A stretch of 64,000 nt of DNA, taken from Clostridium sp. GTDB taxonomy: Bacteria; Bacillota; Clostridia; Lachnospirales; Lachnospiraceae. Positions 1-64,000 of this stretch are shown here, piece after piece. The position numbers and the translations under genes are program-made. The stretch spans positions 86,054 through 150,053 of the forward strand of contig JAMPFU010000001.1 in NCBI GenBank assembly GCA_023664385.1, read 5' to 3'. The first letter of the stretch is position 1. The number at the start of each line of letters is the position of its first letter. The notes beneath the pieces were generated by a model. The model did not search any database. It was not told the DNA's origin and saw only the letters and a list, made by a program, of their open reading frames with translations.

Positions 1-229
1 CTAATCTCGGCTTAATGTCTTTATCAATTGTCGCTTCAATGTTTGCTAATCTCGGTAATACATCGTTTTCTAATGTAAATTCAACCTTATCAAGCCTATA
101 TTCAACCTTGTCAAGTCTCTGCTCTACCTTGTCAAGCCTCGCGTCTATCCTATCCAATCGTTCATATACGGGCTCTAATTTTATATCCATCAAATTGGAT
201 ATTGCGAATAACAATTCGTTGTCTGACAT
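1..229 (-). CDS. Small coiled-coil protein, C-terminus cut by the window edge
   Basis: Reading the minus strand from an ATG at 229, a strong AGGAGG-type ribosome binding site lies just upstream (about 237-244). The visible 76 residues start MSDNELLFAISNLMDIK. They continue into tandem seven-residue units of the form RLDKVEQ, RLDKVEY, RLDKVEF, which give a charged amphipathic helix typical of a coiled coil. The frame stays open through base 1, so the protein is partial. Short proteins of this kind are common in Firmicutes, sometimes near mobile or phage genes, but nothing here fixes a function. The plus-strand frame over the same bases is only the Ser/Leu-rich mirror of this repeat. Confidence 0.75.
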   Translation of the reverse strand, partial: MSDNELLFAISNLMDIKLEPVYERLDRIDARLDKVEQRLDKVEYRLDKVEFTLENDVLPRLANIEATIDKDIKPRL

Positions 230-453
230 GTGTTTTACCTCCTTTCCCCTATACTAAGACCAGCTGCGTTACTTCACAGCTTCACCACAAGAATAACTCA
301 TGGCTAAAATCCTCCGTAAAATATATACTACCACATCAGCCGCAAAATGTATATAGTAAATTAATTTTTTTATACTCCTGAGCTGTCGCGCCAAGGATTC
401 AAGACACATAGTTGTTTACCCATGACAAGTCTCATTTTCTTTAAACGGAGAAA

Positions 454-511
454 ATAAAAGAAGCTGTACACTAAGAAAAAATTATATTCTTGATGCAGCA
501 GCCTCTTTTAT
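454..511. terminator. Possible hairpin terminator
   Basis: ATAAAAGAAGCTG at 454-466 pairs with CAGCCTCTTTTAT at 499-511 with one mismatch. It lies just downstream of the minus-strand gene ending at 532 and upstream of the gene starting at 229. The T-tract is weak on the minus strand and better on the plus strand. Confidence 0.35.
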
Positions 512-531
512 ATTTTGTTTATAGAAACTTT

Positions 532-951
532 TTACTTAAAACAGTCTTCAAAGGATTCATCAAGCAACAGCGTGCCCTGTGCCTTTTTATGTAAGTCACG
601 GAGCTTAACTAAGTCAATCTCCAATGGGTTCTTTTTAATGCGCCAGCCATTCTCCAAATCATTATCCATTAAATATTGAACTGTAACTATGGTACCATCC
701 TCATAGTACAAGGAAGCATCATAATAATGCATACTCTCTTTTCTGCTAAAATCAATATGCTGAACAAAATAACCTGCTTTACATAATGCTATGGCCGTCG
801 TAAGGTCAAACACTTCACCAAGTAAACGTTGCAGTTTGTCAACATGCGCAAGACTTACCTGAATTGTATCCTCAAGCTTTTGCTGATCATTTTGGATATC
901 AATACGTATTTCCTGTAATTTTTTTACTAAATCAATAACTTCTGTATCCAT
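532..951 (-). CDS. Hypothetical protein, 139 aa
   Basis: Unrecognised soluble protein. The first 50 residues are helical and charged (LVKKLQEIRIDIQND, then a second helix around HVDKLQRLL). The middle and C-terminal parts are mixed and rich in aromatic and acidic residues (YFVQHIDFSRKE, YYEDGTIVTVQYL). There is no signal peptide or membrane segment. An AAAGGAG site sits just before the ATG at 951. It stands alone between two hairpins (454-511 and 986-1032), so it is probably monocistronic. No domain could be assigned by eye. Confidence 0.7.
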   Translation of the reverse strand: MDTEVIDLVKKLQEIRIDIQNDQQKLEDTIQVSLAHVDKLQRLLGEVFDLTTAIALCKAGYFVQHIDFSRKESMHYYDASLYYEDGTIVTVQYLMDNDLENGWRIKKNPLEIDLVKLRDLHKKAQGTLLLDESFEDCFK

Positions 952-985
952 ATTCTACAATCTCCTTTACTTTAAATTAATAATT

Positions 986-1032
986 CACAAAAAGCAAGGC
1001 CTCTCAAGCTGAAATACAGCTTGAGAAACCTT
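986..1032 (-). terminator. Rho-independent terminator of the GGGtGRT operon
   Basis: On the minus strand the stem AAGGTTTCTCAAGCTG (1032-1017) pairs with CAGCTTGAGAGGCCTT (1011-996). The loop is five bases, followed by GCTTTTTGTG. It lies 64 bases after the stop of the gene ending at 1096. Confidence 0.75.
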
Positions 1033-1095
1033 ATTTTTATTATATTATCCATTCGTAGTGAAAATTTCCTCTACGCATCAAACTAGTACCACTTA

Positions 1096-2106
1096 TTAGA
1101 ACTTACCTTCCTTTGCTGCTTCCTCTATAGAAACTGCAACTGCAACAGTCATACCAACCATAGGGTTGTTACCTGCTCCGATAAGACCCATCATTTCTAC
1201 GTGTGCCGGAACGGATGAAGAACCTGCGAACTGTGCATCGGAATGCATACGTCCAAGGGTATCTGTCATACCGTATGAAGCAGGACCTGCTGCCATGTTA
1301 TCAGGGTGAAGTGTACGTCCCGTACCGCCACCTGATGCAACTGAAAAATATTTCTTACCCTGCTCAATACACTCTTTCTTATATGTACCTGCAACCGGAT
1401 GCTGGAAACGTGTAGGGTTCGTAGAGTTACCTGTAATAGAAACGTCAACGCCCTCCTTGTGCATAATTGCAACGCCTTCAGGTACTGAATTTGCACCGTA
1501 GCAGTTTACCTTTGCACGAAGTCCCTCTGAATAAGATTTTCTGAATACTTCCTTAACCTCGTTTGTGTATGGGTCATACTCAGTCTCAACAAATGTAAAG
1601 CCGTTTATTCTTGCAATAATCTGTGCAGCATCCTTTCCAAGACCGTTAAGAATAACCCTGAGCGGCTCCTTACGAACCTTGTTTGCCTTCTCAGCGATAC
1701 CAATAGCACCCTCTGCCGCTGCAAATGACTCATGACCTGCAAGGAAAGCAAAGCACTTGGTTTCTTCCTCAAGAAGCATTTTTCCAAGGTTACCATGTCC
1801 AAGACCAACCTTACGTGTATCAGCAACAGAACCTGGAATACAGAACGCCTGAAGTCCCTCTCCGATAGCTGCTGCTGCATCTGCTGCTCTCTTACAGCCC
1901 TTCTTGATAGCAATTGCTGCACCTACCGTATATGCCCAACATGCATTTTCAAAGCAGATTGGCTGGATACCCTTAATTTGGTTGTACACATCTAAGCCGG
2001 CATCCTTGGTAATTTTCTCTGCCTCTTCAATAGAAGCGATACCGTAGCTATTTAAAACGCCGTTGATTTTATCAATTCTTCTCTCATATGATTCAAATAA
2101 AGCCAT
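1096..2106 (-). CDS. GGGtGRT protein
   Basis: 336 residues. The family is named for the motif GGGTGRT, visible here as SVASGGGTGRTLHPDN in the C-terminal third. Other Gly- and His-rich stretches are GHGNLGK, LAGHESFAAAEG and SITGNSTNPTRFQHP, which suggest a cofactor- or metal-binding fold. No signal peptide or membrane helix is present. It is separated by 18 bases from the upstream NifU-like scaffold gene (2125-2832), and the two almost certainly form one transcript ended by the hairpin at 986-1032. The biochemical role of the family is not established as far as I know. The constant pairing with a scaffold protein points to Fe-S cluster metabolism, which is inference. The ATG at 2106 follows a good AGAAGGAGG site. 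Confidence 0.9.
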   Translation of the reverse strand: MALFESYERRIDKINGVLNSYGIASIEEAEKITKDAGLDVYNQIKGIQPICFENACWAYTVGAAIAIKKGCKRAADAAAAIGEGLQAFCIPGSVADTRKVGLGHGNLGKMLLEEETKCFAFLAGHESFAAAEGAIGIAEKANKVRKEPLRVILNGLGKDAAQIIARINGFTFVETEYDPYTNEVKEVFRKSYSEGLRAKVNCYGANSVPEGVAIMHKEGVDVSITGNSTNPTRFQHPVAGTYKKECIEQGKKYFSVASGGGTGRTLHPDNMAAGPASYGMTDTLGRMHSDAQFAGSSSVPAHVEMMGLIGAGNNPMVGMTVAVAVSIEEAAKEGKF

Positions 2107-2124
2107 TTTCGTTACCTCCTTCTA

Positions 2125-2832
2125 TTATTTAGTAATCTCTTTGTCAGTTCTAGGGTCAATAATCTTAACTGCATCAGCAACACGACCATACTGTCCTACA
2201 GACTTCTCATATGCCGTATTCGGGTCATCACCCTTCTTGATGAAGTCAGTCATCTTTCCAAGATTGACAAACTGATAACCAATAATAAGATCCTCAGCAT
2301 CAAGTGCTATTCCTGTTACATAGCCCTCTGCCATTTCAAGGTAACGCGGTCCCTTCTTAAGGGTACCATACATAGTACCAACCTGTGAACGAAGACCCTT
2401 TCCAAGATCCTCAAGACCTGCTCCAACAGGAAGACCGTCCTCTGAGAAAGCACTCTGAGTACGTCCATAAACAATCTGAAGGAACAACTCTCTCATTGCC
2501 GTATTGATTGCATCACATACCAAGTCAGTATTCAACGCTTCCATAACTGTAAGTCCCGGGAGAATTTCCGCTGACATAGCCGCTGAATGGGTCATGCCTG
2601 AACATCCTATAGTCTCAACCAATGCCTCCTGTATAATACCTTCCTTAACATTTAAAGTAAGCTTGCAGGCACCCTGCTGTGGAGCACACCAGCCAATACC
2701 GTGTGTAAGACCTGAAATGTCTTTAACCTCTTTTGCCTGAACCCACTTTGCTTCTTCCGGAATTGGGGCACAGCCATGATGTACGCCCTGTGCAACCGGA
2801 CACATGTTTTCAACTTCCTGTGAATAAATCAT
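2125..2832 (-). CDS. NifU/IscU-like iron-sulfur cluster assembly scaffold protein
   Basis: 235 residues. Near residues 45-85 the protein shows WCAPQQGACKLTL and VETIGCSGMTHSAA. The latter is the CSG(M)-type Cys motif of IscU/NifU N-terminal-like proteins that hold a nascent Fe-S cluster. Additional N-terminal cysteines (MCPVAQG, GCAPIPEEAK) are present. It is the first gene of a two-gene operon with the GGGtGRT protein. It is longer than a typical IscU (about 130 residues), with a C-terminal extension ending in IDPRTDKEITK. The ATG at 2832 follows GAAAGGAG. The 375 bases upstream hold a leader inverted repeat, a dispersed repeat and the yajC terminator. The scaffold role is inferred from family resemblance. 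Confidence 0.8.
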   Translation of the reverse strand: MIYSQEVENMCPVAQGVHHGCAPIPEEAKWVQAKEVKDISGLTHGIGWCAPQQGACKLTLNVKEGIIQEALVETIGCSGMTHSAAMSAEILPGLTVMEALNTDLVCDAINTAMRELFLQIVYGRTQSAFSEDGLPVGAGLEDLGKGLRSQVGTMYGTLKKGPRYLEMAEGYVTGIALDAEDLIIGYQFVNLGKMTDFIKKGDDPNTAYEKSVGQYGRVADAVKIIDPRTDKEITK

Positions 2833-2858
2833 TTTGAGACTCCTTTCAATTTATAGAA

Positions 2859-2926
2859 TTTTCTTAATTGACGTTTTTCTAAAAATAAAACAGCTTCATT
2901 ACCGTCATTCAAATTAATTAAGAAAA
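2859..2926 (-). promoter_or_regulatory. Inverted repeat in the leader of the scaffold/GGGtGRT operon
   Basis: TTTTCTTAATTGACG (2859-2873) is complementary to the outer parts of CGTC...AATTAAGAAAA (2903-2926), with a nine-base bulge. The hairpin would form in the 5' untranslated RNA some 30-90 bases before the start codon at 2832. It could be an attenuator or only an AT-rich chance fold. No known riboswitch consensus was recognised. Confidence 0.3.
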
Positions 2927-3020
2927 ACATCACTGCATCTATTTTCTCACAAAGTGAATAATTAGTCTACTATTTTTTGACATTTTTGAACCAAATTTTT
3001 GTATCAAATTTTGAAGGAAC

Positions 3021-3117
3021 AAGGTGCCTTCGTCACTCTTTATGCTACCATAACTTTAATGGCACTTTGGACGAATCCTAGCAGGATTTTTAATCCTGCC
3101 TTATAAGGAAGTTCGGA
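3021..3117. repeat. Dispersed intergenic repeat, copy 1 (pseudoknot-capable)
   Basis: About 58 bases from 3021 closely match a second copy at 48308 in the same orientation. Both copies contain the box (A)AGTGCC or AGGTGCC, then TTCGTC, a spacer of about 26 bases, GGCACTTT, and GGACGAATCC. The first and third boxes pair, and TTCGTC can pair with GACGAA downstream, a pseudoknot order. This copy carries an extra 18 bases forming GCAGGATT/AATCCTGC. Both copies lie just beyond a terminator and upstream of the next minus-strand gene. The rest of the 2833-3207 gap holds the leader hairpin and the yajC terminator. Confidence 0.6.
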
Positions 3118-3131
3118 GAAATTACCTATAT

Positions 3132-3167
3132 AAAAAGGAGCTGCGTACCAGACGGCACATCAGCCCC
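3132..3167 (-). terminator. Terminator of the tgt-yajC operon
   Basis: On the minus strand a GC-rich stem starts GGGGCTGATGTGCC, has loop GTCT, and closes with GGTACGCAGCTCC, followed directly by TTTTTATAT. The stem is about 13 base pairs with one bulged A. It lies about 40 bases after the yajC stop. Confidence 0.8.
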
Positions 3168-3207
3168 ATTTTCTTAAAATGCTTTTAAACTATAATTGTA
3201 TGAAAGC

Positions 3208-3615
3208 CTACTTTTTTTCCTTCGCAGGCTTCTTCGCTTCCTTTGTGTCTTCTTCCTTTGCCTTCTTATCATCAACCACATCATCCTTAATCTCTGCCGA
3301 GCCTGCCTTTTCAACCTCAGCTATGGCATTTTTATGCATAGGAATACGACAATTTTTGTTATTACCAAACTCAACAATAACAGTTGTATCATCAACAATG
3401 TCGAGCAATGTACCATAAAATCCGCCGGTTGTCATGATATTGTCGCCAGGCTCCATAGCATTATGCAGATCCTCCATCGCCTTCTTCTGCTTTTTCTGTG
3501 GTCTTATAAGCATAAAATAAAATACAAGTATCCATATAATAATGACAAAAATAAAACCTACTGCACTTCCTGCCTGTCCTTCTGCTGTTGCTTCACTTGC
3601 TGCTTCTAATAACAT
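3208..3615 (-). CDS. yajC: Preprotein translocase subunit YajC
   Basis: 135 residues. A single hydrophobic segment (about residues 20-38, VGFIFVIIIWILVFYFMLI) is followed by RPQKKQKKA. The YajC domain continues with GDNIMTTGGFYGTLLDI and ends with a long charged tail rich in Lys, Glu and Asp (about residues 110-135) that most family members lack. YajC is an accessory membrane subunit of the SecDF-YajC complex that assists Sec-dependent export. It lies 13 bases after tgt, the usual tgt-yajC pairing. The ATG at 3615 has TAGGAGGAA upstream. Confidence 0.93.
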   Translation of the reverse strand: MLLEAASEATAEGQAGSAVGFIFVIIIWILVFYFMLIRPQKKQKKAMEDLHNAMEPGDNIMTTGGFYGTLLDIVDDTTVIVEFGNNKNCRIPMHKNAIAEVEKAGSAEIKDDVVDDKKAKEEDTKEAKKPAKEKK

Positions 3616-3628
3616 TTAAAAATTCCTC

Positions 3629-4756
3629 CTAATTATTCTTAAAGCCCTCCAATTTGCACCGCTTATACTCCAAAAAACGGTGTTCAAGAATTGCCTCCCT
3701 AATCTCTCTCAACATATTATTATAAAAATACAAATTATGCAATACACAAAATCTCATTCCGAGCATTTCTTTCGCCTTAAGCAGATGTCTTATATACGCT
3801 CTTGAATACCTTTTACATACCGGACACCCGCACCCTTCTTCTATCGGATGTTCGTCTGCCTCATATTTTGCGTTGAACAAATTAAGCTTTCCGTTATTTG
3901 TATAAACATGTCCATGCCTTCCGTTTCTTGTAGGGTACACGCAATCAAAAAAGTCAACGCCCCGCTCAACAGCTTCAAGAATATTCGCAGGCGTTCCAAC
4001 ACCCATAAGATAGGTGGGCTTTTCCTTTGGCAAATATGGAACTACAGCCTCAATGATTCTGTACATTTCATCATGGCTTTCACCCACAGCAAGGCCACCA
4101 ATGGCGTATCCGTCAAGATTAAGCTCTGCTATCTGTTTTGCATGCTCAATACGAATATCATCAAAAATCCCGCCCTGATTGATGCCAAACAACATTTGCT
4201 CCTTGTTAATTGTATCCTCCAAATTATTCAGCCGTTCCATCTCAGCCTTACATCTTACAAGCCATCTTGTAGTCCTGTCCACAGAAGGCATGATGTAGCT
4301 TCTGTCTGCTGTGGAAGGCGGACACTCATCAAATGCCATGGCAATTGTAGACGCAAGATTTGACTGTATCTGCATACTCTCCTCAGGTCCCATAAATATT
4401 TTTCTTCCATCTACATGCGAATTAAAATAAACGCCTTCCTCCTTAATTTTTCTAAGTCCTGCAAGGGAAAACACCTGAAAGCCTCCCGAATCCGTAAGTA
4501 TCGGCTTATTCCATGACATAAACTTATGTAAACCGCCCAACTGTTTTATAAGCTTATCACCAGGTCTTACATGAAGGTGATATGTGTTGGAAAGCTCAAC
4601 CTCCGTACCAATATTTTCCAAATCCTCTGTAGACACAGCACCCTTTATGGCAGCAACCGTCCCCACATTCATAAAAACAGGGGTTTCAATCACTCCGTGA
4701 GGTGTTTTAAGCTGCCCTCTTTTTGCATTTCCGTCTGTTGTTATAAGCTTATACAT
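3629..4756 (-). CDS. tgt: Queuine tRNA-ribosyltransferase
   Basis: 375 residues, normal length. The enzyme exchanges guanine 34 of tRNAs reading NAU/NAC codons for the queuosine precursor preQ1. The substrate-binding motif TDSGGFQVFSL (about residues 88-98) contains the conserved catalytic-site Asp. The nucleophile region is FFDCVYPTRNGRHG (about residue 270). Zinc ligands are visible in CGCPVCKRYSRAYIRHL with a later His in CVLHNLYFY. It precedes yajC in one operon. The queH gene at 58117-58701 supplies a later step of the same pathway. The start at 4756 has GGAG upstream. Confidence 0.96.
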   Translation of the reverse strand: MYKLITTDGNAKRGQLKTPHGVIETPVFMNVGTVAAIKGAVSTEDLENIGTEVELSNTYHLHVRPGDKLIKQLGGLHKFMSWNKPILTDSGGFQVFSLAGLRKIKEEGVYFNSHVDGRKIFMGPEESMQIQSNLASTIAMAFDECPPSTADRSYIMPSVDRTTRWLVRCKAEMERLNNLEDTINKEQMLFGINQGGIFDDIRIEHAKQIAELNLDGYAIGGLAVGESHDEMYRIIEAVVPYLPKEKPTYLMGVGTPANILEAVERGVDFFDCVYPTRNGRHGHVYTNNGKLNLFNAKYEADEHPIEEGCGCPVCKRYSRAYIRHLLKAKEMLGMRFCVLHNLYFYNNMLREIREAILEHRFLEYKRCKLEGFKNN

Positions 4757-4890
4757 TTCTATTTACTCCATAATATCTTTTAAATTTCTTGCAAACATCC
4801 ATATAGTATGATAAATAATAAATAAGACACCATACTGACAAACTGAAAGCTTCAATCTGTTTTCTATCATAAATTATAAAGGATGCCGTT

Positions 4891-5163
4891 ATGTTTCGTA
4901 TTTGGGGAAAGATAATGAAAGAAAATAAAGTAATGCGTGACTATACCGTATGCATAGACAACCAAAGCATGACAAGAACACAAAAGGTCTATCATGCCTT
5001 GGATGAAATCTGCGTAAAATTCGACCTGCCGAAACCCTTATGGCTCAAGAAAAATCAGCAGGATTTCATAAGAACCGCACGCACAAGATTTAATCAGGAT
5101 AACTTTATTGAGCAAATTAACTTTGATTATCTTGATTTTCAAATCATTGAGGAGGATGATTAA
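4891..5163 (+). CDS. Small conserved-looking hypothetical protein, 90 aa (or 82 aa)
   Basis: A short, highly charged protein with motifs [22 protein letters not shown] and [17 protein letters not shown]; the last residues are very acidic (IIEEDD). There is no membrane segment. Two starts are possible: ATG 4891 after AAGGATG, or ATG 4915 ([10 protein letters not shown]) after GGGGAAAG. The second gives a more typical N-terminus. It converges with the chemoreceptor gene and the two stop codons overlap within 4 bases. Function unknown. The codon pattern and composition are protein-like. Confidence 0.6.
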
Positions 5164-6971
5164 ATGTCGTATTCATCTGTGTATTCTTCCCCAATGTATT
5201 CATCTTCTTCAGAAGCATTTTCATCCGGATATTCTCCATTCAAATCTTCTGAATATCCTTCATCAGAAGCATACGCCTCACTTTGATATTCCTCATCATA
5301 AGCATCTTCTTCACTGTCAGCAGCTTCCTCCGAATATTCCTCATTCCAAGAATCATCAGATGCTTCTTCCATATCAGCATCCCCTGCTGCCGCAAGCTCA
5401 TCCCCAGCTTCTATCACTTCCTCCTCAGCAGCATCATAATTATCTTCAGCAGCTTCCTCATCTTCCGACTCCTCTGTTATTTCAGTGGCAGCCTCCTCCG
5501 CCATGTCCTTCATTTTCTCATCATCACTATTTTTAAGGCTTCCGATTATATCTGCAATCTGATTTAATTCGGCAATAACAAGGTTAAGCTCATAAAGATT
5601 CTTCTGACAAAGCTCAACTGACTGCCTTGCATTTGACTCTATTTTCTGGCTTGCCTGCTGCTGGCTTGCAACACCATCTATAATGGAATTATTTGACGCA
5701 TCAAGATTGTTGCTTATACTGTCAAGCTGCTCCATCTCCATGTGAAGCTGGTCAACGGCTCCTGCGATTACCTGAAATGAATTGTCAGCCGCGTCGATGC
5801 ATTTTGCCTGTTCAGCCACAGAATGTACACTTTGCTCTATAAGGTCAGATGTATGCTTTGCCAGCTCGGTAACACCCTTTAACAGCGACGTAATATTGTC
5901 GATTGAGCTTCTTGTATCATCTGCCAGTTTTCTTATTTCATCTGCAACCACGGCAAAGCCTCTGCCCGCATCGCCTGCCCTTGCAGCCTCTATTGACGCA
6001 TTTAAAGCAAGCAGGTTTGTCTGACTTGATATCTGATATATAATCTGCGTGATTTCCTCTGCCGAAGCAACCTTTTCACAAAGCTCAGCAGACACTCTTG
6101 TAACATTGTCATTTGCAACATTGATATCCTCTGATTTATCCTTCAAATCCTCAATCACCTTAAGACCTGACTGTACGGATTTTATCGCCTTGTTTGTAGA
6201 CTCCACGGTACTGTCCTTAACATCAATCAGTGTATCTATAACATCCTGTATCTGCTGCGTCATGTCAGATGTATTCTCCATCTCTGAAACCATGTCAGAA
6301 ACCTCTGCGGATATGGCATCAACAGAACCGGTAACCTCTGTTGTTGCATTTTGAAAATTATCAAGCTTGTTTTGAAGAAGCTGAATATGGGTATTTCCAT
6401 TGTCGACAACCTTTACCATATTCTCGGTAATCTCCTCCTGATAGGCAACATGGTACTCTATCTCCTGCTTGTCAGTCTGCTGCTCACGAAGCACTATCTC
6501 ACATGCATATATGATTCCCACAGTAAAAACAATGGCAAAAACAAAAAGCTCTACCCACGAAAGCGACGGAATAAACCCGTTGCGTGCAATCTGAATGATT
6601 GTCTCAATAAGCAGTCCGATTACCGATATTCCACAGGTTGCCTTAATGTGTGACGTATCCATGTAAATGATGCACATTCCCATAGCCACATATATCGGTA
6701 TGGCATCTATAAGACTGGAGGACGTAAGAAAGCTTATAATTACCAAGCCTGCATACAGCGATATGGTTGTGTACTTAATCATATCACTTCTGTCATTTAT
6801 AATATTTAACGCTATATTTCCTGCTAAAAACAAAGCAAACAATACAATCAGTAATGCAAGATTTTTCTGATTTTTATTATTCAGTATTAGTATTAAAATT
6901 TTAGCTGCCGCAAAAGCAGCCATTATTTTCACAGCCAGCGAGTTCTTTTTTGCAAGTCTCATTCCATTCAT
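5160..6971 (-). CDS. Methyl-accepting chemotaxis protein with acidic C-terminal tail
   Basis: 603 residues. The N-terminal 170 residues contain about six hydrophobic segments (for example [51 protein letters not shown]) with no large extracellular ligand domain. A long coiled signalling region follows. Its hairpin tip near residues 325-345 matches the MCP signature ([18 protein letters not shown] and [15 protein letters not shown]), which contacts CheA and CheW. After about residue 485 comes an unusual tail of more than 100 residues dominated by Glu, Asp, Tyr and Ser. No che genes lie nearby, so the receptor is orphaned. What it senses cannot be told from the sequence. Start ATG 6971 follows TGAGGT. 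Confidence 0.9.
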
Positions 6972-7166
6972 TCACATTACCTCATTACTTTTCTTAGTTG
7001 CAAATTTATTTCTACATCAAAAAGTATAACATATTGTGTTGGTTAAAGTCTATAACATAGTTGCCATATTAATAAGTTTTTCATTATGTAAATTACACCT
7101 TTTTCTTGTACTTTTTTACTAAAGATGGTATCTTATGTTATAAATTACAGTTTAAAAGGGTGAATT

Positions 7167-7802
7167 ATGTTTCATATAGAAGAAATAACAAAATCATATG
7201 GAAAAAAGCTTGTGCTTGACAATATTTCCCTGTCAATTGCAGAAAATGAGGCAGTCGGTATTTTAGGTGTAAATGGTTCTGGAAAATCCACGCTGCTTTC
7301 TTGTATTGCAAAAAAATATGCAGATGCAGACAGCATTAAAATCGGCTATATGCCTCAGGAAAATCCACTTTTTGACGAGCTTTCCGCCATAGACAATATA
7401 AAAATGTGGACAAAATTATCAAAGGCTGAAATAGCTGCAGCACTGAACACCCCTCCACTTTCCGACATGGGTATTTCAGATTTTGCGGGGATAACTGTTA
7501 AAAAAATGTCAGGCGGAATGAAGAAAAGAATAAGCCTTGCAATTGCGCTTATTAATAATCCTGACATTTTGCTGTTAGACGAGCCCTTTGCTTCCCTTGA
7601 CCTTCCTGCAAAGGAGGACATCCTTAAAATTATGAAGGCCTTTCTCGATGAAAATAAATCCATTATCGTTGCGTCACACGACAATACTGTTTTCGATTTT
7701 TGCAGCAAGGTTTATCTTTTGAAGGATGGAACGCTTATGGACGCTAATGCTCTGATAAGCAAGGGCATCAGCTATGTAGATATTTTAAGGGGTGGGATTT
7801 AA
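7167..7802 (+). CDS. ABC transporter ATP-binding protein
   Basis: 211 residues, compact. Walker A is GVNGSGKST (about residues 34-42), the Q-loop is YMPQENP, the signature is MSGGMKKR, Walker B is ILLLDEPFASLDLP and the H-loop is VASHD. It energises the two permeases that follow; the stop codon overlaps the next start by one base. The upstream 195 bases include TTGTAC, 17 bases, TATCTT (about 7109-7137) as a weak promoter candidate. The AAAAGGGTG site is close to the ATG. Substrate unknown; two-permease cassettes of this type are usually exporters of peptides, drugs or lipids. Confidence 0.92.
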   Translation: MFHIEEITKSYGKKLVLDNISLSIAENEAVGILGVNGSGKSTLLSCIAKKYADADSIKIGYMPQENPLFDELSAIDNIKMWTKLSKAEIAAALNTPPLSDMGISDFAGITVKKMSGGMKKRISLAIALINNPDILLLDEPFASLDLPAKEDILKIMKAFLDENKSIIVASHDNTVFDFCSKVYLLKDGTLMDANALISKGISYVDILRGGI

Positions 7803-8920
7803 TGTTTTTATTTCTTGCAAAAGCGAACCTAACGCGATTAACAAAATATTTGCCACACCTTATTATTTCTGTATTGATTCTTCTTGCAATATGCATGACC
7901 GCAGGAATGGTTATCGCTGAAAATATCTATAAGGATAATGAACGGCAGCCTGTTTCGGTGGCATATTACCTTCCCGACGATGAAGACTCAGATTACGCAA
8001 GGCTGGCAATCGGCATGCTTGAGAGTACAAACAGCATGCAGGAGGCAGTGAAGCTCACAAGAGTATATAAAATTGCGGACGGATATTCTATGCTTGAAAA
8101 TAACACTGCATTATATTTCCTCATTATCCCTAACGATTTTGTACATGGAATACTGTATGGGGCAAACACGCCTCTTGAAATTATAACCAATGACAGTGCC
8201 TCAGCTAATTCCTTTATCACAAATGAGCTTTTTCTCTCCTACGGAACATATCTCGGCATAGCACAGGCAGCAGTTTACAGTGTGCTCGATACCACAAGAG
8301 CGGCGGGTTATTCCGACAGTGAGGTTTCCGACATACAAAATGCCGTCAACATGACATTTCTTGACCGTTCGCTTAACAAGGCACAGTATATGGACAATAA
8401 ATCTGCAACCCATGAAGGCGGATATACCGTCAAGCAGCATTATCTTTCCTGTGCCGTTATGCTTGTACTTTTTTTTGCAGGCTTTGTTATGATGCCTTTT
8501 ATGAAAAACTATTCAAATGGAATGCTTATGCGTCTTGAGATTGCAAAAATACATAAATGCCACCTTCTGCTGCAAAACCTGATGTGTATGTTTATTGCCA
8601 CAATGATAGCCTATATTCCTTGTCATTTTATAATCGGCATACAGGAAAAAAATATTAATACAGCCGATATTGCTTACCTATTAATTGCAGCTTTCGGGGT
8701 ATCGCTTATCACTGCCATTATCGGTACATTTGGCACACAGGAATTTGCGTGCAATATGATGTTGTTTACAGTGACGCTTCTACTGGCATACATCGGCGGA
8801 GGCATTATTCCTGATGCACTGCTGCCAAAGGCAGTTTCCCATATTTCCGGTTATCTTCCCGGAAAATATATTATAAACGCTTTATCTCACAGCTTATTTG
8901 GAGGCGGCTATGACATTTAA
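7802..8920 (+). CDS. ABC-2 type transporter permease
   Basis: 372 residues. One N-terminal membrane helix (HLIISVLILLAICMTAGMVIA) is followed by a long extracytoplasmic domain (about residues 40-215) and then a block of five to six membrane helices (from AVMLVLFFAGFVMMPF to about residue 345). This is the ABC-2/YhgE-like exporter layout. It starts within the stop of the ATPase gene (ATG at 7802) and overlaps the next permease by 11 bases, so the three are translated together. The transported substrate is unknown. Confidence 0.85.
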   Translation: MFLFLAKANLTRLTKYLPHLIISVLILLAICMTAGMVIAENIYKDNERQPVSVAYYLPDDEDSDYARLAIGMLESTNSMQEAVKLTRVYKIADGYSMLENNTALYFLIIPNDFVHGILYGANTPLEIITNDSASANSFITNELFLSYGTYLGIAQAAVYSVLDTTRAAGYSDSEVSDIQNAVNMTFLDRSLNKAQYMDNKSATHEGGYTVKQHYLSCAVMLVLFFAGFVMMPFMKNYSNGMLMRLEIAKIHKCHLLLQNLMCMFIATMIAYIPCHFIIGIQEKNINTADIAYLLIAAFGVSLITAIIGTFGTQEFACNMMLFTVTLLLAYIGGGIIPDALLPKAVSHISGYLPGKYIINALSHSLFGGGYDI

Positions 8921-9857
8921 AAACGTGTTTACGGTTTATCAAAAACGAATATTTACAAAAAAAATGTATATTTTTACACTTGTTATGCTGCTTGCCCTTA
9001 CTATAATCTACAAGTGTCTGCCTGACGCAGAAAAAACAGCAGATATAAAGGTTGGTATCTATATGGAGGATGCAGGTTCCCATGCCGACAAGCTTGCTGA
9101 CAATGTTAATCATTTAAGCTCCGTATACTCATTTTATATTGCCGACAATGAGAAGCAGCTTACCGACAATATAAAATCAGGACATACAGAATGTGGCTAT
9201 GTTATACCGGAAGGCTTTTTTGACAGCTATATAAGAGGGCTTTCTGGTGAACATAATATTATTCTTTATACTGCTCCCGGCACAACGCTGTCCGAAGCAA
9301 TATCCGAAACGCTTTTTTCCAACATATATAAACTCTGTTCGGGAGACATTCTTCATTATGCGGCTGCCACTCCCGATTTAGCCGAACAGCTTGATTTGCT
9401 GCTTCACGCATATATTGAGAGTGACGAAATATTCCGTGTCAGTGACAGTACGGGAGGCAGGTATATTGCAGGAACCGAAATTTATACAATAGACATACCT
9501 GTATATGAGCTTTCTCTTATCCTTATGATTTTTACAGGTCTGCTTGGTCTGCTCATATATATGAATGACAGTGAACGGGAAATTTTCATTGCACTTCCTG
9601 ACAGGGACAGACTGCTTTTGCTTACATCGGCAATTGCCTCTGCCATTTTGCCAGTATATGCTCTCTCAATTGTTTCATGTGCCATAACCTACGGAATAAC
9701 CACAAGGCTTGCAACGTTATCCCTATGTGCATTTTTAAGCTTTGGGGGTTCGGTTTTATTAAAGCCCATAATAAGAAAAAGCACCGTTCTGACGAAGGTG
9801 CTTCCCGTAATCATGCTCTGCAGCATTGTAGTTATATTTGTACGCTCCATATTGTGA
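8910..9857 (+). CDS. Second ABC transporter permease subunit
   Basis: 315 residues from ATG 8910. I prefer this start over the in-frame TTG at 8898 because GGAGG at 8900-8904 is correctly spaced for 8910. The topology mirrors the preceding permease: one N-terminal helix (MYIFTLVMLLALTIIY), a long external region (residues about 30-195), then several membrane segments (LSLILMIFTGLLGLLIYM, TSAIASAILPVYALSIVSCA, LPVIMLCSIVVIFV). The two permeases may form a heterodimer with the ATPase. Sequence similarity between the two is low by eye. It ends 18 bases from the convergent yigZ gene. Confidence 0.82.
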   Translation: MTFKNVFTVYQKRIFTKKMYIFTLVMLLALTIIYKCLPDAEKTADIKVGIYMEDAGSHADKLADNVNHLSSVYSFYIADNEKQLTDNIKSGHTECGYVIPEGFFDSYIRGLSGEHNIILYTAPGTTLSEAISETLFSNIYKLCSGDILHYAAATPDLAEQLDLLLHAYIESDEIFRVSDSTGGRYIAGTEIYTIDIPVYELSLILMIFTGLLGLLIYMNDSEREIFIALPDRDRLLLLTSAIASAILPVYALSIVSCAITYGITTRLATLSLCAFLSFGGSVLLKPIIRKSTVLTKVLPVIMLCSIVVIFVRSIL

Positions 9858-9875
9858 TGTATGCGTATTTCATTT

Positions 9876-10496
9876 TTAACCAAAAATTTCATCGCCAAGT
9901 GTTATGACAGCTCTAGCGCTTGTCGCCTCAGTAATTTTATTTACGATCTCATCTTTTTTACCTACAGGTATCTCTGCCTTAAATATAACATTATCTTCAA
10001 AAACCGTATCGCATATATTGATGCCGCTCTCATTCAGTATGTACTGAAGCTTTCCCATGTCCGTATAATTTGTCTTTATTTCCACGGGAAAAATACGCTG
10101 CATAAGCTTCGTTTCACTGGCTGCCACAGCAGCCCTTGCAGCGTCAGTATATGCACGCACTAAGCCGCCTGTACCAAGCAAAATACCACCAAAATATCTT
10201 GTAATCACAATACAGATATTGTGAATACCCGACCCGCTTATCACCTCAAGTATGGGTTTTCCTGCTGTTCCCTGCGGCTCTCCATCATCGGAAAATCTGA
10301 GCAGTGGATTGTCCTCCCCAACTGAAAATGCAAAGCAGTTATGCCTTGCCCCATAGTGTTTTTTTCTTATGCCTTCAATAAAAGCGTAAGCCTCCTCCTC
10401 CGTTAGCACAGGATGAGCTACACCGATAAAGCGGGATTTTTTTTCCGTTATTTCTCCTTCGCCACCCTTTATAAGGGTTATATAGCTGTCTAACAT
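9876..10496 (-). CDS. yigZ: YigZ/IMPACT family protein
   Basis: 206 residues from ATG 10496, which has AGAGGAC upstream; a longer in-frame start would overlap nrdR. The N-terminal UPF0029/IMPACT domain carries EKKSRFIGVAHPV, HNCFAFSVG, FSDDGEPQGTAGKPILEVI and ITRYFGGILLGTGGLVRAYT, the last two being hallmark motifs. The C-terminal part is the ferredoxin-like domain of the family. In eukaryotes IMPACT binds GCN1; the bacterial role is unclear, perhaps ribosome or tRNA related. It follows nrdR by 13 bases. Confidence 0.92.
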   Translation of the reverse strand: MLDSYITLIKGGEGEITEKKSRFIGVAHPVLTEEEAYAFIEGIRKKHYGARHNCFAFSVGEDNPLLRFSDDGEPQGTAGKPILEVISGSGIHNICIVITRYFGGILLGTGGLVRAYTDAARAAVAASETKLMQRIFPVEIKTNYTDMGKLQYILNESGINICDTVFEDNVIFKAEIPVGKKDEIVNKITEATSARAVITLGDEIFG

Positions 10497-10509
10497 ATTG
10501 TCCTCTTGT

Positions 10510-10968
10510 CTAATTATTTGTGTCAAGCAGCTTCTTAAGCTCACTCATAAATGTATTTACATCCTTAAATTCCCTGTACACAGACGCAAACCTGACATAT
10601 GCAACCTGATCCAAGCTTTTCAGCTCATCCATAACGATTTCGCCTATTTTTTTACTCTCAATCTCCTTGACCTCTAAATTGAATATCTTGTTTTCTATCT
10701 CATCAATGCAGACCTCTATGTCATCGATTGATACAGGTCTTTTATGACATGACTTTACAACGCCAGATTCAATTTTCGCCCTGTCGTAGCTCTCCCTATT
10801 TTTATCCTTTTTAATTACGATAAGCGGTATTGTTTCAACCTTCTCATACGTTGTAAAACGTTTTCCGCACTCATCGCACTGTCTTCTTCTCCTGATTGCC
10901 TGATTATCATCGGCTGGTCTTGAATCAATCACTCTCGTATTGTCATCGCCGCAAAACGGACATTTCAT
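10510..10968 (-). CDS. nrdR: Transcriptional repressor NrdR
   Basis: 152 residues, normal length. The N-terminal zinc ribbon uses CPFCGDDNTRVIDSRPADD and CDECGKRFTTYE, all four Cys present. An ATP-cone domain follows (PLIVIKKDKNRESYDRAKI). NrdR senses ATP/dATP and represses ribonucleotide reductase genes through NrdR boxes. No nrd gene is in this window. It lies between ylmC and yigZ in a small operon. The start at 10968 follows AAGGAG. Confidence 0.96.
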   Translation of the reverse strand: MKCPFCGDDNTRVIDSRPADDNQAIRRRRQCDECGKRFTTYEKVETIPLIVIKKDKNRESYDRAKIESGVVKSCHKRPVSIDDIEVCIDEIENKIFNLEVKEIESKKIGEIVMDELKSLDQVAYVRFASVYREFKDVNTFMSELKKLLDTNN

Positions 10969-10973
10969 TTATG

Positions 10974-11240
10974 TTAGTCTCCTTTGTAATTTATTTTTCT
11001 CATATCACATGCATCTATATCTACAAGCACTATATCAGGTCCCATACGGACAATATTGCAAAATTTGATATAATACTCCGTTCCTGAACCAAAACAGGAA
11101 AATAATTTCCCCGGTCCCGGAACAATAATAGCTGTAATCTTACCTGTATCAGGGTCAAATTCTATATCGGCAATAAAGCCAAGTCTTCTGCAATCCTTAC
11201 AGTTAATAACTTCCTTTTCCCTAAGATCCAGAAAGCGCAT
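10974..11240 (-). CDS. YlmC/YmxH family PRC-barrel protein
   Basis: 88 residues. The PRC-barrel-like fold typical of the YlmC/YmxH sporulation family is visible as DLREKEVINCKDCRRLGFIADIEFD, then ITAIIVPGPGK and YYIKFCNIVRMGPDIVLVDI. Members are small cytoplasmic proteins, widespread in Clostridia, with an undefined role; the sporulation label comes from Bacillus context. It lies 5 bases upstream of nrdR, as in many Clostridia. Confidence 0.88.
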   Translation of the reverse strand: MRFLDLREKEVINCKDCRRLGFIADIEFDPDTGKITAIIVPGPGKLFSCFGSGTEYYIKFCNIVRMGPDIVLVDIDACDMRKINYKGD

Positions 11241-11282
11241 ACACTTCCTCCAACCCTTTTACAAATACTATATTCAACTATT

Positions 11283-12155
11283 CTATCTTATGTCACCCAT
11301 AAAGAAAATTGCGATTGTCCCAGGTCCTGAATGAGCACCTATGGTTGGCGATATTTCCCCTATTACAATATCCTTTGGATTGTACATTTCCTTAATCATA
11401 TCCACACAGAAATTAGCGTCATCTATACTATCTGCATGACAGACAATAATAAGCTCCTGCTTATCCCGAAAGCTTCCCATTGCCGTGTCAAAATTTTTAA
11501 TCATCTGCTGCAGGGATTTTTTCCTGCCCCTTGCCTTTGCCTCAAGCACAAGCTTTCCTTCATTGTCAACATGCAGCAGCGGCTTTAAGTTAATCATTGT
11601 TCCAAGCGTTGCCGCAGTTTTGGAAACCCTGCCTCCTCTGTAAAGGTAAATAAGATCTTCAACAGTAAACTTATGGACAATATTCATTTTGTCCTTTTCA
11701 AGCTTATCTGCGTTTTCATCAAGAGAAAGTCCTGCCTTCTTGTTGTTTACGGCAAGATAGAGAAACATTCCCTGTCCTCCCGATGCGCAAAGGGAGTCAA
11801 CAACCCTGATATGGCACTCAGGATATTTCTCCTCAATATCGTTTTTGCTTATCATAGCATTTCCCACAGTACTGCTTATGCCTGAAGAAAGGCATGTAAA
11901 AAGAATATCCTTGCCTTCCTTTGCGATTTCCTCAAATACACCGTTTATATCCTCAAGATTTGCAGCAGCCGTCTTTGTCGGGCTTCCATTCCGCATACGG
12001 TCATAAAATTCCTTAAGTGGAAGCTCCTTGTCCTTTCCATAGGATTCACCATCTATCTCATATAATAAAGGTAAAATTCTAATTTCATTCTCCTTGGCAA
12101 ATGATTTTGGTAAATCATTTGTTGAATCTGCTACAATAACATAATCTCTTTTCAT
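11283..12155 (-). CDS. DegV family fatty-acid-binding protein
   Basis: 290 residues. Start motif VADSTNDLPKSFAKENEIRILPL, lipid-contact motif TCLSSGISSTVGNA, and LYRGGRVSKTAATLGTMINLKPLL are standard for DegV. Members bind a fatty acid between two domains; in Gram-positives related FakB proteins present fatty acids to the kinase FakA for phospholipid synthesis. No fakA is visible here. The ATG at 12155 follows GAGGAGG. It lies between the rnf operon and ylmC and may be transcribed separately. Confidence 0.92.
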   Translation of the reverse strand: MKRDYVIVADSTNDLPKSFAKENEIRILPLLYEIDGESYGKDKELPLKEFYDRMRNGSPTKTAAANLEDINGVFEEIAKEGKDILFTCLSSGISSTVGNAMISKNDIEEKYPECHIRVVDSLCASGGQGMFLYLAVNNKKAGLSLDENADKLEKDKMNIVHKFTVEDLIYLYRGGRVSKTAATLGTMINLKPLLHVDNEGKLVLEAKARGRKKSLQQMIKNFDTAMGSFRDKQELIIVCHADSIDDANFCVDMIKEMYNPKDIVIGEISPTIGAHSGPGTIAIFFMGDIR

Positions 12156-12192
12156 CTTCGCCTCCTCAATTTATTGGATAACAAGCATCCGG

Positions 12193-12984
12193 CTATTCGT
12201 GGATTATCTTTGCAGGACATTTTTCCTTACATGTTCCACAGCCTGTGCATTTATTATAATCTATAACTGCCAAATGATTTTCAACTGCGATTGCTCCCTC
12301 AGGGCAGTTTTTCTGACATATGCCACAGCCGATACATCCCACCTCGCAATTTGCCTTTACATCCTTTCCAAACTCCTTGGAATTACAATCAACCACAGCC
12401 TCTGCCTCGTAAGGTATCATCTCAATAATATGCCTTGGACATTCTGCCACACACATACCACAGGCTTTACATTTATCCTTGTCTATGACTGCTATTCCTT
12501 CTATTATCTGTATGGCGTCAAACTGACATACTGCCTTACATGAACCGTAGCCGGTACAACCATAAGGACATGCCTTCGGACCCCCGCCGGGTGCATTTGC
12601 GGCAATCTTACAATCCTTAGGGCCAAAGTATTCGTATGCCTCCTTCGCCTTCTCACACGTGCCTGCGCATTTTACATGAGCAACCATTTTTCTGCTTGAA
12701 ATCTCACCGCCTACAATCGCTGCGATTGCCGCTACCGTCGGCTCGCCGCCTACAGGACATCCACTTGGTGCTGCCTCACCCTTTGCAATTGCCGCAGCAA
12801 GCCCATCACAACCGGGATAACCGCAACCTCCACAGTTATTTCCGGGAAGCAGCTCCCTAATTTTAATCTCCTTCTCATCAACGGAAACCTTAAATTGTTC
12901 ACTTGCCACACCAAGGAGAACGCCTGCCAAAATACCGACCACACCCACAACTGCGGCTGCTATTAATACTGATATTATATCCAT
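12193..12984 (-). CDS. rnfB: Rnf complex ferredoxin subunit RnfB
   Basis: 263 residues. An N-terminal membrane anchor (about residues 5-27, VLIAAAVVGVVGILAGVLLGVA) is followed by the Fe-S domain LPGNNCGGCGYPGCDGLA. Further cysteine clusters follow, including two ferredoxin-type [4Fe-4S] sets (CKACGMCVAECP; CIGCGICQKNCPEGAI; CTGCGTCKEKCPAKII). RnfB receives electrons from ferredoxin at the cytoplasmic face. It is the last gene of the C-(D-G)-E-A-B operon. The three ferredoxin-like motifs are consistent with clostridial RnfB proteins, which carry more clusters than Proteobacterial ones. Confidence 0.95.
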   Translation of the reverse strand: MDIISVLIAAAVVGVVGILAGVLLGVASEQFKVSVDEKEIKIRELLPGNNCGGCGYPGCDGLAAAIAKGEAAPSGCPVGGEPTVAAIAAIVGGEISSRKMVAHVKCAGTCEKAKEAYEYFGPKDCKIAANAPGGGPKACPYGCTGYGSCKAVCQFDAIQIIEGIAVIDKDKCKACGMCVAECPRHIIEMIPYEAEAVVDCNSKEFGKDVKANCEVGCIGCGICQKNCPEGAIAVENHLAVIDYNKCTGCGTCKEKCPAKIIHE

Positions 12985-12996
12985 TTTGTCCTCCTC

Positions 12997-13572
12997 CTAT
13001 TTAATAAGACCTGAAAGTCCCATAAAGGCAATTGCCATAAGCCCTGCCGAGATAAGCGTGATAGGCGCTCCCTTGAAGCTTTCAGGAACATCATTATGCT
13101 CAATTTTTTCCCTTATGCCTGCAAGTATAATAATTGCAACTGCAAAGCCTACTGCCGAAAACATACCATTTATGATTGACTGTCCTACATTTAAGCCTGC
13201 CTGAACATTGCTTATGGCAATACCAAGCACAGCACAGTTTGTAGTTATAAGTGGAAGGTAAACGCCAAGTGCCTGATAAAGGGAAGGCACAGCCTTCTTA
13301 AGGAACATTTCAACAAACTGAACAAGCGCCGCAATGACAAGTATAAATACTATCGTGTTAAGATATGTAAGCTCAAGGGGCGTAAGCACATAGTAATATA
13401 TAAGGCTGGTGACAGTTGAGGCAATCGTCATTACGAATATAACAGCCCCTCCCATTCCTGCCGCAGTGCTAATCTTTTTTGATACGCCAAGGAAAGGACA
13501 AATTCCCATAAACTGACTTAATACAACGTTATTTACAAATGCCGCTGAAATTGCAAGTAAAATAATGTTCAT
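12997..13572 (-). CDS. rnfA: Rnf complex membrane subunit RnfA
   Basis: 191 residues and six predicted membrane helices. The family motif NNVVLSQFMGICPFLGVSKK appears at residues 14-33, followed by further helices (for example TIASTVTSLIYYYVLTPL, ILVIAALVQFVEMFL, LPLITTNCAVLGIAI). RnfA and RnfE are inverted-topology homologues that hold the membrane Fe-S centre and form the ion path. The Cys in GICPFLG and in TNCAVLG are the conserved pair. It starts 3 bases after the rnfE stop and is followed by rnfB. Confidence 0.96.
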   Translation of the reverse strand: MNIILLAISAAFVNNVVLSQFMGICPFLGVSKKISTAAGMGGAVIFVMTIASTVTSLIYYYVLTPLELTYLNTIVFILVIAALVQFVEMFLKKAVPSLYQALGVYLPLITTNCAVLGIAISNVQAGLNVGQSIINGMFSAVGFAVAIIILAGIREKIEHNDVPESFKGAPITLISAGLMAIAFMGLSGLIK

Positions 13573-13575
13573 TGC

Positions 13576-14271
13576 CTACTCCTCCTTTCCTTCTTTTACC
13601 GTGCTTCCCTTACATAAGGTATTATGACAGGAGGCACAGTCCGCTATTGTACAAAGAGAAGGCGTGCCGCCCTCCTTTTTGGCTTTGTTAATGTTTCTCT
13701 TATTTAAAATTGCAATTATAAATGCAAGTACGATAAATGCACCTGGTGCAAATATAAATATAGGAATCGTGTAATCCTCCGGAATAATTCTTGCGCCAAA
13801 AATTGTTCCTGCGCCGAGAATTTCACGTATAATGCCGATTGTTGTAAGTCCAAGGGTAAATCCAAGTCCCATTCCGATTCCATCAAATATTGATGGCAAT
13901 ATCGGATTTTTTGAGGCATACGCCTCTGCCCTTCCAAGTATGATACAGTTTACAACGATAAGCGGTATAAATATTCCAAGGCTCTCATAAAGCTCCTGAA
14001 CATACGCTTGCATCAAAAACTGCACAATCGTAACAAAGGATGCAATTACCACAATAAATGCCGGTATTCTTACCTTGCCAGGTATCACCTTTCTCAGCAG
14101 GGCTATCATTGCATTGCTTAAGGTAAGTATGATTGTTGTTGCAAGTCCCATTCCCGCACCATTGATTGCCGAGGTCGTAACTGCAAGGGTAGGACACATT
14201 CCAAGCATCTGTACAAATGTAGGATTTTCTTTGACAATACCTGTATATAGGCGTTCCGTAACTTTATTCAT
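13576..14271 (-). CDS. rnfE: Rnf complex membrane subunit RnfE
   Basis: 231 residues from ATG 14271; the in-frame GTG at 14277 is too close to the GGAGG. Motifs include ENPTFVQMLGMCPTLAVTTSA and VVNCIILGRAEAYASKN, both containing the conserved RnfE cysteines, and six membrane segments. The C-terminal tail carries an extra Cys cluster (CTIADCASCHNTLCKG), which is longer and more cysteine-rich than most RnfE tails. It overlaps the end of the rnfD-rnfG gene by 8 bases, so it is probably translationally coupled. Confidence 0.95.
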   Translation of the reverse strand: MNKVTERLYTGIVKENPTFVQMLGMCPTLAVTTSAINGAGMGLATTIILTLSNAMIALLRKVIPGKVRIPAFIVVIASFVTIVQFLMQAYVQELYESLGIFIPLIVVNCIILGRAEAYASKNPILPSIFDGIGMGLGFTLGLTTIGIIREILGAGTIFGARIIPEDYTIPIFIFAPGAFIVLAFIIAILNKRNINKAKKEGGTPSLCTIADCASCHNTLCKGSTVKEGKEE

Positions 14272-15961
14272 TGACACTGCCTCCTCCCAAAATCAAACCG
14301 GTTATTGCAACGGCAGAATTTACGCCATCCGTAACTGCAGATGTTGTAATTGTCGCCCCTGATATAGCATCTATGATATTTGGATCATCGCTTCCTGTTT
14401 TTGTGTAGGAAATTTCTCCCAAAGGCATATCCTTAAACTGTTCCTTAAACTCGGCTTCGTCAGCCTTCATGCCAAGTCCTACCGTTTCATTTAAGGTAAG
14501 GAAGGAAATGCCCGTTATTTTGTTTTCAGCAAGAGAAATGCCTACAGCAAGCTGAATGTCTCCTCCGTAACCACTTTTATTTGTAACAATAACAATTGTG
14601 CCTATCAACTTTCCGTCTTTATCTGCTGCCAAATTAAATTCATCTATTATACAATCCTTGTAGCCCGCCGTATGTAACGTATCATTCAAAAGCTCACTTG
14701 TAATGCTCTCACTCTGCTCCTCAATCGAAACAATGGACGCCGCCTCAGGATAAATCTCCTGATAAGCCTCCTCCTTCGCTTTAAGAGCTGCATCAAGAAT
14801 AGGCTGCTTTGTAATGTCATAAACTGCACCGAGGGCAGCTCCCATAACAAGGGTTATGACAAATATGACAACAACTGCCCTGACGATACCTTTTACGTCA
14901 AACTTTGATTTTACATTTTCGCTTTTATCTGATTGATTTGTATTATCAGAAGCATTCGGCTCGTCAGTTTTATTATTTCCTTCCTGTTTATCTGCTGCTT
15001 TTTCGGCATCAGGCTTCACATCTGCCCCCTCACCAAAGGCTTTTGGAACAGTGACACGCTCAATCAGCGGTACAAAAAGGTTGCTTATTATGATAGCATA
15101 GGAAACACCCTCTGCCCCGCTTCCAAAAATTCTTAGGACAAAGGTCAGAAGTCCCAGCATAATGCCGAATATAATCTTACCCCAAGGCGTAATCGGTGAT
15201 GTTACATAATCCGTAGCCATAAACCATGCACCAAGCATAAGCCCACCTCCACAGAGATGCGCAAGCGTGTACTCTAATACGCTGTAGTCCTTAACCGCCG
15301 CATAAATTGCAATGCACGCTGCAAAGGTTCCAATATATGTAAGTGGTATTTTAGGGCTTATCACTCTCTTTATCAGCAGGTACACAGCACCTATCAGAAG
15401 CGCAATCACTGAGGTTTCACCGATTGTTCCTCCAATATTTCCCTTAAACATATAACCTACAATTTCCATATCAGGCTGTACCCCTGACTTCATAATGGCA
15501 AGAGGCGTAGCCGTTGTAACACCGTCATATACAAATTGCGTCATCTGCTTTGAAAACGAAAGCAGCAAAAAGCATCTTGCGCCCAAGGCAGGGTTCATAA
15601 AGTTTTGTCCCAAGCCGCCAAAAAGCTGTTTGACAACAATTATGGCAAACACAGAGCCGATAACTGCCATCCACACTGGAAGCTCCGAAGGAAGATTAAG
15701 CGCAAGTAAAAGCCCTGTTAAAATTGCAGAGCAATCTTTAATGGTTACAGTTTTCTTTACAAGCTTTTCATATATAAGCTCAGACAGCATTGCCGAAAAC
15801 ATACATACTGCAACCAAAAGCCCTGCATGCGCCCCAAACTTATATATACCGAACACGGTTGCCGGAATAAGTGCAACGATTACGTCAAACATCAAATCCG
15901 ATGTTGTTTCCTTACTTCTCACATGAGGAGATGCTGAAATTTTTAAATTTAGTCCTTCCAT
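14264..15961 (-). CDS. rnfD-rnfG: Fused RnfD-RnfG subunit of the Rnf complex
   Basis: 565 residues in one frame. Residues 1 to about 315 are RnfD: about nine membrane helices, QNFMNPALGARCF, and DGVTTATPLAIM, whose Thr is at the covalent FMN position (SGATPL in Vibrio). Residues about 316-360 form a hydrophilic linker rich in Asp, Asn, Lys and Glu. From about 365 onward is RnfG: one membrane helix (AVVVIFVITLVMGAALGAVY) then a periplasmic-type FMN domain with LNETVGLGMKA and the covalent FMN motif ISGATITTSAV near residue 540. Rnf couples ferredoxin:NAD+ oxidoreduction to Na+ or H+ transport. D and G are usually separate genes; no stop or frameshift separates them here. Order C-DG-E-A-B is otherwise canonical. 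Confidence 0.94.
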   Translation of the reverse strand: MEGLNLKISASPHVRSKETTSDLMFDVIVALIPATVFGIYKFGAHAGLLVAVCMFSAMLSELIYEKLVKKTVTIKDCSAILTGLLLALNLPSELPVWMAVIGSVFAIIVVKQLFGGLGQNFMNPALGARCFLLLSFSKQMTQFVYDGVTTATPLAIMKSGVQPDMEIVGYMFKGNIGGTIGETSVIALLIGAVYLLIKRVISPKIPLTYIGTFAACIAIYAAVKDYSVLEYTLAHLCGGGLMLGAWFMATDYVTSPITPWGKIIFGIMLGLLTFVLRIFGSGAEGVSYAIIISNLFVPLIERVTVPKAFGEGADVKPDAEKAADKQEGNNKTDEPNASDNTNQSDKSENVKSKFDVKGIVRAVVVIFVITLVMGAALGAVYDITKQPILDAALKAKEEAYQEIYPEAASIVSIEEQSESITSELLNDTLHTAGYKDCIIDEFNLAADKDGKLIGTIVIVTNKSGYGGDIQLAVGISLAENKITGISFLTLNETVGLGMKADEAEFKEQFKDMPLGEISYTKTGSDDPNIIDAISGATITTSAVTDGVNSAVAITGLILGGGSVNE

Positions 15962-15973
15962 GTTTCGCTCCTC

Positions 15974-17290
15974 CTACTTCTTTTTATTTGCAAGCACAAG
16001 CTTTCTTGTTCCTGCGATTACTTGTGTAAGCGGACGCTTTGCCGGACATATATAAGAACAGCAGCCACACTCACAGCATTCCATACCGTTATTTTTTACG
16101 AAAGCATCAATATCCCCTGCATTTGCAAGCCGTGCAAGCTGGTTTGGCATAACACGTCCCGGGCAGACCGAAACGCATCTGCCGCATCTGATACAGGCTG
16201 ACGGCTCATATTCAGAGGCTTCATCCTTGCTAAGACAAAGAATTGCCGAGGAGGATTTTGTTACAGGAAGCTCCAAGCTGTAAATTGCCTTTCCCATCAT
16301 CGGACCTCCTGAAATTATCTTTGCAGGAGTCCCTTTAAAACCACCTGCCGCCTCAACCAATTCGGCATATGAGGTCCCCGTCCTTACTTTAAAATTGCAG
16401 GGATTTTCTATGGCGTCTCCCGACACAGTAACAATTCTTGTTATAAGTGGTTTTCCCTCTCGCACCGCCTCATATATGGAATAAATCGTATCAACATTGT
16501 GAACGATACAGCCCACATCCGCAGGGAGCATTTTAGAATTTATGTATCTTCCCGTATTTGCATATATAAGCTGCCGTTCTGCACCTTCAGGATATTTTGT
16601 TTTCATGGAATGAACAGTGATGTCATCGTCTGCTCCAAGCTTTTCCCTAAGCAGTTTAATTGCCTCAGGCTTGTTGTCCTCAACTGCAATGATTCCCTTT
16701 GAACCCTTAAACAGACGAAGCACAATTCTTAATCCTTCGATTATATTTTCAGGCTGTTCCATCAGCCTTCTGTAATCGGATGTCAGATACGGCTCACACT
16801 CGGACGCATTTACAATGATCCTGTCAATCTCATCTGCATTTTTAGGTGACAGCTTAACGTTTGTCGGAAAGCCTGCACCGCCCATTCCAACAACGCCTGC
16901 CGCTTTTACCGCCTCCAAAATTTCCTCCTTCTTAAGCTCACTGACAGGCTTAGTGATAGGCGTAAATTCCACCGCCTCATATTTGTTATCATTTTCAATA
17001 ATTATGGAATTAACCTTTGAGCCGGAAGATGTAAGACGTGCCTCAATTGCCTTTACAGTACCGGAAACTGAAGAATGAATATTGGCAGAAACAAATCCCC
17101 CTGCCTCGGCAATAAGCTGACCTGCCAAAACCCTGTCGCCCTTTTTTACAATCGGCTTTGCCGGAGCGCCTATGTGCTGGCTTATCGGATATACCATATC
17201 TCCCTTAGGGAGGTATTCCACTATTTCCTTATCCATTGTAAGCTCTTTGCCCTCATAGGGATGTATTCCGCCCTTAAATGTGTATTTCAT
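15974..17290 (-). CDS. rnfC: Rnf complex NADH-binding subunit RnfC
   Basis: 438 residues. The N-terminal barrel begins FKGGIHPYEGKELT. A Gly-rich FMN/NADH-binding region VVGMGGAGFPTNVKL (about residues 134-148) follows, as in NuoF. Two [4Fe-4S] ferredoxin motifs lie near the C-terminus (CIRCGRCVSVCPGRVMP and CCECGCCSYICPAKRPL). RnfC passes electrons to NAD+ at the cytoplasmic face. It is the first gene of the operon. The ATG at 17290 follows GGGGTAGG. The 377-base leader carries two tandem palindromic elements described separately. Confidence 0.95.
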   Translation of the reverse strand: MKYTFKGGIHPYEGKELTMDKEIVEYLPKGDMVYPISQHIGAPAKPIVKKGDRVLAGQLIAEAGGFVSANIHSSVSGTVKAIEARLTSSGSKVNSIIIENDNKYEAVEFTPITKPVSELKKEEILEAVKAAGVVGMGGAGFPTNVKLSPKNADEIDRIIVNASECEPYLTSDYRRLMEQPENIIEGLRIVLRLFKGSKGIIAVEDNKPEAIKLLREKLGADDDITVHSMKTKYPEGAERQLIYANTGRYINSKMLPADVGCIVHNVDTIYSIYEAVREGKPLITRIVTVSGDAIENPCNFKVRTGTSYAELVEAAGGFKGTPAKIISGGPMMGKAIYSLELPVTKSSSAILCLSKDEASEYEPSACIRCGRCVSVCPGRVMPNQLARLANAGDIDAFVKNNGMECCECGCCSYICPAKRPLTQVIAGTRKLVLANKKK

Positions 17291-17309
17291 AAAACCTACC
17301 CCATTTCTT

Positions 17310-17571
17310 GAACATCAGCCCATTCCAAATTTGCTTTCAGCATATGTTCCGATTTACTTTGTAAATCGAGAACTCATGAACTGACTTCGTGTCACGGCGG
17401 CTTCACCACCGAACATAATATATGTCAAGTTTTCACAGAAAAAATGATGCAGCCACATTAAGCACCTGCCTATTCTGCATTTGTTTTGCAATATGTTCCA
17501 GCCTTACAAGGTGAAGCGGGAGCTTTACAGCAAAGATATACTAGTCCCGACAGCTTCCTTACCGAACATAT
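17310..17571 (-). promoter_or_regulatory. Tandem palindromic elements in the rnfC leader (candidate cis-regulatory RNA)
   Basis: Two units of about 80 bases are bounded by the same inverted ends, ATATGTTC(C/G) and (C/G)GAACATA. Unit A is 17491-17571 and unit B is 17342-17418, about 149 bases apart. On the minus strand each is followed by a similar tail: GCAGAATAGGCAGGTGCTT (A, 17461-17480) and GGAATGGGCTGATGTT (B, 17311-17326). Unit A can nest GAAGC/GCTTC and GGGA/TCCC inside the outer stem; unit B can form GATTTAC/GTAAATC. GATGTTC after unit B could compete with the 3' arm GAACATA near the rnfC ribosome site. Candidate -35/-10 boxes TTGTAA and TAAAAT (17 apart) lie upstream of unit A. I do not recognise a known riboswitch class. 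The remaining part of the 17291-17667 gap is AT-rich with no other visible feature. Confidence 0.5.
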
Positions 17572-17667
17572 TATATAATATGTACATTTTAATACATGAG
17601 CAGATTTTTTACAATAAATTTAACAAAAAAACATTAAAATTTTGGATATTTTTAGTAAATATGTTTA

Positions 17668-18192
17668 TTATATTCGTATATTCCGTATTATGTATACCGT
17701 TAAAATTCCCACCACAATACCTGCTGCGACGCCTGAAATGATAAGCACAGGCAGGTAATACATGATATTCACATTTTCCATGAGAAAAACCGCAACGATA
17801 ATCTGTCCTGCATTATGCGCCACTGCTCCCGCCACGCTTACGCCCACAACAGAAAACAGCTTTACCTTTTTCAAAATAATCATAATGCATATACTGAGGG
17901 TTGCTCCCGCAAGACTGTATATAATCACATATAAATTGCCAAATAAAATTCCAGACAGAACAATTCTTCCGGCACTGATAACAATTGCAGGCTTTACTCC
18001 AAGCTTGTACATGGCGAGCATTGTAACTATATTTGCCATGCCAAGCTTTACCCCCGGAACAGCAGCAAATACAGGGATAAGACCTTCAAGATATGACAGA
18101 ACAAGTGCAAGTGCGATAAAAACGCCTGTCAATGCTACCATGCGGTTATTTGATTTGGCAGATATGTAGTTTTTATTTTCGTGTTTTTCCAT
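17668..18192 (-). CDS. Gx transporter family membrane protein
   Basis: 174 residues from ATG 18192 (MEKHENKNYISAKSNN); a longer frame to 18270 lacks a better start. Five to six membrane helices are seen, with LTGVFIALALVLSYLEGLIP, PGVKLGMANIVTMLAMY and GRIVLSGILFGN typical of the family often annotated as heptaprenyl diphosphate synthase component I. The family resembles ECF-type S-components and often sits beside rnf-like or FMN-binding genes. It lies upstream of rnfC on the same strand, 377 bases away. Substrate unknown. Confidence 0.82.
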   Translation of the reverse strand: MEKHENKNYISAKSNNRMVALTGVFIALALVLSYLEGLIPVFAAVPGVKLGMANIVTMLAMYKLGVKPAIVISAGRIVLSGILFGNLYVIIYSLAGATLSICIMIILKKVKLFSVVGVSVAGAVAHNAGQIIVAVFLMENVNIMYYLPVLIISGVAAGIVVGILTVYIIRNIRI

Positions 18193-18285
18193 ATATTTCT
18201 GCACTCCCATATGCCCTGTCTGCCATACATAACAAAAGATTTCTTGCATTAGACAGTCACGTTCCTCCATAAAACTAATAACATA

Positions 18286-19311
18286 TTACTTGTCAGCCTT
18301 TGCCAATTCTTTAATTACTTTATCAAAATCCGATTCAATCGGTTGTGTTTTATTGAAAATATCGTATTCATGATAAGCTTTCTCAACAGCTTGTTTATGA
18401 GTAATACGTCCATTGTCTTTTAAAATGTCGTATCTTCGGAATTCAAGAAATTCATTGACACTTTTTGAAAATTCCTCCATTGTAAAAACATTTTCTCGCT
18501 CAATCAAATCCTCTATATAATCAAAATATCCAGTAACAGCACGTTCTAATTGGCGAATTTGCTTTTCATCTAAGTAATTTTTTGCAATTGGTGTATCAGA
18601 TTTGAGGATACGACCATCTGGAGCATTTTTCCATGTAGTTAACCCCATATTTTCTTTTGTATAATCTGCCTGATGATATACGATTTCAGCCGCAGTCTTT
18701 CCAGTAATGGCATAATGAAATTTATTCTGTATGGTAGCATAAAAACGATATGTAATATCAGAATTCTTATCATAATCAATACTGCACTCTGCAAAAATAT
18801 CCGTTATCTGTTGCCAGATTCTACGCTCGCTGGCACGGATGGAGCGTACCCTTTCCAGCAATTCACGAAAATAATCTTTTCCAAATGCTTTTCCCCCTTG
18901 CTTTAGGCATTCGTCATCCATTACAAAACCTTTAATCATATATTCTTTAAGAATATTAGTTGCCCAGATTCTAAACTTTGTAGCCTGAATGGAATTTACT
19001 CTATAGCCAACGGAGATGACGGCGTCCAAGTTATAATAATTAGTTGGAGTAGTTTGCGTTTTGTCTTGCATTGCTCCATGTTGAGTGGTTGTTGCAATTT
19101 TTGCAACAACCACTTTCTCATCCAATTCGCCTGTTTCAAAAATTTTTGCCAAGTGACGGCTGATACCAGATTTGTCAATACCAAATAATTCAGCCATAGC
19201 CTTTTGTGTTAACCATATTGTTTCATCTTTTATTAAGGCACTAACAGATACATTATCATCTTCGGTTCTGTACAACACCATTTCCATTTTCTTTATAATA
19301 TCTGTATTCAT
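18286..19311 (-). CDS. RhuM family protein
   Basis: 341 residues from ATG 19311, which has GGAGG at ideal spacing; an earlier ATG at 19359 has none. The N-terminal half has the RhuM signature: an HTH-like region (WLTQKAMAELFGIDKSGISRHL), TTTQHGAMQDKTQT and YYNLDAVISVGYRVNS. The C-terminal part (FAITGKTAAEIVYHQAD-like and DYIEDLIERENVF) matches the same family. RhuM was named from a Salmonella pathogenicity island; homologues occur widely in accessory regions and their biochemical role is unknown. Its position at the edge of the accessory block 18.3-38.8 kb fits acquisition by transfer. Confidence 0.88.
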   Translation of the reverse strand: MNTDIIKKMEMVLYRTEDDNVSVSALIKDETIWLTQKAMAELFGIDKSGISRHLAKIFETGELDEKVVVAKIATTTQHGAMQDKTQTTPTNYYNLDAVISVGYRVNSIQATKFRIWATNILKEYMIKGFVMDDECLKQGGKAFGKDYFRELLERVRSIRASERRIWQQITDIFAECSIDYDKNSDITYRFYATIQNKFHYAITGKTAAEIVYHQADYTKENMGLTTWKNAPDGRILKSDTPIAKNYLDEKQIRQLERAVTGYFDYIEDLIERENVFTMEEFSKSVNEFLEFRRYDILKDNGRITHKQAVEKAYHEYDIFNKTQPIESDFDKVIKELAKADK

Positions 19312-19474
19312 ATAAAGCCTCCAATTGATTCTTTCTGTAATATAATCTGTATTATTCAAAAATATATTACTATCATACCAAGCTTAATATGTAAGGTCAA
19401 ATGGTATTTGCTATTTCTTTTGTTTATCAATTCAACATGTATTTCGTTTCAAAATATTTTTTATTTCATGTTTT

Positions 19475-19726
19475 TCAATACATATAATCCCAGACATTGA
19501 AGTTTTCTGTACCTGCTACCTCCTTATCTGTAACATCGGGTACATATTCCGTCGTAGTTGTTTCGCCTATGTATATATTAACGTGATAATATATATGTGC
19601 ACTTGTATAAGATCTAAAATCGACAGTATAGGTATCTCCCTACAGCTCACTTATATTCCAATAGACTCCATAAGCATCATCATTCACCATATCCACCAAT
19701 GCCAGATTCTTTTCACAGCAATAATT
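19475..19726 (-). pseudogene. Remnant of an unidentified gene with an in-frame stop
   Basis: A minus-strand frame of 84 codons reads coherently as protein. It begins after a stop at 19727 as NYCCEKNLALVDMVND, passes an in-frame TAG at 19640-19642, continues as GDTYTVDFRSYTSAHIYY and ends WDYMY with TGA at 19475. There is no start codon or ribosome site at the upstream end. The beta-rich, Thr/Tyr-rich composition (IGETTTTEYVPDVTD) suggests a fragment of an exported or surface protein. The rest of the 19312-19786 gap is AT-rich and otherwise empty apart from the hairpin at 19745-19778. Confidence 0.5.
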
Positions 19727-19744
19727 TTATTTTCTTAAAATGCT

Positions 19745-19778
19745 GCCATAGCATATGTCAAAAGAAATACGCTATGGC
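19745..19778 (-). terminator. Hairpin after the RiPP precursor gene
   Basis: GCCATAGC (19745-19752) pairs with GCTATGGC (19771-19778), and the stem can extend inward through TAT/ATA with one G-U. It starts 8 bases after the stop of the 41-codon gene. The following T-run (AGCATTTTAAG) is weak, so it may be a terminator or an RNA-stabilising hairpin. Confidence 0.55.
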
Positions 19779-19786
19779 AAAAGTTT

Positions 19787-19912
19787 CTAGTGATCTTGAC
19801 CGTAACGTGCTTTCACGCAGTGTCCACCCTCACATGAAGATCGATCACTTGCCATAGAATTAACTTTTACAGATAATTCCACCTTTTTTACTTCTGGCTT
19901 TGTGTACTTCAT
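19787..19912 (-). CDS. Candidate RiPP precursor peptide, 41 aa
   Basis: A short gene starting at ATG 19912 with AGGAGG about 8 bases upstream and ending at TAG 19787-19789. The N-terminal part, MKYTKPEVKKVELSVK, is a lysine-rich, helical leader-like region resembling the leader of many peptides recognised by PqqD-type elements. The C-terminal part contains SSCEGGHCVKARYGQDH, with two Cys flanking Glu-Gly-Gly-His. It lies 19 bases after the SPASM radical SAM gene, which follows a PqqD-like gene, so all three required parts of a ribosomally made, radical-modified peptide are present in order. Which residues are linked cannot be told; a Cys thioether or a carbon-carbon bond are both possible. 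No protease or transporter gene is adjacent. Confidence 0.72.
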   Translation of the reverse strand: MKYTKPEVKKVELSVKVNSMASDRSSCEGGHCVKARYGQDH

Positions 19913-19931
19913 AATCATTCCTCCTATAAAT

Positions 19932-21065
19932 TTATTCATTAAAAGCTGCTTTTCTTAAAGCCTCTTCAAATGTCATATTACCACAATAGAAATTTTTTCT
20001 TATATTTGCAATTTTACATACATTAAAAGGTCTAATTTCATCATTTCCATACAAAAAATCCATTTCAGCAGGACACACGTCACAATAATATCTTGCTTCA
20101 CAACCTTTACATACATATGTATCTGTTGCTTTTTTCTGAGAAAAATATTTAAATTTATCCCAAATCAAATCGAATGTTTCTCTATTTAATTTTTCGCCTT
20201 TATGTCTTAATTTCATACAAGGGCATATATTTCCTTTATAATCAATAACAAAACTATTTAAGGCTACATTACATGCATATACCTTATTATTTTCAATCAG
20301 CTCCTTAATTTCCTTTTTTCTTCTCTTGTCATTTTCCAACTCAACTCTTTCTAAGCTTTGAATTTGCTCATAATAGTTAAGGAATTCGTTTTTTAAAGCA
20401 AAATCCATAGGCACCTGCAACTGTCTGGTACACTCATCTTTATCTATAGTCGCACATATATCAAATGTATATACAAATGGTATATCAAGCCTTTCAGCCA
20501 ATTTCTTCATTGCATCTAATTCTTCTAATGTAGGTAAAATAATTGGCGATTTTAAGGATACCCTGACCCCAATTTTTTTTAATTTTTCACAATTTAATAT
20601 GACTTTTTTAAAAGCACCATCTATGCCAGTTATTTTCTTATAAGTTTTCTCATTTGAACCATAAATCGAAATATCTACTAATAGTGGGGGATACTCTTTC
20701 AATATATCAATAATATTATCATCAAACAAATAGCCATTACTAAATAGTTCTACCAAAAAGCCTTTTTTCTTTGCATATATGTAAATATCCGGGAAATCAT
20801 CTCTTGTTAGTATTTCACCACCTGTAAAAGTTATAAAAAGTATTCCTATATCATACAATAAATCGATTATATCTATTACTTCCCTATATGATAATTGTTC
20901 TGACACATGATTATTTTGCAAATAACAATGTATACAATTCATATTACAACGTGCCGTTAACTCAAATAAAACAGCATATGGTTTTCTTTCTTTCATCCAC
21001 TCATTTCTCTTGGTTTCATTAAAATCCATTAAATCTAAATATAATTTTTCATTTATTTCTTCCAT
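19932..21065 (-). CDS. Radical SAM/SPASM peptide-modifying enzyme
   Basis: 377 residues. The radical SAM cluster motif CNMNC-IHC reads TARCNMNCIHCYLQ (Cys near residues 40, 44 and 47). FITFTGGEILTRDDF provides the GGE motif for SAM binding. A C-terminal SPASM-type domain carries CNVALNSFVIDYKGNICPCMKL and later CKGCEARYYCDVCPAE and FNVCKIAN, enough Cys for two auxiliary clusters. SPASM enzymes cross-link or epimerise peptide substrates. The neighbouring PqqD-like gene upstream and the 41-residue peptide gene downstream make a RiPP maturase the best reading. The ATG at 21065 follows AGGAGATACAT. Confidence 0.9.
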   Translation of the reverse strand: MEEINEKLYLDLMDFNETKRNEWMKERKPYAVLFELTARCNMNCIHCYLQNNHVSEQLSYREVIDIIDLLYDIGILFITFTGGEILTRDDFPDIYIYAKKKGFLVELFSNGYLFDDNIIDILKEYPPLLVDISIYGSNEKTYKKITGIDGAFKKVILNCEKLKKIGVRVSLKSPIILPTLEELDAMKKLAERLDIPFVYTFDICATIDKDECTRQLQVPMDFALKNEFLNYYEQIQSLERVELENDKRRKKEIKELIENNKVYACNVALNSFVIDYKGNICPCMKLRHKGEKLNRETFDLIWDKFKYFSQKKATDTYVCKGCEARYYCDVCPAEMDFLYGNDEIRPFNVCKIANIRKNFYCGNMTFEEALRKAAFNE

Positions 21066-21091
21066 ATGTATCTCCTGCTTGCACCTAAATA

Positions 21092-21367
21092 TTAACTCTC
21101 AACAAATCCCAACTTATAAAGTATAGAAACAAAAGCCTGTACATCATTTAAAACATCAATTTTACTAATTTCATCAAACGTTACTTCCAGCAGTTTATCA
21201 ACTAATTCATTAATACCGTTACAGTAGGGTATAGATTCCCATAAAAAATATCCCACTTCATTTATCTCATATAATCTGCACTTTTCATCTGAATAGTTAT
21301 CCTTTATATTTATAAGAAAGTAACAGTCATGTACTTTTCGAGCTATAATATTGCTATTTCTATTCAT
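21092..21367 (-). CDS. PqqD-like peptide-recognition protein (RRE)
   Basis: 91 residues. The PqqD fold is suggested by an N-terminal beta region (IIARKVHDCYFLINI), then YEINEVGYFLWESI, then helices (INELVDKLLEVTFDEI and VLNDVQAFVSILYKLGFV). The NEVGxxLWxxI pattern is the usual PqqD signature. It would bind the precursor leader and hand it to the radical SAM enzyme that starts 26 bases downstream. The 126 bases upstream of it separate the RiPP locus from the EssC/kinase operon, so it may have its own promoter. Confidence 0.82.
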   Translation of the reverse strand: MNRNSNIIARKVHDCYFLINIKDNYSDEKCRLYEINEVGYFLWESIPYCNGINELVDKLLEVTFDEISKIDVLNDVQAFVSILYKLGFVES

Positions 21368-21493
21368 TTGTCACCTCAAAACAATTTATTCATACATTTT
21401 ATTACCAATATATTCATTTTTACATACTATATATAATCTAAGAGCAATACCTGCTTTCACATATTTTTTATTCTAAATCTTAACACAGGACCA

Positions 21494-21811
21494 TCAATAA
21501 TAATACATTTCACCAATATCAAACTGAGCATTCTTATTTCCATTGTTGGCAGCCATTCTTTTGTATTCATAAAATTTATGAATATCTTTTTCAACGCCAA
21601 CACCTTGCTTATATGCCCAAGCCATTGAATTTTGAGCTACTGCGTCTCCCATAGAAGCTGCTCGTTTCCAACATGAAACAGCTCGTGGCACATCAGATTC
21701 CAGCCCATCACAACCATAATAGTAAAAGTATCCTAAATCACAAATAGCCTTCTCATCACCTTCTTCCGCCTTTATTTTACACTTATTAAATTCTTCTAAA
21801 TTATATTCCAT
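21494..21811 (-). CDS. Sel1-repeat protein, 105 aa
   Basis: Two to three Sel1-like (SLR) repeats are visible: AICDLGYFYYYGCDGLESDVPRAVSCWKRAA, then AQNSMAWAYKQGVGVEKDIHK, then AQFDIGEMYYY. The Gly and Ala positions match the alpha-helical hairpin repeat. Sel1 proteins are protein-protein scaffolds. It is short and stops at a repeat boundary, so it may be a truncated copy of a longer SLR protein. It lies 8 bases after the 90-residue helical protein and is the last gene of the EssC operon. A decayed Sel1 gene sits at the other end of the same operon (36095-36560). Confidence 0.8.
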   Translation of the reverse strand: MEYNLEEFNKCKIKAEEGDEKAICDLGYFYYYGCDGLESDVPRAVSCWKRAASMGDAVAQNSMAWAYKQGVGVEKDIHKFYEYKRMAANNGNKNAQFDIGEMYYY

Positions 21812-21819
21812 ATACCCCC

Positions 21820-22092
21820 CTAAATATTTGAATTAACACTTGCTTCAATTTTTTCTGCTACTGCAACCATAAGCTCCGAATACGATGAAAGTACTTTTGC
21901 TGCCTCCTCTGCAATGTGCTTTGCATTCATTGAGCTAGACTCTATTTGTGTCCAAAATTCTTCACATCTCCCACCAATCGCATTACTATTTGTCATAAAT
22001 CTTTTTGCATCATCACTTATTTGAACACTTACATTTAAAGAATTTGTTGCTATTTGCCTCAATGCTTTTGCATTTTCCAATGTCATTCCCAT
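21820..22092 (-). CDS. Small helical protein, 90 aa (possible T7SS-type partner)
   Basis: The start is ATG 22092 (MGMTLENAKALRQIA), which has AGGAGG seven bases upstream; the longer frame from 22110 overlaps the preceding stop without a ribosome site. The protein is almost entirely helical, with a central CEEFWTQIESSS and Ala/Glu-rich second helix (KHIAEEAAKVLSSYSELMVAV). Length and helix-turn-helix outline resemble WXG100 and related substrates of EssC-type systems, but the WXG signature itself is absent. It follows two other small helical genes and the EssC-like ATPase. Confidence 0.72.
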   Translation of the reverse strand: MGMTLENAKALRQIATNSLNVSVQISDDAKRFMTNSNAIGGRCEEFWTQIESSSMNAKHIAEEAAKVLSSYSELMVAVAEKIEASVNSNI

Positions 22093-22106
22093 AACAATAC
22101 CTCCTA

Positions 22107-22373
22107 TCAATATGATTTTCTTATTTCAATTAAATCATTTCTTTTATTTGTAACTTTTTTTAGCAATCCATAAGCTTCATCTATGGAACCAGATATTTGG
22201 GTTGAAACAGATTTTAATTTTTCAGTTGTTTTTATTGCTAGAGTATCATTCCCTAGATTAGACTGTGTATCATTAACCATCATTGCTATTTCCTGCATAT
22301 TTTGAGCCATAGAATCAATATAATCTCGCAACACATTTTCGACTTCACCTAACGCTTTAATTAACTCATCCAT
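22107..22373 (-). CDS. Small helical protein, 88 aa, paralogue of the next gene upstream
   Basis: Shares its first 65 residues with the gene at 22378-22719: MDELI(K/N)AL(G/N)E, then NDTQSNLGNDTLAIKT against NDTKSNLGDDSLGIST. All-helical, with no membrane segment or signal peptide. It is shorter at the C-terminus than its paralogue and ends ...LIEIRKSY. It starts 4 bases after the stop of the 113-residue protein. Tandem paralogous small helical proteins beside an EssC-like ATPase suggest secreted substrates or their chaperones, as in LXG/WXG100 systems. This is inference from context. Confidence 0.75.
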   Translation of the reverse strand: MDELIKALGEVENVLRDYIDSMAQNMQEIAMMVNDTQSNLGNDTLAIKTTEKLKSVSTQISGSIDEAYGLLKKVTNKRNDLIEIRKSY

Positions 22374-22377
22374 ACAA

Positions 22378-22719
22378 TTACCTCCTAAACATTATTTCTT
22401 TATGTATATTTTTTTGCCCATATGGTAATTGTGAATCACCTTCCCCTTCGTCTTGTAACATTTTAATTATTTTATTTAATTCGTCACTTTTTATTTTTAT
22501 CCTTTTAGATAGACTTGTAAGTTCATCAAGTGTTTTCCTTAACTCTTGCACTAAAGGCAGAAGCATGGATACTGTAGATATACCCAGACTATCATCTCCA
22601 AGGTTACTTTTTGTGTCGTTGATAATCTTAAGCATACCATCTATTTCTTCTAACAAATCAGTACGATATTTATCAACATATAACTTCATCTCATTAAGTG
22701 CATTAATTAATTCATCCAT
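22378..22719 (-). CDS. Small helical protein, 113 aa
   Basis: Paralogue of the 88-residue protein downstream, with the shared NDTKSNLGDDSLGIST motif near residues 34-49. It has an additional C-terminal extension of about 25 polar residues (DEGEGDSQLPYGQKNIHKE) and otherwise is a helical hairpin. It starts one base after the EssC stop codon (22721), so translation is coupled to the ATPase. The extension could be a recognition tail, but no YxxxD/E-type export signal is clear. Confidence 0.75.
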   Translation of the reverse strand: MDELINALNEMKLYVDKYRTDLLEEIDGMLKIINDTKSNLGDDSLGISTVSMLLPLVQELRKTLDELTSLSKRIKIKSDELNKIIKMLQDEGEGDSQLPYGQKNIHKEIMFRR

Positions 22720-22720
22720 A

Positions 22721-25700
22721 TTAACTCACCACATTCCCCTCTTCATCAACATGAAAACCGCCAATAGATATATCCCTACTTACAAACACATTGGATTTAT
22801 ATTTTGAACTATTTCCTACATAAAGTAACTCTGTCGGTTCCATACGATTTAAACTCCTTTCATTAAATTCATATTGGAATTCCTGACTCATGGAAAACAA
22901 CAATTTATGCTTATATAATCTCATATCTGGTCTTATGCTCTTAAAATCAGATATATTGCCAAAATAAACCACAAAATGTTTTCCTCTTTTTGATGCTGTT
23001 TTTAGTAATTTATTAATATCATTTCGAGCATCGTATGTTTTATTGACAAAATCACCTTTCGAGACATTAACCACATCAGATGAATCTCCTCGAACTGAAA
23101 AGCTCATATTTATATTTTCTCTCTTGTCAGGATCTGAAATCACTTGATTCCATGCGTCCATAAGCAACTCAAACTCTTGATTTATATCTGATAACAAACT
23201 GTCATTTGTATCAGCGTCGTTCTCATCGTTGTCTTCATCATATAATTCAAATTCATCAAACAAATTTCTAATACCTAGCATAATAATAAGTTCATCTTTT
23301 GAATAATCAGCGTCTTTCTTATCATTAATCCTTCCTATATCCATGCATATCTCATCAATTCCTTTGCAAATATTATTAATTGCAAACTTATTTTTAATGT
23401 ATTTTCTGTAAAGGATATTACGCGAATCTGTCCATAAGGTCACTTTTACTCCTGCCCTTTTACACTCTTCCTTAAATGCTAATATAGTATTTGAAATTGT
23501 GGCAACATCTCCACCTGCCATAATTATATTTTCACATGCATCTCTATGCAAAAATATGGTTTTAATGCCGTTAAAGCCCTGAGGTGTTCCAGGGTATAGA
23601 ACCACATCATCGTCATCATATTCGTCATCATTTATCAATTCCTCCCTTTCATATTTTTCAAATAGCGGTACTTGTGACATGTATGTTTTTGGAATATTAC
23701 CTGTAAACAAAAACGGTTCCTTATTAACATATTCAGTATCGGATAATTTGTCAGAATATGCAGACACATTAAATGCTGTATTCAACTCATCCATATATTC
23801 ATCAATATCTTTAGATTCAATTTTAAGATTATTTATACGGTTGACTTGTACAATATAATTATCGTTAGAATCTGTTAGATGTGTTTTTATAAGTGTCTTG
23901 TATGGAGGCAACGTTGCAACGTAGTTGTCAATCATATCGTTTCTTTGAATAGGCGTTAAAGCTAGTGTATCATTAATTTCAGCAACAGAATTTTTTAACG
24001 CCATTCTCATTTGAATTTGATCCTTAGCTGCGGGACTCAAGCCGTTCATTCCATTATTAAAGCTCTGACTTGCAAAAATAAATTTGAACCCTAGTTTCCG
24101 TCCTTCTCTAAGCAAATTTTCTAATTTTAATACATAATTATTTTCTAATTCATTTGCTCTTGTTTCTGAGATAATCTGCGACATTTCCGCAAACTCATCA
24201 ATAATAACAAAGACCACTGGCATATAGACACCAACCGGAACGTCTGTTATGTCATTCCAACCTCTACTTGAAAATAAGTCTTTTCTTTCTTCCATCAACT
24301 GATAGAGCTTATCAATTACCCCGAAAACCATTTCATCGGAATTACCAAGAATAATATTTTTGATATGCGGAGGGCATTTTTTGGCATACTTCGAAAATCC
24401 AGTTTTCATAAAATCAATAAGCCAAAGTTCAACTTCATCAGGATGATAATTCATCAAAATTCCGACTATAATGTCGTCTAATAAAACAGATTTACCAGAA
24501 CCAGCAGTTCCCATAATATAAGATGCAAAATTGTTTTTCTCAAAATCACAATAAACCAGGTTATTATTGTCATCTATTCCAAATGGTACGACAATTCTTC
24601 TCCTAACTTCTTCTGCTCTTTTAGGAATCATTCTTTTACACAGAGAAAAATAATAATTATCTATATGTTCTTTATTTTTTTCGATATGTGAATCAACAAC
24701 TTCAGTATCAGCTACTATACCTTTTTTCTTATATTTTTCAGAAATTGACATTAATATATCATTTCGTTCTCTATTGTCCAAAAATGCCACTCTAAATATA
24801 GTGTTACATTGTTTAGCACCGGCATTATAATTATAAACAGCCATTCCTCTTTCAATAAGCAAATTTGCTTCACCAGCACTCTCACCAAGTGCAATTTTTG
24901 AAACATTGCTAGTACACATAAGTGCTATTCTAATAGCAATTTGATTATATGCAGCAGCGTTAAAATTTGTTGCAGCCTCAATATTTTGTGTAGATAATAT
25001 TACATGAATACCAAACCCTCGTCCTTGCTCCAACAAACGTTGAAGCATTTCTGAACTCTCTGCTGAAATATAATCCAATTTCTTAGAATCAAATAGGACT
25101 TGATATTCATCGATTATCAATAAAATTCTTGGAATCTTTTTCTCTGTTTTTCTCCTATATGATGTTATATTTTCGCAATCAACTTCTTTAAACAATTCTG
25201 ATCGCCTTTTCATTTCGGAATTTATTCTATGTATAACATCGTATCCATATTTTCTATCACTCTCTATAGCAACTAATTTAATATTCGGAAGATTGTACTC
25301 TCCATAACATTTAAATTCTACACCATGTTTAAAATCCAATAAATATATAGATAATTCTTCATAGCTATATTTAATCATCATACTATTAATTAATGTATGG
25401 AGTAGAGTCGTTTTTCCACTTCCAGTGTTTCCAACAATCAATGCATGGTGAGTAACTCCTTCACCACCAATTAAAAAATTCTGAAGGTTACCTACCCCAA
25501 TTTGACCTATAGGCACTTCCAAATTATCAGTCGAATCACCAACAAACCAATCATTGGGCTTTATAATATCAGAAAAACCAACTATAATTCTTCCTGCATC
25601 TTCAACACCCTTCTTAAAGGCAGGTACTACTGTGTTCAAAATATCATCCGATACCATATTCCAAATTCTAAACTTAATATTAGGATTTGTGTTATTGGTA

Positions 25701-27481
25701 TAAAGATTATTTTCCTTATTGAATACAATAGATTTTCTCATTATATTATCTATTATTTTCGTCGTCCCATCAGGAGAAATTGCCAATTGCGCTCTGGACG
25801 AAAACAAAATTGTATATACTCCACATCTTGGTCCCGATTCTATAATTCTTTCTAGTTGCTTTATATTTTCATGAGAAAAAGAAGCAGGAAAATCCATCAC
25901 CAATAAAACCTGATAAGGTTCCGCATTGCTTCCCGCAAGCTTATTATATTCTTGTATAGACATATCACTGCTTTGCAGACATGAGGAAATCACATGTTCG
26001 ATATGGTCACTGACAACCGACAACTTATTTTTAATTGCAACTGAAGTAGTGGCTATTCCACCAGTTAGCAGTTTATTTGTAGCCTTATTATAATCAACAA
26101 ATTTATTAAATGGAGCAAATGTATTCGATGCTTTAAGCGGATCTATACATACAAAATTAATTGTTCCAGCAGGGGAATTTAATAATATGCTTGCAGCTAT
26201 AAACTGAATATCATTTATAACATCATCATTTGAATCAACATCATAAATGTATACCATACTTTTATTATCAAAAAAGCTCAAACTGATTGGAACTCTAATC
26301 GTGTCATCAGAAACAATTAAACTATAATTATTTTCAAGAAAATCTCTCTGCTCATTACACACAATATATTCGCCTATTTTTATTTCCGACATACCTATTT
26401 CATAGCACTCAGGCATTTCACTCGCACATGCATAATTACCAAAATCAAGCATATTTTCAGTCATATGGTATTCAAAATACTCTTTTATTTTTTCAATGGG
26501 AAATTTATCTTCAAAGCTTTTCTCGAATGAAGCAATTAGATTTGACAAATCGTTCTCACTTGTTTCTATAGCGGACTTAATCGATTTATCAAATTTTTCA
26601 TCAAGCATATTATCCTGTTCGTCAAATTCATCAGAGCTGGTAGCCATCGCTAATTCCATATCCTTTTTAATAACAGATATATCATTCTGGAATTTATTAT
26701 TAATCTCTTGTAGCCTTGAATCAAACGAGGCATTATTAGTTAAGTTTTCCTGATTAAGCGTATTTTTTTGAGATTCGAGCTTGGAACATTTTTCATTGCA
26801 ACATGAAACTATTTCTTCTACATTCTTGTTGATTTCATAATAAAGCCAATTTAAAAATGACCATAGCTGTGTTCCATGTTCAGACGCAATGCGCTTTTTT
26901 AATAATCCTGTTTCGGAATTAAATAAATCTACCATTGCCTGAACAGTTGAATAATCAACTTCAAGAGCCTTTCTTTTTTCAACAAATAAAAAATCAGCAG
27001 GCGTCTGATTATTCTCTATTTCAAAAAACAGTTTGGCATTTCTACCTAATTCTAATGATGACTTAATTTCGTTGGCTTTATTTATTAATTTCAATATCTT
27101 ATTTACTTTAATATCACAGTCAATTCTTAAATCGCTAATTTTAGAATTAATGTCTTTTATTTTTAATACAAGCTTTTCATTATTTTGGTCTTTCTGTGCT
27201 TTTATTTTTGATATAGACTCATCTCTGCGGCGTTGTGCTACTATTTCTAAATTATTTTTTTCAGAACTAATTTCATCCTTTTTATCATTTATTTTCTTCG
27301 ATAGTTCTCTTTTTTTAATTTCATGGTCATCATTTATTTTCTTAATTTTTAAATCATTATTTTCTATTATGGAATAATATTTATTGCGAAATCCGGTGAG
27401 TTCATCAATTATTCCCATTACAATATTTTCAGACGATACAAGTCTTACATCATCCCAATCAATTCTCCCAAATCCGTCCAT
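22721..27481 (-). CDS. FtsK/SpoIIIE (EssC-type) ATPase with N-terminal coiled coil
   Basis: 1586 residues from ATG 27481 (MDGFGRIDWDDVRL); the earlier in-frame GTG at 27499 overlaps the GGGGGAG ribosome site. Residues about 35-340 are a charged coiled coil. Residues about 340-620 form a globular region. The first FtsK-like ATPase has Walker A GNTGSGKTT near 685 and Walker B RILLIIDEYQVLF near 785. The second has GTAGSGKSV near 991 and VVFVIIDEFAEM near 1090. A C-terminal third P-loop-like domain looks degenerate. This tandem layout is EssC-like, but the N-terminal FHA domains of classical EssC are replaced by coiled coil and no membrane helices are clear. It likely drives protein (less likely DNA) translocation. 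It sits between the VTT protein and three small helical proteins. Confidence 0.88.
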   Translation of the reverse strand: MDGFGRIDWDDVRLVSSENIVMGIIDELTGFRNKYYSIIENNDLKIKKINDDHEIKKRELSKKINDKKDEISSEKNNLEIVAQRRRDESISKIKAQKDQNNEKLVLKIKDINSKISDLRIDCDIKVNKILKLINKANEIKSSLELGRNAKLFFEIENNQTPADFLFVEKRKALEVDYSTVQAMVDLFNSETGLLKKRIASEHGTQLWSFLNWLYYEINKNVEEIVSCCNEKCSKLESQKNTLNQENLTNNASFDSRLQEINNKFQNDISVIKKDMELAMATSSDEFDEQDNMLDEKFDKSIKSAIETSENDLSNLIASFEKSFEDKFPIEKIKEYFEYHMTENMLDFGNYACASEMPECYEIGMSEIKIGEYIVCNEQRDFLENNYSLIVSDDTIRVPISLSFFDNKSMVYIYDVDSNDDVINDIQFIAASILLNSPAGTINFVCIDPLKASNTFAPFNKFVDYNKATNKLLTGGIATTSVAIKNKLSVVSDHIEHVISSCLQSSDMSIQEYNKLAGSNAEPYQVLLVMDFPASFSHENIKQLERIIESGPRCGVYTILFSSRAQLAISPDGTTKIIDNIMRKSIVFNKENNLYTNNTNPNIKFRIWNMVSDDILNTVVPAFKKGVEDAGRIIVGFSDIIKPNDWFVGDSTDNLEVPIGQIGVGNLQNFLIGGEGVTHHALIVGNTGSGKTTLLHTLINSMMIKYSYEELSIYLLDFKHGVEFKCYGEYNLPNIKLVAIESDRKYGYDVIHRINSEMKRRSELFKEVDCENITSYRRKTEKKIPRILLIIDEYQVLFDSKKLDYISAESSEMLQRLLEQGRGFGIHVILSTQNIEAATNFNAAAYNQIAIRIALMCTSNVSKIALGESAGEANLLIERGMAVYNYNAGAKQCNTIFRVAFLDNRERNDILMSISEKYKKKGIVADTEVVDSHIEKNKEHIDNYYFSLCKRMIPKRAEEVRRRIVVPFGIDDNNNLVYCDFEKNNFASYIMGTAGSGKSVLLDDIIVGILMNYHPDEVELWLIDFMKTGFSKYAKKCPPHIKNIILGNSDEMVFGVIDKLYQLMEERKDLFSSRGWNDITDVPVGVYMPVVFVIIDEFAEMSQIISETRANELENNYVLKLENLLREGRKLGFKFIFASQSFNNGMNGLSPAAKDQIQMRMALKNSVAEINDTLALTPIQRNDMIDNYVATLPPYKTLIKTHLTDSNDNYIVQVNRINNLKIESKDIDEYMDELNTAFNVSAYSDKLSDTEYVNKEPFLFTGNIPKTYMSQVPLFEKYEREELINDDEYDDDDVVLYPGTPQGFNGIKTIFLHRDACENIIMAGGDVATISNTILAFKEECKRAGVKVTLWTDSRNILYRKYIKNKFAINNICKGIDEICMDIGRINDKKDADYSKDELIIMLGIRNLFDEFELYDEDNDENDADTNDSLLSDINQEFELLMDAWNQVISDPDKRENINMSFSVRGDSSDVVNVSKGDFVNKTYDARNDINKLLKTASKRGKHFVVYFGNISDFKSIRPDMRLYKHKLLFSMSQEFQYEFNERSLNRMEPTELLYVGNSSKYKSNVFVSRDISIGGFHVDEEGNVVS

Positions 27482-27501
27482 AATATAATTCTCCCCCACT
27501 T

Positions 27502-28020
27502 TTAAAAATAATAAGCCTTGATAGCTATCATAGTATATAAAGAAGTCTTAAGTATCTTACCTATCAAACAGAGCACTAAAACCTTAGAAAAAGAATATTT
27601 TACTATCCCCGAATATACTCCAACATAATCAAAAATAGGCAAAGAAACAAATGCTGTTATTAAAATAATAAAAGCACCATATTTTCTAAATTTATCATTA
27701 ATAATAGTAATGCTTTCATCATGTAAATTTGATCTTCCAAGCAGGCCTCCAAAATATCCTATACAACCCCCTAGTGTAAATCCCACTCCAGATATTATAG
27801 CAACAGCTATCGGATTAAAAATCATTGCAGAAGATACAACTAATGCCAGTCCTGATGTGGGAAGAAAAGCAACACTATTTGCAAAAAAGCAACCAAGAAA
27901 CAACAAAATATAATTTTGAACAGCGTATCCTTGTAATTCATTTCTATTTACAAACACCAAAATTGACCAAATAATTAATATGACAATTAATACAATATAA
28001 TATATTTTCCTACGAACCAC
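27502..28020 (-). CDS. VTT/DedA-like (SNARE-associated family) membrane protein
   Basis: 172 residues and about five hydrophobic segments. FLPTSGLALVVSSAMIFNP and ISGVGFTLGGCIGYFGGLLGR resemble the VTT domain core (proline-containing re-entrant loop and GxxxGxxxGY pattern) of the YqaA/DedA group. DedA-type proteins act in lipid scrambling or transport. The start overlaps the end of the kinase gene by 11 bases and the stop is 20 bases before the EssC start. Its place inside this operon is unusual; it might assist insertion of the complex or alter the membrane. Function is inferred from family resemblance only. Confidence 0.72.
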   Translation of the reverse strand: MVRRKIYYIVLIVILIIWSILVFVNRNELQGYAVQNYILLFLGCFFANSVAFLPTSGLALVVSSAMIFNPIAVAIISGVGFTLGGCIGYFGGLLGRSNLHDESITIINDKFRKYGAFIILITAFVSLPIFDYVGVYSGIVKYSFSKVLVLCLIGKILKTSLYTMIAIKAYYF

Positions 28021-31000
28021 CTAATAATACTCCTATAATAACTATAATTACAACAAAAATTAATATACCTGATAATAATCCTAATATAGTTTCAACAGCT
28101 CTGATAGCAAAAGCAACCACTACCGCAAGCAATAGTGCAAATACAACTCCAATCACACCAAACAACGGAATAATCACATATCGTGTAACCGAAATATAAT
28201 TATATTTATTATCTGTAGCAATAATATTAGCTATCATTCCTGCAAGCATTAGTATAACCATCACAACATAAATTTCTGTCGAATAATACTGAACTCCATA
28301 TTTTTCTATTAAATAATCTACAAAAGTTCTTCTAGCAATTCCTAACTCTAAAACCGCTAATCCGATTGCTGACAAAATATCAATTGGTATTTCGCCTTTC
28401 CTTGTCGTCTGTTCCAATCCATTTGGTATCAGTTCTTTCTCAGCTTTCAATCTATACTTCTGATAATATGTAAATTGATTCATATCAAATACTATTGGAT
28501 TACAAGAAACAGCTCTATAATATTCAAAAATTCTTTCCAAAGTAATTTTTGAAGATGCCTGCCATGCATTAATTTGTTCTGAAACAGACCTTAAATTCTC
28601 ACTCATCTGAGATGCAATATCAGAAGAATGTAAATTTGTTAATTCAATAAATCCTCTATAAACATAACAAACTGAACCTACAAACCCTCCAGCCATAAAA
28701 AACATACTATTTATAGATGTACATAGCCATATTCCAATGCCAATAAATATAGCTGCTAATATAAAACAGACAACTCCCTTTAACAAATTATTTGAGTAAA
28801 ATTTATTTTTTAAACCATTCAAATCCATTTCCGATTTTGAAATTGAACGTCGTATAGATGTTGCAATATTATTTACTTCTCGCTCAGCTCCTAGATGTGT
28901 CTCGTTATATAACTCACTGCATAACGACTGGAAATTATTTTCATGCACAAAGCCAGCCGGAACTCTAATATTATTATAAACGTACATAAATGCTGTTTCA
29001 GAAGATTTAGGAACAATGCTAAATAAAGTATCATCCCTACCTATACCAGTTGCAATTTGAAAAGGATAGTTATAAAGAGCTTTATCAAACTCAATATAAC
29101 TCTCTTCCAATTTTTCCAATGATGTAATAATCTCATTAATAGTATTAACTGTATCAACCTGTGCAGAAACAAAAATATTTTTTAGATTTAGCACATAAGG
29201 ATTCAAATACAAATAATCATCTATGTGACTTTTAAGCCAAAATATATGCGCATTATCACCTCGATGTATCACATAATTTCTTAATTTAATATTATTAGAC
29301 GCAATTGCATCTAATAATACAAATACACGTCTTTCACAGTCTGTGTTATCAAGTACCGCCAAATCTTTAGTCGCATTTTTAATATGATCTTCATAACCAT
29401 TAAATATCATCCATGCAAAAAAAAGATTAGAATTTAATAGTTCTTGGCAAAACACTTCCAAGCCACTTGGCAAATCACATAAATAGTCTACAATTTGTTC
29501 CACATTATGGAACTCCTTGTTATTAATTTTAATAGTTCGCTCTGTCTGGGCAGTGAGAAAATGCATAACAAACAAATACTGTGTCATCTCCGAATTACTC
29601 TGTGCTCTATCTTCAAGTCCACGTATCACTGCACTCAAATCATCATTATCATGTATTGATTTATTATATTTTATAAACCATGAGAATACCCTCTTAACTA
29701 ATAGTGACCGAACGTCAGCCTTTCCATCTTTTACTGCACTTGCAAGTGAACTAAAGTCTTTATAACTTTTACCTTTCCACCATATTTTAGGTATATGATC
29801 ATCCAGTAAATATATTGCTTTAAAAAATAAGCAATCTATGTCATCCTCTACTACAACAACTTCTTTTTCAACCAAATCATCTAACAATGATGATTTATCT
29901 GGGCGTTGCGAAGCAAGCCATTGCGATATATTTTTCCGCATTACATCTTTCTTTGTGTAATCCCAGTTTGAAGCTAAATAGTCTGCAAGTTCTGATAATT
30001 GATATATCTTCTCGCCGTCACGAGTGTAGAAAGGGTTGGAAAAATCGACTTCTATTCTCTCTTCTTTCTCAATAAGAGGGAACTCTCTTTTCCCATCACA
30101 CCATTCAATAATTTCTTTATATCCCCATCTATCATTAGGGTCAAATATAGTAAGACCACAAATTAATCCTTCAATTCTTTCTTTTAATGTAAACGTACCA
30201 AAAACCTTATCAACAAACTTCTGTCTGTCAAGCAAAGGTATCCTTCCACCATTCGTTCGCATTACAATGTCAGGCAAATCCATGCCTGCAAACAAATCTA
30301 TGCCTCCATTAATCAATGACAATAGTGTAATGCCAAAAGAATAATAGTCAGAAGATATAGTAGGCGTGCCACCTAACACCTCTGGTGCCGCATACCCGTT
30401 TGTCCAAAAATTATTCCTTGTGTATCCCATGCCGCTTTGTTCCTCAACAAGCGACATAATTCCTAAATCGCTAAGCATAACATATGATCCATCATTAGAA
30501 ATCAATATATTACTAGCCTTTATATCCTTATGTACTATACCTTTTGAGTGTATAACATTTAATGCTTCATTCACATTAGGAATAACTGTTTTAACGATAA
30601 AACTTAAATCCAATTCTGTTGCATGCTCCGCCAAATTTCCACCATCAAAGAAAGAATATACATCAAATAATTTATCATTATATTCACCGTAATCTACCAA
30701 TGGAACAATATACCGACATTCTTGATTATAAAGAAGTGAAATAAAAGCCTCTCTTTTATCTCTAGACATTCTCTTAACTGCAACATAATATTTAACGATA
30801 TACTTATTTTCTCCAGCAGTTGCGAGAAACAAAATAGCTTCTCCACCCTCTGAATAGATATCTGTTATAGTATAAGTACCATATACCCCCTTTATATCCA
30901 TTCCTATCATGTACAGATACTCTGCCGCATCAGAGCTATACGATCCTGTTTGTGTAGCATTTTGAACATACGTCTTATCTATAGCCCTTGCATCCATAAC

Positions 31001-31036
31001 ATTTGTAACTTGTTCTTTCTTTTCTGTTTGCATCAT
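28010..31036 (-). CDS. Membrane-anchored Ser/Thr protein kinase, 1008 aa
   Basis: The kinase domain spans residues about 50-320. A Gly-rich loop SEGGEAILFLA, Lys82 in YIVKYY, Glu106, catalytic loop HKDIKASN (Asp171, Asn176), metal site SDLG (Asp190) and GYAAPE (217-219) are all present, so it should be active. The middle (about 330-760) is a helical region of unknown fold, including a block rich in Asp and Asn. Hydrophobic segments lie near residues 770-805 and several near 910-1008. Classical T7SSb systems use the pseudokinase EssB in a similar slot; here the residues are catalytic. It overlaps the PP2C gene by 4 bases and VTT by 11. Substrate unknown; the FHA protein in the operon is a natural reader. 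Confidence 0.9.
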   Translation of the reverse strand: MMQTEKKEQVTNVMDARAIDKTYVQNATQTGSYSSDAAEYLYMIGMDIKGVYGTYTITDIYSEGGEAILFLATAGENKYIVKYYVAVKRMSRDKREAFISLLYNQECRYIVPLVDYGEYNDKLFDVYSFFDGGNLAEHATELDLSFIVKTVIPNVNEALNVIHSKGIVHKDIKASNILISNDGSYVMLSDLGIMSLVEEQSGMGYTRNNFWTNGYAAPEVLGGTPTISSDYYSFGITLLSLINGGIDLFAGMDLPDIVMRTNGGRIPLLDRQKFVDKVFGTFTLKERIEGLICGLTIFDPNDRWGYKEIIEWCDGKREFPLIEKEERIEVDFSNPFYTRDGEKIYQLSELADYLASNWDYTKKDVMRKNISQWLASQRPDKSSLLDDLVEKEVVVVEDDIDCLFFKAIYLLDDHIPKIWWKGKSYKDFSSLASAVKDGKADVRSLLVKRVFSWFIKYNKSIHDNDDLSAVIRGLEDRAQSNSEMTQYLFVMHFLTAQTERTIKINNKEFHNVEQIVDYLCDLPSGLEVFCQELLNSNLFFAWMIFNGYEDHIKNATKDLAVLDNTDCERRVFVLLDAIASNNIKLRNYVIHRGDNAHIFWLKSHIDDYLYLNPYVLNLKNIFVSAQVDTVNTINEIITSLEKLEESYIEFDKALYNYPFQIATGIGRDDTLFSIVPKSSETAFMYVYNNIRVPAGFVHENNFQSLCSELYNETHLGAEREVNNIATSIRRSISKSEMDLNGLKNKFYSNNLLKGVVCFILAAIFIGIGIWLCTSINSMFFMAGGFVGSVCYVYRGFIELTNLHSSDIASQMSENLRSVSEQINAWQASSKITLERIFEYYRAVSCNPIVFDMNQFTYYQKYRLKAEKELIPNGLEQTTRKGEIPIDILSAIGLAVLELGIARRTFVDYLIEKYGVQYYSTEIYVVMVILMLAGMIANIIATDNKYNYISVTRYVIIPLFGVIGVVFALLLAVVVAFAIRAVETILGLLSGILIFVVIIVIIGVLLGGS

Positions 31037-31761
31037 AATTTCTCCACTAATACCATACTGTAATTATCATGGTTTTTTATTCCTAAAATTTTATCAGATA
31101 TCTGTGTAACCTTTTCTTCTAAGGTTATATTATCGTTTAATATCAATTCTAAATCATCAATACTAATATAATCATGTACGCCATCTGAAGTTAAAATATA
31201 AAATTCACTACTATCAATAGGCCTATCATATTTTTTCTGTGAAAGACCATCTTCATAATTTGCATTTATTGATTTTGTTATAATATTTCTAAGATTGTCA
31301 AAGACGTTTTCATAAGAATAATCCTTTATTAATGTATCATCCTCCGTCATTTGTATAAGAAAACCATTTTTCAATTTATAAATCCTACTATTACCAACAT
31401 TTATTGTATATATTTTTGTATCACTCACTACCAATAATGTTAGAGTTGATGCCATACCTTTCATTTGAATATTTTCTTTTTCTATAGCTCTAATACAATC
31501 AGAAGCCTCCTCCACCTTTAATAACAAAAGCTCCGGAGCGTCCTTTTGCAAATCAATTGTTGAAATCTTTTCTAGTATAATCTTTGAAGCCACTTCACCC
31601 GCTGGTCTCCCTCCTACACCATCTGCAATTCCAACAATAAACGAGTCTTCGAAACGTCCCTCAATTTTGCCCCCCTGGGAAGTCGTTTTATTAATCAAAA
31701 TACAATCTTCATTTTTTTCTCTATACAATCCTTTGTCAGTGAACCCCACAACATTAAACAT
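31033..31761 (-). CDS. PP2C-type protein phosphatase
   Basis: 242 residues, soluble. PP2C motifs in order: KNEDC (Asp19), VGIADGVGGRPAGE (Asp47, Gly48), GMASTLTLLVV, NVGNSRIYKL, TSDGVHDYI (Asp193) and a final HDN near residue 233. All metal-binding aspartates are present, so the enzyme is probably active. It sits directly upstream of the kinase, overlapping by 4 bases (ATGA), the standard layout of a kinase-phosphatase switch. It likely reverses kinase phosphorylation of the secretion machinery. That target assignment is inference. Confidence 0.93.
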   Translation of the reverse strand: MFNVVGFTDKGLYREKNEDCILINKTTSQGGKIEGRFEDSFIVGIADGVGGRPAGEVASKIILEKISTIDLQKDAPELLLLKVEEASDCIRAIEKENIQMKGMASTLTLLVVSDTKIYTINVGNSRIYKLKNGFLIQMTEDDTLIKDYSYENVFDNLRNIITKSINANYEDGLSQKKYDRPIDSSEFYILTSDGVHDYISIDDLELILNDNITLEEKVTQISDKILGIKNHDNYSMVLVEKL

Positions 31762-31773
31762 AAGCGATCTCGA

Positions 31774-33651
31774 TTACTCCATATAAGTTAAATTTACAAC
31801 CCCACCATTTTTACTAAACCCATTAACTACAATATGTTTATTTATTAAATTCTCATCATCATATACTATTCTTGCTAAAGGATTTATAATATATTCTTCA
31901 ACAATATTTCCTATACCCCGTCCACCATTTTCTATATTTCCCATTGCAACATCTAGTAGGTCATCAATTATCAGATCAAAATCAACAGCTAATCCTTTCT
32001 CATTCAACATATATTTTTTAACACCATCAATTTGTTTCTCTAATATTTCTCTAGCAGAGTCCTTTGATATGTATTTGAACACGATAATATTATTACCAAT
32101 TCTATTTAATATTTCCGGCTTACCCTGTTGCGAATTAAAGTAGTCTTTAATTCCGGCTGTAACCTTTACTTCAAGTTCTTCATAAGAATCTTCAGGAGAA
32201 ACATTTTTTATTTTATTACCTTGCATATCATTGACATAAATTCCCAGATTACTTGTAAAAATTATAATTGTCTCAGAAAAATAAACCGTATTCCCTTGTC
32301 CATCGGTCATTCTTCCATCATCTAGCACTTGAAGGAATTTATCCCATATTGAAGGATGTGCTTTTTCTATCTCATCGAACAACAGGATAGAGAAAGGTTT
32401 TTGACGAACTGCATTGGTCAATTGCCCTCCCGCCTCATATCCCACATATCCAGGAGGAGCTCCAAAAAGTTTTTGGTCAGCTTGAGGTTGAGCGTATTCA
32501 CTCATATCAAATCGTATACAATTTGCTTCATTATTAAATAATAACTCAGCTATCGATTTAGCAAGTTCAGTTTTTCCAACACCAGTCGGTCCCGCAAAAA
32601 ACATAATCCCTCTCGGTCTAGATTTTGCCGAAGAATGTTGCAACCCTGACATTCCGCTAGCAGCCCTCTTAATAACGTCAACAGCTCTAGTTATAGCTGA
32701 ATCCTGTCCTTTTACTCTTTCTTTAATTTTTTTATTTGCATTTAGTAATAACTCCTGTGGTATAGATTCCCATGGATTTTCCTTAATACCATATTTGTAT
32801 AGTGTTACAGCGTCATCAACACTATTAACAAGTAAATCTCCTTTTTTGCACAAGCTTATTAAAGAATTTATCTCTACACATCTCATTCCTTCAGTAATGT
32901 GCTCAAGTTTCTTTATCAGTTCATCATTTGATTCATCCTTTGGCACTTTAGTGTTATCATATTCCATTCCTATAAGATCATCTTCTATATATTTAATAAA
33001 ATCTTTTCTACCATCATTATCAGGTAACGGTATAGTAATATTTTTAAAATATGGATTGTTAATAAAAAACCATGATGGTATATCATTAATTTTATCCACC
33101 ACCATAAAAATAGAGCTTTTTTTCATTGTTCCTTCAGAAAAAATTTTATGTGCATTTAAAGAACCATATAATAGGTTTAAAAATGTGAACTTTTCCTCAG
33201 GCATTAGATTATCAGGGGTCTCACAATACCTCGAGCCAAACAACAGCACAAAAGCTACAAGCGTATTGGACGTCATCATTGTATTAATAATATTTCCACC
33301 CCAAACAATAACTGATTGTGGATTGTTATCTTCACAACAATATATTTTCCCAAGATATTCATTCTCAGATTGTCTAATATTGTTCAAACTAAAGTTATCT
33401 TTTGTAAAAATAATTTTCAAATCATCCTCATGAAACCTATTATAAAATCCGTGCAAGGGATCAAAAAAAACAATATTTTTGTATCCCTGCTCTCTCAGGT
33501 GATTATCTAAATATTCATCTAATTCACAATAACTTTTCCCATTTTCTAATTTTTTGCAATAAATATCATATATATTTCCTTCTATTACAATAAAAGTTTT
33601 TATATCTCCAAAAATCAAAAGTTCTTTTTGCCATTTAGACAACTCTTTCAT
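31774..33651 (-). CDS. ClpB-like AAA+ ATPase with a degenerate first module
   Basis: 625 residues. Residues about 290-625 form a full second-type (ClpA/ClpB D2) AAA+ domain: Walker A GPTGVGKTE (354-362), FDMSEY, GAPPGYVGY pore loop, Walker B ILLFDEIEKAH, IIIFTSNLG sensor and a C-terminal GGRGIGNIVEE. The N-terminal about 270 residues contain AAA-like traits without a Walker A (SSIFMVVDKINDIPSWFF and KNITIPLPD...RKDFIKYIEDD). No ClpB N-domain or middle coiled domain. Related proteins serve as unfoldases or assembly ATPases, like ClpV in type VI secretion. It lies 12 bases upstream of the phosphatase and overlaps the radical SAM gene by 4. Confidence 0.9.
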   Translation of the reverse strand: MKELSKWQKELLIFGDIKTFIVIEGNIYDIYCKKLENGKSYCELDEYLDNHLREQGYKNIVFFDPLHGFYNRFHEDDLKIIFTKDNFSLNNIRQSENEYLGKIYCCEDNNPQSVIVWGGNIINTMMTSNTLVAFVLLFGSRYCETPDNLMPEEKFTFLNLLYGSLNAHKIFSEGTMKKSSIFMVVDKINDIPSWFFINNPYFKNITIPLPDNDGRKDFIKYIEDDLIGMEYDNTKVPKDESNDELIKKLEHITEGMRCVEINSLISLCKKGDLLVNSVDDAVTLYKYGIKENPWESIPQELLLNANKKIKERVKGQDSAITRAVDVIKRAASGMSGLQHSSAKSRPRGIMFFAGPTGVGKTELAKSIAELLFNNEANCIRFDMSEYAQPQADQKLFGAPPGYVGYEAGGQLTNAVRQKPFSILLFDEIEKAHPSIWDKFLQVLDDGRMTDGQGNTVYFSETIIIFTSNLGIYVNDMQGNKIKNVSPEDSYEELEVKVTAGIKDYFNSQQGKPEILNRIGNNIIVFKYISKDSAREILEKQIDGVKKYMLNEKGLAVDFDLIIDDLLDVAMGNIENGGRGIGNIVEEYIINPLARIVYDDENLINKHIVVNGFSKNGGVVNLTYME

Positions 33652-34214
33652 TTTTTTCTCCTATTATGTATTCCCACTGACAGCATATGGTCATTCATGT
33701 ATAAATTTTGAAGTTTGCGTCCTTCTTCTATATATTCCTCATATTTATATTTGCAATCTTTATTCAAATATATAATTCTTTGATTTTCTGAGCCTCTTAA
33801 TGTTAAGTAATCAAAATTCAGTGAATCAATGTACTCACCATCAATTAATATATCGATTTGATCTAGTAACTCCTTTGATTTAGACATTTTCAACACTTCT
33901 TCATATTTAACCCCTGTATAGACCAATATTTCCTTATCTAAATCAGAAATCTTGATAAGAAGCTGAGTTAAATCATCAATTTGAATTAAAGGGTCACCTC
34001 CAGTAAAAGTAATACCGTCGACATTGTTATTTTCACATATAAATCTTATTCTTTGTTCAATGTCTTGGACTTGGAAATTTGCATTTTCTCTTGTATACCA
34101 TAGCTCGGGATTAATACAGCCATTACATTTATGATTACAACCTTGCATCCAAATAGCTATCCTTTTACCTATACCTAGTGTAACTACTGGATAAATTATT
34201 CTTTCGATGTACAT
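33648..34214 (-). CDS. NrdG-like single-domain radical SAM protein
   Basis: 188 residues. The cluster motif is CNHKC-NGC (Cys26, Cys30, Cys33) and VDGITFTGGDPLIQ gives the SAM-binding GG motif near residue 70. Size and order match the anaerobic ribonucleotide reductase activase (NrdG) or pyruvate formate-lyase activating branch. No glycyl-radical enzyme (NrdD, PflB-like) is encoded anywhere in this window. It is embedded between the AAA+ gene and the FHA gene, overlapping each by 1-4 bases, so it belongs to this operon. The absence of its usual partner argues for a different target, perhaps a protein of the same operon. Confidence 0.87.
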   Translation of the reverse strand: MYIERIIYPVVTLGIGKRIAIWMQGCNHKCNGCINPELWYTRENANFQVQDIEQRIRFICENNNVDGITFTGGDPLIQIDDLTQLLIKISDLDKEILVYTGVKYEEVLKMSKSKELLDQIDILIDGEYIDSLNFDYLTLRGSENQRIIYLNKDCKYKYEEYIEEGRKLQNLYMNDHMLSVGIHNRRKK

Positions 34215-34888
34215 TATATATTCACCTTAAAATGTAGATTTGCCAGTGAAAGCAGGTCACCATTTTTTAATATTTTTTCTTTTCCTTCTTGAACTAATAC
34301 TCCATTAACACGTGTCCCTCCAGGCGCAGACATTGCTTTTACATAACATTTCCCATCACTTATTAACACTTCACAGTGTACTCTGCTTACATATGGATAA
34401 TTCAAAAACAAATCCTGGTCTATATCTCCCATTCTTCCCAACACAACGTTTTTCTGAATAAACAAAATTCTTCCTGTCTTCTTTTCAATTAACTTTACCT
34501 TCAAACAAGAATCATCTTTTTTTTCTAAAATAACATTATGCAGAATAGATTCTTCTTTCTTTTCAGGTTCATCAATATTTTCTTCTTCTATTCTGCATTT
34601 ATATAATTCATCATTTCCACAGTTAATACATTTTCGCACATCCTCATTATCCTTCAGATAATTTTTAGTCCCACACGCATTGCATTTTCTATATCTTTTA
34701 CTAAGAAGAATACTTTCAACTTCCTTGTTCTCACATTTTTTTACATTTTGTTCAGTTTTGTCAGCTATTCTTTTCTCTACAGGTGGTATAAACGTCAAAT
34801 CTTTCCCACAACTTCTGCATTTTTCTCCTCCGTACGGATTCTCACTGCTACATTTATCACAAATTACTACTCTTATAATTTTTTCCAT
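34214..34888 (-). CDS. Zinc-ribbon/FHA domain protein
   Basis: 224 residues. The first zinc ribbon uses CDKC (10-13) and CRSC (24-27), the second CNAC (69-72) and CINC (87-90). The C-terminal FHA domain runs from about residue 130: VVLGRMGDIDQDLFL, YPYVSRVHCEVLI (the conserved S-x-x-H), and APGGTRVNG (NG turn). FHA domains bind phosphothreonine, so this is the probable reader of the operon kinase. The gene overlaps the radical SAM start by one base and the upstream coiled-coil gene by 32 bases. In EssC proteins the FHA is normally fused to the ATPase; here it is a separate polypeptide. Confidence 0.92.
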   Translation of the reverse strand: MEKIIRVVICDKCSSENPYGGEKCRSCGKDLTFIPPVEKRIADKTEQNVKKCENKEVESILLSKRYRKCNACGTKNYLKDNEDVRKCINCGNDELYKCRIEEENIDEPEKKEESILHNVILEKKDDSCLKVKLIEKKTGRILFIQKNVVLGRMGDIDQDLFLNYPYVSRVHCEVLISDGKCYVKAMSAPGGTRVNGVLVQEGKEKILKNGDLLSLANLHFKVNI

Positions 34889-36080
34889 TTACCCGCCTTC
34901 TTCTATCTGCTTTTTTTGTGTTTTGTATATTTTCGGATTGCTTCCTATCAATTCGGATTTTTTTTGCAAATTCTCTGCTCGGTGGCATGTCATTTCGATT
35001 AGCGAAAAAGACACCTTTTTCCTCTAAGGCGTCTACAATTTCTGGATATTGTTCACAAAATTCAATCATTTTTTCAACAGCATGCTCTTTCTCATGTTCG
35101 CAAATTTCAGAATCTTCTCCTGTTGCTACTACTTCCATTACAATAGCACCCCTATCTGAAATCTTAACAGAAATTGCGTCACTATCACCAAATTCAAAAA
35201 CACTTTTTATAGTTCTCTTATCATCCACAGGGAATATAATATCGCTTTGAATCACTTCATGACCATATTCCAACATAACTTCACTTATTGTGTCCGAAAT
35301 ATATTTTAATTTTTCTATTTCAGCAGCCTTTTTTCTAAGTTTAGCAATTTCATCTTCTATTTCATCTACAGAATGAAATGCATCCATTGTATCTGGCTTG
35401 TGACCAAATGTTTCACAGTAGCAGACATATTCATCATAAAAGTCCATAAATTCATGATACTTTTTCTTTGAAATAAAAACAAAAGTACTTAAATCCTTTA
35501 CCGAATCATCTATATTTTTCTTTAATTCTCCTCTCTCAATCGAATTAAGCAACATCTCACAATTATGTTGTATTTTTTCCTTATCTCTCTTTAATAAACA
35601 AACCTCATTCATAAAGGAATATAGCTGTTTTTTTTGCTTTTCCTTTTCGTAATCCTCAAACGAAGCATTTAATATAATTCCCTTTTTTTCCACAGTGGAA
35701 TGTGCTATTTTTTCGGCAACCACAGTTTCACCAAATTTTCGTTTCAACTCGCAAGCAACAGACTTCATTTTTTTCAACATCGTCGTTAATTCTTCGATTT
35801 TTCTCTTTAGTTCATCTGCATCTCCACTCAAGTCAATTTTCAATTGTTCAACATATAACATCAATTTTTTTATTTCATCAGAATAAAAAGAAACATTATC
35901 TCTCACACTTGAACTGATTTCTATATCAAGTTCTTGTATTTCAGTAACTATTTTAAAAAGTTCATCTCTTACAATCTTTCTCTTATTTTTTAGCTCATCA
36001 ACTTTTTTTATACGTTCTTTTTCCAGCTCAATTTTTTTTTGTTCTGCCAGCTCGGCAGCACTATATTTTGGTCCACTCAT
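34857..36080 (-). CDS. Coiled-coil protein starting MSGPKYS, 407 aa
   Basis: An N-terminal MSGPKYSAAELAEQKKIE motif is followed by a long coiled coil (residues about 20-280; for example LKRKIEELTTMLKKMKSVACEL and LRKKAAEIEKLKYISDT). A small globular C-terminal domain follows (residues about 285-350, VFEFGDSDAISVKISDRGAIVMEVVATGE), then a basic tail. The MSGPKYS start followed by coiled coil recurs in large proteins of unknown function near EssC-like systems as far as I recall, which I cannot check here. Start ATG 36080 follows GATAGGAGG. It overlaps the next gene by 32 bases, so the frames are interleaved and cotranslated. Confidence 0.8.
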   Translation of the reverse strand: MSGPKYSAAELAEQKKIELEKERIKKVDELKNKRKIVRDELFKIVTEIQELDIEISSSVRDNVSFYSDEIKKLMLYVEQLKIDLSGDADELKRKIEELTTMLKKMKSVACELKRKFGETVVAEKIAHSTVEKKGIILNASFEDYEKEKQKKQLYSFMNEVCLLKRDKEKIQHNCEMLLNSIERGELKKNIDDSVKDLSTFVFISKKKYHEFMDFYDEYVCYCETFGHKPDTMDAFHSVDEIEDEIAKLRKKAAEIEKLKYISDTISEVMLEYGHEVIQSDIIFPVDDKRTIKSVFEFGDSDAISVKISDRGAIVMEVVATGEDSEICEHEKEHAVEKMIEFCEQYPEIVDALEEKGVFFANRNDMPPSREFAKKIRIDRKQSENIQNTKKADRRRRVNGKNYKSSNL

Positions 36081-36094
36081 TCTGTAACCTCCTA

Positions 36095-36560
36095 TCAGCT
36101 ATATAAATTCAAAATATTCAAATCTTCTTTTGCTTCCTCTATACCATTATTTATAGCTGCTATCAGATATGTTTTAACCAAATCATATGAAACCGAAGCC
36201 TCCTATCCATTAGTATATGCAACACCTATCATATGCTGTGCAACAGGAAAGCCCTTGTCAGCAGCAAATTTAATATATTGCGTATCTTTTTCAACATCTT
36301 TCAATTCCCCAGATTTGAATGGACAGTTACGTAATTTTGCCCAAAGTAGTAGTCACTTTTTTCACTACCGTATGAAATAGCTTGCATATGGCAATATAAT
36401 CTTTTTATCAAATTCTTAGGAATTCCTCCTTATTCGACTCCATACTCATACAGAGTAGCAAGATTTAACATTCCTTACAAACCATTATAAACCATTTTTA
36501 TTACTCTTTTTCCATACTCAATATGGGCATTTCTAATTCCGTATCTAAATAGTCCAAATT
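36095..36560 (-). pseudogene. Decayed Sel1-repeat gene
   Basis: The minus strand between 36560 and 36095 reads as Sel1 repeats broken by stops and a frameshift. Readable parts in order: GMLNLATLYEYGVE, stop, GGIPKNLIKRLYCHMQ, then SYGSEKSDYYFG. A one-base slip near 36335-36350 follows, then KLRNCPFKSGELKDVEKD and FAADKGFPVAQHMIGVAYTNG. After a TAG, AAINNGIEEAKEDLNILNLYS ends at TGA 36095-36097. Two TAA codons also break the upstream part. The layout matches the Sel1 gene at 21494-21811 and the repeat-like N-terminus of the gene at 36575-37627. It explains most of the 494-base gap 36081-36574; the first part near 36560 has no clear start. Confidence 0.75.
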
Positions 36561-36574
36561 AACCACCTTTTATT

Positions 36575-37627
36575 CTAAATCAAACTATTAAATGCTTCAT
36601 ATACTGCCTGATGCCATGACATTTCTTTATTGTACGCTTCTTCATCAGGTCTTCCTCCTGTAAAGAATTTCATTTTTGAAATGAACCCAACTCGATCAAA
36701 ATCTCCACTTAATACAGTGTTATACTCATTCATTTCCTTAAATGCTTTACTTGAACCAATAAAAAAGAATCTTACTCCATCATTCATAAACACAAACAGT
36801 TCATCGCAATACTGTTGTGGTGGATTCGGATGAGACACTTTTAAAGCTCTAAGCACTGTCTTATTAAGTAATCCCCCACCCTTTGATGCATCATTTTGTT
36901 CAACCATTGCAAAAAACGTGTTCATAAAGCCTCCCGATGTTAAGCTAGTAACAGATACTAAAACAGGAATTCCTCTCATCCTGCACTCTGCCTCTAAGCA
37001 CCTTTCTACTTCTCTTACAGAAATCTCCATCATGTTAGAAATACCTATAGGCTCTGCAAATTCACTTCCTAAATCATTCAATAAATAACCTGGTTCAATA
37101 ATTTCTGATGCAAAAGAAAAGTGAGAAATTTTTATTTTATTATCGACTGTTTTTTCCTGTTCAGTTATTACATTTTCAAAAAGCATCGTATTTTGAGCCT
37201 CATCGCAACCATACTTTGAGGCAATATCAAAATAATAATGACTCTTATCTTTTTCACTGTTTTTTAAAATTGAAGCATACTCTAAAGCCAAATAACCTAT
37301 TCCTGCTTTAATAGTTTCATCTATATAATCTTCTATTATGCTTCTTTTCTCTTCCCAATTAGCCTTCTTAAGATATATTTTCGCTACAGCAGAGACCGCA
37401 TAAACATTTCCCTCGTCAGCCAAACTAACAACTTTATCACTATATTCATCACCTTTCTCTGCGAAGCGAACCCAATAATCTGTCAAAATTTTCCAATGCA
37501 TTTGAAGATTTGATGTAATAATAGAATTATCAAATAAACTGCTGAATCGAGAATCATCTTCATCATATTTCCACTTGTATGATAAATCATTAACATACTT
37601 AATTTCATCTTCTAATAATTTAATCAT
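36575..37627 (-). CDS. Sel1/TPR-like protein with a C-terminal globular domain, 350 aa
   Basis: Residues about 1-165 are helical repeats of the Sel1/TPR kind (AVSAVAKIYLKKANWEEKRSI, GIGYLALEYASILKNSEKDKS, YYFDIASKYGCDEAQNTMLF). Residues 165-350 form an unrecognised mixed alpha/beta domain with VLVSVTSLTSGGFMNTFFAMV and VFMNDGVRFFFIGSSK. No signal peptide. Its start overlaps the preceding gene by 4 bases. The gene runs into the decayed Sel1 copy downstream, suggesting a former tandem. A scaffold or client-binding role in the operon is likely but unproven. Confidence 0.75.
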   Translation of the reverse strand: MIKLLEDEIKYVNDLSYKWKYDEDDSRFSSLFDNSIITSNLQMHWKILTDYWVRFAEKGDEYSDKVVSLADEGNVYAVSAVAKIYLKKANWEEKRSIIEDYIDETIKAGIGYLALEYASILKNSEKDKSHYYFDIASKYGCDEAQNTMLFENVITEQEKTVDNKIKISHFSFASEIIEPGYLLNDLGSEFAEPIGISNMMEISVREVERCLEAECRMRGIPVLVSVTSLTSGGFMNTFFAMVEQNDASKGGGLLNKTVLRALKVSHPNPPQQYCDELFVFMNDGVRFFFIGSSKAFKEMNEYNTVLSGDFDRVGFISKMKFFTGGRPDEEAYNKEMSWHQAVYEAFNSLI

Positions 37628-38304
37628 TGCATTTCCTCATTATTCTTTATATTAATGACCTGTGCTATTCTATTTAAATAATCTTTTATCACACCTTGAC
37701 CAACTCTCGCAGTTAATCTTTGTCCCGAACTCATCACAAAAAAAATTTCATCATTAATGCCTGAAACGCCGTAGGAACTGATATCATTAATGCTTGCACA
37801 AGTGGTGTCAACCAACGGAAAAATTGAAGAAATACTATTAATAATAATTCTTCTGTCCGTCACAAATAGTCTACCAATCAATCCTTCTTTTACTATTTCT
37901 TTATTCTCATCGCTTAAACTTGAATAGCTTCTTTCATCAATTTTCAAAAATGTATAGAAAAATAATTCTACTTTTTCCTCCCCCTCTACAATTAATTCTA
38001 CGGGATTAATCCCGGTAACAGGCATATTAATAAGATTAAATATTTCAGAATTAAATAAATCTACCAATTCATCAACATCTTTTTGCATGCAGAGACTTAT
38101 TTCACTTTCAATTTGCTCTTTATAGTTGTTCATTTCTTCTATTTTCTTTAATGCAATTTGTACATTAGACTCTGATAGCTCATATCTTTTTTCTTTAAGA
38201 TATTCAATAGCCTCCGCTCTAGATGCCTGTCCTCCAACAGCCCCATTTTCCCTTGATATCCGCATTTTAGCTAAATTATTTACCAAATATTCTTTAAAAT
38301 CCAT
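37624..38304 (-). CDS. First gene of the island: helical N-terminus plus PH-like C-terminus, 226 aa
   Basis: Residues 1-75 are charged helices (MDFKEYLVNNLAKMRISREN, then RAEAIEYLKEKRYELSESN). From about residue 100 the pattern VELIVEGEEKVELFFYTFLKID, then GRLFVTDRRIIINSISSIFPL, then DISSYGVSGINDEIFFVMSSG is like bacterial PH/GRAM domains (the xLFVTDRRIIxx motif is a common short-PH signature). Such domains bind membranes or proteins. It is the first gene after the promoter at 38343-38371 and overlaps the next gene by 4 bases. Function unknown. Confidence 0.78.
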   Translation of the reverse strand: MDFKEYLVNNLAKMRISRENGAVGGQASRAEAIEYLKEKRYELSESNVQIALKKIEEMNNYKEQIESEISLCMQKDVDELVDLFNSEIFNLINMPVTGINPVELIVEGEEKVELFFYTFLKIDERSYSSLSDENKEIVKEGLIGRLFVTDRRIIINSISSIFPLVDTTCASINDISSYGVSGINDEIFFVMSSGQRLTARVGQGVIKDYLNRIAQVINIKNNEEMQ

Positions 38305-38342
38305 ACCATCTCTCCCTTTTACAATCTTACCCCTATACTAAT

Positions 38343-38371
38343 AAAATACAGCAATTGTTGTATTTTGTCAA
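38343..38371 (-). promoter_or_regulatory. Promoter of the EssC/kinase operon with a palindromic operator in its spacer
   Basis: On the minus strand a consensus -35 TTGACA (38371-38366) and -10 TATTTT (38348-38343) are separated by exactly 17 bases. The spacer holds a near-perfect 20-base palindrome (38345-38364) of the form AATACA(R)CAATTG(Y)TGTATT, two mismatches from perfect symmetry. The -10 lies about 38 bases before the start of the gene at 38304. A repressor bound here would block RNA polymerase. Confidence 0.6.
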
Positions 38372-38402
38372 TATAAACACTCTCTTTTAGCGATATTTTT
38401 AC

Positions 38403-38424
38403 AACAATAAGTCATTCTATTGTT
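38403..38424. promoter_or_regulatory. Second operator-like inverted repeat, in front of the XRE gene
   Basis: AACAATA (38403-38409) and TATTGTT (38418-38424) are arranged around AGTCATTC. It shares ACAACAAT with the palindrome at 38345-38364 (read on the minus strand there). It sits just upstream of a -10 like TATACT (38431-38436), so the XRE gene at 38465 may be autoregulated. The -35 element is poor. Confidence 0.5.
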
Positions 38425-38464
38425 ACAGAATATACTTTATTATTATATTCAGGAGGTTGATTAT

Positions 38465-38800
38465 ATGCTTTCAGAACAAGGAAAAACAGACATCGGAAAA
38501 AGAATCCGTGAGGTTCGTATAGCGAATGATTATACACAGGCAGAATTTGCTGAATGTATAAATATTTCTGTTAATTTTTTATCGGAAATAGAAAACGGAA
38601 AAAAAGGAATATCATACGAAACACTGTATAACATATGTGATTATTTCACTGTGTCAGCAGACTTTATTCTTTTTGGACATATTGCAGAAATGAAACCTAC
38701 TATAAAAATAATAGAGCTGGCAAACAAGCTTTCAACGTCTGAAATCACGGCACTTACAGAATATCTGGAGGCACTAAGGAAAATGAAGGATTTACAATAA
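38465..38800 (+). CDS. XRE-family HTH regulator, divergent from the EssC/kinase operon
   Basis: 111 residues from ATG 38465, with AGGAGG 8 bases upstream; a longer in-frame TTG start at 38420 lies inside the operator. The HTH region GKRIREVRIANDYTQAEFAECINISVNFLSEIENGKKGI (split: helix-turn-helix at about residues 10-55) is clear, followed by a helical C-terminus with no other domain. Its divergent position and two palindromes in the 160-base space make it the likely local repressor of the 16-kb operon. Its signal is unknown. It is followed by a bidirectional hairpin at 38801-38905. Confidence 0.88.
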   Translation: MLSEQGKTDIGKRIREVRIANDYTQAEFAECINISVNFLSEIENGKKGISYETLYNICDYFTVSADFILFGHIAEMKPTIKIIELANKLSTSEITALTEYLEALRKMKDLQ

Positions 38801-38905
38801 AAGAAGGGCTGTCACAGTGAGGATTTGTTGTAAAAATGCAACATAAAAAGAGGGCTTGTCATAGGTAAACAGCTATAAAGTCTTTCCTGTGACAGCCCTC
38901 TTTTA
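38801..38905. terminator. Bidirectional terminator between the XRE gene and etfA
   Basis: The 3' arm CCTGTGACAGCCCTCTTTT (38886-38904) is complementary to two different 5' arms, AAGAAGGGCTGTCACAG at 38801-38817 and AAAAGAGGGCTTGTCATAGG at 38846-38865. On the plus strand it is followed by a TTTTATTTTAT run. On the minus strand the 38886/38846 pairing is followed by TTTTTATG and ends the butyrate operon. Confidence 0.7.
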
Positions 38906-38963
38906 TTTTATCGGAAGCTTTTGTGCCAAAGCACCTTCCCAAACAATTTTTATTGCATAAGAT

Positions 38964-40037
38964 TTACTTTGCAGCCTTCTCAGCCTTGATTGCCTCAGTA
39001 AGTGCAGGAACAATCTTGTTTAAGTCTCCAACGACACCGTAGTCAGCTACATCAAATATCGGTGCGTCTGCATCCTTATTGATGGCTACAATAATGTCTG
39101 ACTCCTCCATGCCTGCTACGTGCTGGATGGCACCTGAAATACCAATTGCAAAATATACATTTGGACGAACGGTCTTTCCTGTCTGTCCAACCTGAAGCTC
39201 CTTTGGCTTCCAGCCTGAATCTACAACTGCACGTGAGCATGAAACCTGTCCGCCTATTGCATCTGCAAGGTCCTCAAGTATCTTGAAGTTCTCTGATGAA
39301 CCTACACCACGTCCACCTGATACAAGAATCTTAGCGTCCATAATATCCTTAATGTCTGAAACTGCCTTGGCAACCTCAAGAATTTCAACATATCTGTTGT
39401 TTGGCGTAAAGCCAGGATTGTAGTTGATAACCTCTGCCTTAGCGCCTTCTGTCTTGTCAAGCTTCTGCATAACGCCAGGACGTACCGTTGCCATCTGAGG
39501 ACGGTTGTCAGGACATGCAATTGTAGCGATTGTGTTACCGCCAAATGCAGGACGAGTCATAAGAAGCTGGTTGTGCTTCTGCTCCTTTCCAGGAATTGGA
39601 TTGATTGGGAAATCGCCAATCTCAAGCAATGTACAGTCTGCTGTAAGACCGGTTGCCACTCTTGCTGAAACAGTAGGACCAAGATCACGGCCGATTGCCG
39701 TTGCACCGACCAAAACAATTTCCGGCTTGTATTCATTGATAACTGATGCAAGTGCATGTGCATATGGCTCAGTTCTGTAATTTTTAAGCTCAGGGTCGTC
39801 AACAACAATAACCCTGTCTGCACCGTAAGCGGCAAGCTCATCTACAAGACCTGAAACCTCAGAGCCGATTAAAACTGCCGTAACCTGTGCATCTAACTTA
39901 GAAGCAAGTCTCTTACCTTCGCCGATAAGCTCGAAGGAAATACCGCTTAATACATTATCTACCTGCTGTGCAAAGACGAATACGCCCTTGTATTTTTCCA
40001 TTTCTTCTGCGTTCATTGCGCCCATTTTATTCACCAC
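38964..40037 (-). CDS. etfA: Electron transfer flavoprotein alpha subunit
   Basis: 357 residues. The C-terminal FAD-binding part is clear: [70 protein letters not shown]. EtfA with EtfB transfers electrons from NADH to both ferredoxin and butyryl-CoA dehydrogenase in bifurcating complexes of butyrate producers. Last gene of the thl-crt-hbd-bcd-etfB-etfA operon, 14 bases after etfB. The bidirectional hairpin follows. Confidence 0.96.
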
Positions 40038-40051
40038 TTTTCCTTTTAAAA

Positions 40052-40831
40052 TTAAATAACATGTTTATCTTTAAGCTTTCCTACGATATATGCTACCGGA
40101 TCAGCATCCTCCGGTGCCATTTCGCCCTGACCCTTCTTAACCTTGTCAGATGCCTTGGCAATCTTTGTAGGCGAACCATTCAAACCGATATTTGAATCGT
40201 CAACATCAATAAGATCTGCCCTTCCCAGTGTCGTAATCTCTGACTCAACCGCCTTGAAAATTCCACCAGGAGTCATATATCTTGGCTCATTTAATTCTGA
40301 AAGAGCTGTGATAAGACATGGCAGCTTGGCTTTAAGCATATGATATCCATCATCATACTGACGCTTAACAACAATGCTGTCATTTTCTAATTTAATTTCC
40401 TGTGCATATGAAATAACCGGAAGTCCAAGATGCTCTGCAATCTGTGGTCCAACCTGTGCAGTATCTCCATCAATAGCCTGACGTCCCGTAATAATAAGGT
40501 CGTACTCAAGCTTTCTTAAAGCGCCTGCAAGTGTAGTTGATGTAGCCCATGTATCAGCACCACCAAGCACTCTGTCTGTTACGAGAACACCCTTGTCAGC
40601 ACCCATTGCTATTGCTTCCTGAAGAACATCTGCTGCCTTTGGAAGTCCCATTGTAAGAACCGTAACCTCAGCTCCATATTCATCCTTTAATCTAAGTGCA
40701 GCCTCAAGACCAGCCTTATCATCCGGATTCATAATTGTGAGCATTGCTCCTCTATCTAATGTACCATCCGGGTTAAACTTAACTCCACCCTTCGTATCAG
40801 GTACCTGCTTTATACAAACGACAATTTTCAC
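40052..40831 (-). CDS. etfB: Electron transfer flavoprotein beta subunit
   Basis: 259 residues, full length. Typical N-terminal IVVCIKQVPDTKGGVKFNPDGTLDR and central LIITGRQAIDGDTAQVGPQIAEHLG, with GTLDRGAMLTIMNPDDKAGLEAAL also conserved. It binds one FAD (bifurcating type) and pairs with EtfA. It lies between bcd and etfA in a tight operon. The start at 40831 follows AGGAGGTACTTAACGTG-like spacing. Confidence 0.96.
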   Translation of the reverse strand: MKIVVCIKQVPDTKGGVKFNPDGTLDRGAMLTIMNPDDKAGLEAALRLKDEYGAEVTVLTMGLPKAADVLQEAIAMGADKGVLVTDRVLGGADTWATSTTLAGALRKLEYDLIITGRQAIDGDTAQVGPQIAEHLGLPVISYAQEIKLENDSIVVKRQYDDGYHMLKAKLPCLITALSELNEPRYMTPGGIFKAVESEITTLGRADLIDVDDSNIGLNGSPTKIAKASDKVKKGQGEMAPEDADPVAYIVGKLKDKHVI

Positions 40832-40844
40832 GTTAAGTACCTCC

Positions 40845-42011
40845 TTAATTTAAGATGTTAGCAGAGATAACCATACGCTGTACTTCTGAAGTACCCTCGT
40901 AAATCTCTGTAATCTTAGCATCACGCATCATACGCTCTACGTCATATTCCTTGATGTAACCGTATCCACCATGTAACTGAACACACTTCGTTGTCACTTC
41001 CATGGCAACCTCTGCTGCATACAGCTTAGCCATAGCAGCCTCAACTGAATAGGAAGTCTTGTGATCCTGCTGATACTGTGCCTTCTTCATTGCAGCCTTA
41101 TATACAAGAAGCTTTGCAGCCTCAACCTTTGTAGCAAGGTCAGCAAGAACAAACTGTGTATTTTGGAACTGTGCAATTGTTCTGCCGAACTGCTTTCTTT
41201 CCTTAACATAGTTGATTGTAGTCTCAAGTGCGCCCTCTGCAAGACCAAGTGCCTGTGCCGCAATACCGATACGTCCTCCGTCAAGGGTATGCATGGCAAT
41301 TCCAAAGCCCTTGCCCTTTTGTCCAAGCAGGTTATCCTTTGGAATACGGCAGTCAGTGAAAATAAGCTCGTAGGTAGATGATGCGCATATACCCATCTTA
41401 TTTTCCTTTGTACCAAATGTAAATCCCGGAGTTCCCTTGTCAACGATAAATGCTGAGATTTCCTTCATCTTTCTTCCACGCTTCTCAACAATTCCGGTAA
41501 CGGCAATAACGATATATACGTCTGCTTCCTTACCGTTTGTGATAAAGCACTTTGAGCCGTTCAGTACCCACTCGTCGCCGTCAAGAACAGCCTTTGTCTG
41601 CTGTCCCTGTGCATCCGTACCTGCACCAGGCTCAGTAAGTCCGAAAGCACCAAGCTTCTTTCCTGAAGCAAGGTCAGGAAGGTACTTTGCCTTCTGCTCT
41701 GGTGTGCCGTAGGTCTGGATTGGGTCTACGCAAAGTGATGTATGTGCTGACACAATAACACCTGTCGTACCACAAACCTTTGAAAGCTCCTCAACACACA
41801 TAACATATGTAAGAGGGTCGCATCCCTGTCCTCCGTCTTCCTTTGCAACAGGAATACCTAAGAAGCCGTATTTAGCCATTTTTTCTACAGTCTCTCTTGG
41901 GAATCTGTGTTCCTCGTCAATTTCCTGAGCAAGAGGCTTAACTTCATTCTGCGCAAATTCCCTGAAAAGATTTTGCGCCATTTCATACTTCTTGTCTAAA
42001 GTGAAATCCAT
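40845..42011 (-). CDS. bcd: Butyryl-CoA dehydrogenase (short-chain acyl-CoA dehydrogenase)
   Basis: 388 residues from ATG 42011 (MDFTLDKKYEMAQ), which has GGAGGAATAATTAGA upstream; a longer frame from 42101 has no good start. Acyl-CoA dehydrogenase signatures: FGLTEPGAGTDAQGQQT, and the C-terminal VERMMRDAKITEIYEGTSEVQRM with the catalytic-base Glu in IYEGTSE. It reduces crotonyl-CoA to butyryl-CoA. With EtfAB it couples the reaction to ferredoxin reduction. It sits between hbd and etfB; hairpins occupy the 111-base gap to hbd. Confidence 0.94.
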   Translation of the reverse strand: MDFTLDKKYEMAQNLFREFAQNEVKPLAQEIDEEHRFPRETVEKMAKYGFLGIPVAKEDGGQGCDPLTYVMCVEELSKVCGTTGVIVSAHTSLCVDPIQTYGTPEQKAKYLPDLASGKKLGAFGLTEPGAGTDAQGQQTKAVLDGDEWVLNGSKCFITNGKEADVYIVIAVTGIVEKRGRKMKEISAFIVDKGTPGFTFGTKENKMGICASSTYELIFTDCRIPKDNLLGQKGKGFGIAMHTLDGGRIGIAAQALGLAEGALETTINYVKERKQFGRTIAQFQNTQFVLADLATKVEAAKLLVYKAAMKKAQYQQDHKTSYSVEAAMAKLYAAEVAMEVTTKCVQLHGGYGYIKEYDVERMMRDAKITEIYEGTSEVQRMVISANILN

Positions 42012-42122
42012 TCTAATTATTCCTCCATTACTTATAGTTATAAATCGGAACATCACCGCATTTAAGCTATGCTTTGTGAAAGCGATGATGCGGTATCTCA
42101 AGTTTTTTAAAGCTTGAGTTGG

Positions 42123-42995
42123 TTACTGTGCATCAACCGGTGTTTTTGTGCGGTCAGCATTGTATACATAGAAGCCCTTGCCACTCTTAACACCAAGATT
42201 TCCGCCGCGAACCATCTTACGGAGCAGAGGACATGCACGATACTTGCTGTCTCCTGTTTCCTTGTAAAGAACGTCCATAATTGCAAGGCAGATATCAAGA
42301 CCTACAAAATCACCTAACTCAAGTGGTCCCATAGGATGATTTGCACCAAGCTTCATGGCAGCGTCAATACCTGCTATATCTGAAACGCCCTCCATCTTAA
42401 TGAATGCAGCTTCATTAATCATAGGGATTAAGATACGGTTTACTACAAAGCCTGCTGCCTCCTGAACCTGTACAGGAGTCTTACCGATTTCCTCAGAAAT
42501 CTTGATAATCTTATCAACCGTCTCCTGTGGAGTGTTTACGCCTGCTATAACCTCAACCAGCTTCATTCTGTCAGCAGGATTGAAGAAATGCATACCAATC
42601 ATAGGACGGGTAAGTCCGTTTCCAATCTCTGTAATAGAAAGGGATGAAGTATTTGAAGCAAATATACACTCAGGCTTGCAGATTTTATCGAGCTCTGAAA
42701 ATGTAGTCTTCTTAACTTCCATATCCTCAAATGCAGCCTCAACGATTAAATCGCAGTCTGCACAAATGTCCTCCTTAAGACCTGCGGTAATACTTGCAAG
42801 GATACCGTCAACTGTCTCCTGTGTCATCTTTCCTTTTTCTACAAGTCTTGCATAGCCCTTGGCAATTTTGTCCTTGCCGCCCTCTGCCCATTCCTTCTTG
42901 ATGTCGCAAAGTGCAACCTCATATCCGTCAACCTGAGCAAATGCCTTAGCAATACCCTGACCCATAGTTCCGGCACCAATAACGCCAACTTTCAT
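42123..42995 (-). CDS. hbd: 3-hydroxybutyryl-CoA dehydrogenase
   Basis: 290 residues. NAD(P)-binding GAGTMGQGIAKAFA at the N-terminus, catalytic HFFNPADRMKLVEVI (His near residue 138), and VVNRILIPMINEA in the C-terminal dimerisation domain. It reduces acetoacetyl-CoA to (S)-3-hydroxybutyryl-CoA. It is the third gene of the operon, 25 bases after crt. The C-terminus ends NADRTKTPVDAQ. Confidence 0.96.
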   Translation of the reverse strand: MKVGVIGAGTMGQGIAKAFAQVDGYEVALCDIKKEWAEGGKDKIAKGYARLVEKGKMTQETVDGILASITAGLKEDICADCDLIVEAAFEDMEVKKTTFSELDKICKPECIFASNTSSLSITEIGNGLTRPMIGMHFFNPADRMKLVEVIAGVNTPQETVDKIIKISEEIGKTPVQVQEAAGFVVNRILIPMINEAAFIKMEGVSDIAGIDAAMKLGANHPMGPLELGDFVGLDICLAIMDVLYKETGDSKYRACPLLRKMVRGGNLGVKSGKGFYVYNADRTKTPVDAQ

Positions 42996-43020
42996 TTTTA
43001 CGTCCTCCTAATATTAATTT

Positions 43021-43812
43021 TTATTTGTTTTGGAATGGAACAACCTTTAACTTCTTTTCCTTGTCTTTCTCAAGGAAGTTGCCCATACCTGCTTTTTGAT
43101 CCTCTGTCTCAAAGCAATCACCAAAGAGCTTCTCCTCAATAACGATAGCCTTGTCCATGTCAACCTGCAAACCGTCATTGATAGCCTTCTTACAGTTTCT
43201 CACTGCAATTGGTGCATTTGCCGCAATGCCTGCTGCCATCTTCTTTGCTGCAGGTAGTAATTCCTCCTGCGTATATACTGCATTCACAAGACCGATTCGG
43301 AGCGCCTCATCAGACTTTATATTTCTTGCAGTATAAATCATCTGCTTCGCCATGCCTGCACCCACAAGTCTTGCAAGTCTCTGTGTACCACCAAAGCCCG
43401 GTGTAATTCCAAGTCCAACCTCAGGCTGTCCAAACACTGCGTTATCAGAGCAAATTCTTATGTCGCAGCTCATGGCAATCTCGCATCCGCCGCCAAGCGC
43501 AAATCCGTTTATGGCTGCTATAACAGGGATAGGGAACGTCTCAATCTTTCTAAATACGTCATTTCCCTTTTTGCCAAATGCCTCACCCTCTGCCTTCGTG
43601 AGTGTTGACATCTCACCGATGTCCGCACCTGCAACAAAGGATTTTTCACCTGCTCCCGTAAGTACAATCGCCCTTGTAGTTTCTAAATCAATTCCGTCAA
43701 ATGTAGCCTCAAGCTCCTCAAGCACCTGACTATTTAAAGCGTTAAGTGCCTGTGGTCTGTTTATTGTAACTACGCCTACAAAGCCTTCCTGCTCATAAGT
43801 TATAAATTCCAT
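43021..43812 (-). CDS. crt: Crotonase / 3-hydroxybutyryl-CoA dehydratase
   Basis: 263 residues. Enoyl-CoA hydratase fold: INRPQALNALNSQVLEEL, AGADIGEMSTL oxyanion region, and ALGGGCEIAMSCDIRI with PEVGLGITPGFGGTQRLARLVG (catalytic Glu residues in GGCE and PEVGLG). It interconverts crotonyl-CoA and 3-hydroxybutyryl-CoA. It lies 38 bases after thl. The start at 43812 follows AAAGGAGAAACAG. Confidence 0.95.
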   Translation of the reverse strand: MEFITYEQEGFVGVVTINRPQALNALNSQVLEELEATFDGIDLETTRAIVLTGAGEKSFVAGADIGEMSTLTKAEGEAFGKKGNDVFRKIETFPIPVIAAINGFALGGGCEIAMSCDIRICSDNAVFGQPEVGLGITPGFGGTQRLARLVGAGMAKQMIYTARNIKSDEALRIGLVNAVYTQEELLPAAKKMAAGIAANAPIAVRNCKKAINDGLQVDMDKAIVIEEKLFGDCFETEDQKAGMGNFLEKDKEKKLKVVPFQNK

Positions 43813-43850
43813 CTGTTTCTCCTTTTTACTCTATAGAACGTTACCGCTCC

Positions 43851-45032
43851 TTAATCTCTCTTGACGATTGTTGCACAGCCCATACCGCCGCCGATACAAA
43901 GTGTTGCAAGACCGTTCTTTGCATCCTTTGCTTCCATCTCATGGAGAAGCGTAACAAGAATACGACAGCCTGATGCTCCTACAGGATGTCCAAGTGCGAT
44001 TGCACCACCGTTAGGGTTGAGCTGCTTTGCAACATCAATTCCAAGGTCCTTGCCAACTGCAACAGACTGTGCTGCAAATGCCTCGTTTGCCTCGATGATG
44101 TCGAAGTCCTCAATCTTCATGCCGGTTTTGTCCATAACCTTCTTTGTTGCTGCAACAGGTCCGATACCCATGATGGATGGGTCAACACCTGCCAGTGCTC
44201 CTGCAACCCATGTAGCCATTGGCTTAACGCCAAGCTCCTTCGCCTTCTCCTCGCTCATTACAACGATTGCTGCTGCACCGTCATTGATGCCTGATGCATT
44301 TCCAGCAGTAACATATCCGTCAGGATTGATTGTGCGAAGTCGTGCAAGTCCCTCCATTGTAGTACCAGGACGTGGTCCCTCATCCTTCTTAAACTCGATT
44401 GTCTCTTTCTTCTTCTTAATCATTACAGGGACAATTTCCTTATCGAAAGCGCCTGCTTCCTGCGCTGCAACTGCCTTATTCTGGCTGTTTACTGAAAACT
44501 CGTCAAGCTCCTCACGGGTAAGCTTCCACTGCTGGGCAATATTGTCGGCAGTCTTAATCATATGGTAATCATTGAATGCATCCCAAAGAGCATCATGAAC
44601 CATTGTATCAACTAACTTTCCGTCATTCATTCTGTAACCGTAACGACCCTGCATAACAGCGTATGGTGCCATTGACATATTTTCCATACCGCCTGCAACA
44701 ACAATGTCAGCCTCGCCAGCCATAATCATCTGTGCTGCCATATTTACACAGTTAAGACCTGAACCGCAGACTACGTTTATGGTTACCGCAGGAACCTCAA
44801 TAGGAAGTCCGGCTTTAATAGATGCCTGACGTGCAACGTTCTGACCTAAACCTGCCTGAATAACACAGCCCATATACACCTGATCAACCGCTTCCGGTGC
44901 TACACCTGCTCTGTTTAATGCCTCTTTAATAACGATTGCACCAAGCTCCTGTGCAGGAGTTGTACTAAGCGAGCCCCCCATAGTACCGATTGCTGTACGA
45001 CATGCGCCTGCTAAAACTACTTTCTTTGCCAT
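43851..45032 (-). CDS. thl: Acetyl-CoA acetyltransferase (thiolase)
   Basis: 393 residues, the usual length. Catalytic Cys in [15 protein letters not shown] (about residue 89), His in [20 protein letters not shown] and Cys in [13 protein letters not shown]. It condenses two acetyl-CoA to acetoacetyl-CoA, the entry to butyrate formation. First gene of the operon; a 17-base-spaced promoter lies 94-122 bases upstream. GGAGG is at proper spacing from ATG 45032. Confidence 0.96.
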
Positions 45033-45125
45033 TGTTTAAAATTCCTCCATCTTTTTTTTATTTGAACTCCACGTCAAATACGCCTTGTTCTGTCTAAGGA
45101 CATACCCCTCGACACTGATATGCCT

Positions 45126-45154
45126 ATAATATCATATTTAGGTCTATTTCGCAA
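45126..45154 (-). promoter_or_regulatory. Promoter of the butyrate operon
   Basis: On the minus strand the -35 TTGCGA (45154-45149) and -10 TATTAT (45131-45126) are exactly 17 bases apart. The thl start is about 93 bases downstream. The leader RNA holds no obvious hairpin. The stop of the next upstream gene is at 45167, so this promoter sits in a short gap. Confidence 0.55.
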
Positions 45155-45166
45155 CAGATTAACCTC

Positions 45167-47152
45167 CTACTTTTTCTTCTTTTTATGAATGTTTCTTATT
45201 GTTTTTTTCTTCCTTTTTCCGTCGCCGTTTTTCATATTTTCCTTATTTTCCGTAAAACCTCCTCCATATTTTACATTGTCTGCACGATGCCCTTCGCCGT
45301 TTCCTTTCCCGTGTGCCTTGAAAGCCTCATCATTTTTTCTTGGACGAATCAGACATTTTTTATCGTACCCTATCAGGTCGGTTCTTTTTGCAATGACAAG
45401 TGCCTCATGTACAAGGTCATAATTCTTAGGGTTCCGGTACTGGATCAGTGCCCTCTGCATTGCCTTTTCGTGGGGCGACCTGGGAACATACACCTCCTCC
45501 ATCGTCCTCGGGTCAACCCCTGTATAATACATGCAGGTGGAAATGGTTGACGGTGTGGGGTAAAAGTCCTGCACCTGCTCAGGCATGTAACCCAAATTCC
45601 TCAGGTACTCCGCAAGCTTAACTGCATCCTGCATCGTTGACCCGGGATGTGAGGACATAAGATAAGGAACCATATACTGTTTCATGCCAAGCTCCTCGTT
45701 TATTTTTTTGTACTTGTCACAAAACGCCTGAAATACATCATTTCCCGGTTTTCCCATCTTTCTCAGGACATTGTCGGAAACATGCTCCGGCGCCACCTTA
45801 AGCTGACCACTCACATGATATTTACAAAGCTCATAAAAAAATTCATCATTTTTATCTGCCATAAGATAGTCAAACCGTATTCCCGACCGTATAAATACTT
45901 TTTTTACGTTTGGCAGCTCACGCAGCTTTCTTAAGAGTCCAAGATATGAGCTGTGGTCTGCAATCAGATTTTCACACGGCTTTGGAAAAAGGCACTGTCT
46001 GTTTTTACATACACCGTATTTTTCCTGCTTTTTGCATGCCTTTACTCTGAAATTTGCCGTCGGTCCACCCACATCATGTATGTAGCCCTTAAAATCAGGC
46101 TCCCACACCATTTTTTCAGCCTCCTGCAATATGGATTTATCACTTCTTGTCTGTATGATTCTTCCCTGATGAAAGGTAAGGGCACAGAAGCTGCAGCCTC
46201 CAAAACAGCCCCTGCTGCTTACCAAGCTGAATTTAACCTCCGATATGGCAGGCACGCCGCCAAGTGCTTCATAGGAGGGATGATATGTCCTTTTATAGGG
46301 CAGTGAATACACCCTGTCCATCTCATGCTCCGTAAGGGGTGCCGCAGGCTTGTTCTGAACAACATACATATGGTCATTGTATTTTTCCACAAGTGCTTTT
46401 GCAGTATAGTGGTCTGTATTTTCATACTGTATTTTAAAGCTTTTTGCATAGTTAATCTTATCAGCTTTTAGCTCATCATAGGCGGGAAGCTCTATATAAT
46501 CATAGGCATTTTCCAAGCTTGTTGTCCGATATGCCGTACCCTCAACAAAGCATATATCCTTTGCCTCGATGCCATTGTCAAGTGCTTCTGCAATCTCAAC
46601 AATCGCTTTTTCCCCCATTCCGTAAATTAGTATATCAGCCTGAGAATCGATAAGTATGGAATGCTTTATGTGATTAGACCAATAATCATAGTGGGCAAGC
46701 CTTCTAAGGCTTGCCTCAATGCCCCCTATAATGATAGGAACATCCTTATATTTTCTTCTTATAAGATTACAGTACACCACAGTCGCATAATCAGGTCTTT
46801 TCCCCATTACCCCACCCGGAGTATAGGAATCATGCTCCCTCTTTCTTTTGGATACGGAATAGTGATTTACCATGGAATCCATGTTTCCGGCAGTTACAAG
46901 ATATGCGAGACGCGGTCTGCCGTATATATCTATGCTTACAGGATTTTTCCAATCCGGCTGTGATATGATTGCAACCTTATAACCGTATAGCTCCAGCATA
47001 CGGCTTATGATTGCATGCCCAAAGGAAGAATGGTCAACGTACGCATCCCCTATGACATAAACAAAGTCGGGCTGCTCCCATCCTTTAAGCTCCATTTCCT
47101 CCCTGTTTAAAGGGAGAAATCCATCATCATACTCATAATCAAATTTATTCAT
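45167..47152 (-). CDS. YgiQ family radical SAM protein
   Basis: 661 residues. The N-terminal region starts LPLNREEMELKGWEQPDFVYVIGDAYVDHSS. The radical SAM cluster motif is SSRGCFGGCSFCALTFHQGR (CxxxCxxC), and YGMGEKAIVEIAEAL, GVYNP-like VQDFYPTPSTISTCMYYTG and LIRPRKNDEAF follow. YgiQ is widespread in Firmicutes and Proteobacteria; its substrate is unknown, though B12-binding and radical SAM domains are typical. The last 40 residues are a poly-Lys/Asn tail. It lies 60-80 bases before mreB-side sequence and reads divergently to nothing, likely its own unit. Confidence 0.93.
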   Translation of the reverse strand: MNKFDYEYDDGFLPLNREEMELKGWEQPDFVYVIGDAYVDHSSFGHAIISRMLELYGYKVAIISQPDWKNPVSIDIYGRPRLAYLVTAGNMDSMVNHYSVSKRKREHDSYTPGGVMGKRPDYATVVYCNLIRRKYKDVPIIIGGIEASLRRLAHYDYWSNHIKHSILIDSQADILIYGMGEKAIVEIAEALDNGIEAKDICFVEGTAYRTTSLENAYDYIELPAYDELKADKINYAKSFKIQYENTDHYTAKALVEKYNDHMYVVQNKPAAPLTEHEMDRVYSLPYKRTYHPSYEALGGVPAISEVKFSLVSSRGCFGGCSFCALTFHQGRIIQTRSDKSILQEAEKMVWEPDFKGYIHDVGGPTANFRVKACKKQEKYGVCKNRQCLFPKPCENLIADHSSYLGLLRKLRELPNVKKVFIRSGIRFDYLMADKNDEFFYELCKYHVSGQLKVAPEHVSDNVLRKMGKPGNDVFQAFCDKYKKINEELGMKQYMVPYLMSSHPGSTMQDAVKLAEYLRNLGYMPEQVQDFYPTPSTISTCMYYTGVDPRTMEEVYVPRSPHEKAMQRALIQYRNPKNYDLVHEALVIAKRTDLIGYDKKCLIRPRKNDEAFKAHGKGNGEGHRADNVKYGGGFTENKENMKNGDGKRKKKTIRNIHKKKKK

Positions 47153-47232
47153 ATGCTTCTCCGTAAAAATGCAAACTGCTTTTTGTCATTTTCTTATGTT
47201 GATATATTTTAACGCTGCCATGCCGTATGCAT

Positions 47233-48225
47233 TTAATTTTCCCGCAGCCTTACATACTTTCTTGCAGTTCCCGCTCCCTTTGCCACAAGCAGCTCAGGCG
47301 ATTCAATTTTAGCTGCCTTTACTCCAAGCCTTTCATCAAAAAGCTTATCGATTCCGTATATCTTGCTTCCCCCGCCGGTTAAAATAATACCGGATTCCGA
47401 AATATCGCTTGCAAGCTCAGGCGGAGTTACCTCAAGCACACGTTTAACGGCATCAACAATCTGCTCTGTTGCTTCTGAAACTGCCTCCATAATCTCTGAG
47501 GATTTAACCTGGAGCTTTGTGGGAAGTCCTCTTACAAGCTCCTTCCCCTTTGCATATCCAACCGCATCCTTCTGTCTTGGATAGACCGAGCCGATTTCAA
47601 GCTTCAGTATCTCCGCTGAAACATTACCGAGCAGTATGTTATGACGTTTTCTCAGATACCTGATAATTGCCTCGTCAAAATCCTCCCCACCAATCTTTAT
47701 GGATGTCTCATTTTTTATTCCACCTCTTGAAATAACGGCAATATCAGTTGTTCCGCCGCCGATATCAACAATCATATAGCCCTTGGCACTATCAACATCC
47801 ACGCCTGCACCTATGGCTGCCGCAAAGGGTTCTTCCAGTATATAGACCTCCTTTGCCCCCGTTCTGTAAACTGCGTCCTCCACAGCCCTAATCTGAACCG
47901 GCGTTATACCGCTTGGAACACAGACGCATATATTTGGCCTTCCCCATATTTTTCTCTTTTGCATGGCATTTCTCACAAAGAGCTTTAACATACGCTCCGT
48001 AAGTGTATAATCAGATATGACGCCATTCCTGATCGGCCGTACAACCTCTATGCCCTCAGGTGTTTTCCCCATCATTTTTTTAGCCTTATTGCCAACGGCA
48101 AGTATCTTTTTGCTTCTAGGCTCAAATGCAATTACAGACGGCTGGTTTACAACAATTCCCCTGTCCTTCATATAAATAACCGTATTTGAAGTGCCTAAAT
48201 CTATTCCTATGTCTATATTTATCAA
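47233..48225 (-). CDS. mreB: Rod-shape protein MreB/Mbl
   Basis: 330 residues if started at TTG 48225 (INIDIGIDLGTSNTVIY), which has GAGGAA seven bases upstream. A longer frame to 48276 adds an N-terminus without a plausible start or family match. Actin fold motifs: DIGIDLGTSNT, GKTPEGIEVVRPIRNGVISDY, EEPFAAAIGAGVDV, MIVDIGGGTTDIAVIS and SGIILTGGGSKIYGIDKL. It directs lateral cell-wall synthesis. A terminator-like hairpin and the second copy of the dispersed repeat lie upstream. Confidence 0.93.
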   Translation of the reverse strand: MINIDIGIDLGTSNTVIYMKDRGIVVNQPSVIAFEPRSKKILAVGNKAKKMMGKTPEGIEVVRPIRNGVISDYTLTERMLKLFVRNAMQKRKIWGRPNICVCVPSGITPVQIRAVEDAVYRTGAKEVYILEEPFAAAIGAGVDVDSAKGYMIVDIGGGTTDIAVISRGGIKNETSIKIGGEDFDEAIIRYLRKRHNILLGNVSAEILKLEIGSVYPRQKDAVGYAKGKELVRGLPTKLQVKSSEIMEAVSEATEQIVDAVKRVLEVTPPELASDISESGIILTGGGSKIYGIDKLFDERLGVKAAKIESPELLVAKGAGTARKYVRLREN

Positions 48226-48306
48226 TGCTTTTTCCTCTATTCGTAAAATAATCCACCGACTACTACACACTAGCAAAATTTTTATTTTTTTGAAATCTCA
48301 ATAGTA

Positions 48307-48384
48307 CAAAGTGCCTTCGTCACTTTTCATGCTGCCACAGCTTTCATGGCACTTTGGACGAATCCTGCCGAATTAAGAAGTCGG
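48307..48384. repeat. Dispersed intergenic repeat, copy 2 (pseudoknot-capable)
   Basis: About 58 bases from 48308 match copy 1 at 3021 at roughly 80 percent by eye. Here AAAGTGCC and GGCACTTT form a perfect 8-pair stem, and TTCGTC can pair with GACGAA downstream. The similarity continues through TGCC(GAATTA)AGAAG(TCGG). The copy lies between mreB and the gene ending at 48429, in the same direction as copy 1. Confidence 0.6.
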
Positions 48385-48411
48385 TGCCATAAATAATTAT
48401 AAGCACCGACT
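48379..48411 (-). terminator. Hairpin after the Ala-rich AAA-like gene
   Basis: GTCGGTGC (48380-48387) pairs with GCACCGAC (48403-48410). It lies just downstream of the stop at 48429 on the minus strand. The T-run is weak on the minus strand (TTCTTAATT) and good on the plus strand. Confidence 0.5.
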
Positions 48412-48428
48412 ATCATTTTTTCAATATA

Positions 48429-51311
48429 TTATTTAAAATCTTCAGCTAGTAAATATTTCTTGGAAATACCCTTCTGCTTTTCTCTGTCCTCACATTTAAG
48501 GAGCGCATCGTCAACAGTTTTAAGCATTCTGTCAATGTTACCGCTTTCCATCGCCATAAGAAGGCTTCGGAGTGTTCCGTCTATGTCGTCTGTCTTAAAG
48601 CCTCTCTGTGAGATATACCCCTTTGCAATTGCAATCATATCAGCCGTAGAAATTCCAAGCATATTCACGCTGTATTTAAATGTTCCGTTTTCAGGCTTTG
48701 CACTATCCATGAGTCTGTCAATGGAACTTGACTCACCCGTAAGTATAATTACAATATTATTTTGCTCAGGTCTTGAAAGTTTTATAAGCTCATTCAACCT
48801 ATCTGCCGCTATAAGACCTGCATTTTCAACAACAAGGCATCCATCCTTAAGCTTCGTCATTGCATCTGCAAGCTTAACCTTATTGAGTGCAGCAGCCTTT
48901 ATCTTTGCAATTGTCTTAGCTTTACAGATTGCCATATCATAGAAGCTTCTTGCAAAATCCTCTCCTACGCTTGTAAGGCCAAAGCCATGCTCACCCTTAA
49001 GTATTACATTTCTTGACTCCTTCGGATCATTTGCAATACTGTTAAATGTATCAATAATCGGAGCGGATATGCTGTCTACCTTTGTATATTTCTCAAGGTA
49101 ATATGCTGCCATCGGAAGCTTTCCGTCCTCTGACGGCATCGTAAGATCAAGCTTAATGTTATCTGCTTCCTCTGCTGCCTTTAAGGCTTCCTCCTCTGCC
49201 TTCTTGGCAGCCTCAAGAATCTTCGCAGCCTCCTCGGCTTTCTTGCGGGCAGCCTCCTCAGCTTTCTTTGTTTCTTCTTCTAACTTCTTATGGGCTTCCT
49301 CATCAGCCTTACGTTTTGCCTCCTCGTCTGCCTTACGTTTTGCCTCCTCGTCCGCTTTACGTTTTGCTTCCTCTGCTTCGGCAGCTTTCTTAGCTTCTTC
49401 CTCTGCCTTACGCTTTGCTTCCTCCTCGGCTCTCTTAGCTTCTTCCTCTGCTGCCTTTCTTGCATTTTCCTCTGCCTGCTTACGAGCCTCCTCTGCTGCC
49501 TTTAAGGCTTCTTCCTCTGCCTTCTTGGCAGCCTCAAGGATTTTCATTGCCTCCTCTGCCTTCTTGCGGGCAGCCTCGGCAGCCTTCTTAGCTTCCTCCT
49601 CAGCTTTCTTCTTTGCCTCAGCTTCAGCTTTCTTCTTTGCTTCTTCCTCAGCTTTCTTCTTTGCTTCCTCCTCGGCTTTGCGTTTTGCTTCCTCCTCGGC
49701 TTTGCGTTTTGCTTCCTCCTCAGCCTTGCGTTTTGCTTCTTCCTCAGCTTTACGCTTTGCTTCCTCCTCAGCCTTACGCTTTGCTTCTTCCTCTATACGT
49801 TTTCTGCTTTCCTCTGCCTGTTTTGCAGCTTCTTCCTCTGCCTTTTTAGCCTCCTCAAGGATTTTCGCAGCCTCCTCAGCTTTCTTGCGAGCTTCCTCCG
49901 CTGCCTTTAATGCCTTATCCTTTGCCTTGGCTCTTGCTTCTTCCTCGGCTTTCTTACGAGCGTCCTCTGCTGCCTTCTTGCGGGCTTCCTCTGCTGCTTT
50001 CTTGCGAGCTTCCTCTGCCGCCTTCATTGCAGCGTCCTTTTCAGCCCTCTTACGTGCTTCTTCCTCTGCCCTTTGCTTTGCGGCAGCCTCAGCAATTCTT
50101 CTTTCACGCTCAGCAGCCTTTCTTTCTGCCTCCTCAAGCTTAGCCTTTTTACGAGCTTCCTCCTCTGCCTTTTTCTTTGCTTCTTCCTCGGCTTTCTTTG
50201 CAGCTTCAGCTTCTGCTTTCTTCTTAGCCTCCTCTGCTGCCCTTGCAGCAGGATCCTCCTTTTTAGCTGCCTCATCGCCATAGTTTGCAAACTTCGATAA
50301 CTCTGCTCCCAAAGCATCATCATCGTCATTATCTATGTCGTACATGCTCTTGACATCATTTGTCGCCGTCTTTCTGTTCGGAACAATGTTAATCTCATCT
50401 TCGCCATTTTTCGTACCAGACTTTGGCGTTTCGGCTGTCTGCCAATTTGTTCCGTTGGAAATTACAGTCGTATCTCCATCCTTTACAAATGTTGTCGTAT
50501 CATCCTTTTCGCTGTCATCAGCTATAACTGTTACGCTTCCATCACTACCGGTAAGCTTTGTAGGCTGAAGTCTTGCCTTTTGTTCTCTTAAATAGCTGTC
50601 ATCCTTTGATGGAGCAGCAGAGCTTCCTGCCATTTTCAGCTTAGGCGCTTCCTCAGTTTTTGGTTTAGGCTCCTCTTTCTTAGTGGTCTCATCTGCACCT
50701 GCAATTTTAAGCTTACCTGTGGTAGACTTAGCCCCAGCACCATCAGAGCCTGTATTAAGCTTTAATCCAAGTCCGCCTGATGATTTAGCTGAACTTTCAG
50801 TACTATCGGCTGTTACTCCTCCAAGTCCACCTTCAGCTTTATCACCAAGTCCGCCTGTTCCTACTCCACCAAGCGTCTTTCCTGATTTATCAGGCTGAAT
50901 ATCGACGCTCATTCCAAGTGAGGACTCCTCTGTCTTATCTGCAGTTTTCTTCTTTTCTTCTGCCTTGACAGCTTCTTCCTTTTTAGGTGCCGCGTCAGCC
51001 TTGCTTTCTTCCTTACTTTCTGCCTCTGCAGCTTCCGATTCGACTTCTGCTGCTGGAGTCTCCTCCTCAAACTCAATACCTAACTCAGCCGCATGCTTTT
51101 TTCTCTTTTTCTCCTCGATTTTAGCAAGATCTTCGGCTGACAAGGTCTTATACTTCGGCTTTCCATCCTCAGATTTATTTGTTGTAACAGTTTTTCCGGA
51201 TAACAGCGCATTTTCCTGCTCTTTTTTATTTTTTGCAGCCTTTGCAGCCTTCTCCTTTTCAACCTGTGCCCTTACAGCAGCAATCAATGCTTCTCTTTGA
51301 TCAATAGCCAC
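48429..51311 (-). CDS. Giant Ala/Glu/Lys-rich coiled-coil protein with a degenerate AAA-like C-terminal domain
   Basis: 960 residues. An N-terminal segment (1-340) is disordered and charged, with a Gly-rich block (GGLGDKAEGGLGGV). Residues about 347-724 form a long helical array built from AEEEAKRK-like eight-residue units (24 bases each, clearest near 49600-49800 of the window) and three copies of ARKKAEEAAKILEAAKKAEEEALKAAEEA-like 30-residue modules. Residues about 725-960 look like an AAA-fold: GEHGFGLTSVGE at the Walker A place lacks the Lys, GCLVVENAGLI replaces Walker B and NIVIILTGESSSIDRL is like a sensor. No signal peptide. It is probably a structural or scaffold protein. It is read just after the TPR/acidic gene (51349-54366), 37 bases away. 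Confidence 0.8.
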   Translation of the reverse strand: MAIDQREALIAAVRAQVEKEKAAKAAKNKKEQENALLSGKTVTTNKSEDGKPKYKTLSAEDLAKIEEKKRKKHAAELGIEFEEETPAAEVESEAAEAESKEESKADAAPKKEEAVKAEEKKKTADKTEESSLGMSVDIQPDKSGKTLGGVGTGGLGDKAEGGLGGVTADSTESSAKSSGGLGLKLNTGSDGAGAKSTTGKLKIAGADETTKKEEPKPKTEEAPKLKMAGSSAAPSKDDSYLREQKARLQPTKLTGSDGSVTVIADDSEKDDTTTFVKDGDTTVISNGTNWQTAETPKSGTKNGEDEINIVPNRKTATNDVKSMYDIDNDDDDALGAELSKFANYGDEAAKKEDPAARAAEEAKKKAEAEAAKKAEEEAKKKAEEEARKKAKLEEAERKAAERERRIAEAAAKQRAEEEARKRAEKDAAMKAAEEARKKAAEEARKKAAEDARKKAEEEARAKAKDKALKAAEEARKKAEEAAKILEEAKKAEEEAAKQAEESRKRIEEEAKRKAEEEAKRKAEEEAKRKAEEEAKRKAEEEAKRKAEEEAKKKAEEEAKKKAEAEAKKKAEEEAKKAAEAARKKAEEAMKILEAAKKAEEEALKAAEEARKQAEENARKAAEEEAKRAEEEAKRKAEEEAKKAAEAEEAKRKADEEAKRKADEEAKRKADEEAHKKLEEETKKAEEAARKKAEEAAKILEAAKKAEEEALKAAEEADNIKLDLTMPSEDGKLPMAAYYLEKYTKVDSISAPIIDTFNSIANDPKESRNVILKGEHGFGLTSVGEDFARSFYDMAICKAKTIAKIKAAALNKVKLADAMTKLKDGCLVVENAGLIAADRLNELIKLSRPEQNNIVIILTGESSSIDRLMDSAKPENGTFKYSVNMLGISTADMIAIAKGYISQRGFKTDDIDGTLRSLLMAMESGNIDRMLKTVDDALLKCEDREKQKGISKKYLLAEDFK

Positions 51312-51348
51312 TTATTTTGCCTCCTTTCAGTAACCCTACCGTCAAGAA

Positions 51349-54300
51349 CTATCTATGTTCTTTTATTTTTCTTAAAATTTCTCTTTTTTCAGAACTTATT
51401 TTCAAGGATGCCTTTAACGCATCTCTGGAAGCGGTATTATTTATCGGATTATCGGGCTTATGGATTGCCTTCTCAACTTGTTGTTTCGGTGTTACACTTC
51501 CATAGTCAATACCTAATGATGCAAGCAGTGCCTCTGCCTCTTTTTGCATCTGTTCTTCCTTCAAAAGATTTGCCTGCAGTTTATCCTGAGCCTTCTCCAT
51601 AATTTCATCGAAATTATTTTCCACCTCTACAACATGATACTCAGGGAACAAATCCGTCTTAAATACAGGAAAATCAAGATTGCTTTTCTTTGAAGCTATG
51701 TCAGCAAGCAAATCTGTTTTTTGTTCTATCTTAGTTTCGTATGCTGTTTCAAATTCTTCCTGCTTTACTTCAGCTTCATATACCGTTTCAGCTACTTCTT
51801 GCTTTACTTCGGCTTCATATACTGTTTCATCTACTTTTGGCTCTATCTCAGCTTCGTATGCTGTTTCAAATTCTTTCCGCTCTGCTTCTTGTTGAATGTC
51901 AGACTCAGAATATAGCCTTGTTTCCTCAACCGCAAATGTCTGTTGCTCATCTGACTTCAAAGGAGCTTCCTCTGTATGAGTTTCTTTTTCCTCTGTCTTT
52001 ACTTCAAAATCAAATTCAAAATCAGCATCTTCATTCAAATCAATGCTTTCATCTTCTTCAACAACACTTTCATCCTCTGCAGGGGCAGTGTTTTCCTTGG
52101 ACTCATCTTTCTCTGGTTCAGTCTTACTATCAAACTCAAAGTCGAATTCAAAATCATCTTCCTCAACATCAGCCTCGGAAGTGATTTCCGTTTCTTCTTC
52201 CACACTGGTCTCGGAAACAAGTTGCGATTCTTCCTCAATCTCGGTCTCAAAAGCAGCTTCCATTTCATCTTCGACATCAGTCTCGGATATGATTTCCGCT
52301 TCTTCTTCCACATCGGGCTCAGAAGCAAGTTCGATTTCATCCTCAACATCAGTCTCAGATATGATTTCCGCTTCTTCCACATCAGCCTCGGAAGCTAATT
52401 CCGTTTTCTCCTCAACATCAATCTCAGATATGATTTCTGTTTCTTCTTCCACATCGGGCTCAGAAACAAGTTGCGTTTCTTCCTCAACCTCGGCAGTGGC
52501 TTCTATTTCTTCGTCATCCTCCACGGACATTGAACCAAATTCATCATCCTCTATAACGCTAAAGTCATCAGCTTCCTCATCTTCATCCTCATCAATAATA
52601 ATGTCTGATGCTTCAAACACATACTCCATCTTTTTCTTTGAAAAGAATTTTTCCGTCTCACTCTTTTCAGAATCCGCATTATCAGAGGTATCATTATAAT
52701 CAGCTTCGCCCTCAAGGTCATCAATCGTATCTGCCTCAGCAGCAAAGCCATCGTTTTCCTCATCCACTGAAATAAGCAAATCACTTCGGGCTTCTTTTTC
52801 TTTTACATGTAACTCCGACATATCCGTCTCTCCGTCATCAAGTGTATCTTGCTCCCAATCATCTTGAAATTTGTCATCATCAGTATAGCCTTCCGCAAGC
52901 TGACTATCATCCTCTTGCTCCGGTTCATCATTTAATAAAACTTCTTCTATATTAAATTTATATTTTTTTGTCTGTTTCTCATTATCATTATTTTCGGTTT
53001 CAGAAACTGTCTCTGTTTCGGATGTCGCCTCTATTTCAGATGTTGCCGTTTCGGTTTCTGCCTCCGCTTTCGTATCACTGTCTGTATCAGCAACAACTTC
53101 AACATCAGAAGCTTCGTCAGATTTCGGCTCCGAATTTTCAGATACTTCTGTCTTTTCGGTTTTCTCTACTTTCGTAGCTTCTTCAATTTTTTCAGTTTCC
53201 TCTATTTCTTCAACTGCTTCTGTTTTTTCAGTTTCCTCCATTTTCGCAGTTTCTTCAACTTTTTCGGTTTCCTCTATTTCTTCAACTGCTTCTGCTTTTT
53301 CAGTTTCTTCTGTCTTTTCAGTTTCTTCCGCTTTTTCAGTTTCCTCTGTTTTCACAGTTTCTTCTACTTTTTCAGTTTCTTCCAGCTTTTCCTTGCCTTC
53401 TTCACCAGCCTGCTCTACGATTATCTCCTCGGTCAAATCCTCGTCAGCTGGCTTTGATTTTTTAAACAGCTTCTTAAACAAACCTGTTTTCTTATTATCT
53501 GAATTTGAAGCCTCATCTCCCGAAGTTTCCGCTTCCTCGTTTGCCATTCTTTCTTTTTCTTCAAGCTCACGTTCCTGTTTTTCATGTTCCTTAATCAGCT
53601 TTTTCATTTTACGCTTTGAAAGCTCCTCGACCCCTTCGCCGACTTCCTCAAACATAATCGTAATTTCAGCTTCCTTCGGATGTATTCTCAATTCATCATC
53701 TTCTATGAGCTTTAATTCCTGCTTCCTGACTTCGCTTTCATCTTCATCGTTATCCTCAATCCACTCCTTCGCATATGTGTAAATGAGAGAATCAACCTGC
53801 AAATCGCCTGCAGCTATTTTACCGATACAGTCAGAATGTTCACTGTTTTTATATGTGGCGCAGTATACGTCAGAAAGTGCTTCAGCATCACTTTTACGTC
53901 CAAGCTTTATCAAAAGTAAATACGTAATAAAGCTCCAGTCATAATCCATGCTGTGCATATAGGAGGCTTCCAAATATTCAATCAGTTTTTCCGCTGGTTC
54001 TCCATGGGCATTGTCATATATATATTTTGCCTGTTTGGTTTCGACGCTGTCATCGGAACCAAACAGGTAAATATCATAATATCTTTTTGCCAGCTCCTCA
54101 TGTCCCATATTCAAATGAAGCTCAAGCAGAGAAAATATAACTCTTTTAGATTCAGGTGCAAGCCTGTGTGCCATAACAAGAACCCTTCTTGCATCCTTGT
54201 AGCGGCTGGCATGAGAATAAATGTCCCCACAAAGCCTGAGGAATTGAGGGTTAAGGGACTTACTCAAATCCTGGCTATCGACAATTTCAAGAGCAAGACT

Positions 54301-54366
54301 ATATTCCCTTGCATTAGCCAATTCCTTTATCTTGTTCACACTAGCCATAGAAAGCCCTGCGCCCAT
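51349..54366 (-). CDS. Giant acidic repeat protein with N-terminal TPR domain
   Basis: 1005 residues from ATG 54366 (MGAGLSMASVNKIKE) with GAGGTG upstream; GTG at 54375 lies inside that site. Residues about 1-215 are TPR-like helices (FLRLCGDIYSHASRYKDARRVL and LLELHLNMGHEELAKRYYDIYL). The rest is low-complexity and very acidic. One block repeats EETEKxEE units (about 53160-53400), another repeats EISETDVEEE and LASEPDVEEE (about 52170-52500), and a third has YEAEVKQE. No membrane segment. It forms an apparent operon with the coiled-coil AAA-like gene that follows and could act as a matching scaffold, though this is inferred from adjacency and composition. Confidence 0.78.
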   Translation of the reverse strand: MGAGLSMASVNKIKELANAREYSLALEIVDSQDLSKSLNPQFLRLCGDIYSHASRYKDARRVLVMAHRLAPESKRVIFSLLELHLNMGHEELAKRYYDIYLFGSDDSVETKQAKYIYDNAHGEPAEKLIEYLEASYMHSMDYDWSFITYLLLIKLGRKSDAEALSDVYCATYKNSEHSDCIGKIAAGDLQVDSLIYTYAKEWIEDNDEDESEVRKQELKLIEDDELRIHPKEAEITIMFEEVGEGVEELSKRKMKKLIKEHEKQERELEEKERMANEEAETSGDEASNSDNKKTGLFKKLFKKSKPADEDLTEEIIVEQAGEEGKEKLEETEKVEETVKTEETEKAEETEKTEETEKAEAVEEIEETEKVEETAKMEETEKTEAVEEIEETEKIEEATKVEKTEKTEVSENSEPKSDEASDVEVVADTDSDTKAEAETETATSEIEATSETETVSETENNDNEKQTKKYKFNIEEVLLNDEPEQEDDSQLAEGYTDDDKFQDDWEQDTLDDGETDMSELHVKEKEARSDLLISVDEENDGFAAEADTIDDLEGEADYNDTSDNADSEKSETEKFFSKKKMEYVFEASDIIIDEDEDEEADDFSVIEDDEFGSMSVEDDEEIEATAEVEEETQLVSEPDVEEETEIISEIDVEEKTELASEADVEEAEIISETDVEDEIELASEPDVEEEAEIISETDVEDEMEAAFETEIEEESQLVSETSVEEETEITSEADVEEDDFEFDFEFDSKTEPEKDESKENTAPAEDESVVEEDESIDLNEDADFEFDFEVKTEEKETHTEEAPLKSDEQQTFAVEETRLYSESDIQQEAERKEFETAYEAEIEPKVDETVYEAEVKQEVAETVYEAEVKQEEFETAYETKIEQKTDLLADIASKKSNLDFPVFKTDLFPEYHVVEVENNFDEIMEKAQDKLQANLLKEEQMQKEAEALLASLGIDYGSVTPKQQVEKAIHKPDNPINNTASRDALKASLKISSEKREILRKIKEHR

Positions 54367-54425
54367 GCCGTTCACCTCAAAAAATATAGTTTTAGTTTAT
54401 CACACAGTCCTTTGTTTTACAACAA

Positions 54426-55526
54426 TTAATGCCCCTCAAATACCTTCTCAACCTTCTCAATAACTGTTTCCTTCATGTTGCCGCGAGTCTTCTCATATTG
54501 AAGTCCCGATTCCATAATTTCAAGAAGCTCCATTCTGTACTGTGTATCAATCTCCTTTATGTACTCCATAAGGACGTCCTTAATTTCCATAACAAATTCT
54601 TTCGTCTGCATCTTGGCAATCATCTCATCAGGATTAAATCTTGAAACTGCCGTCTTCATGTCATCCTGCTTACGTGCACACACAACGCACTCCTCTGAGC
54701 CTGCCTCATTTACATATCCACAGTTACATGTCCATGTCATGCCATCAGACTTATACTTCTCAACGGCATCAATACCTCTCTTTTCCTTGAGTGCCTCAAG
54801 TCTGTGAAGTGGCATTGAAACATTGACAGGTACATCATTGCAGGCAAATACGCCTCTGCTTGTGACATATTTTGATATTGTAACCTTTGAGTCCTTTATC
54901 AAAAGTATATCCTTTGCAGGCAGCTTACATTCAATATCATTTGCCCTTATCTGAGTTACATTACCTTTTTCAAATACAAAATCAAGGTTCTTAAGCAACA
55001 GCTTTTCCTCATAAAGATTAGTAAGCTCAATGTCAACTCTTACAGCCTTTATGTCATCCATGTTGTAGTTGAAAAATTCGGTAGCGATTGTAACATTTTT
55101 GCTGTCACCTGACAGTATTACCTTTACAGGTCTTGGCACAAGCCTGTTATAGTAGTTGCTTACATAAAGCTCTTTTACTATCTTTTTCTCAGCCTCTGCT
55201 TTTTTCTTTAATGTAACCGCTGTTCCTGATGCAATTGTACCTACTGAATAGTTTGCAAACTGAGTATAGTTAAACTCTGCGCCTATAATGGCATCCGCAC
55301 CCTTTGCCAATGCCAGCTTTGTAAGCTTTTGCATGGCAACCTCGTTTGCCTGTTCAAGCTTGCTTGTAAGCTTATCGCTCTCTGCGTCAGAGACCTCCGT
55401 AACACTCGCTGCAATACCCTTAAAGAAATTAGAACCAAGTACTGTTTGTCCTGCTACAAAGCCAAGGTACTCCTCAATGTCATAGCCCTCAAAGCCTGAA
55501 CCGGACGTAATCATAATCTCACTCAT
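54426..55526 (-). CDS. YbjQ/UPF0145-type protein with a zinc finger
   Basis: 366 residues from ATG 55526 with GGAGGG at good spacing (GTG at 55541 is an alternative). Residues about 1-115 match the YbjQ/UPF0145 fold (ITSGSGFEGYDIEEYLGFVAGQTVLGSNFF and LAKGADAIIGAEFNYT). The middle is beta-rich. A RanBP2/double-zinc-ribbon-like finger, CNCGYVNEAGSEECVVC, lies near residue 280. A helical C-terminus follows. YbjQ proteins form pentameric rings and are suspected to bind metal. The zinc-finger extension is not typical. A good TTTCAA-17-TATAAT promoter lies upstream. Confidence 0.82.
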   Translation of the reverse strand: MSEIMITSGSGFEGYDIEEYLGFVAGQTVLGSNFFKGIAASVTEVSDAESDKLTSKLEQANEVAMQKLTKLALAKGADAIIGAEFNYTQFANYSVGTIASGTAVTLKKKAEAEKKIVKELYVSNYYNRLVPRPVKVILSGDSKNVTIATEFFNYNMDDIKAVRVDIELTNLYEEKLLLKNLDFVFEKGNVTQIRANDIECKLPAKDILLIKDSKVTISKYVTSRGVFACNDVPVNVSMPLHRLEALKEKRGIDAVEKYKSDGMTWTCNCGYVNEAGSEECVVCARKQDDMKTAVSRFNPDEMIAKMQTKEFVMEIKDVLMEYIKEIDTQYRMELLEIMESGLQYEKTRGNMKETVIEKVEKVFEGH

Positions 55527-55570
55527 CTTTAAACCCTCCACTTTAAAAAATTTCGAATAAATATAAAAAA

Positions 55571-55599
55571 ATTATATCATATTCCAAAGATGATTGAAA
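55571..55599 (-). promoter_or_regulatory. Promoter of the YbjQ/zinc-finger gene
   Basis: On the minus strand -35 TTTCAA (55599-55594) and -10 TATAAT (55576-55571) are 17 bases apart, with TG one base before the -10 (extended). The start at 55526 is 45 bases downstream. Confidence 0.6.
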
Positions 55600-55659
55600 G
55601 TGTTTTTGTATAAATTATTGCATTTTGAATTTACTTTTTGTGCATTTATGACACAATCA

Positions 55660-56163
55660 CTAAAATTCCAAGGGATTACTGTTTTCATACTTATAATAAT
55701 AGAATTCCAAGCTGAAATATGTATGCTCCTCACTGTCCCCGATTACCCGCCAGTCAGGAAGCTTGTCCAAATTTGGAAAATATGTATCTGCCTCATAATT
55801 ATAGTCAATTTTTGTCACATGGGCATATTTACAGTATGGCAAAAGCATTTCGTAAACCTTGCCTCCGCCTACAACAAATATCTGTCTGTCCCTATACCTT
55901 TTAAGCACCTCAAAAAGCTGTTCCTTAGAATTTACAACAGTGCCATCCTTTACCTTAAAATCAGGATTTGCAGAAAGTATAATATTATCCCGTCCTGCAA
56001 GAGGCAGTCCGTTCGGGAAGCCCGCTAAGGTTTTTCGTCCAAGCACGATGACATTTCCCATGGTAACCTGTCTGAAAAATTTGTGGTCCTCCGGTATGGA
56101 AACAAGCAGATTGCCTTTGTTTCCAATCGCCCAGTTATTATCAACAGCAACAATTAAATCCAT
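55660..56163 (-). CDS. folA: Dihydrofolate reductase
   Basis: 167 residues. DHFR motifs: IVAVDNNWAIGNKGNLLVSIPEDHKFF (with the active-site Glu/Asp near residue 26), NVIVLGRKTLAGFP and IFVVGGGKVYEMLLPY. It reduces dihydrofolate to tetrahydrofolate and normally works with thymidylate synthase. It is 48 bases after thyA on the same strand, forming a thyA-folA pair. Confidence 0.95.
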   Translation of the reverse strand: MDLIVAVDNNWAIGNKGNLLVSIPEDHKFFRQVTMGNVIVLGRKTLAGFPNGLPLAGRDNIILSANPDFKVKDGTVVNSKEQLFEVLKRYRDRQIFVVGGGKVYEMLLPYCKYAHVTKIDYNYEADTYFPNLDKLPDWRVIGDSEEHTYFSLEFYYYKYENSNPLEF

Positions 56164-56211
56164 TTGTTTTCTCCTTCATCATTGAACGCCGCAGCTTCTA
56201 AATTTAGCCTT

Positions 56212-57042
56212 TTAAATAGCGACGGGTATATTTTCAACCTGTGGACCTGTCTCATAGTTTTTGATACTAAAATCATCAAGGGTAAATTTATAAAAATCCT
56301 TTATGTCAGGGTTCATGGAAAATTCCGGTGCCGGATATGTTTTTCTCGTAATCAGCTCCTTTACGATAGGAATGTGTCTGTCATATATATGTGCGTCTGC
56401 AATAACGTGTACAAGCTCACCCACTTCAAATCCTGTAACCTGCGCCATCATATGCACAAGCACGGCATATTGCACAACATTCCAGTTGTTTGCCGCAAGC
56501 ACATCCTGGGAACGCTGATTTAATATGGCATTAAGCTTATTTCCCGTAACATTAAATGTGACACTGTAGGCACACGGATAAAGATTCATCTCTGATAGGT
56601 CCTGATGCACATATATATTCGTCATGATGCGGCGGCTAAAGGGATTATTTTTCAAATCATATATTACCCTGTCAACCTGATCCATCATACCTTCCTTGTA
56701 CCTGTGCTTCACGCCAAGCTGATATCCGTATGCTTTTCCGATTGAGCCATTCTCGTCCGCCCACGCATCCCAAATATGGCTTTTTAAATCGTTTACATTG
56801 TTTGATTTTTTCTGCCATATCCACAAAAGCTCATCTATTGCAGATTTTACATATGTTCTTCTTAAGGTGATTGCGGGAAATTCCTTGGAAAGGTCGTATC
56901 TGTTCACAATCCCAAATCTTTTGATTGTATATGCATATGTTCCATCCTCCCACTTCGGACGGACCTTTTCCCCCTCCGTGCTATAGCCGTTGTTAATAAT
57001 ATCGTTACACATATCAATAAATAGGTTGTCTGCCTTGCTCAT
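56212..57042 (-). CDS. thyA: Thymidylate synthase ThyA (divergent active-site variant)
   Basis: 276 residues. The nucleophilic Cys lies in MNLYPCAYSVTFNVTG (about residue 155). In most ThyA proteins the next residue is His (PCH); here it is Ala, and the later PFN-type loop is replaced by DVLAANNWNVVQYAVL. Other conserved parts are RRTYVKSAIDELLWIW, QRSQD, HMMAQVTGFEVGELVHVIADAHIYDRH (split here) and PEFSMNPDIKDFY. This variant pattern is shared by ThyA of several Clostridia as I recall. It makes dTMP from dUMP with methylene-THF; folA follows. Confidence 0.9.
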   Translation of the reverse strand: MSKADNLFIDMCNDIINNGYSTEGEKVRPKWEDGTYAYTIKRFGIVNRYDLSKEFPAITLRRTYVKSAIDELLWIWQKKSNNVNDLKSHIWDAWADENGSIGKAYGYQLGVKHRYKEGMMDQVDRVIYDLKNNPFSRRIMTNIYVHQDLSEMNLYPCAYSVTFNVTGNKLNAILNQRSQDVLAANNWNVVQYAVLVHMMAQVTGFEVGELVHVIADAHIYDRHIPIVKELITRKTYPAPEFSMNPDIKDFYKFTLDDFSIKNYETGPQVENIPVAI

Positions 57043-57097
57043 TTTATTCCTCCGACAATTTTATAAAATTAAGTATATACAAAACAAAAAAATGTGA

Positions 57098-57103
57098 TAT
57101 AAT
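57098..57103 (+). promoter_or_regulatory. Extended -10 of the XRE gene at 57203
   Basis: TGATATAAT occurs at 57095-57103, an extended -10 (TG one base before TATAAT). A matching -35 is weak (ATATAC region). The ATG at 57203 is about 100 bases downstream. Confidence 0.4.
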
Positions 57104-57202
57104 GTCTTTTAAGGTTTTTCCCTTTCTGATAATTCAAAAGGTTCAACCACATTCAAAATTTCCCTAATAATTTTAAATCATACAATGAAAGCGAGGTATA
57201 TT

Positions 57203-57586
57203 ATGCAGGTAAAATCATTTGCTGAGGTCCTAAAAGGAAAAAGAGAAGAATTTGGATACAAACAATGTGAGGTCGCAGAGATGCTGTATTTGTCCAGTTC
57301 AACATACAGCCATTACGAAGCGGGAACACGGCTTCCGACCATAGAAAACTTAATAAAAATATCCGCTCTTTACAATATGAATCCACTGGAGCTTCTTTAT
57401 ATGTTTGCTCCTGAGGATGTCAAATCAAATAGTGAAACATATTTTAATTTCATAAGACATGGTAAATATGCCCTGTCAACAAAAGAGCTGCATCTCCTGT
57501 CCGATTTTAACATGCTAAATAATGACCAGCAAAATGCAATCATCAATATGACTAAGCTGTTAAAAAGAAGTAACCTACCGCATTAA
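57203..57586 (+). CDS. XRE-family HTH regulator
   Basis: 127 residues from ATG 57203 (MQVKSFAEVLKGKREEF), with GCGAGGT upstream; an in-frame ATG at 57185 adds six residues. The HTH runs from about residue 8 to 60 (GKREEFGYKQCEVAEMLYLSSSTYSHYEAG, then TRLPTIENLIKISALY). The C-terminal part is helical with no other domain. The target is unknown. It converges with the SprA-related gene (stop codons adjacent). Confidence 0.85.
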   Translation: MQVKSFAEVLKGKREEFGYKQCEVAEMLYLSSSTYSHYEAGTRLPTIENLIKISALYNMNPLELLYMFAPEDVKSNSETYFNFIRHGKYALSTKELHLLSDFNMLNNDQQNAIINMTKLLKRSNLPH

Positions 57587-58051
57587 TCAAACCTTTTCAT
57601 CTACGTTATTTCCAACAAGCAAGTCGCCAAATGCTTCATCAGCATTCTTATCATATGGATTTGATTTTGAATACTTTATCTGGGTTGTTGTCGTTCCTCC
57701 TGCAATATATGTCGTGCCACACTCAGGACACACCGCCATTTTAAGTGCAACCGATGCGCTGATAAGCTTCGCCCCCGGCTTGCTGCCCTTTGCAATGGCA
57801 TTGGCAACATGCTCCCTCTCATGTGCGCTTACCTTGGCATAGGATTCCTCAGGCTTTATATTGCCCGGTGTTTTAAAGGAAACATCAGCCTCATTGGAGC
57901 CATCCACGTACTTTCTGTTCTTGCATGTCTGACATTCAGTAGACTTTACCTCGGAGGAGCTGTCTACCGTATTATCAGTATTGACAGGCGTCACCCTGTC
58001 TACCATGCTTACAGGTACAGTGTAATTGTTACTCATACCACCTATGTACAT
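57587..58051 (-). CDS. SprA-related putative metalloprotease
   Basis: 154 residues. A CxxC (TECQTCKNRKY) is followed by a putative zinc-protease motif SAHEREHVANA (HExxH) and a second CxxC (CPECGTTYIAGG). Gly/Thr-rich flanks (GGTTTTQIKYSKSNPY) suggest a small secreted or cell-surface-associated form. The family is named SprA-related, of unknown substrate. It lies beside the XRE gene and may be regulated by it. Start ATG 58051 follows GGGAGG. Confidence 0.75.
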   Translation of the reverse strand: MYIGGMSNNYTVPVSMVDRVTPVNTDNTVDSSSEVKSTECQTCKNRKYVDGSNEADVSFKTPGNIKPEESYAKVSAHEREHVANAIAKGSKPGAKLISASVALKMAVCPECGTTYIAGGTTTTQIKYSKSNPYDKNADEAFGDLLVGNNVDEKV

Positions 58052-58116
58052 AAAACAGCCTCCCTTCTAAATCCATTCTATATCATATCTGTTATTGTAC
58101 TACAATATAACTTCAT

Positions 58117-58701
58117 CTACAAGCTATTTTTTCTTCTATCAGCCTCATTTTTGCTATATACACATCCACAATAATTCTGTCTGTACAGCCCATATTCTTT
58201 CGATAATTGTATCGACCGTGCGTATCCATTTTTCTTTTTAAAATCACTATAAAGGTAGTCAATTCCAAGCTCATCGGAAAGTCTCATACCGATTTCATTC
58301 AGCCACCCTGCATTTTTATGTGGACTTATGGAAAGCGTTGTAGTAAATAAATCATATTTATGCTCCAAGGCATATATGGCAGTTTCCCTAAGTCTAAGCT
58401 CATAGCACTTATAACATCTTATTCCCCGTTCCGGCTCATTTTCCAGATTTTTGGACAGTTCAATAAATTTTTCCGGATTGTATGTGCCCTCAAGAACCAC
58501 AACATTTTTGGCAAAGGGCGCTTCCCTTACAAAGCGTTTCAGCTCCCCTATTCTTTTCTCATATTCCTCCCGTATTGTAATATTGGGATTGTAAAAAAAT
58601 GTAGTTATGTTATACTTGGAATAGAGGTATTCCAAAACATAAGAGCTGCACGGAGCACAGCACACATGCAGCAGTAATTTTTGTTGATTTTGTATATCCA
58701 T
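58117..58701 (-). CDS. queH: Epoxyqueuosine reductase QueH
   Basis: 194 residues, normal length. Cys motif LLHVCCAPCSSYVLEYL (vicinal Cys), RCYKCYELRLRETA, FTTTLSISPHKN and YRQNYCGCVYS match QueH, which reduces epoxyqueuosine to queuosine as the last step of tRNA queuosine modification in Firmicutes lacking QueG. The tgt gene at 3629-4756 acts earlier in the same pathway. Start ATG 58701 is preceded by only a weak site. Confidence 0.9.
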   Translation of the reverse strand: MDIQNQQKLLLHVCCAPCSSYVLEYLYSKYNITTFFYNPNITIREEYEKRIGELKRFVREAPFAKNVVVLEGTYNPEKFIELSKNLENEPERGIRCYKCYELRLRETAIYALEHKYDLFTTTLSISPHKNAGWLNEIGMRLSDELGIDYLYSDFKKKNGYARSIQLSKEYGLYRQNYCGCVYSKNEADRRKNSL

Positions 58702-58790
58702 TTATCTTTCTTAACCCTTTCTTGTCAATTTGAACAATGAGTTTTATTAAAATCTACTGATTTAAAAAACAATTTAGTCACTTTTAACAA

Positions 58791-58819
58791 TTGACATTGT
58801 AAAATTTATACAATATACT
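58791..58819 (+). promoter_or_regulatory. Promoter of the 77-residue protein gene
   Basis: Consensus -35 TTGACA (58791-58796) and -10 TATACT (58814-58819) are exactly 17 bases apart, about 90 bases before ATG 58910. Confidence 0.65.
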
Positions 58820-58909
58820 ATTAGTAAATAAACAATTATAATAATTATAGCGATTTGATTATATATTATCAAGTGGATTTATGTAGCTTTTTAAGAGGAG
58901 GTATATCAG

Positions 58910-59143
58910 ATGACAGTTGATCAGGCCGTTAAGAAATTCAAATTGGAGCCCCTTAATGTATACACTGCAAAGGCGAAAGCGAAAGAGCTTAACGTAGATG
59001 AAGTTCTTTATATGAATGTGCAAAAAAACAAGTATTCATACATCGTAAAAGACGGTGCTCGTGGATTTATGCTCTATCAGGATGAAAAGAGCTTATATAC
59101 CAAAATGTACAAGGGTCTTAAGATGACACCGTTAGAACCATAA
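58910..59143 (+). CDS. Small hypothetical protein, 77 aa
   Basis: Starts after AAGAGGAGG at ATG 58910. Soluble and basic, with an HTH-like beginning (MTVDQAVKKFKLEPLNVY, AKELNVDEVLYMNV) and a beta-like tail (YIVKDGARGFMLYQDE). Standalone gene with a strong promoter (58791) and terminator (59185-59214). Function unknown; the strong expression signals suggest a real, well-expressed protein. Confidence 0.8.
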   Translation: MTVDQAVKKFKLEPLNVYTAKAKAKELNVDEVLYMNVQKNKYSYIVKDGARGFMLYQDEKSLYTKMYKGLKMTPLEP

Positions 59144-59184
59144 CAGGCTTTTTTTATATTTTTTTTCATACCTTTTTTCTCCAA

Positions 59185-59214
59185 GCCGGACGAGAGTCCG
59201 GCTATTTTAATTTT
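59185..59214 (+). terminator. Terminator of the 77-residue protein gene
   Basis: GCCGGAC (59185-59191) pairs with GTCCGGC (59196-59202) over a GAGA loop and is followed by TATTTTAATTTT. Confidence 0.8.
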
Positions 59215-59229
59215 GGAAGCTTCTAAATC

Positions 59230-59661
59230 TTATTCCAGTATAAACTTCTGAATCATATATGTCATATATACACAAAGAAGTCCCATAACACCCCATACAA
59301 ATGTATAGGGAAGGCAGACCTGCCCCATTATATTCCCCTTTACCCTTGAATAGTCCCAAACCTCAAAATCAAAAATAACGTTCACAATAAGTCCTGTGAT
59401 AAACTCTAAGGTTGTTATGATAAGCGCTGACGCAGCCATTATCTTTACAATGAAAAAGCGGCTTTTCCCATATAAAAGGCTAAGCCCAACCTGCCCGACA
59501 AAAAGAAAGCAAAAGCCGCCGCATATTATCATGGAATAATGGGAATATCCTCGAAACATAATTTCCATATAAAAATATGCAATTCCTCCTGTCAGCCACA
59601 ACAGAAAATACTGTTGGAATTTTTCAAGAATTTTAGAAACCACATCATCGTTTTTTGTCAT
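59230..59661 (-). CDS. CmpB-type putative ABC transporter permease
   Basis: 143 residues, four membrane segments (YFLLWLTGGIAYFYMEIMF, IICGGFCFLFVGQVGLSLLY, ASALIITTLEFITGLIVNV and QVCLPYTFVWGVMGLLCVYM). The ending VWDYSRVKGNIMGQVCLPY is characteristic of the putative ABC-transporter type IV (CmpB) family. No ATPase is adjacent. Function is not established. Confidence 0.75.
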   Translation of the reverse strand: MTKNDDVVSKILEKFQQYFLLWLTGGIAYFYMEIMFRGYSHYSMIICGGFCFLFVGQVGLSLLYGKSRFFIVKIMAASALIITTLEFITGLIVNVIFDFEVWDYSRVKGNIMGQVCLPYTFVWGVMGLLCVYMTYMIQKFILE

Positions 59662-59744
59662 ATTATTTTACCCAAGCATGAAATATTACCACACGAAAGC
59701 TTTGTTTATATAAAACAAGTACAGTCTATGGCCATTCTTATTTT

Positions 59745-59778
59745 TACAAAAAAATACCGGCTTTATTCAAAGCCGGCA
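59745..59778 (-). terminator. Terminator of the nfnA-nfnB-DUF6106 operon
   Basis: On the minus strand GCCGGCTTT pairs with AAAGCCGGT over loop GAAT, followed by ATTTTTTTGT. It lies about 20 bases after the stop at 59798. Confidence 0.85.
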
Positions 59779-59797
59779 TCATAATTTACTTTATTTT

Positions 59798-60310
59798 TTA
59801 ACTTTCAATTTTATTTTTGTAGTATACCTTTACGTGCTCTAACGCCTTGTCCGTAAGCTCAACAATCGCTACAGTCTGTTTCCCTCTTTTATCGTTAATC
59901 ATGAAGGCATACCAACTGTCCTTGTTCTCCTCCCTGCCTGTCGTAATATTTTTTACAACAAGGGATTTGTTAATATCAAGCTCGTTTTTAAGCTTATCGC
60001 TTTCATATGGAAGCACTCTTGTAACATGGTCTGCATCAAAGGAAAAAAATTCTTTTCTTTTCACCAGGTTGTATATTATGGCACTGTCAAAATCTCCATT
60101 TGTAAAAATATATTCAAACTGCGAATGGAGCTTCTTGCTTGTAAGACTTCCGAGGAAGCCACCGATTACGATAACCAGCGCCCCATACGATATCCCTACA
60201 GTCGCAAAGACACCGACTCCCACAAGTGCAATTATAAATGACAGCACAAAGGGCAACAGCTCCATAAATGTTCTTTTTCTTCTTATTACCTGTTCAATAT
60301 AATCATCCAT
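59798..60310 (-). CDS. DUF6106-like membrane protein
   Basis: 170 residues. Two N-terminal membrane segments (FVLSFIIALVGVGVFATVGI, GALVIVIGGFLGSL) are followed by a soluble domain (FEYIFTNGDFDSAIIYNLVKRKE, then VVKNITTGREENKDSW). Members of this family occur in Lachnospiraceae without known function. It follows nfnB by 8 bases and may be in the same transcript. Family naming is by recall. Confidence 0.6.
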   Translation of the reverse strand: MDDYIEQVIRRKRTFMELLPFVLSFIIALVGVGVFATVGISYGALVIVIGGFLGSLTSKKLHSQFEYIFTNGDFDSAIIYNLVKRKEFFSFDADHVTRVLPYESDKLKNELDINKSLVVKNITTGREENKDSWYAFMINDKRGKQTVAIVELTDKALEHVKVYYKNKIES

Positions 60311-60318
60311 AAAAACTC

Positions 60319-61701
60319 CTAAGCAAACGACTCGTCAATCGCTTTGGCAGCCTTCTTTCCGGCTCCCATGGCAAGTATAACGGTAGCGGCGCCAGTAACG
60401 ACATCACCGCCTGCATAAACATTTTTTCTTGTACTCTCGTTTGTATCTTCGTTTACGATTATTCCGCCCCACTTCTCAGTTTCAAGTCCTTTTGTAGTCT
60501 GTCTTATCAGAGGGTTTGGCGACTGTCCTATCGCAATTACAACCGTCTCAACATCTATAATCTTATTAGAGCCCTCAATCGGCTCCGGTCTTCTTCTGCC
60601 TGATGCATCCGGCTCGCCAAGCTTTTGTTCAACAACCTCTATTCCCTTAACCCAGCCGTCGTCACCATGTATTTTAACAGGGTTATTCAGGAGCTTAAAT
60701 ATCACGCCCTCCTCCTTGGCATGCTCGACCTCTTCCTTCCTTGCAGGTACTTCCTCCTCGCCACGTCTATATACTATGTATACCTCCTCGGCTCCAAGTC
60801 GCTTTGCAGTTCTAGCCGCATCCATTGCAACATTTCCCGCACCCACAACTGCCACTCTCTTTCCTATCTTTACAGGTGTAGGAACCTCACCCTTCTTATA
60901 TCCCTTCATAAGGTTTACTCTTGTAAGAAATTCATTTGCAGAGTATACGCCCAAGAGATTTTCGCCCGGTATTCTAAGGAAATTCGGAAGCCCAGCCCCC
61001 GTTCCAAGAAATACGGCTTCATAGCCTTTCTCAAATAAATCATCCACTGTAACTGAGCGTCCAACCACAACATTTGTCTCTATTTTGACACCTAAGTCGG
61101 TTACATTTTCAAGCTCCTTTGCCACAAGTGCCTTTGGAAGCCTAAACTCAGGAATACCATAGCTTAAAACGCCGCCTGCCTTGTGAAGTGCCTCGAATAT
61201 TGTAACCTCATAGCCCTTCCTTGCAAGCTCTCCGGCACATGTAATTCCCGCAGGTCCCGAGCCTACGACAGCCACACGTCTGCCATTTGGCTTAATATCA
61301 TAAGACGGCTTTGTCCCATGCTGCATATGGTAATCGGCAACGAATCTCTCAAGTCTTCCGATTGAAACCGGCTCACCCTTGATGCCCCTTACACACTTAC
61401 CCTCACACTGATTTTCCTGCGGGCATACTCTGCCGCATATTGCAGGGAGTGCATTTTCACTTGTGATTATCTCGTAAGCCTTTTCAAAATTGCCTGCTGC
61501 CACCTGCTCTATAAATCCCGGTATCGGTACATTTACAGGACAGCCTGTCATACAAGGCTTGTTCTTACAGTTGATACATCTTGATGCTTCCTCCATTGCC
61601 ATCTCGGCAGTGTAGCCTGTGGCAACCTCATCAAAATTTTTATTTCTTACATCCGGCTCCTGTTGTGGCATCGGAACCTTATTAGGACTCATATTTGCCA
61701 T
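60319..61701 (-). CDS. nfnB: NfnB-like (glutamate synthase small subunit-type) flavoprotein
   Basis: 460 residues from ATG 61701 (MANMSPNKVP), with GAGGAG upstream. An N-terminal Fe-S region with CINCKNKPCMTGCPVNVPIP and CGRVCPQENQCEGKCVRG holds two [4Fe-4S] clusters. FAD- and NADPH-binding Rossmann motifs follow (VAVVGSGPAGITCAGELA; VAVVGAGNVAMDAARTAKRLG). Without a GltB large subunit and next to the FAD/NAD protein at 61756-62577, this is most likely the large subunit of the ferredoxin-dependent NADH:NADP+ transhydrogenase (NfnAB) rather than true glutamate synthase. Confidence 0.88.
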   Translation of the reverse strand: MANMSPNKVPMPQQEPDVRNKNFDEVATGYTAEMAMEEASRCINCKNKPCMTGCPVNVPIPGFIEQVAAGNFEKAYEIITSENALPAICGRVCPQENQCEGKCVRGIKGEPVSIGRLERFVADYHMQHGTKPSYDIKPNGRRVAVVGSGPAGITCAGELARKGYEVTIFEALHKAGGVLSYGIPEFRLPKALVAKELENVTDLGVKIETNVVVGRSVTVDDLFEKGYEAVFLGTGAGLPNFLRIPGENLLGVYSANEFLTRVNLMKGYKKGEVPTPVKIGKRVAVVGAGNVAMDAARTAKRLGAEEVYIVYRRGEEEVPARKEEVEHAKEEGVIFKLLNNPVKIHGDDGWVKGIEVVEQKLGEPDASGRRRPEPIEGSNKIIDVETVVIAIGQSPNPLIRQTTKGLETEKWGGIIVNEDTNESTRKNVYAGGDVVTGAATVILAMGAGKKAAKAIDESFA

Positions 61702-61755
61702 AATTTTATCTCCTCTATTTTTTATACCCATACAATCCTTATCCGCAGGGTAAAA

Positions 61756-62577
61756 TTATAATCTCATCATACATTCATGTTCTTCTTCCTTAAAGAAGGA
61801 CTGTCTCCGCATACACTCATCAAAATCTACAAGGAAACCGTCAAAGTCCGGTCCGTCAACACATGCAAATTTTGTCTCTCCGCCAACAGTAACCCTGCAT
61901 CCGCCGCACATTCCCGTTCCGTCAATCATAATAGGGTTAAGTGATACAGCCGTATGTAGATCAAACTGCTTTGTGACAGCTACAACATTTTTCATCATGA
62001 TGAGCGGTCCGATTGCTATCGCATGATCGTATTTTTCTCCCGACTCAATCAGCTCCTGAAGCTTATTTGTAACAAAGCCCTTTCCACCAAGAGATCCGTC
62101 ATCCGTCATAATATAGACATTTTTACAAAATTCCTGAAATTTCTCTGCAAGTATTACAAACTCTGCCGAACGTCCGCCTATGATTACGTCTACACTGACA
62201 CCCTCCTCAGAGAGCTTTTTCAACTGCGGATAAAGAGGCGCTGCTCCAACTCCTCCCGCAATTCCTATCACACGGCTCCATTTGTCAGCCTCAAACGGTG
62301 CAGGCTGTCCTAACGGTCCCACAAAATCGCAGAAGCAATCTCCCTCCTCAAGTTTTTCCATGAGCTTTGTGGAATATCCCACAACCTGAAAAATAATTGT
62401 TACGCTGTTTTTATCTCTGTCAAAGTCAGCTATTGTAAGCGGTATTCTCTCTCCGTCCTCGTCAACTCTGACAATAACAAACTGTCCTGCCTCACAACGT
62501 GCAGACACGTAAGGTGCCTCCACGTCCATCAAGATAACAGCCTGATTTAAAACTTCTTTTTTTAAAATTTTGTACAT
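61756..62577 (-). CDS. nfnA: NfnA-like FAD/NAD- and Fe-S-binding subunit
   Basis: 273 residues from ATG 62577 (MYKILKKEVLNQ). A ferredoxin-reductase-type FAD domain (RIPLTIADFDRDKN) is followed by an NAD-binding part (VIGIAGGVGAAPLYPQLKKL) and a C-terminal [2Fe-2S] motif CGGCRVTVGGETKFACVDGP. These are the marks of the PyrK-like sulfide/dihydroorotate dehydrogenase family. It is read 54 bases before nfnB in the same direction. NfnAB would couple NADH, NADP+ and reduced ferredoxin. Confidence 0.87.
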   Translation of the reverse strand: MYKILKKEVLNQAVILMDVEAPYVSARCEAGQFVIVRVDEDGERIPLTIADFDRDKNSVTIIFQVVGYSTKLMEKLEEGDCFCDFVGPLGQPAPFEADKWSRVIGIAGGVGAAPLYPQLKKLSEEGVSVDVIIGGRSAEFVILAEKFQEFCKNVYIMTDDGSLGGKGFVTNKLQELIESGEKYDHAIAIGPLIMMKNVVAVTKQFDLHTAVSLNPIMIDGTGMCGGCRVTVGGETKFACVDGPDFDGFLVDFDECMRRQSFFKEEEHECMMRL

Positions 62578-62704
62578 GAGATTATCCCCCATTCAACTTC
62601 AAATGTATTTGCACACGCAAAATCTTTATGATTTTAACATATTTTTTTACAAATTCATAGACCTTTGTATCATTTTATCAAAATTTGGCATATAAACCTA
62701 TTAT

Positions 62705-63271
62705 TTATGGTTCAGACGGACAGCCCTTACAGCCTTCGCAATCCCTGCAGTTTGAGTTCTCTGCCAAGGCATCCGTGCTCATTCTGTAATCAAAATTATT
62801 TACCGTTTCCAAAAGACATACGGCTTGTGCGCTTATACCCTGTCCCTGTCCCGTAAAGCCCAGCTTTTCCTCAGTTGTCGCCTTTATATTTACCTGTGTA
62901 ATATCTATGTTAAGGGCATTTGCAATATTTTTCCTCATAGCTTGAATATAAGGACTAAGCTTTGGATTTTGCGCAATAACGGTAGCATCAATATTTGATA
63001 TCAGCATGTTTTCTTTATCAATCAGTCTTCCAACCTCACAAAGCAGCCGGGTACTGTCCACATTCTGATAGCGTTCATCCGTATCCGGAAAATGCATTCC
63101 TATATCTCCAAGGGCAGCGGCTCCAAGAAGCGAATCCATTATGGCATGAACAAGAACATCCGCATCTGAGTGTCCAAGCAGCCCCTTTTCATATGGTATT
63201 TCAACACCACCTAATATAAGCTTTCTGTCCGTCACAAGCTTATGAACATCATATCCCATTCCAATGCGCAT
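62705..63271 (-). CDS. ispF: 2-C-methyl-D-erythritol 2,4-cyclodiphosphate synthase
   Basis: 188 residues, slightly longer than the usual 155-160. IspF motifs [27 protein letters not shown] (zinc His/Asp), [35 protein letters not shown] and [19 protein letters not shown] are intact. It makes a ring intermediate of the MEP isoprenoid pathway. After the normal end, about 25 extra residues include [10 protein letters not shown], a Cys-rich tail I have not seen in typical IspF. No other MEP gene is in the window. Confidence 0.93.
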
Positions 63272-63434
63272 GTTTAACCCTCCATTTCATTTTGTTGATA
63301 TAGTATCACATCTGAAAATATGCCTCAAGAAGAATTGTAGGAAAATATATGTTTACTGATTTCATTTTTCATTGTAAAATAAAATTGGTCTTTTGTATTT
63401 TAGACATATTTTATACATTAAGGAGGATTACTAT

Positions 63435-64000
63435 ATGGCACGTTCTATGGGCGGCGGTGGAAGCCGTGGCGGTGGCGGTGGAAGCCGGAGTTCAGGCAGC
63501 AGAAGTTCAAGCAGCCGAGGCAGCTCAGGCGGAAGCCGCTCAATGGGATCAAGCAGAAGCGGTACAAGCCGCGCCTTTGGTTCAGGTCACTCGGGGGGAA
63601 GCGCAGCGAGAGGCACAGGAAGAAGCTACAGCGGGCAAACATCAAGCGGCAATCCGATGATGGGCGGTGGAAGCAGACCACAAGGCGGACACTACGGAGG
63701 AAATCATGGAGGATACCACAATCCGCCACCACCTCCACCACCAAGGAGACATTACTATGGATATGGAAGAAGACGTTATTACTATGACGGTCCTAACCGT
63801 GTATATGTAAATAACTATTCCGGTTCATCGGCAGGCTGCTCCAGTATCTTTGCAGGGCTTATTCTTCTTATTATTGTATTTTCTGCTTTGGGCTCGATGC
63901 GCTCATACAGACATACATACAATGATTACTATAATAATAAGGCGCCAAGCTATTCGGACAGCTATTCCAATATCGAACGTGAGAAATTTACCGGCAAGGT
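63435..64000 (+). CDS. Gly/Ser-rich, membrane-anchored protein, C-terminus cut by the window edge
   Basis: ATG 63435 follows AGGAGG. The frame is open to base 64000 (188 codons). Residues 1-75 are very rich in Gly, Ser and Arg (MARSMGGGGSRGGGG, then SRSSGSRSSSSRGSSGG). Then come a Pro run (seven consecutive Pro), a Tyr/Arg-rich stretch (HYYGYGRRRYYYDGPNRVY), and a membrane helix near residues 140-156 (SIFAGLILLIIVFSALG). The rest is Tyr/Asn/Ser-rich and begins NIEREKFTGK at the edge. Such low-complexity Gly/Ser-rich membrane proteins are found in Clostridia with no known role; a downstream domain may define the family. Confidence 0.65.
   Translation, partial: MARSMGGGGSRGGGGGSRSSGSRSSSSRGSSGGSRSMGSSRSGTSRAFGSGHSGGSAARGTGRSYSGQTSSGNPMMGGGSRPQGGHYGGNHGGYHNPPPPPPPRRHYYGYGRRRYYYDGPNRVYVNNYSGSSAGCSSIFAGLILLIIVFSALGSMRSYRHTYNDYYNNKAPSYSDSYSNIEREKFTGK

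What the first reader, a model, noticed from the sequence alone, without database searches (positions are those of the whole stretch)
22721..38304. A 16-kb phospho-regulated EssC-like operon of no recognised type
Fourteen or more genes are packed with 1-32 base overlaps. They encode a PH-like protein, Sel1/TPR proteins, a MSGPKYS coiled-coil protein, a zinc-ribbon FHA protein, an NrdG-like radical SAM enzyme, a ClpB-like AAA+, a PP2C phosphatase, a membrane Ser/Thr kinase, a VTT membrane protein, an EssC/FtsK-type ATPase and three small helical proteins (continuing to 21494). Seen: motif completeness of each protein and the gene overlaps. Known: kinase, PP2C, FHA and ClpV-like ATPases regulate type VI secretion in Proteobacteria, and EssC with small helical substrates defines type VII. 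Inferred: this operon combines the two logics in one Gram-positive machine. The region is visibly more AT-rich than the flanking rnf and butyrate operons, suggesting acquisition.
Basis: partly seen in the sequence, partly recalled or inferred. Interest (0 to 1): 0.88.

Follow-up and report, generated by a model that had tools for sequence, protein, structure and literature searches.

The report
Widespread kinase-controlled unfoldase gene cluster
A bacterium carries a probably acquired gene cluster whose six core genes (kinase, phosphatase, phosphate reader, coiled-coil protein, protein unfoldase and radical enzyme) recur together in distant bacteria, in several cases beside antiviral genes, so it may be an undescribed cell-defence device rather than a new secretion machine.

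Summary
The operon is real: 10 intact genes and one broken Sel1 gene in 22721-38304, 14 intact genes down to 21494. It is AT-rich and sits at a site that is short in five congeners.

The interpretation needs changing. The conserved unit is not EssC-like. It is a six-gene core: Ser/Thr kinase, PP2C, MSGPKYS coiled-coil protein, zinc-ribbon FHA protein, NrdG-like radical SAM enzyme, and an AAA+ protein with a P-loop-less first module and a ClpB-type second. By profile, all six occur in 11 of 35 stretches carrying that AAA+ family; AAA+ plus NrdG-like in 29 of 35, mostly Clostridia-type genomes and proteobacterial plasmids.

Neighbours or operon partners include type III CRISPR and BREX genes and Mokosh/Hhe-like helicases; some loci lie among ordinary genes. 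The FtsK-type ATPase matches strongly in only 2 of 35. It has no membrane helix or FHA domain, so type VII membership is not supported, though one small partner is a predicted helical hairpin.

Most likely (about 0.5): a phospho-switched AAA+/radical-SAM defence module with exchangeable nucleic-acid motors. Defence is inferred from context without a control. No name for this gene set was found in PADLOC, NCBIfam, Pfam or the papers searched.

The parts
38420..38800 (+). HTH regulator, divergent from the operon; likely operon repressor (inferred)
   Evidence: HTH_3 4.4e-12; congener G652 keeps the gene at 91% protein identity
38334..38375 (.). putative operator over the operon promoter
   Evidence: 21-nt arms, 81% complementary; overlaps a minus-strand promoter-like site 38371-38343; G652 has a perfect 24-bp palindrome. 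Promoter-like sites in the region: 7 found, 3.2 expected
37624..38304 (-). 226-aa first gene of the operon; 'PH-like' not confirmed
36575..37627 (-). 350-aa protein, no Pfam family
36095..36560 (-). broken Sel1-repeat gene (described only)
34857..36080 (-). MSGPKYS coiled-coil protein with C-terminal alpha/beta region; core gene
   Evidence: alignments A2, A9; model, mean pLDDT 68.3
34214..34888 (-). double zinc ribbon + FHA; core gene
   Evidence: Pfam FHA 2.8e-10; four CxxC
33648..34214 (-). NrdG-like radical SAM enzyme (CNHKCNGC); core gene
   Evidence: Fer4_12 2e-35; TIGR02491 123.8 bits, cut-off 126.1
31774..33651 (-). AAA+ protein: N-terminal module without P-loop + ClpB-D2-like module; core gene
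31033..31761 (-). PP2C phosphatase; core gene
   Evidence: PF00481 1.2e-9; Stp1 model 119 bits, below its 230 cut-off
28010..31036 (-). Ser/Thr kinase with four C-terminal hydrophobic helices; core gene
   Evidence: PF00069 4.9e-26; hydropathy
27502..28020 (-). VTT membrane protein; accessory
   Evidence: PF09335 6.2e-10
22721..27499 (-). FtsK-type tandem ATPase without hydrophobic helix; accessory motor
   Evidence: PF01580 1.5e-44; two P-loops
22378..22719 (-). small helical-hairpin protein 1
   Evidence: AlphaFold hairpin, block-mean pLDDT 90 or more over residues 1-90
22107..22373 (-). small protein 2, paralogue of 1 (33% identity)
21820..22110 (-). small protein 3, no Pfam family
21494..21811 (-). 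Sel1-repeat protein
   Evidence: PF08238 1.5e-10
21092..21367 (-). PqqD-like protein (adjoining cassette)
   Evidence: PF05402 1.3e-7
19932..21065 (-). SPASM radical SAM protein (adjoining cassette)
19787..19939 (-). possible precursor peptide
   Evidence: ORF only; the role is inferred

Best explanation
The operon is a probably acquired, probably HTH-repressed island built round a conserved phospho-switch/AAA+/radical-SAM module, and its most likely job is cell defence against foreign DNA or phage. Shown: the six core genes, their recurrence, their motifs, the variable site and the neighbours. Inferred, in order: an infection cue relieves the repressor or activates the membrane kinase; the kinase phosphorylates partners, probably the MSGPKYS scaffold or the motor; the zinc-ribbon FHA protein reads the phosphate and docks the motor to the AAA+/NrdG-like pair; the AAA+ protein remodels a protein that the radical SAM enzyme activates or modifies; PP2C resets the switch. 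The motor is the exchangeable part: an SF1 helicase (with a PIN protein, or kinase-fused) in other lineages, and here an FtsK-type translocase with helical-hairpin proteins.
For: Core linkage: of 38 stretches profiled, 35 carry the AAA+ family; 29 of 35 also an NrdG-like gene and 11 of 35 all six core genes at E 1e-4 or better. Some loci trained the profiles, but five of the 11 complete ones (G810, G838, G986, G844, G964) did not; the MSGPKYS-type match is weak (about 1e-5) in L060, G986 and G964. Pairwise distances of AAA+ and NrdG-like proteins correlate, r 0.88 in 23 pairs, 0 of 5000 permutations as high. CxxxCxxC in 23 of 23; second-module Walker A and B in 23 of 23; first-module Walker A in 0 of 23. 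Defence context: type III CRISPR genes within about 12 kb of the core in all 4 genomes of one genus that matched, next to it in two, with CRISPR arrays in 2 of the 4; in the Hydrogenothermaceae MAG stretch a UvrD-like helicase matching DRT (353 bits) and GajB (329 bits) models and an IetA-like ATPase (70 bits); annotated BrxL and DarT on an Acinetobacter plasmid; a type I restriction S subunit and ArdA on a Moellerella plasmid; HsdR-N and TIR proteins on a Photobacterium plasmid; an anti-phage dCTP deaminase on a Geminocystis plasmid, where the NrdG-like gene lies about 9 kb from the AAA+ gene; a CHAT-TPR gene in G838. Operon partners match defence models: helicases to MkoA (320 bits), PDC-S37 (1308 bits) and Hhe (545 bits) (PADLOC models here carry no cut-off). 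Mobile setting: variable site, integrase beside the G273 core, plasmids.
Against: No functional data. No control set was run to show that defence neighbours exceed expectation; the CRISPR-linked genomes are one genus, and the repeat pattern tested was absent from the stretches of two of the four. Core loci in G952 and G920 lie beside ordinary genes, and so, by recalled gene names, do G810 and L057. No match in 50,697 phage records or in one viral-contig scan, which fits defence but also anything non-viral. In the window the only possible defence-type neighbour I saw is a RhuM-like gene (name recalled, not tested). Gain of the island is not proven: G652 keeps both its ends with other genes between, so loss or replacement also happens. 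Five MAG loci hold the AAA+ gene without the rest. The Aquificota case is a MAG contig.
Confidence: 0.5

Rival explanations
1. The core is a chromosomal stress or protein-quality signalling module: the kinase/PP2C/FHA switch directs a ClpB-type unfoldase and its radical SAM partner to damaged or glycyl-radical proteins, and motors or helicases are incidental neighbours.
For: In G952 and G920 the scanned neighbours are ordinary genes, and in G810 and L057 they look so by recalled names; the NrdG-like protein is close to true NrdG models (123.8 of 126.1 bits).
Against: Patchy distribution: 6 of 392 order genomes (one match, G190, probably spurious) and 14 of 398 phylum genomes (one, G1006, weak); plasmid and island settings; helicase operon partners.
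Confidence: 0.22
2. One reading: a phospho-regulated type VII-like secretion machine, with the FtsK ATPase exporting the small helical proteins.
For: FtsK/EccC homology (155.7 bits to TIGR03924, cut-off 509.15); small protein 1 is a predicted hairpin whose structural matches include EsxA, CFP10/ESAT-6 and LapD2; a kinase/PP2C/EssC/WXG100 cluster exists in this genome.
Against: No hydrophobic helix or FHA hit in the ATPase; no EssB/YukC in the genome, although the C9 cluster lacks it too; none of the 7 WXG100 matches in the genome lies on the window's contig; unrelated hairpins score equally; no such hairpin gene was recognised in the G273 relative, whose 104-aa small protein does not look like one (not modelled); most core stretches show no such FtsK.
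Confidence: 0.12
3. The operon serves peptide (RiPP) production or immunity: the PqqD/SPASM/peptide end is the product and the rest is regulation and export.
For: Adjoining PqqD-like, SPASM enzyme and short peptide ORF; other radical SAM genes lie near the core or pair in L062, L064, L135, L139 and L178, and a PqqD-like gene in G273 (23.5 bits, cut-off 23.4).
Against: 126-base gap before the cassette; the neighbouring radical SAM genes are of different families (L062's are HxsB/HxsC). Peptide genes were not searched in the other loci.
Confidence: 0.07

Closest known systems
Mokosh (MkoA/MkoB) and Hhe/PDC-S37 helicase defence families
   Same: Helicases beside the AAA+/NrdG pair match MkoA, Hhe and PDC-S37 models, the PIN protein matches the MkoB N-terminal part weakly (22.9 bits), and a Rhizobium helicase matches kinase models at its N-terminal side.
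   Different: The window operon has no helicase hit; the AAA+ and NrdG-like genes were not matched by any Mokosh or Hhe model in the scans made.
Type VI secretion regulators PpkA, PppA, Fha and ClpV (roles recalled)
   Same: Same four protein kinds in one operon.
   Different: TagH model 27.5 of 120.25 bits; ClpV model 210.6 of 884.95 bits, second half only; no T6SS structural family among the hits of the proteins scanned.
Type VIIb secretion (EssC, WXG100)
   Same: FtsK-type tandem ATPase next to small proteins, one of them a predicted helical hairpin.
   Different: ATPase without hydrophobic helix or FHA domain; no EssB in the genome.
NTP-dependent conflict systems of Kaur et al. 2020 (PMC7159879; passages seen)
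   Same: Theme of AAA+ ATPase with exchangeable effectors; the passages mention a radical SAM enzyme in FtsH ternary systems and a kinase/PP2C/vWA link in actinobacterial GAP1-N2 systems.
   Different: In the passages seen, no ClpB-type/NrdG-like pair or FHA/MSGPKYS core is described; the rest of the paper was not read.
Dodola (DolB, ClpB-like)
   Same: ClpB-type AAA+ module (90.5 bits).
   Different: The match lies in residues 268-469, the AAA+ region and the stretch just before it; no DolA hit among the ten operon proteins scanned.

Membership tests
Type VIIb secretion system | EssC with membrane helices and N-terminal FHA | tested here: not met
   No hydrophobic helix at the threshold that finds them in four EssC proteins; no FHA hit (FHA found in the C9 EssC)
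Type VIIb secretion system | EssB/YukC in the genome | tested here: not met
   PF10140 in 0 of 1 genome; the control search found it in Bacillus subtilis. The C9 EssC cluster lacks it too
Type VIIb secretion system | WXG100-family small proteins in the operon | tested here: inconclusive
Type VI secretion (regulatory branch) | TagH/Fha and ClpV equivalogs | tested here: not met
   27.5 of 120.25 and 210.6 of 884.95 bits
Mokosh | MkoA-type helicase in the operon | tested here: not met
   No helicase hit among the operon proteins; the MkoA match of the window kinase is to its kinase part. Present beside relatives of the AAA+/NrdG pair
Core phospho-switch/AAA+/radical-SAM module (defined in this report) | All six core genes in one stretch | tested here: met
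   Window and 10 further stretches of 35
Anti-phage defence system | Protects a host from phage or plasmids | not testable with these tools
   Only context available

The most novel reading that the evidence does not exclude
A new class of bacterial immune machine whose invariant engine is a two-module AAA+ unfoldase paired with a radical SAM enzyme, switched by a kinase/phosphatase/FHA relay and coupled to interchangeable nucleic-acid motors; in this window the motor is a soluble relative of the type VII ATPase that has kept WXG100-like hairpin partners.
Probability: 0.3. Interest if true: 0.88.

Novelty: new variant of a known kind. Interest (0 to 1): 0.68.

Why it matters
An AAA+ unfoldase tied to a radical SAM enzyme, kept together from Clostridia to proteobacterial plasmids, has no worked-out precedent in defence known to me. 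If it is immune, it links phospho-signalling, protein remodelling and radical chemistry in one testable system. The five-gene plasmid version (helicase, PIN, 371-aa protein, AAA+, NrdG-like) is compact enough to test directly.

Tried and rejected
EssC as conserved hallmark: rejected. The FtsK search matched 292 of 299 family genomes, but only seven others had a best E below 1e-23, and the core tally shows a strong match in 2 of 35. Phage origin: no phage record match and no relative in one viral-contig scan. E. coli by DNA: 1479 records matched, none over 80% of the query; the 20 rows shown are ordinary Clp genes. MSGPKYS fold: mean pLDDT 68.3, best PDB match E 0.12, a weak likeness to RnlA at E 0.22 not used. 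AAA+ first module against PDB sequences: best a match of about 60 residues to VCP-like ATPases at E 7e-4. G190 (E 5.6e-4) had no core gene by profile in its 33-kb stretch, and G1006 was weak: both treated as false or remote. Of 19 plasmid hits nine were fetched; ten (H3, H5, H7, H8, H9, H11-H15) were not. G460's AAA+ gene is broken and G883's is cut by the contig end; both are counted in the 35. PADLOC was run on ten operon proteins; the small proteins, Sel1, PqqD, SPASM and HTH were not scanned with it. No control for defence-neighbour frequency was run. Papers: passages of PMC7159879 and PMC11291487; all others were search listings. Names such as RhuM, Gx transporter, etfA, rnf and his genes, and a placing of the window in Lachnospiraceae, are recalled.
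Full report
WHAT IS THERE. The minus strand from 38304 to 21494 carries 14 intact, tightly packed genes and one broken Sel1-type gene. Pfam and NCBIfam support kinase, PP2C, FHA with zinc ribbons, NrdG-like radical SAM, a ClpB-type AAA+ half, VTT, FtsK_SpoIIIE and a Sel1 protein (21494-21811); the 'PH-like' protein and the 350-aa protein have no hit above a cut-off. Catalytic motifs are intact by pattern. After a 126-base gap the strand continues into a PqqD-like and a SPASM radical SAM gene with a short peptide ORF.

WHERE IT SITS. In 1-kb windows GC falls to 0.28-0.35 over 18-39 kb, and third-position GC is 0.231 against 0.391 in 15 flanking genes. Both flanking genes matched in 27 of 37 genus genomes; in 7 of these they are close neighbours, with 20.8 kb between them here, 5.7 kb in G652 and at most 0.9 kb in five. 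G652 keeps the HTH gene, the promoter region and the first 48 bases of the operon at 89% identity, and short stretches of the RhuM-like gene at the other end, but has other genes between. So the site turns over; gain is likely from composition, but loss also happens. An inverted repeat overlaps the operon's promoter-like site; in G652 it is a perfect 24-bp palindrome. The HTH protein is therefore a plausible repressor; this is inferred.

WHAT IS CONSERVED. With the AAA+ first module as bait I found matches in 6 of 392 order genomes (one probably spurious), 14 of 398 phylum genomes (one weak), 9 loci of genome contigs and 19 plasmids. I profiled 38 stretches: 35 hold the AAA+ family, 29 of these also an NrdG-like gene, 11 all six core genes, and 2 a strong match to the window's FtsK, with a weak one in L138. 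Some loci trained the profiles; five of the 11 complete ones (G810, G838, G986, G844, G964) did not, and the MSGPKYS-type match is weak in three (L060, G986, G964). The AAA+ and NrdG-like proteins vary together (r 0.88, 23 pairs, 0 of 5000 permutations), which shows shared inheritance, not contact.

TWO OTHER ARRANGEMENTS. Photobacterium, Moellerella, Polaromonas and Acinetobacter plasmids and the genomes G331 and G981 carry helicase, PIN-type, 371-aa-type, AAA+ and NrdG-like genes in that order. Three Rhizobium plasmids carry AAA+, NrdG-like and a large helicase (about 2090 aa in two, split in the third), and in the one scanned its N-terminal side matches kinase models. Aristaeella has the six core genes plus a DUF4011 helicase that matches PDC-S37 at 1308 bits and Hhe at 545 bits. 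The Hydrogenothermaceae MAG has the core plus a 1220-aa protein with a helicase C-terminal domain that matches no PADLOC model at E 1e-5.

WHY DEFENCE. Type III CRISPR genes lie within about 12 kb of the core in all 4 genomes of one genus that matched, next to it in two; CRISPR arrays were found in 2 of the 4. Other neighbours are a UvrD-like helicase matching DRT and GajB models and an IetA-like ATPase, BrxL and DarT, a type I restriction S subunit and ArdA, HsdR-N and TIR proteins, an anti-phage dCTP deaminase and a CHAT-TPR gene. Against this, G952 and G920 lie among ordinary genes, as G810 and L057 seem to, no control frequency was computed, and no experiment exists. I hold defence at about one in two.

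IS IT TYPE VII? The ATPase has two complete P-loops but no hydrophobic helix at the threshold used and no FHA hit; four EssC proteins tested the same way show helices, and so, with one segment, does the G273 relative. No EssB/YukC model hit was found in the genome. Small protein 1 is predicted as a confident hairpin and resembles EsxA, CFP10/ESAT-6 and LapD2 no better than unrelated hairpins. FtsK proteins without hydrophobic helices occur near tryptophan-bearing small proteins in G201, G026 and G248, so a type VII ancestry of this motor is possible.

NOVELTY. In the scans made, no PADLOC, NCBIfam or Pfam family covered the AAA+ first module or the MSGPKYS protein at a meaningful score, and none named the set. 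The ten paper searches listed nothing that describes it; PMC7159879 came closest, and the passages seen do not describe this core. Most subscription papers are outside that library.

Noticed in passing
window 19787-21367 (-): Possible RiPP cassette: PqqD-like protein, SPASM radical SAM enzyme, and a 41-50 aa ORF whose shorter form starts MKYTKPEV (RiPP role inferred).
   Followed up: partly
window 36081-36574 (-): Broken Sel1-type gene inside an otherwise intact operon.
   Followed up: partly
window 18286-19359 (-): RhuM-like gene (name recalled) at the island edge; only two short stretches of it match in congener G652.
   Followed up: partly
L149/L152 (own contig C9) and L153/L150 (C22): Two type VII-like clusters in the same genome: C9 has membrane EssC with FHA, WXG100 genes, kinases and PP2C; C22 has an EssC with hydrophobic helices, FHA-like proteins, WXG100 matches nearby and an 83-aa YukD-type protein (name recalled). 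No EssB model hit in the genome.
   Followed up: partly
L039, L037, L041: FtsK ATPases without hydrophobic helices near small proteins with a W-x-D motif, a possible separate family in relatives.
   Followed up: no
L054, L055, L056, L058, L061: AAA+ family member with no core or NrdG-like gene found in the stretch, in five MAGs (four titled as from deer; L054's stretch is only 3.3 kb).
   Followed up: partly
L035/L036 (G112): FtsK, HerA-like, another AAA-type protein and an NrdG-like gene together without the six-gene core.
   Followed up: no
L062:11546-13827: HxsB and HxsC (His-Xaa-Ser peptide maturases, above NCBIfam cut-offs) a few genes from a core copy.
   Followed up: no
window 48429-54375: Strong AT skew (to -0.6 at 49-50 kb) over two long minus-strand ORFs, far from the operon.
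   Followed up: no
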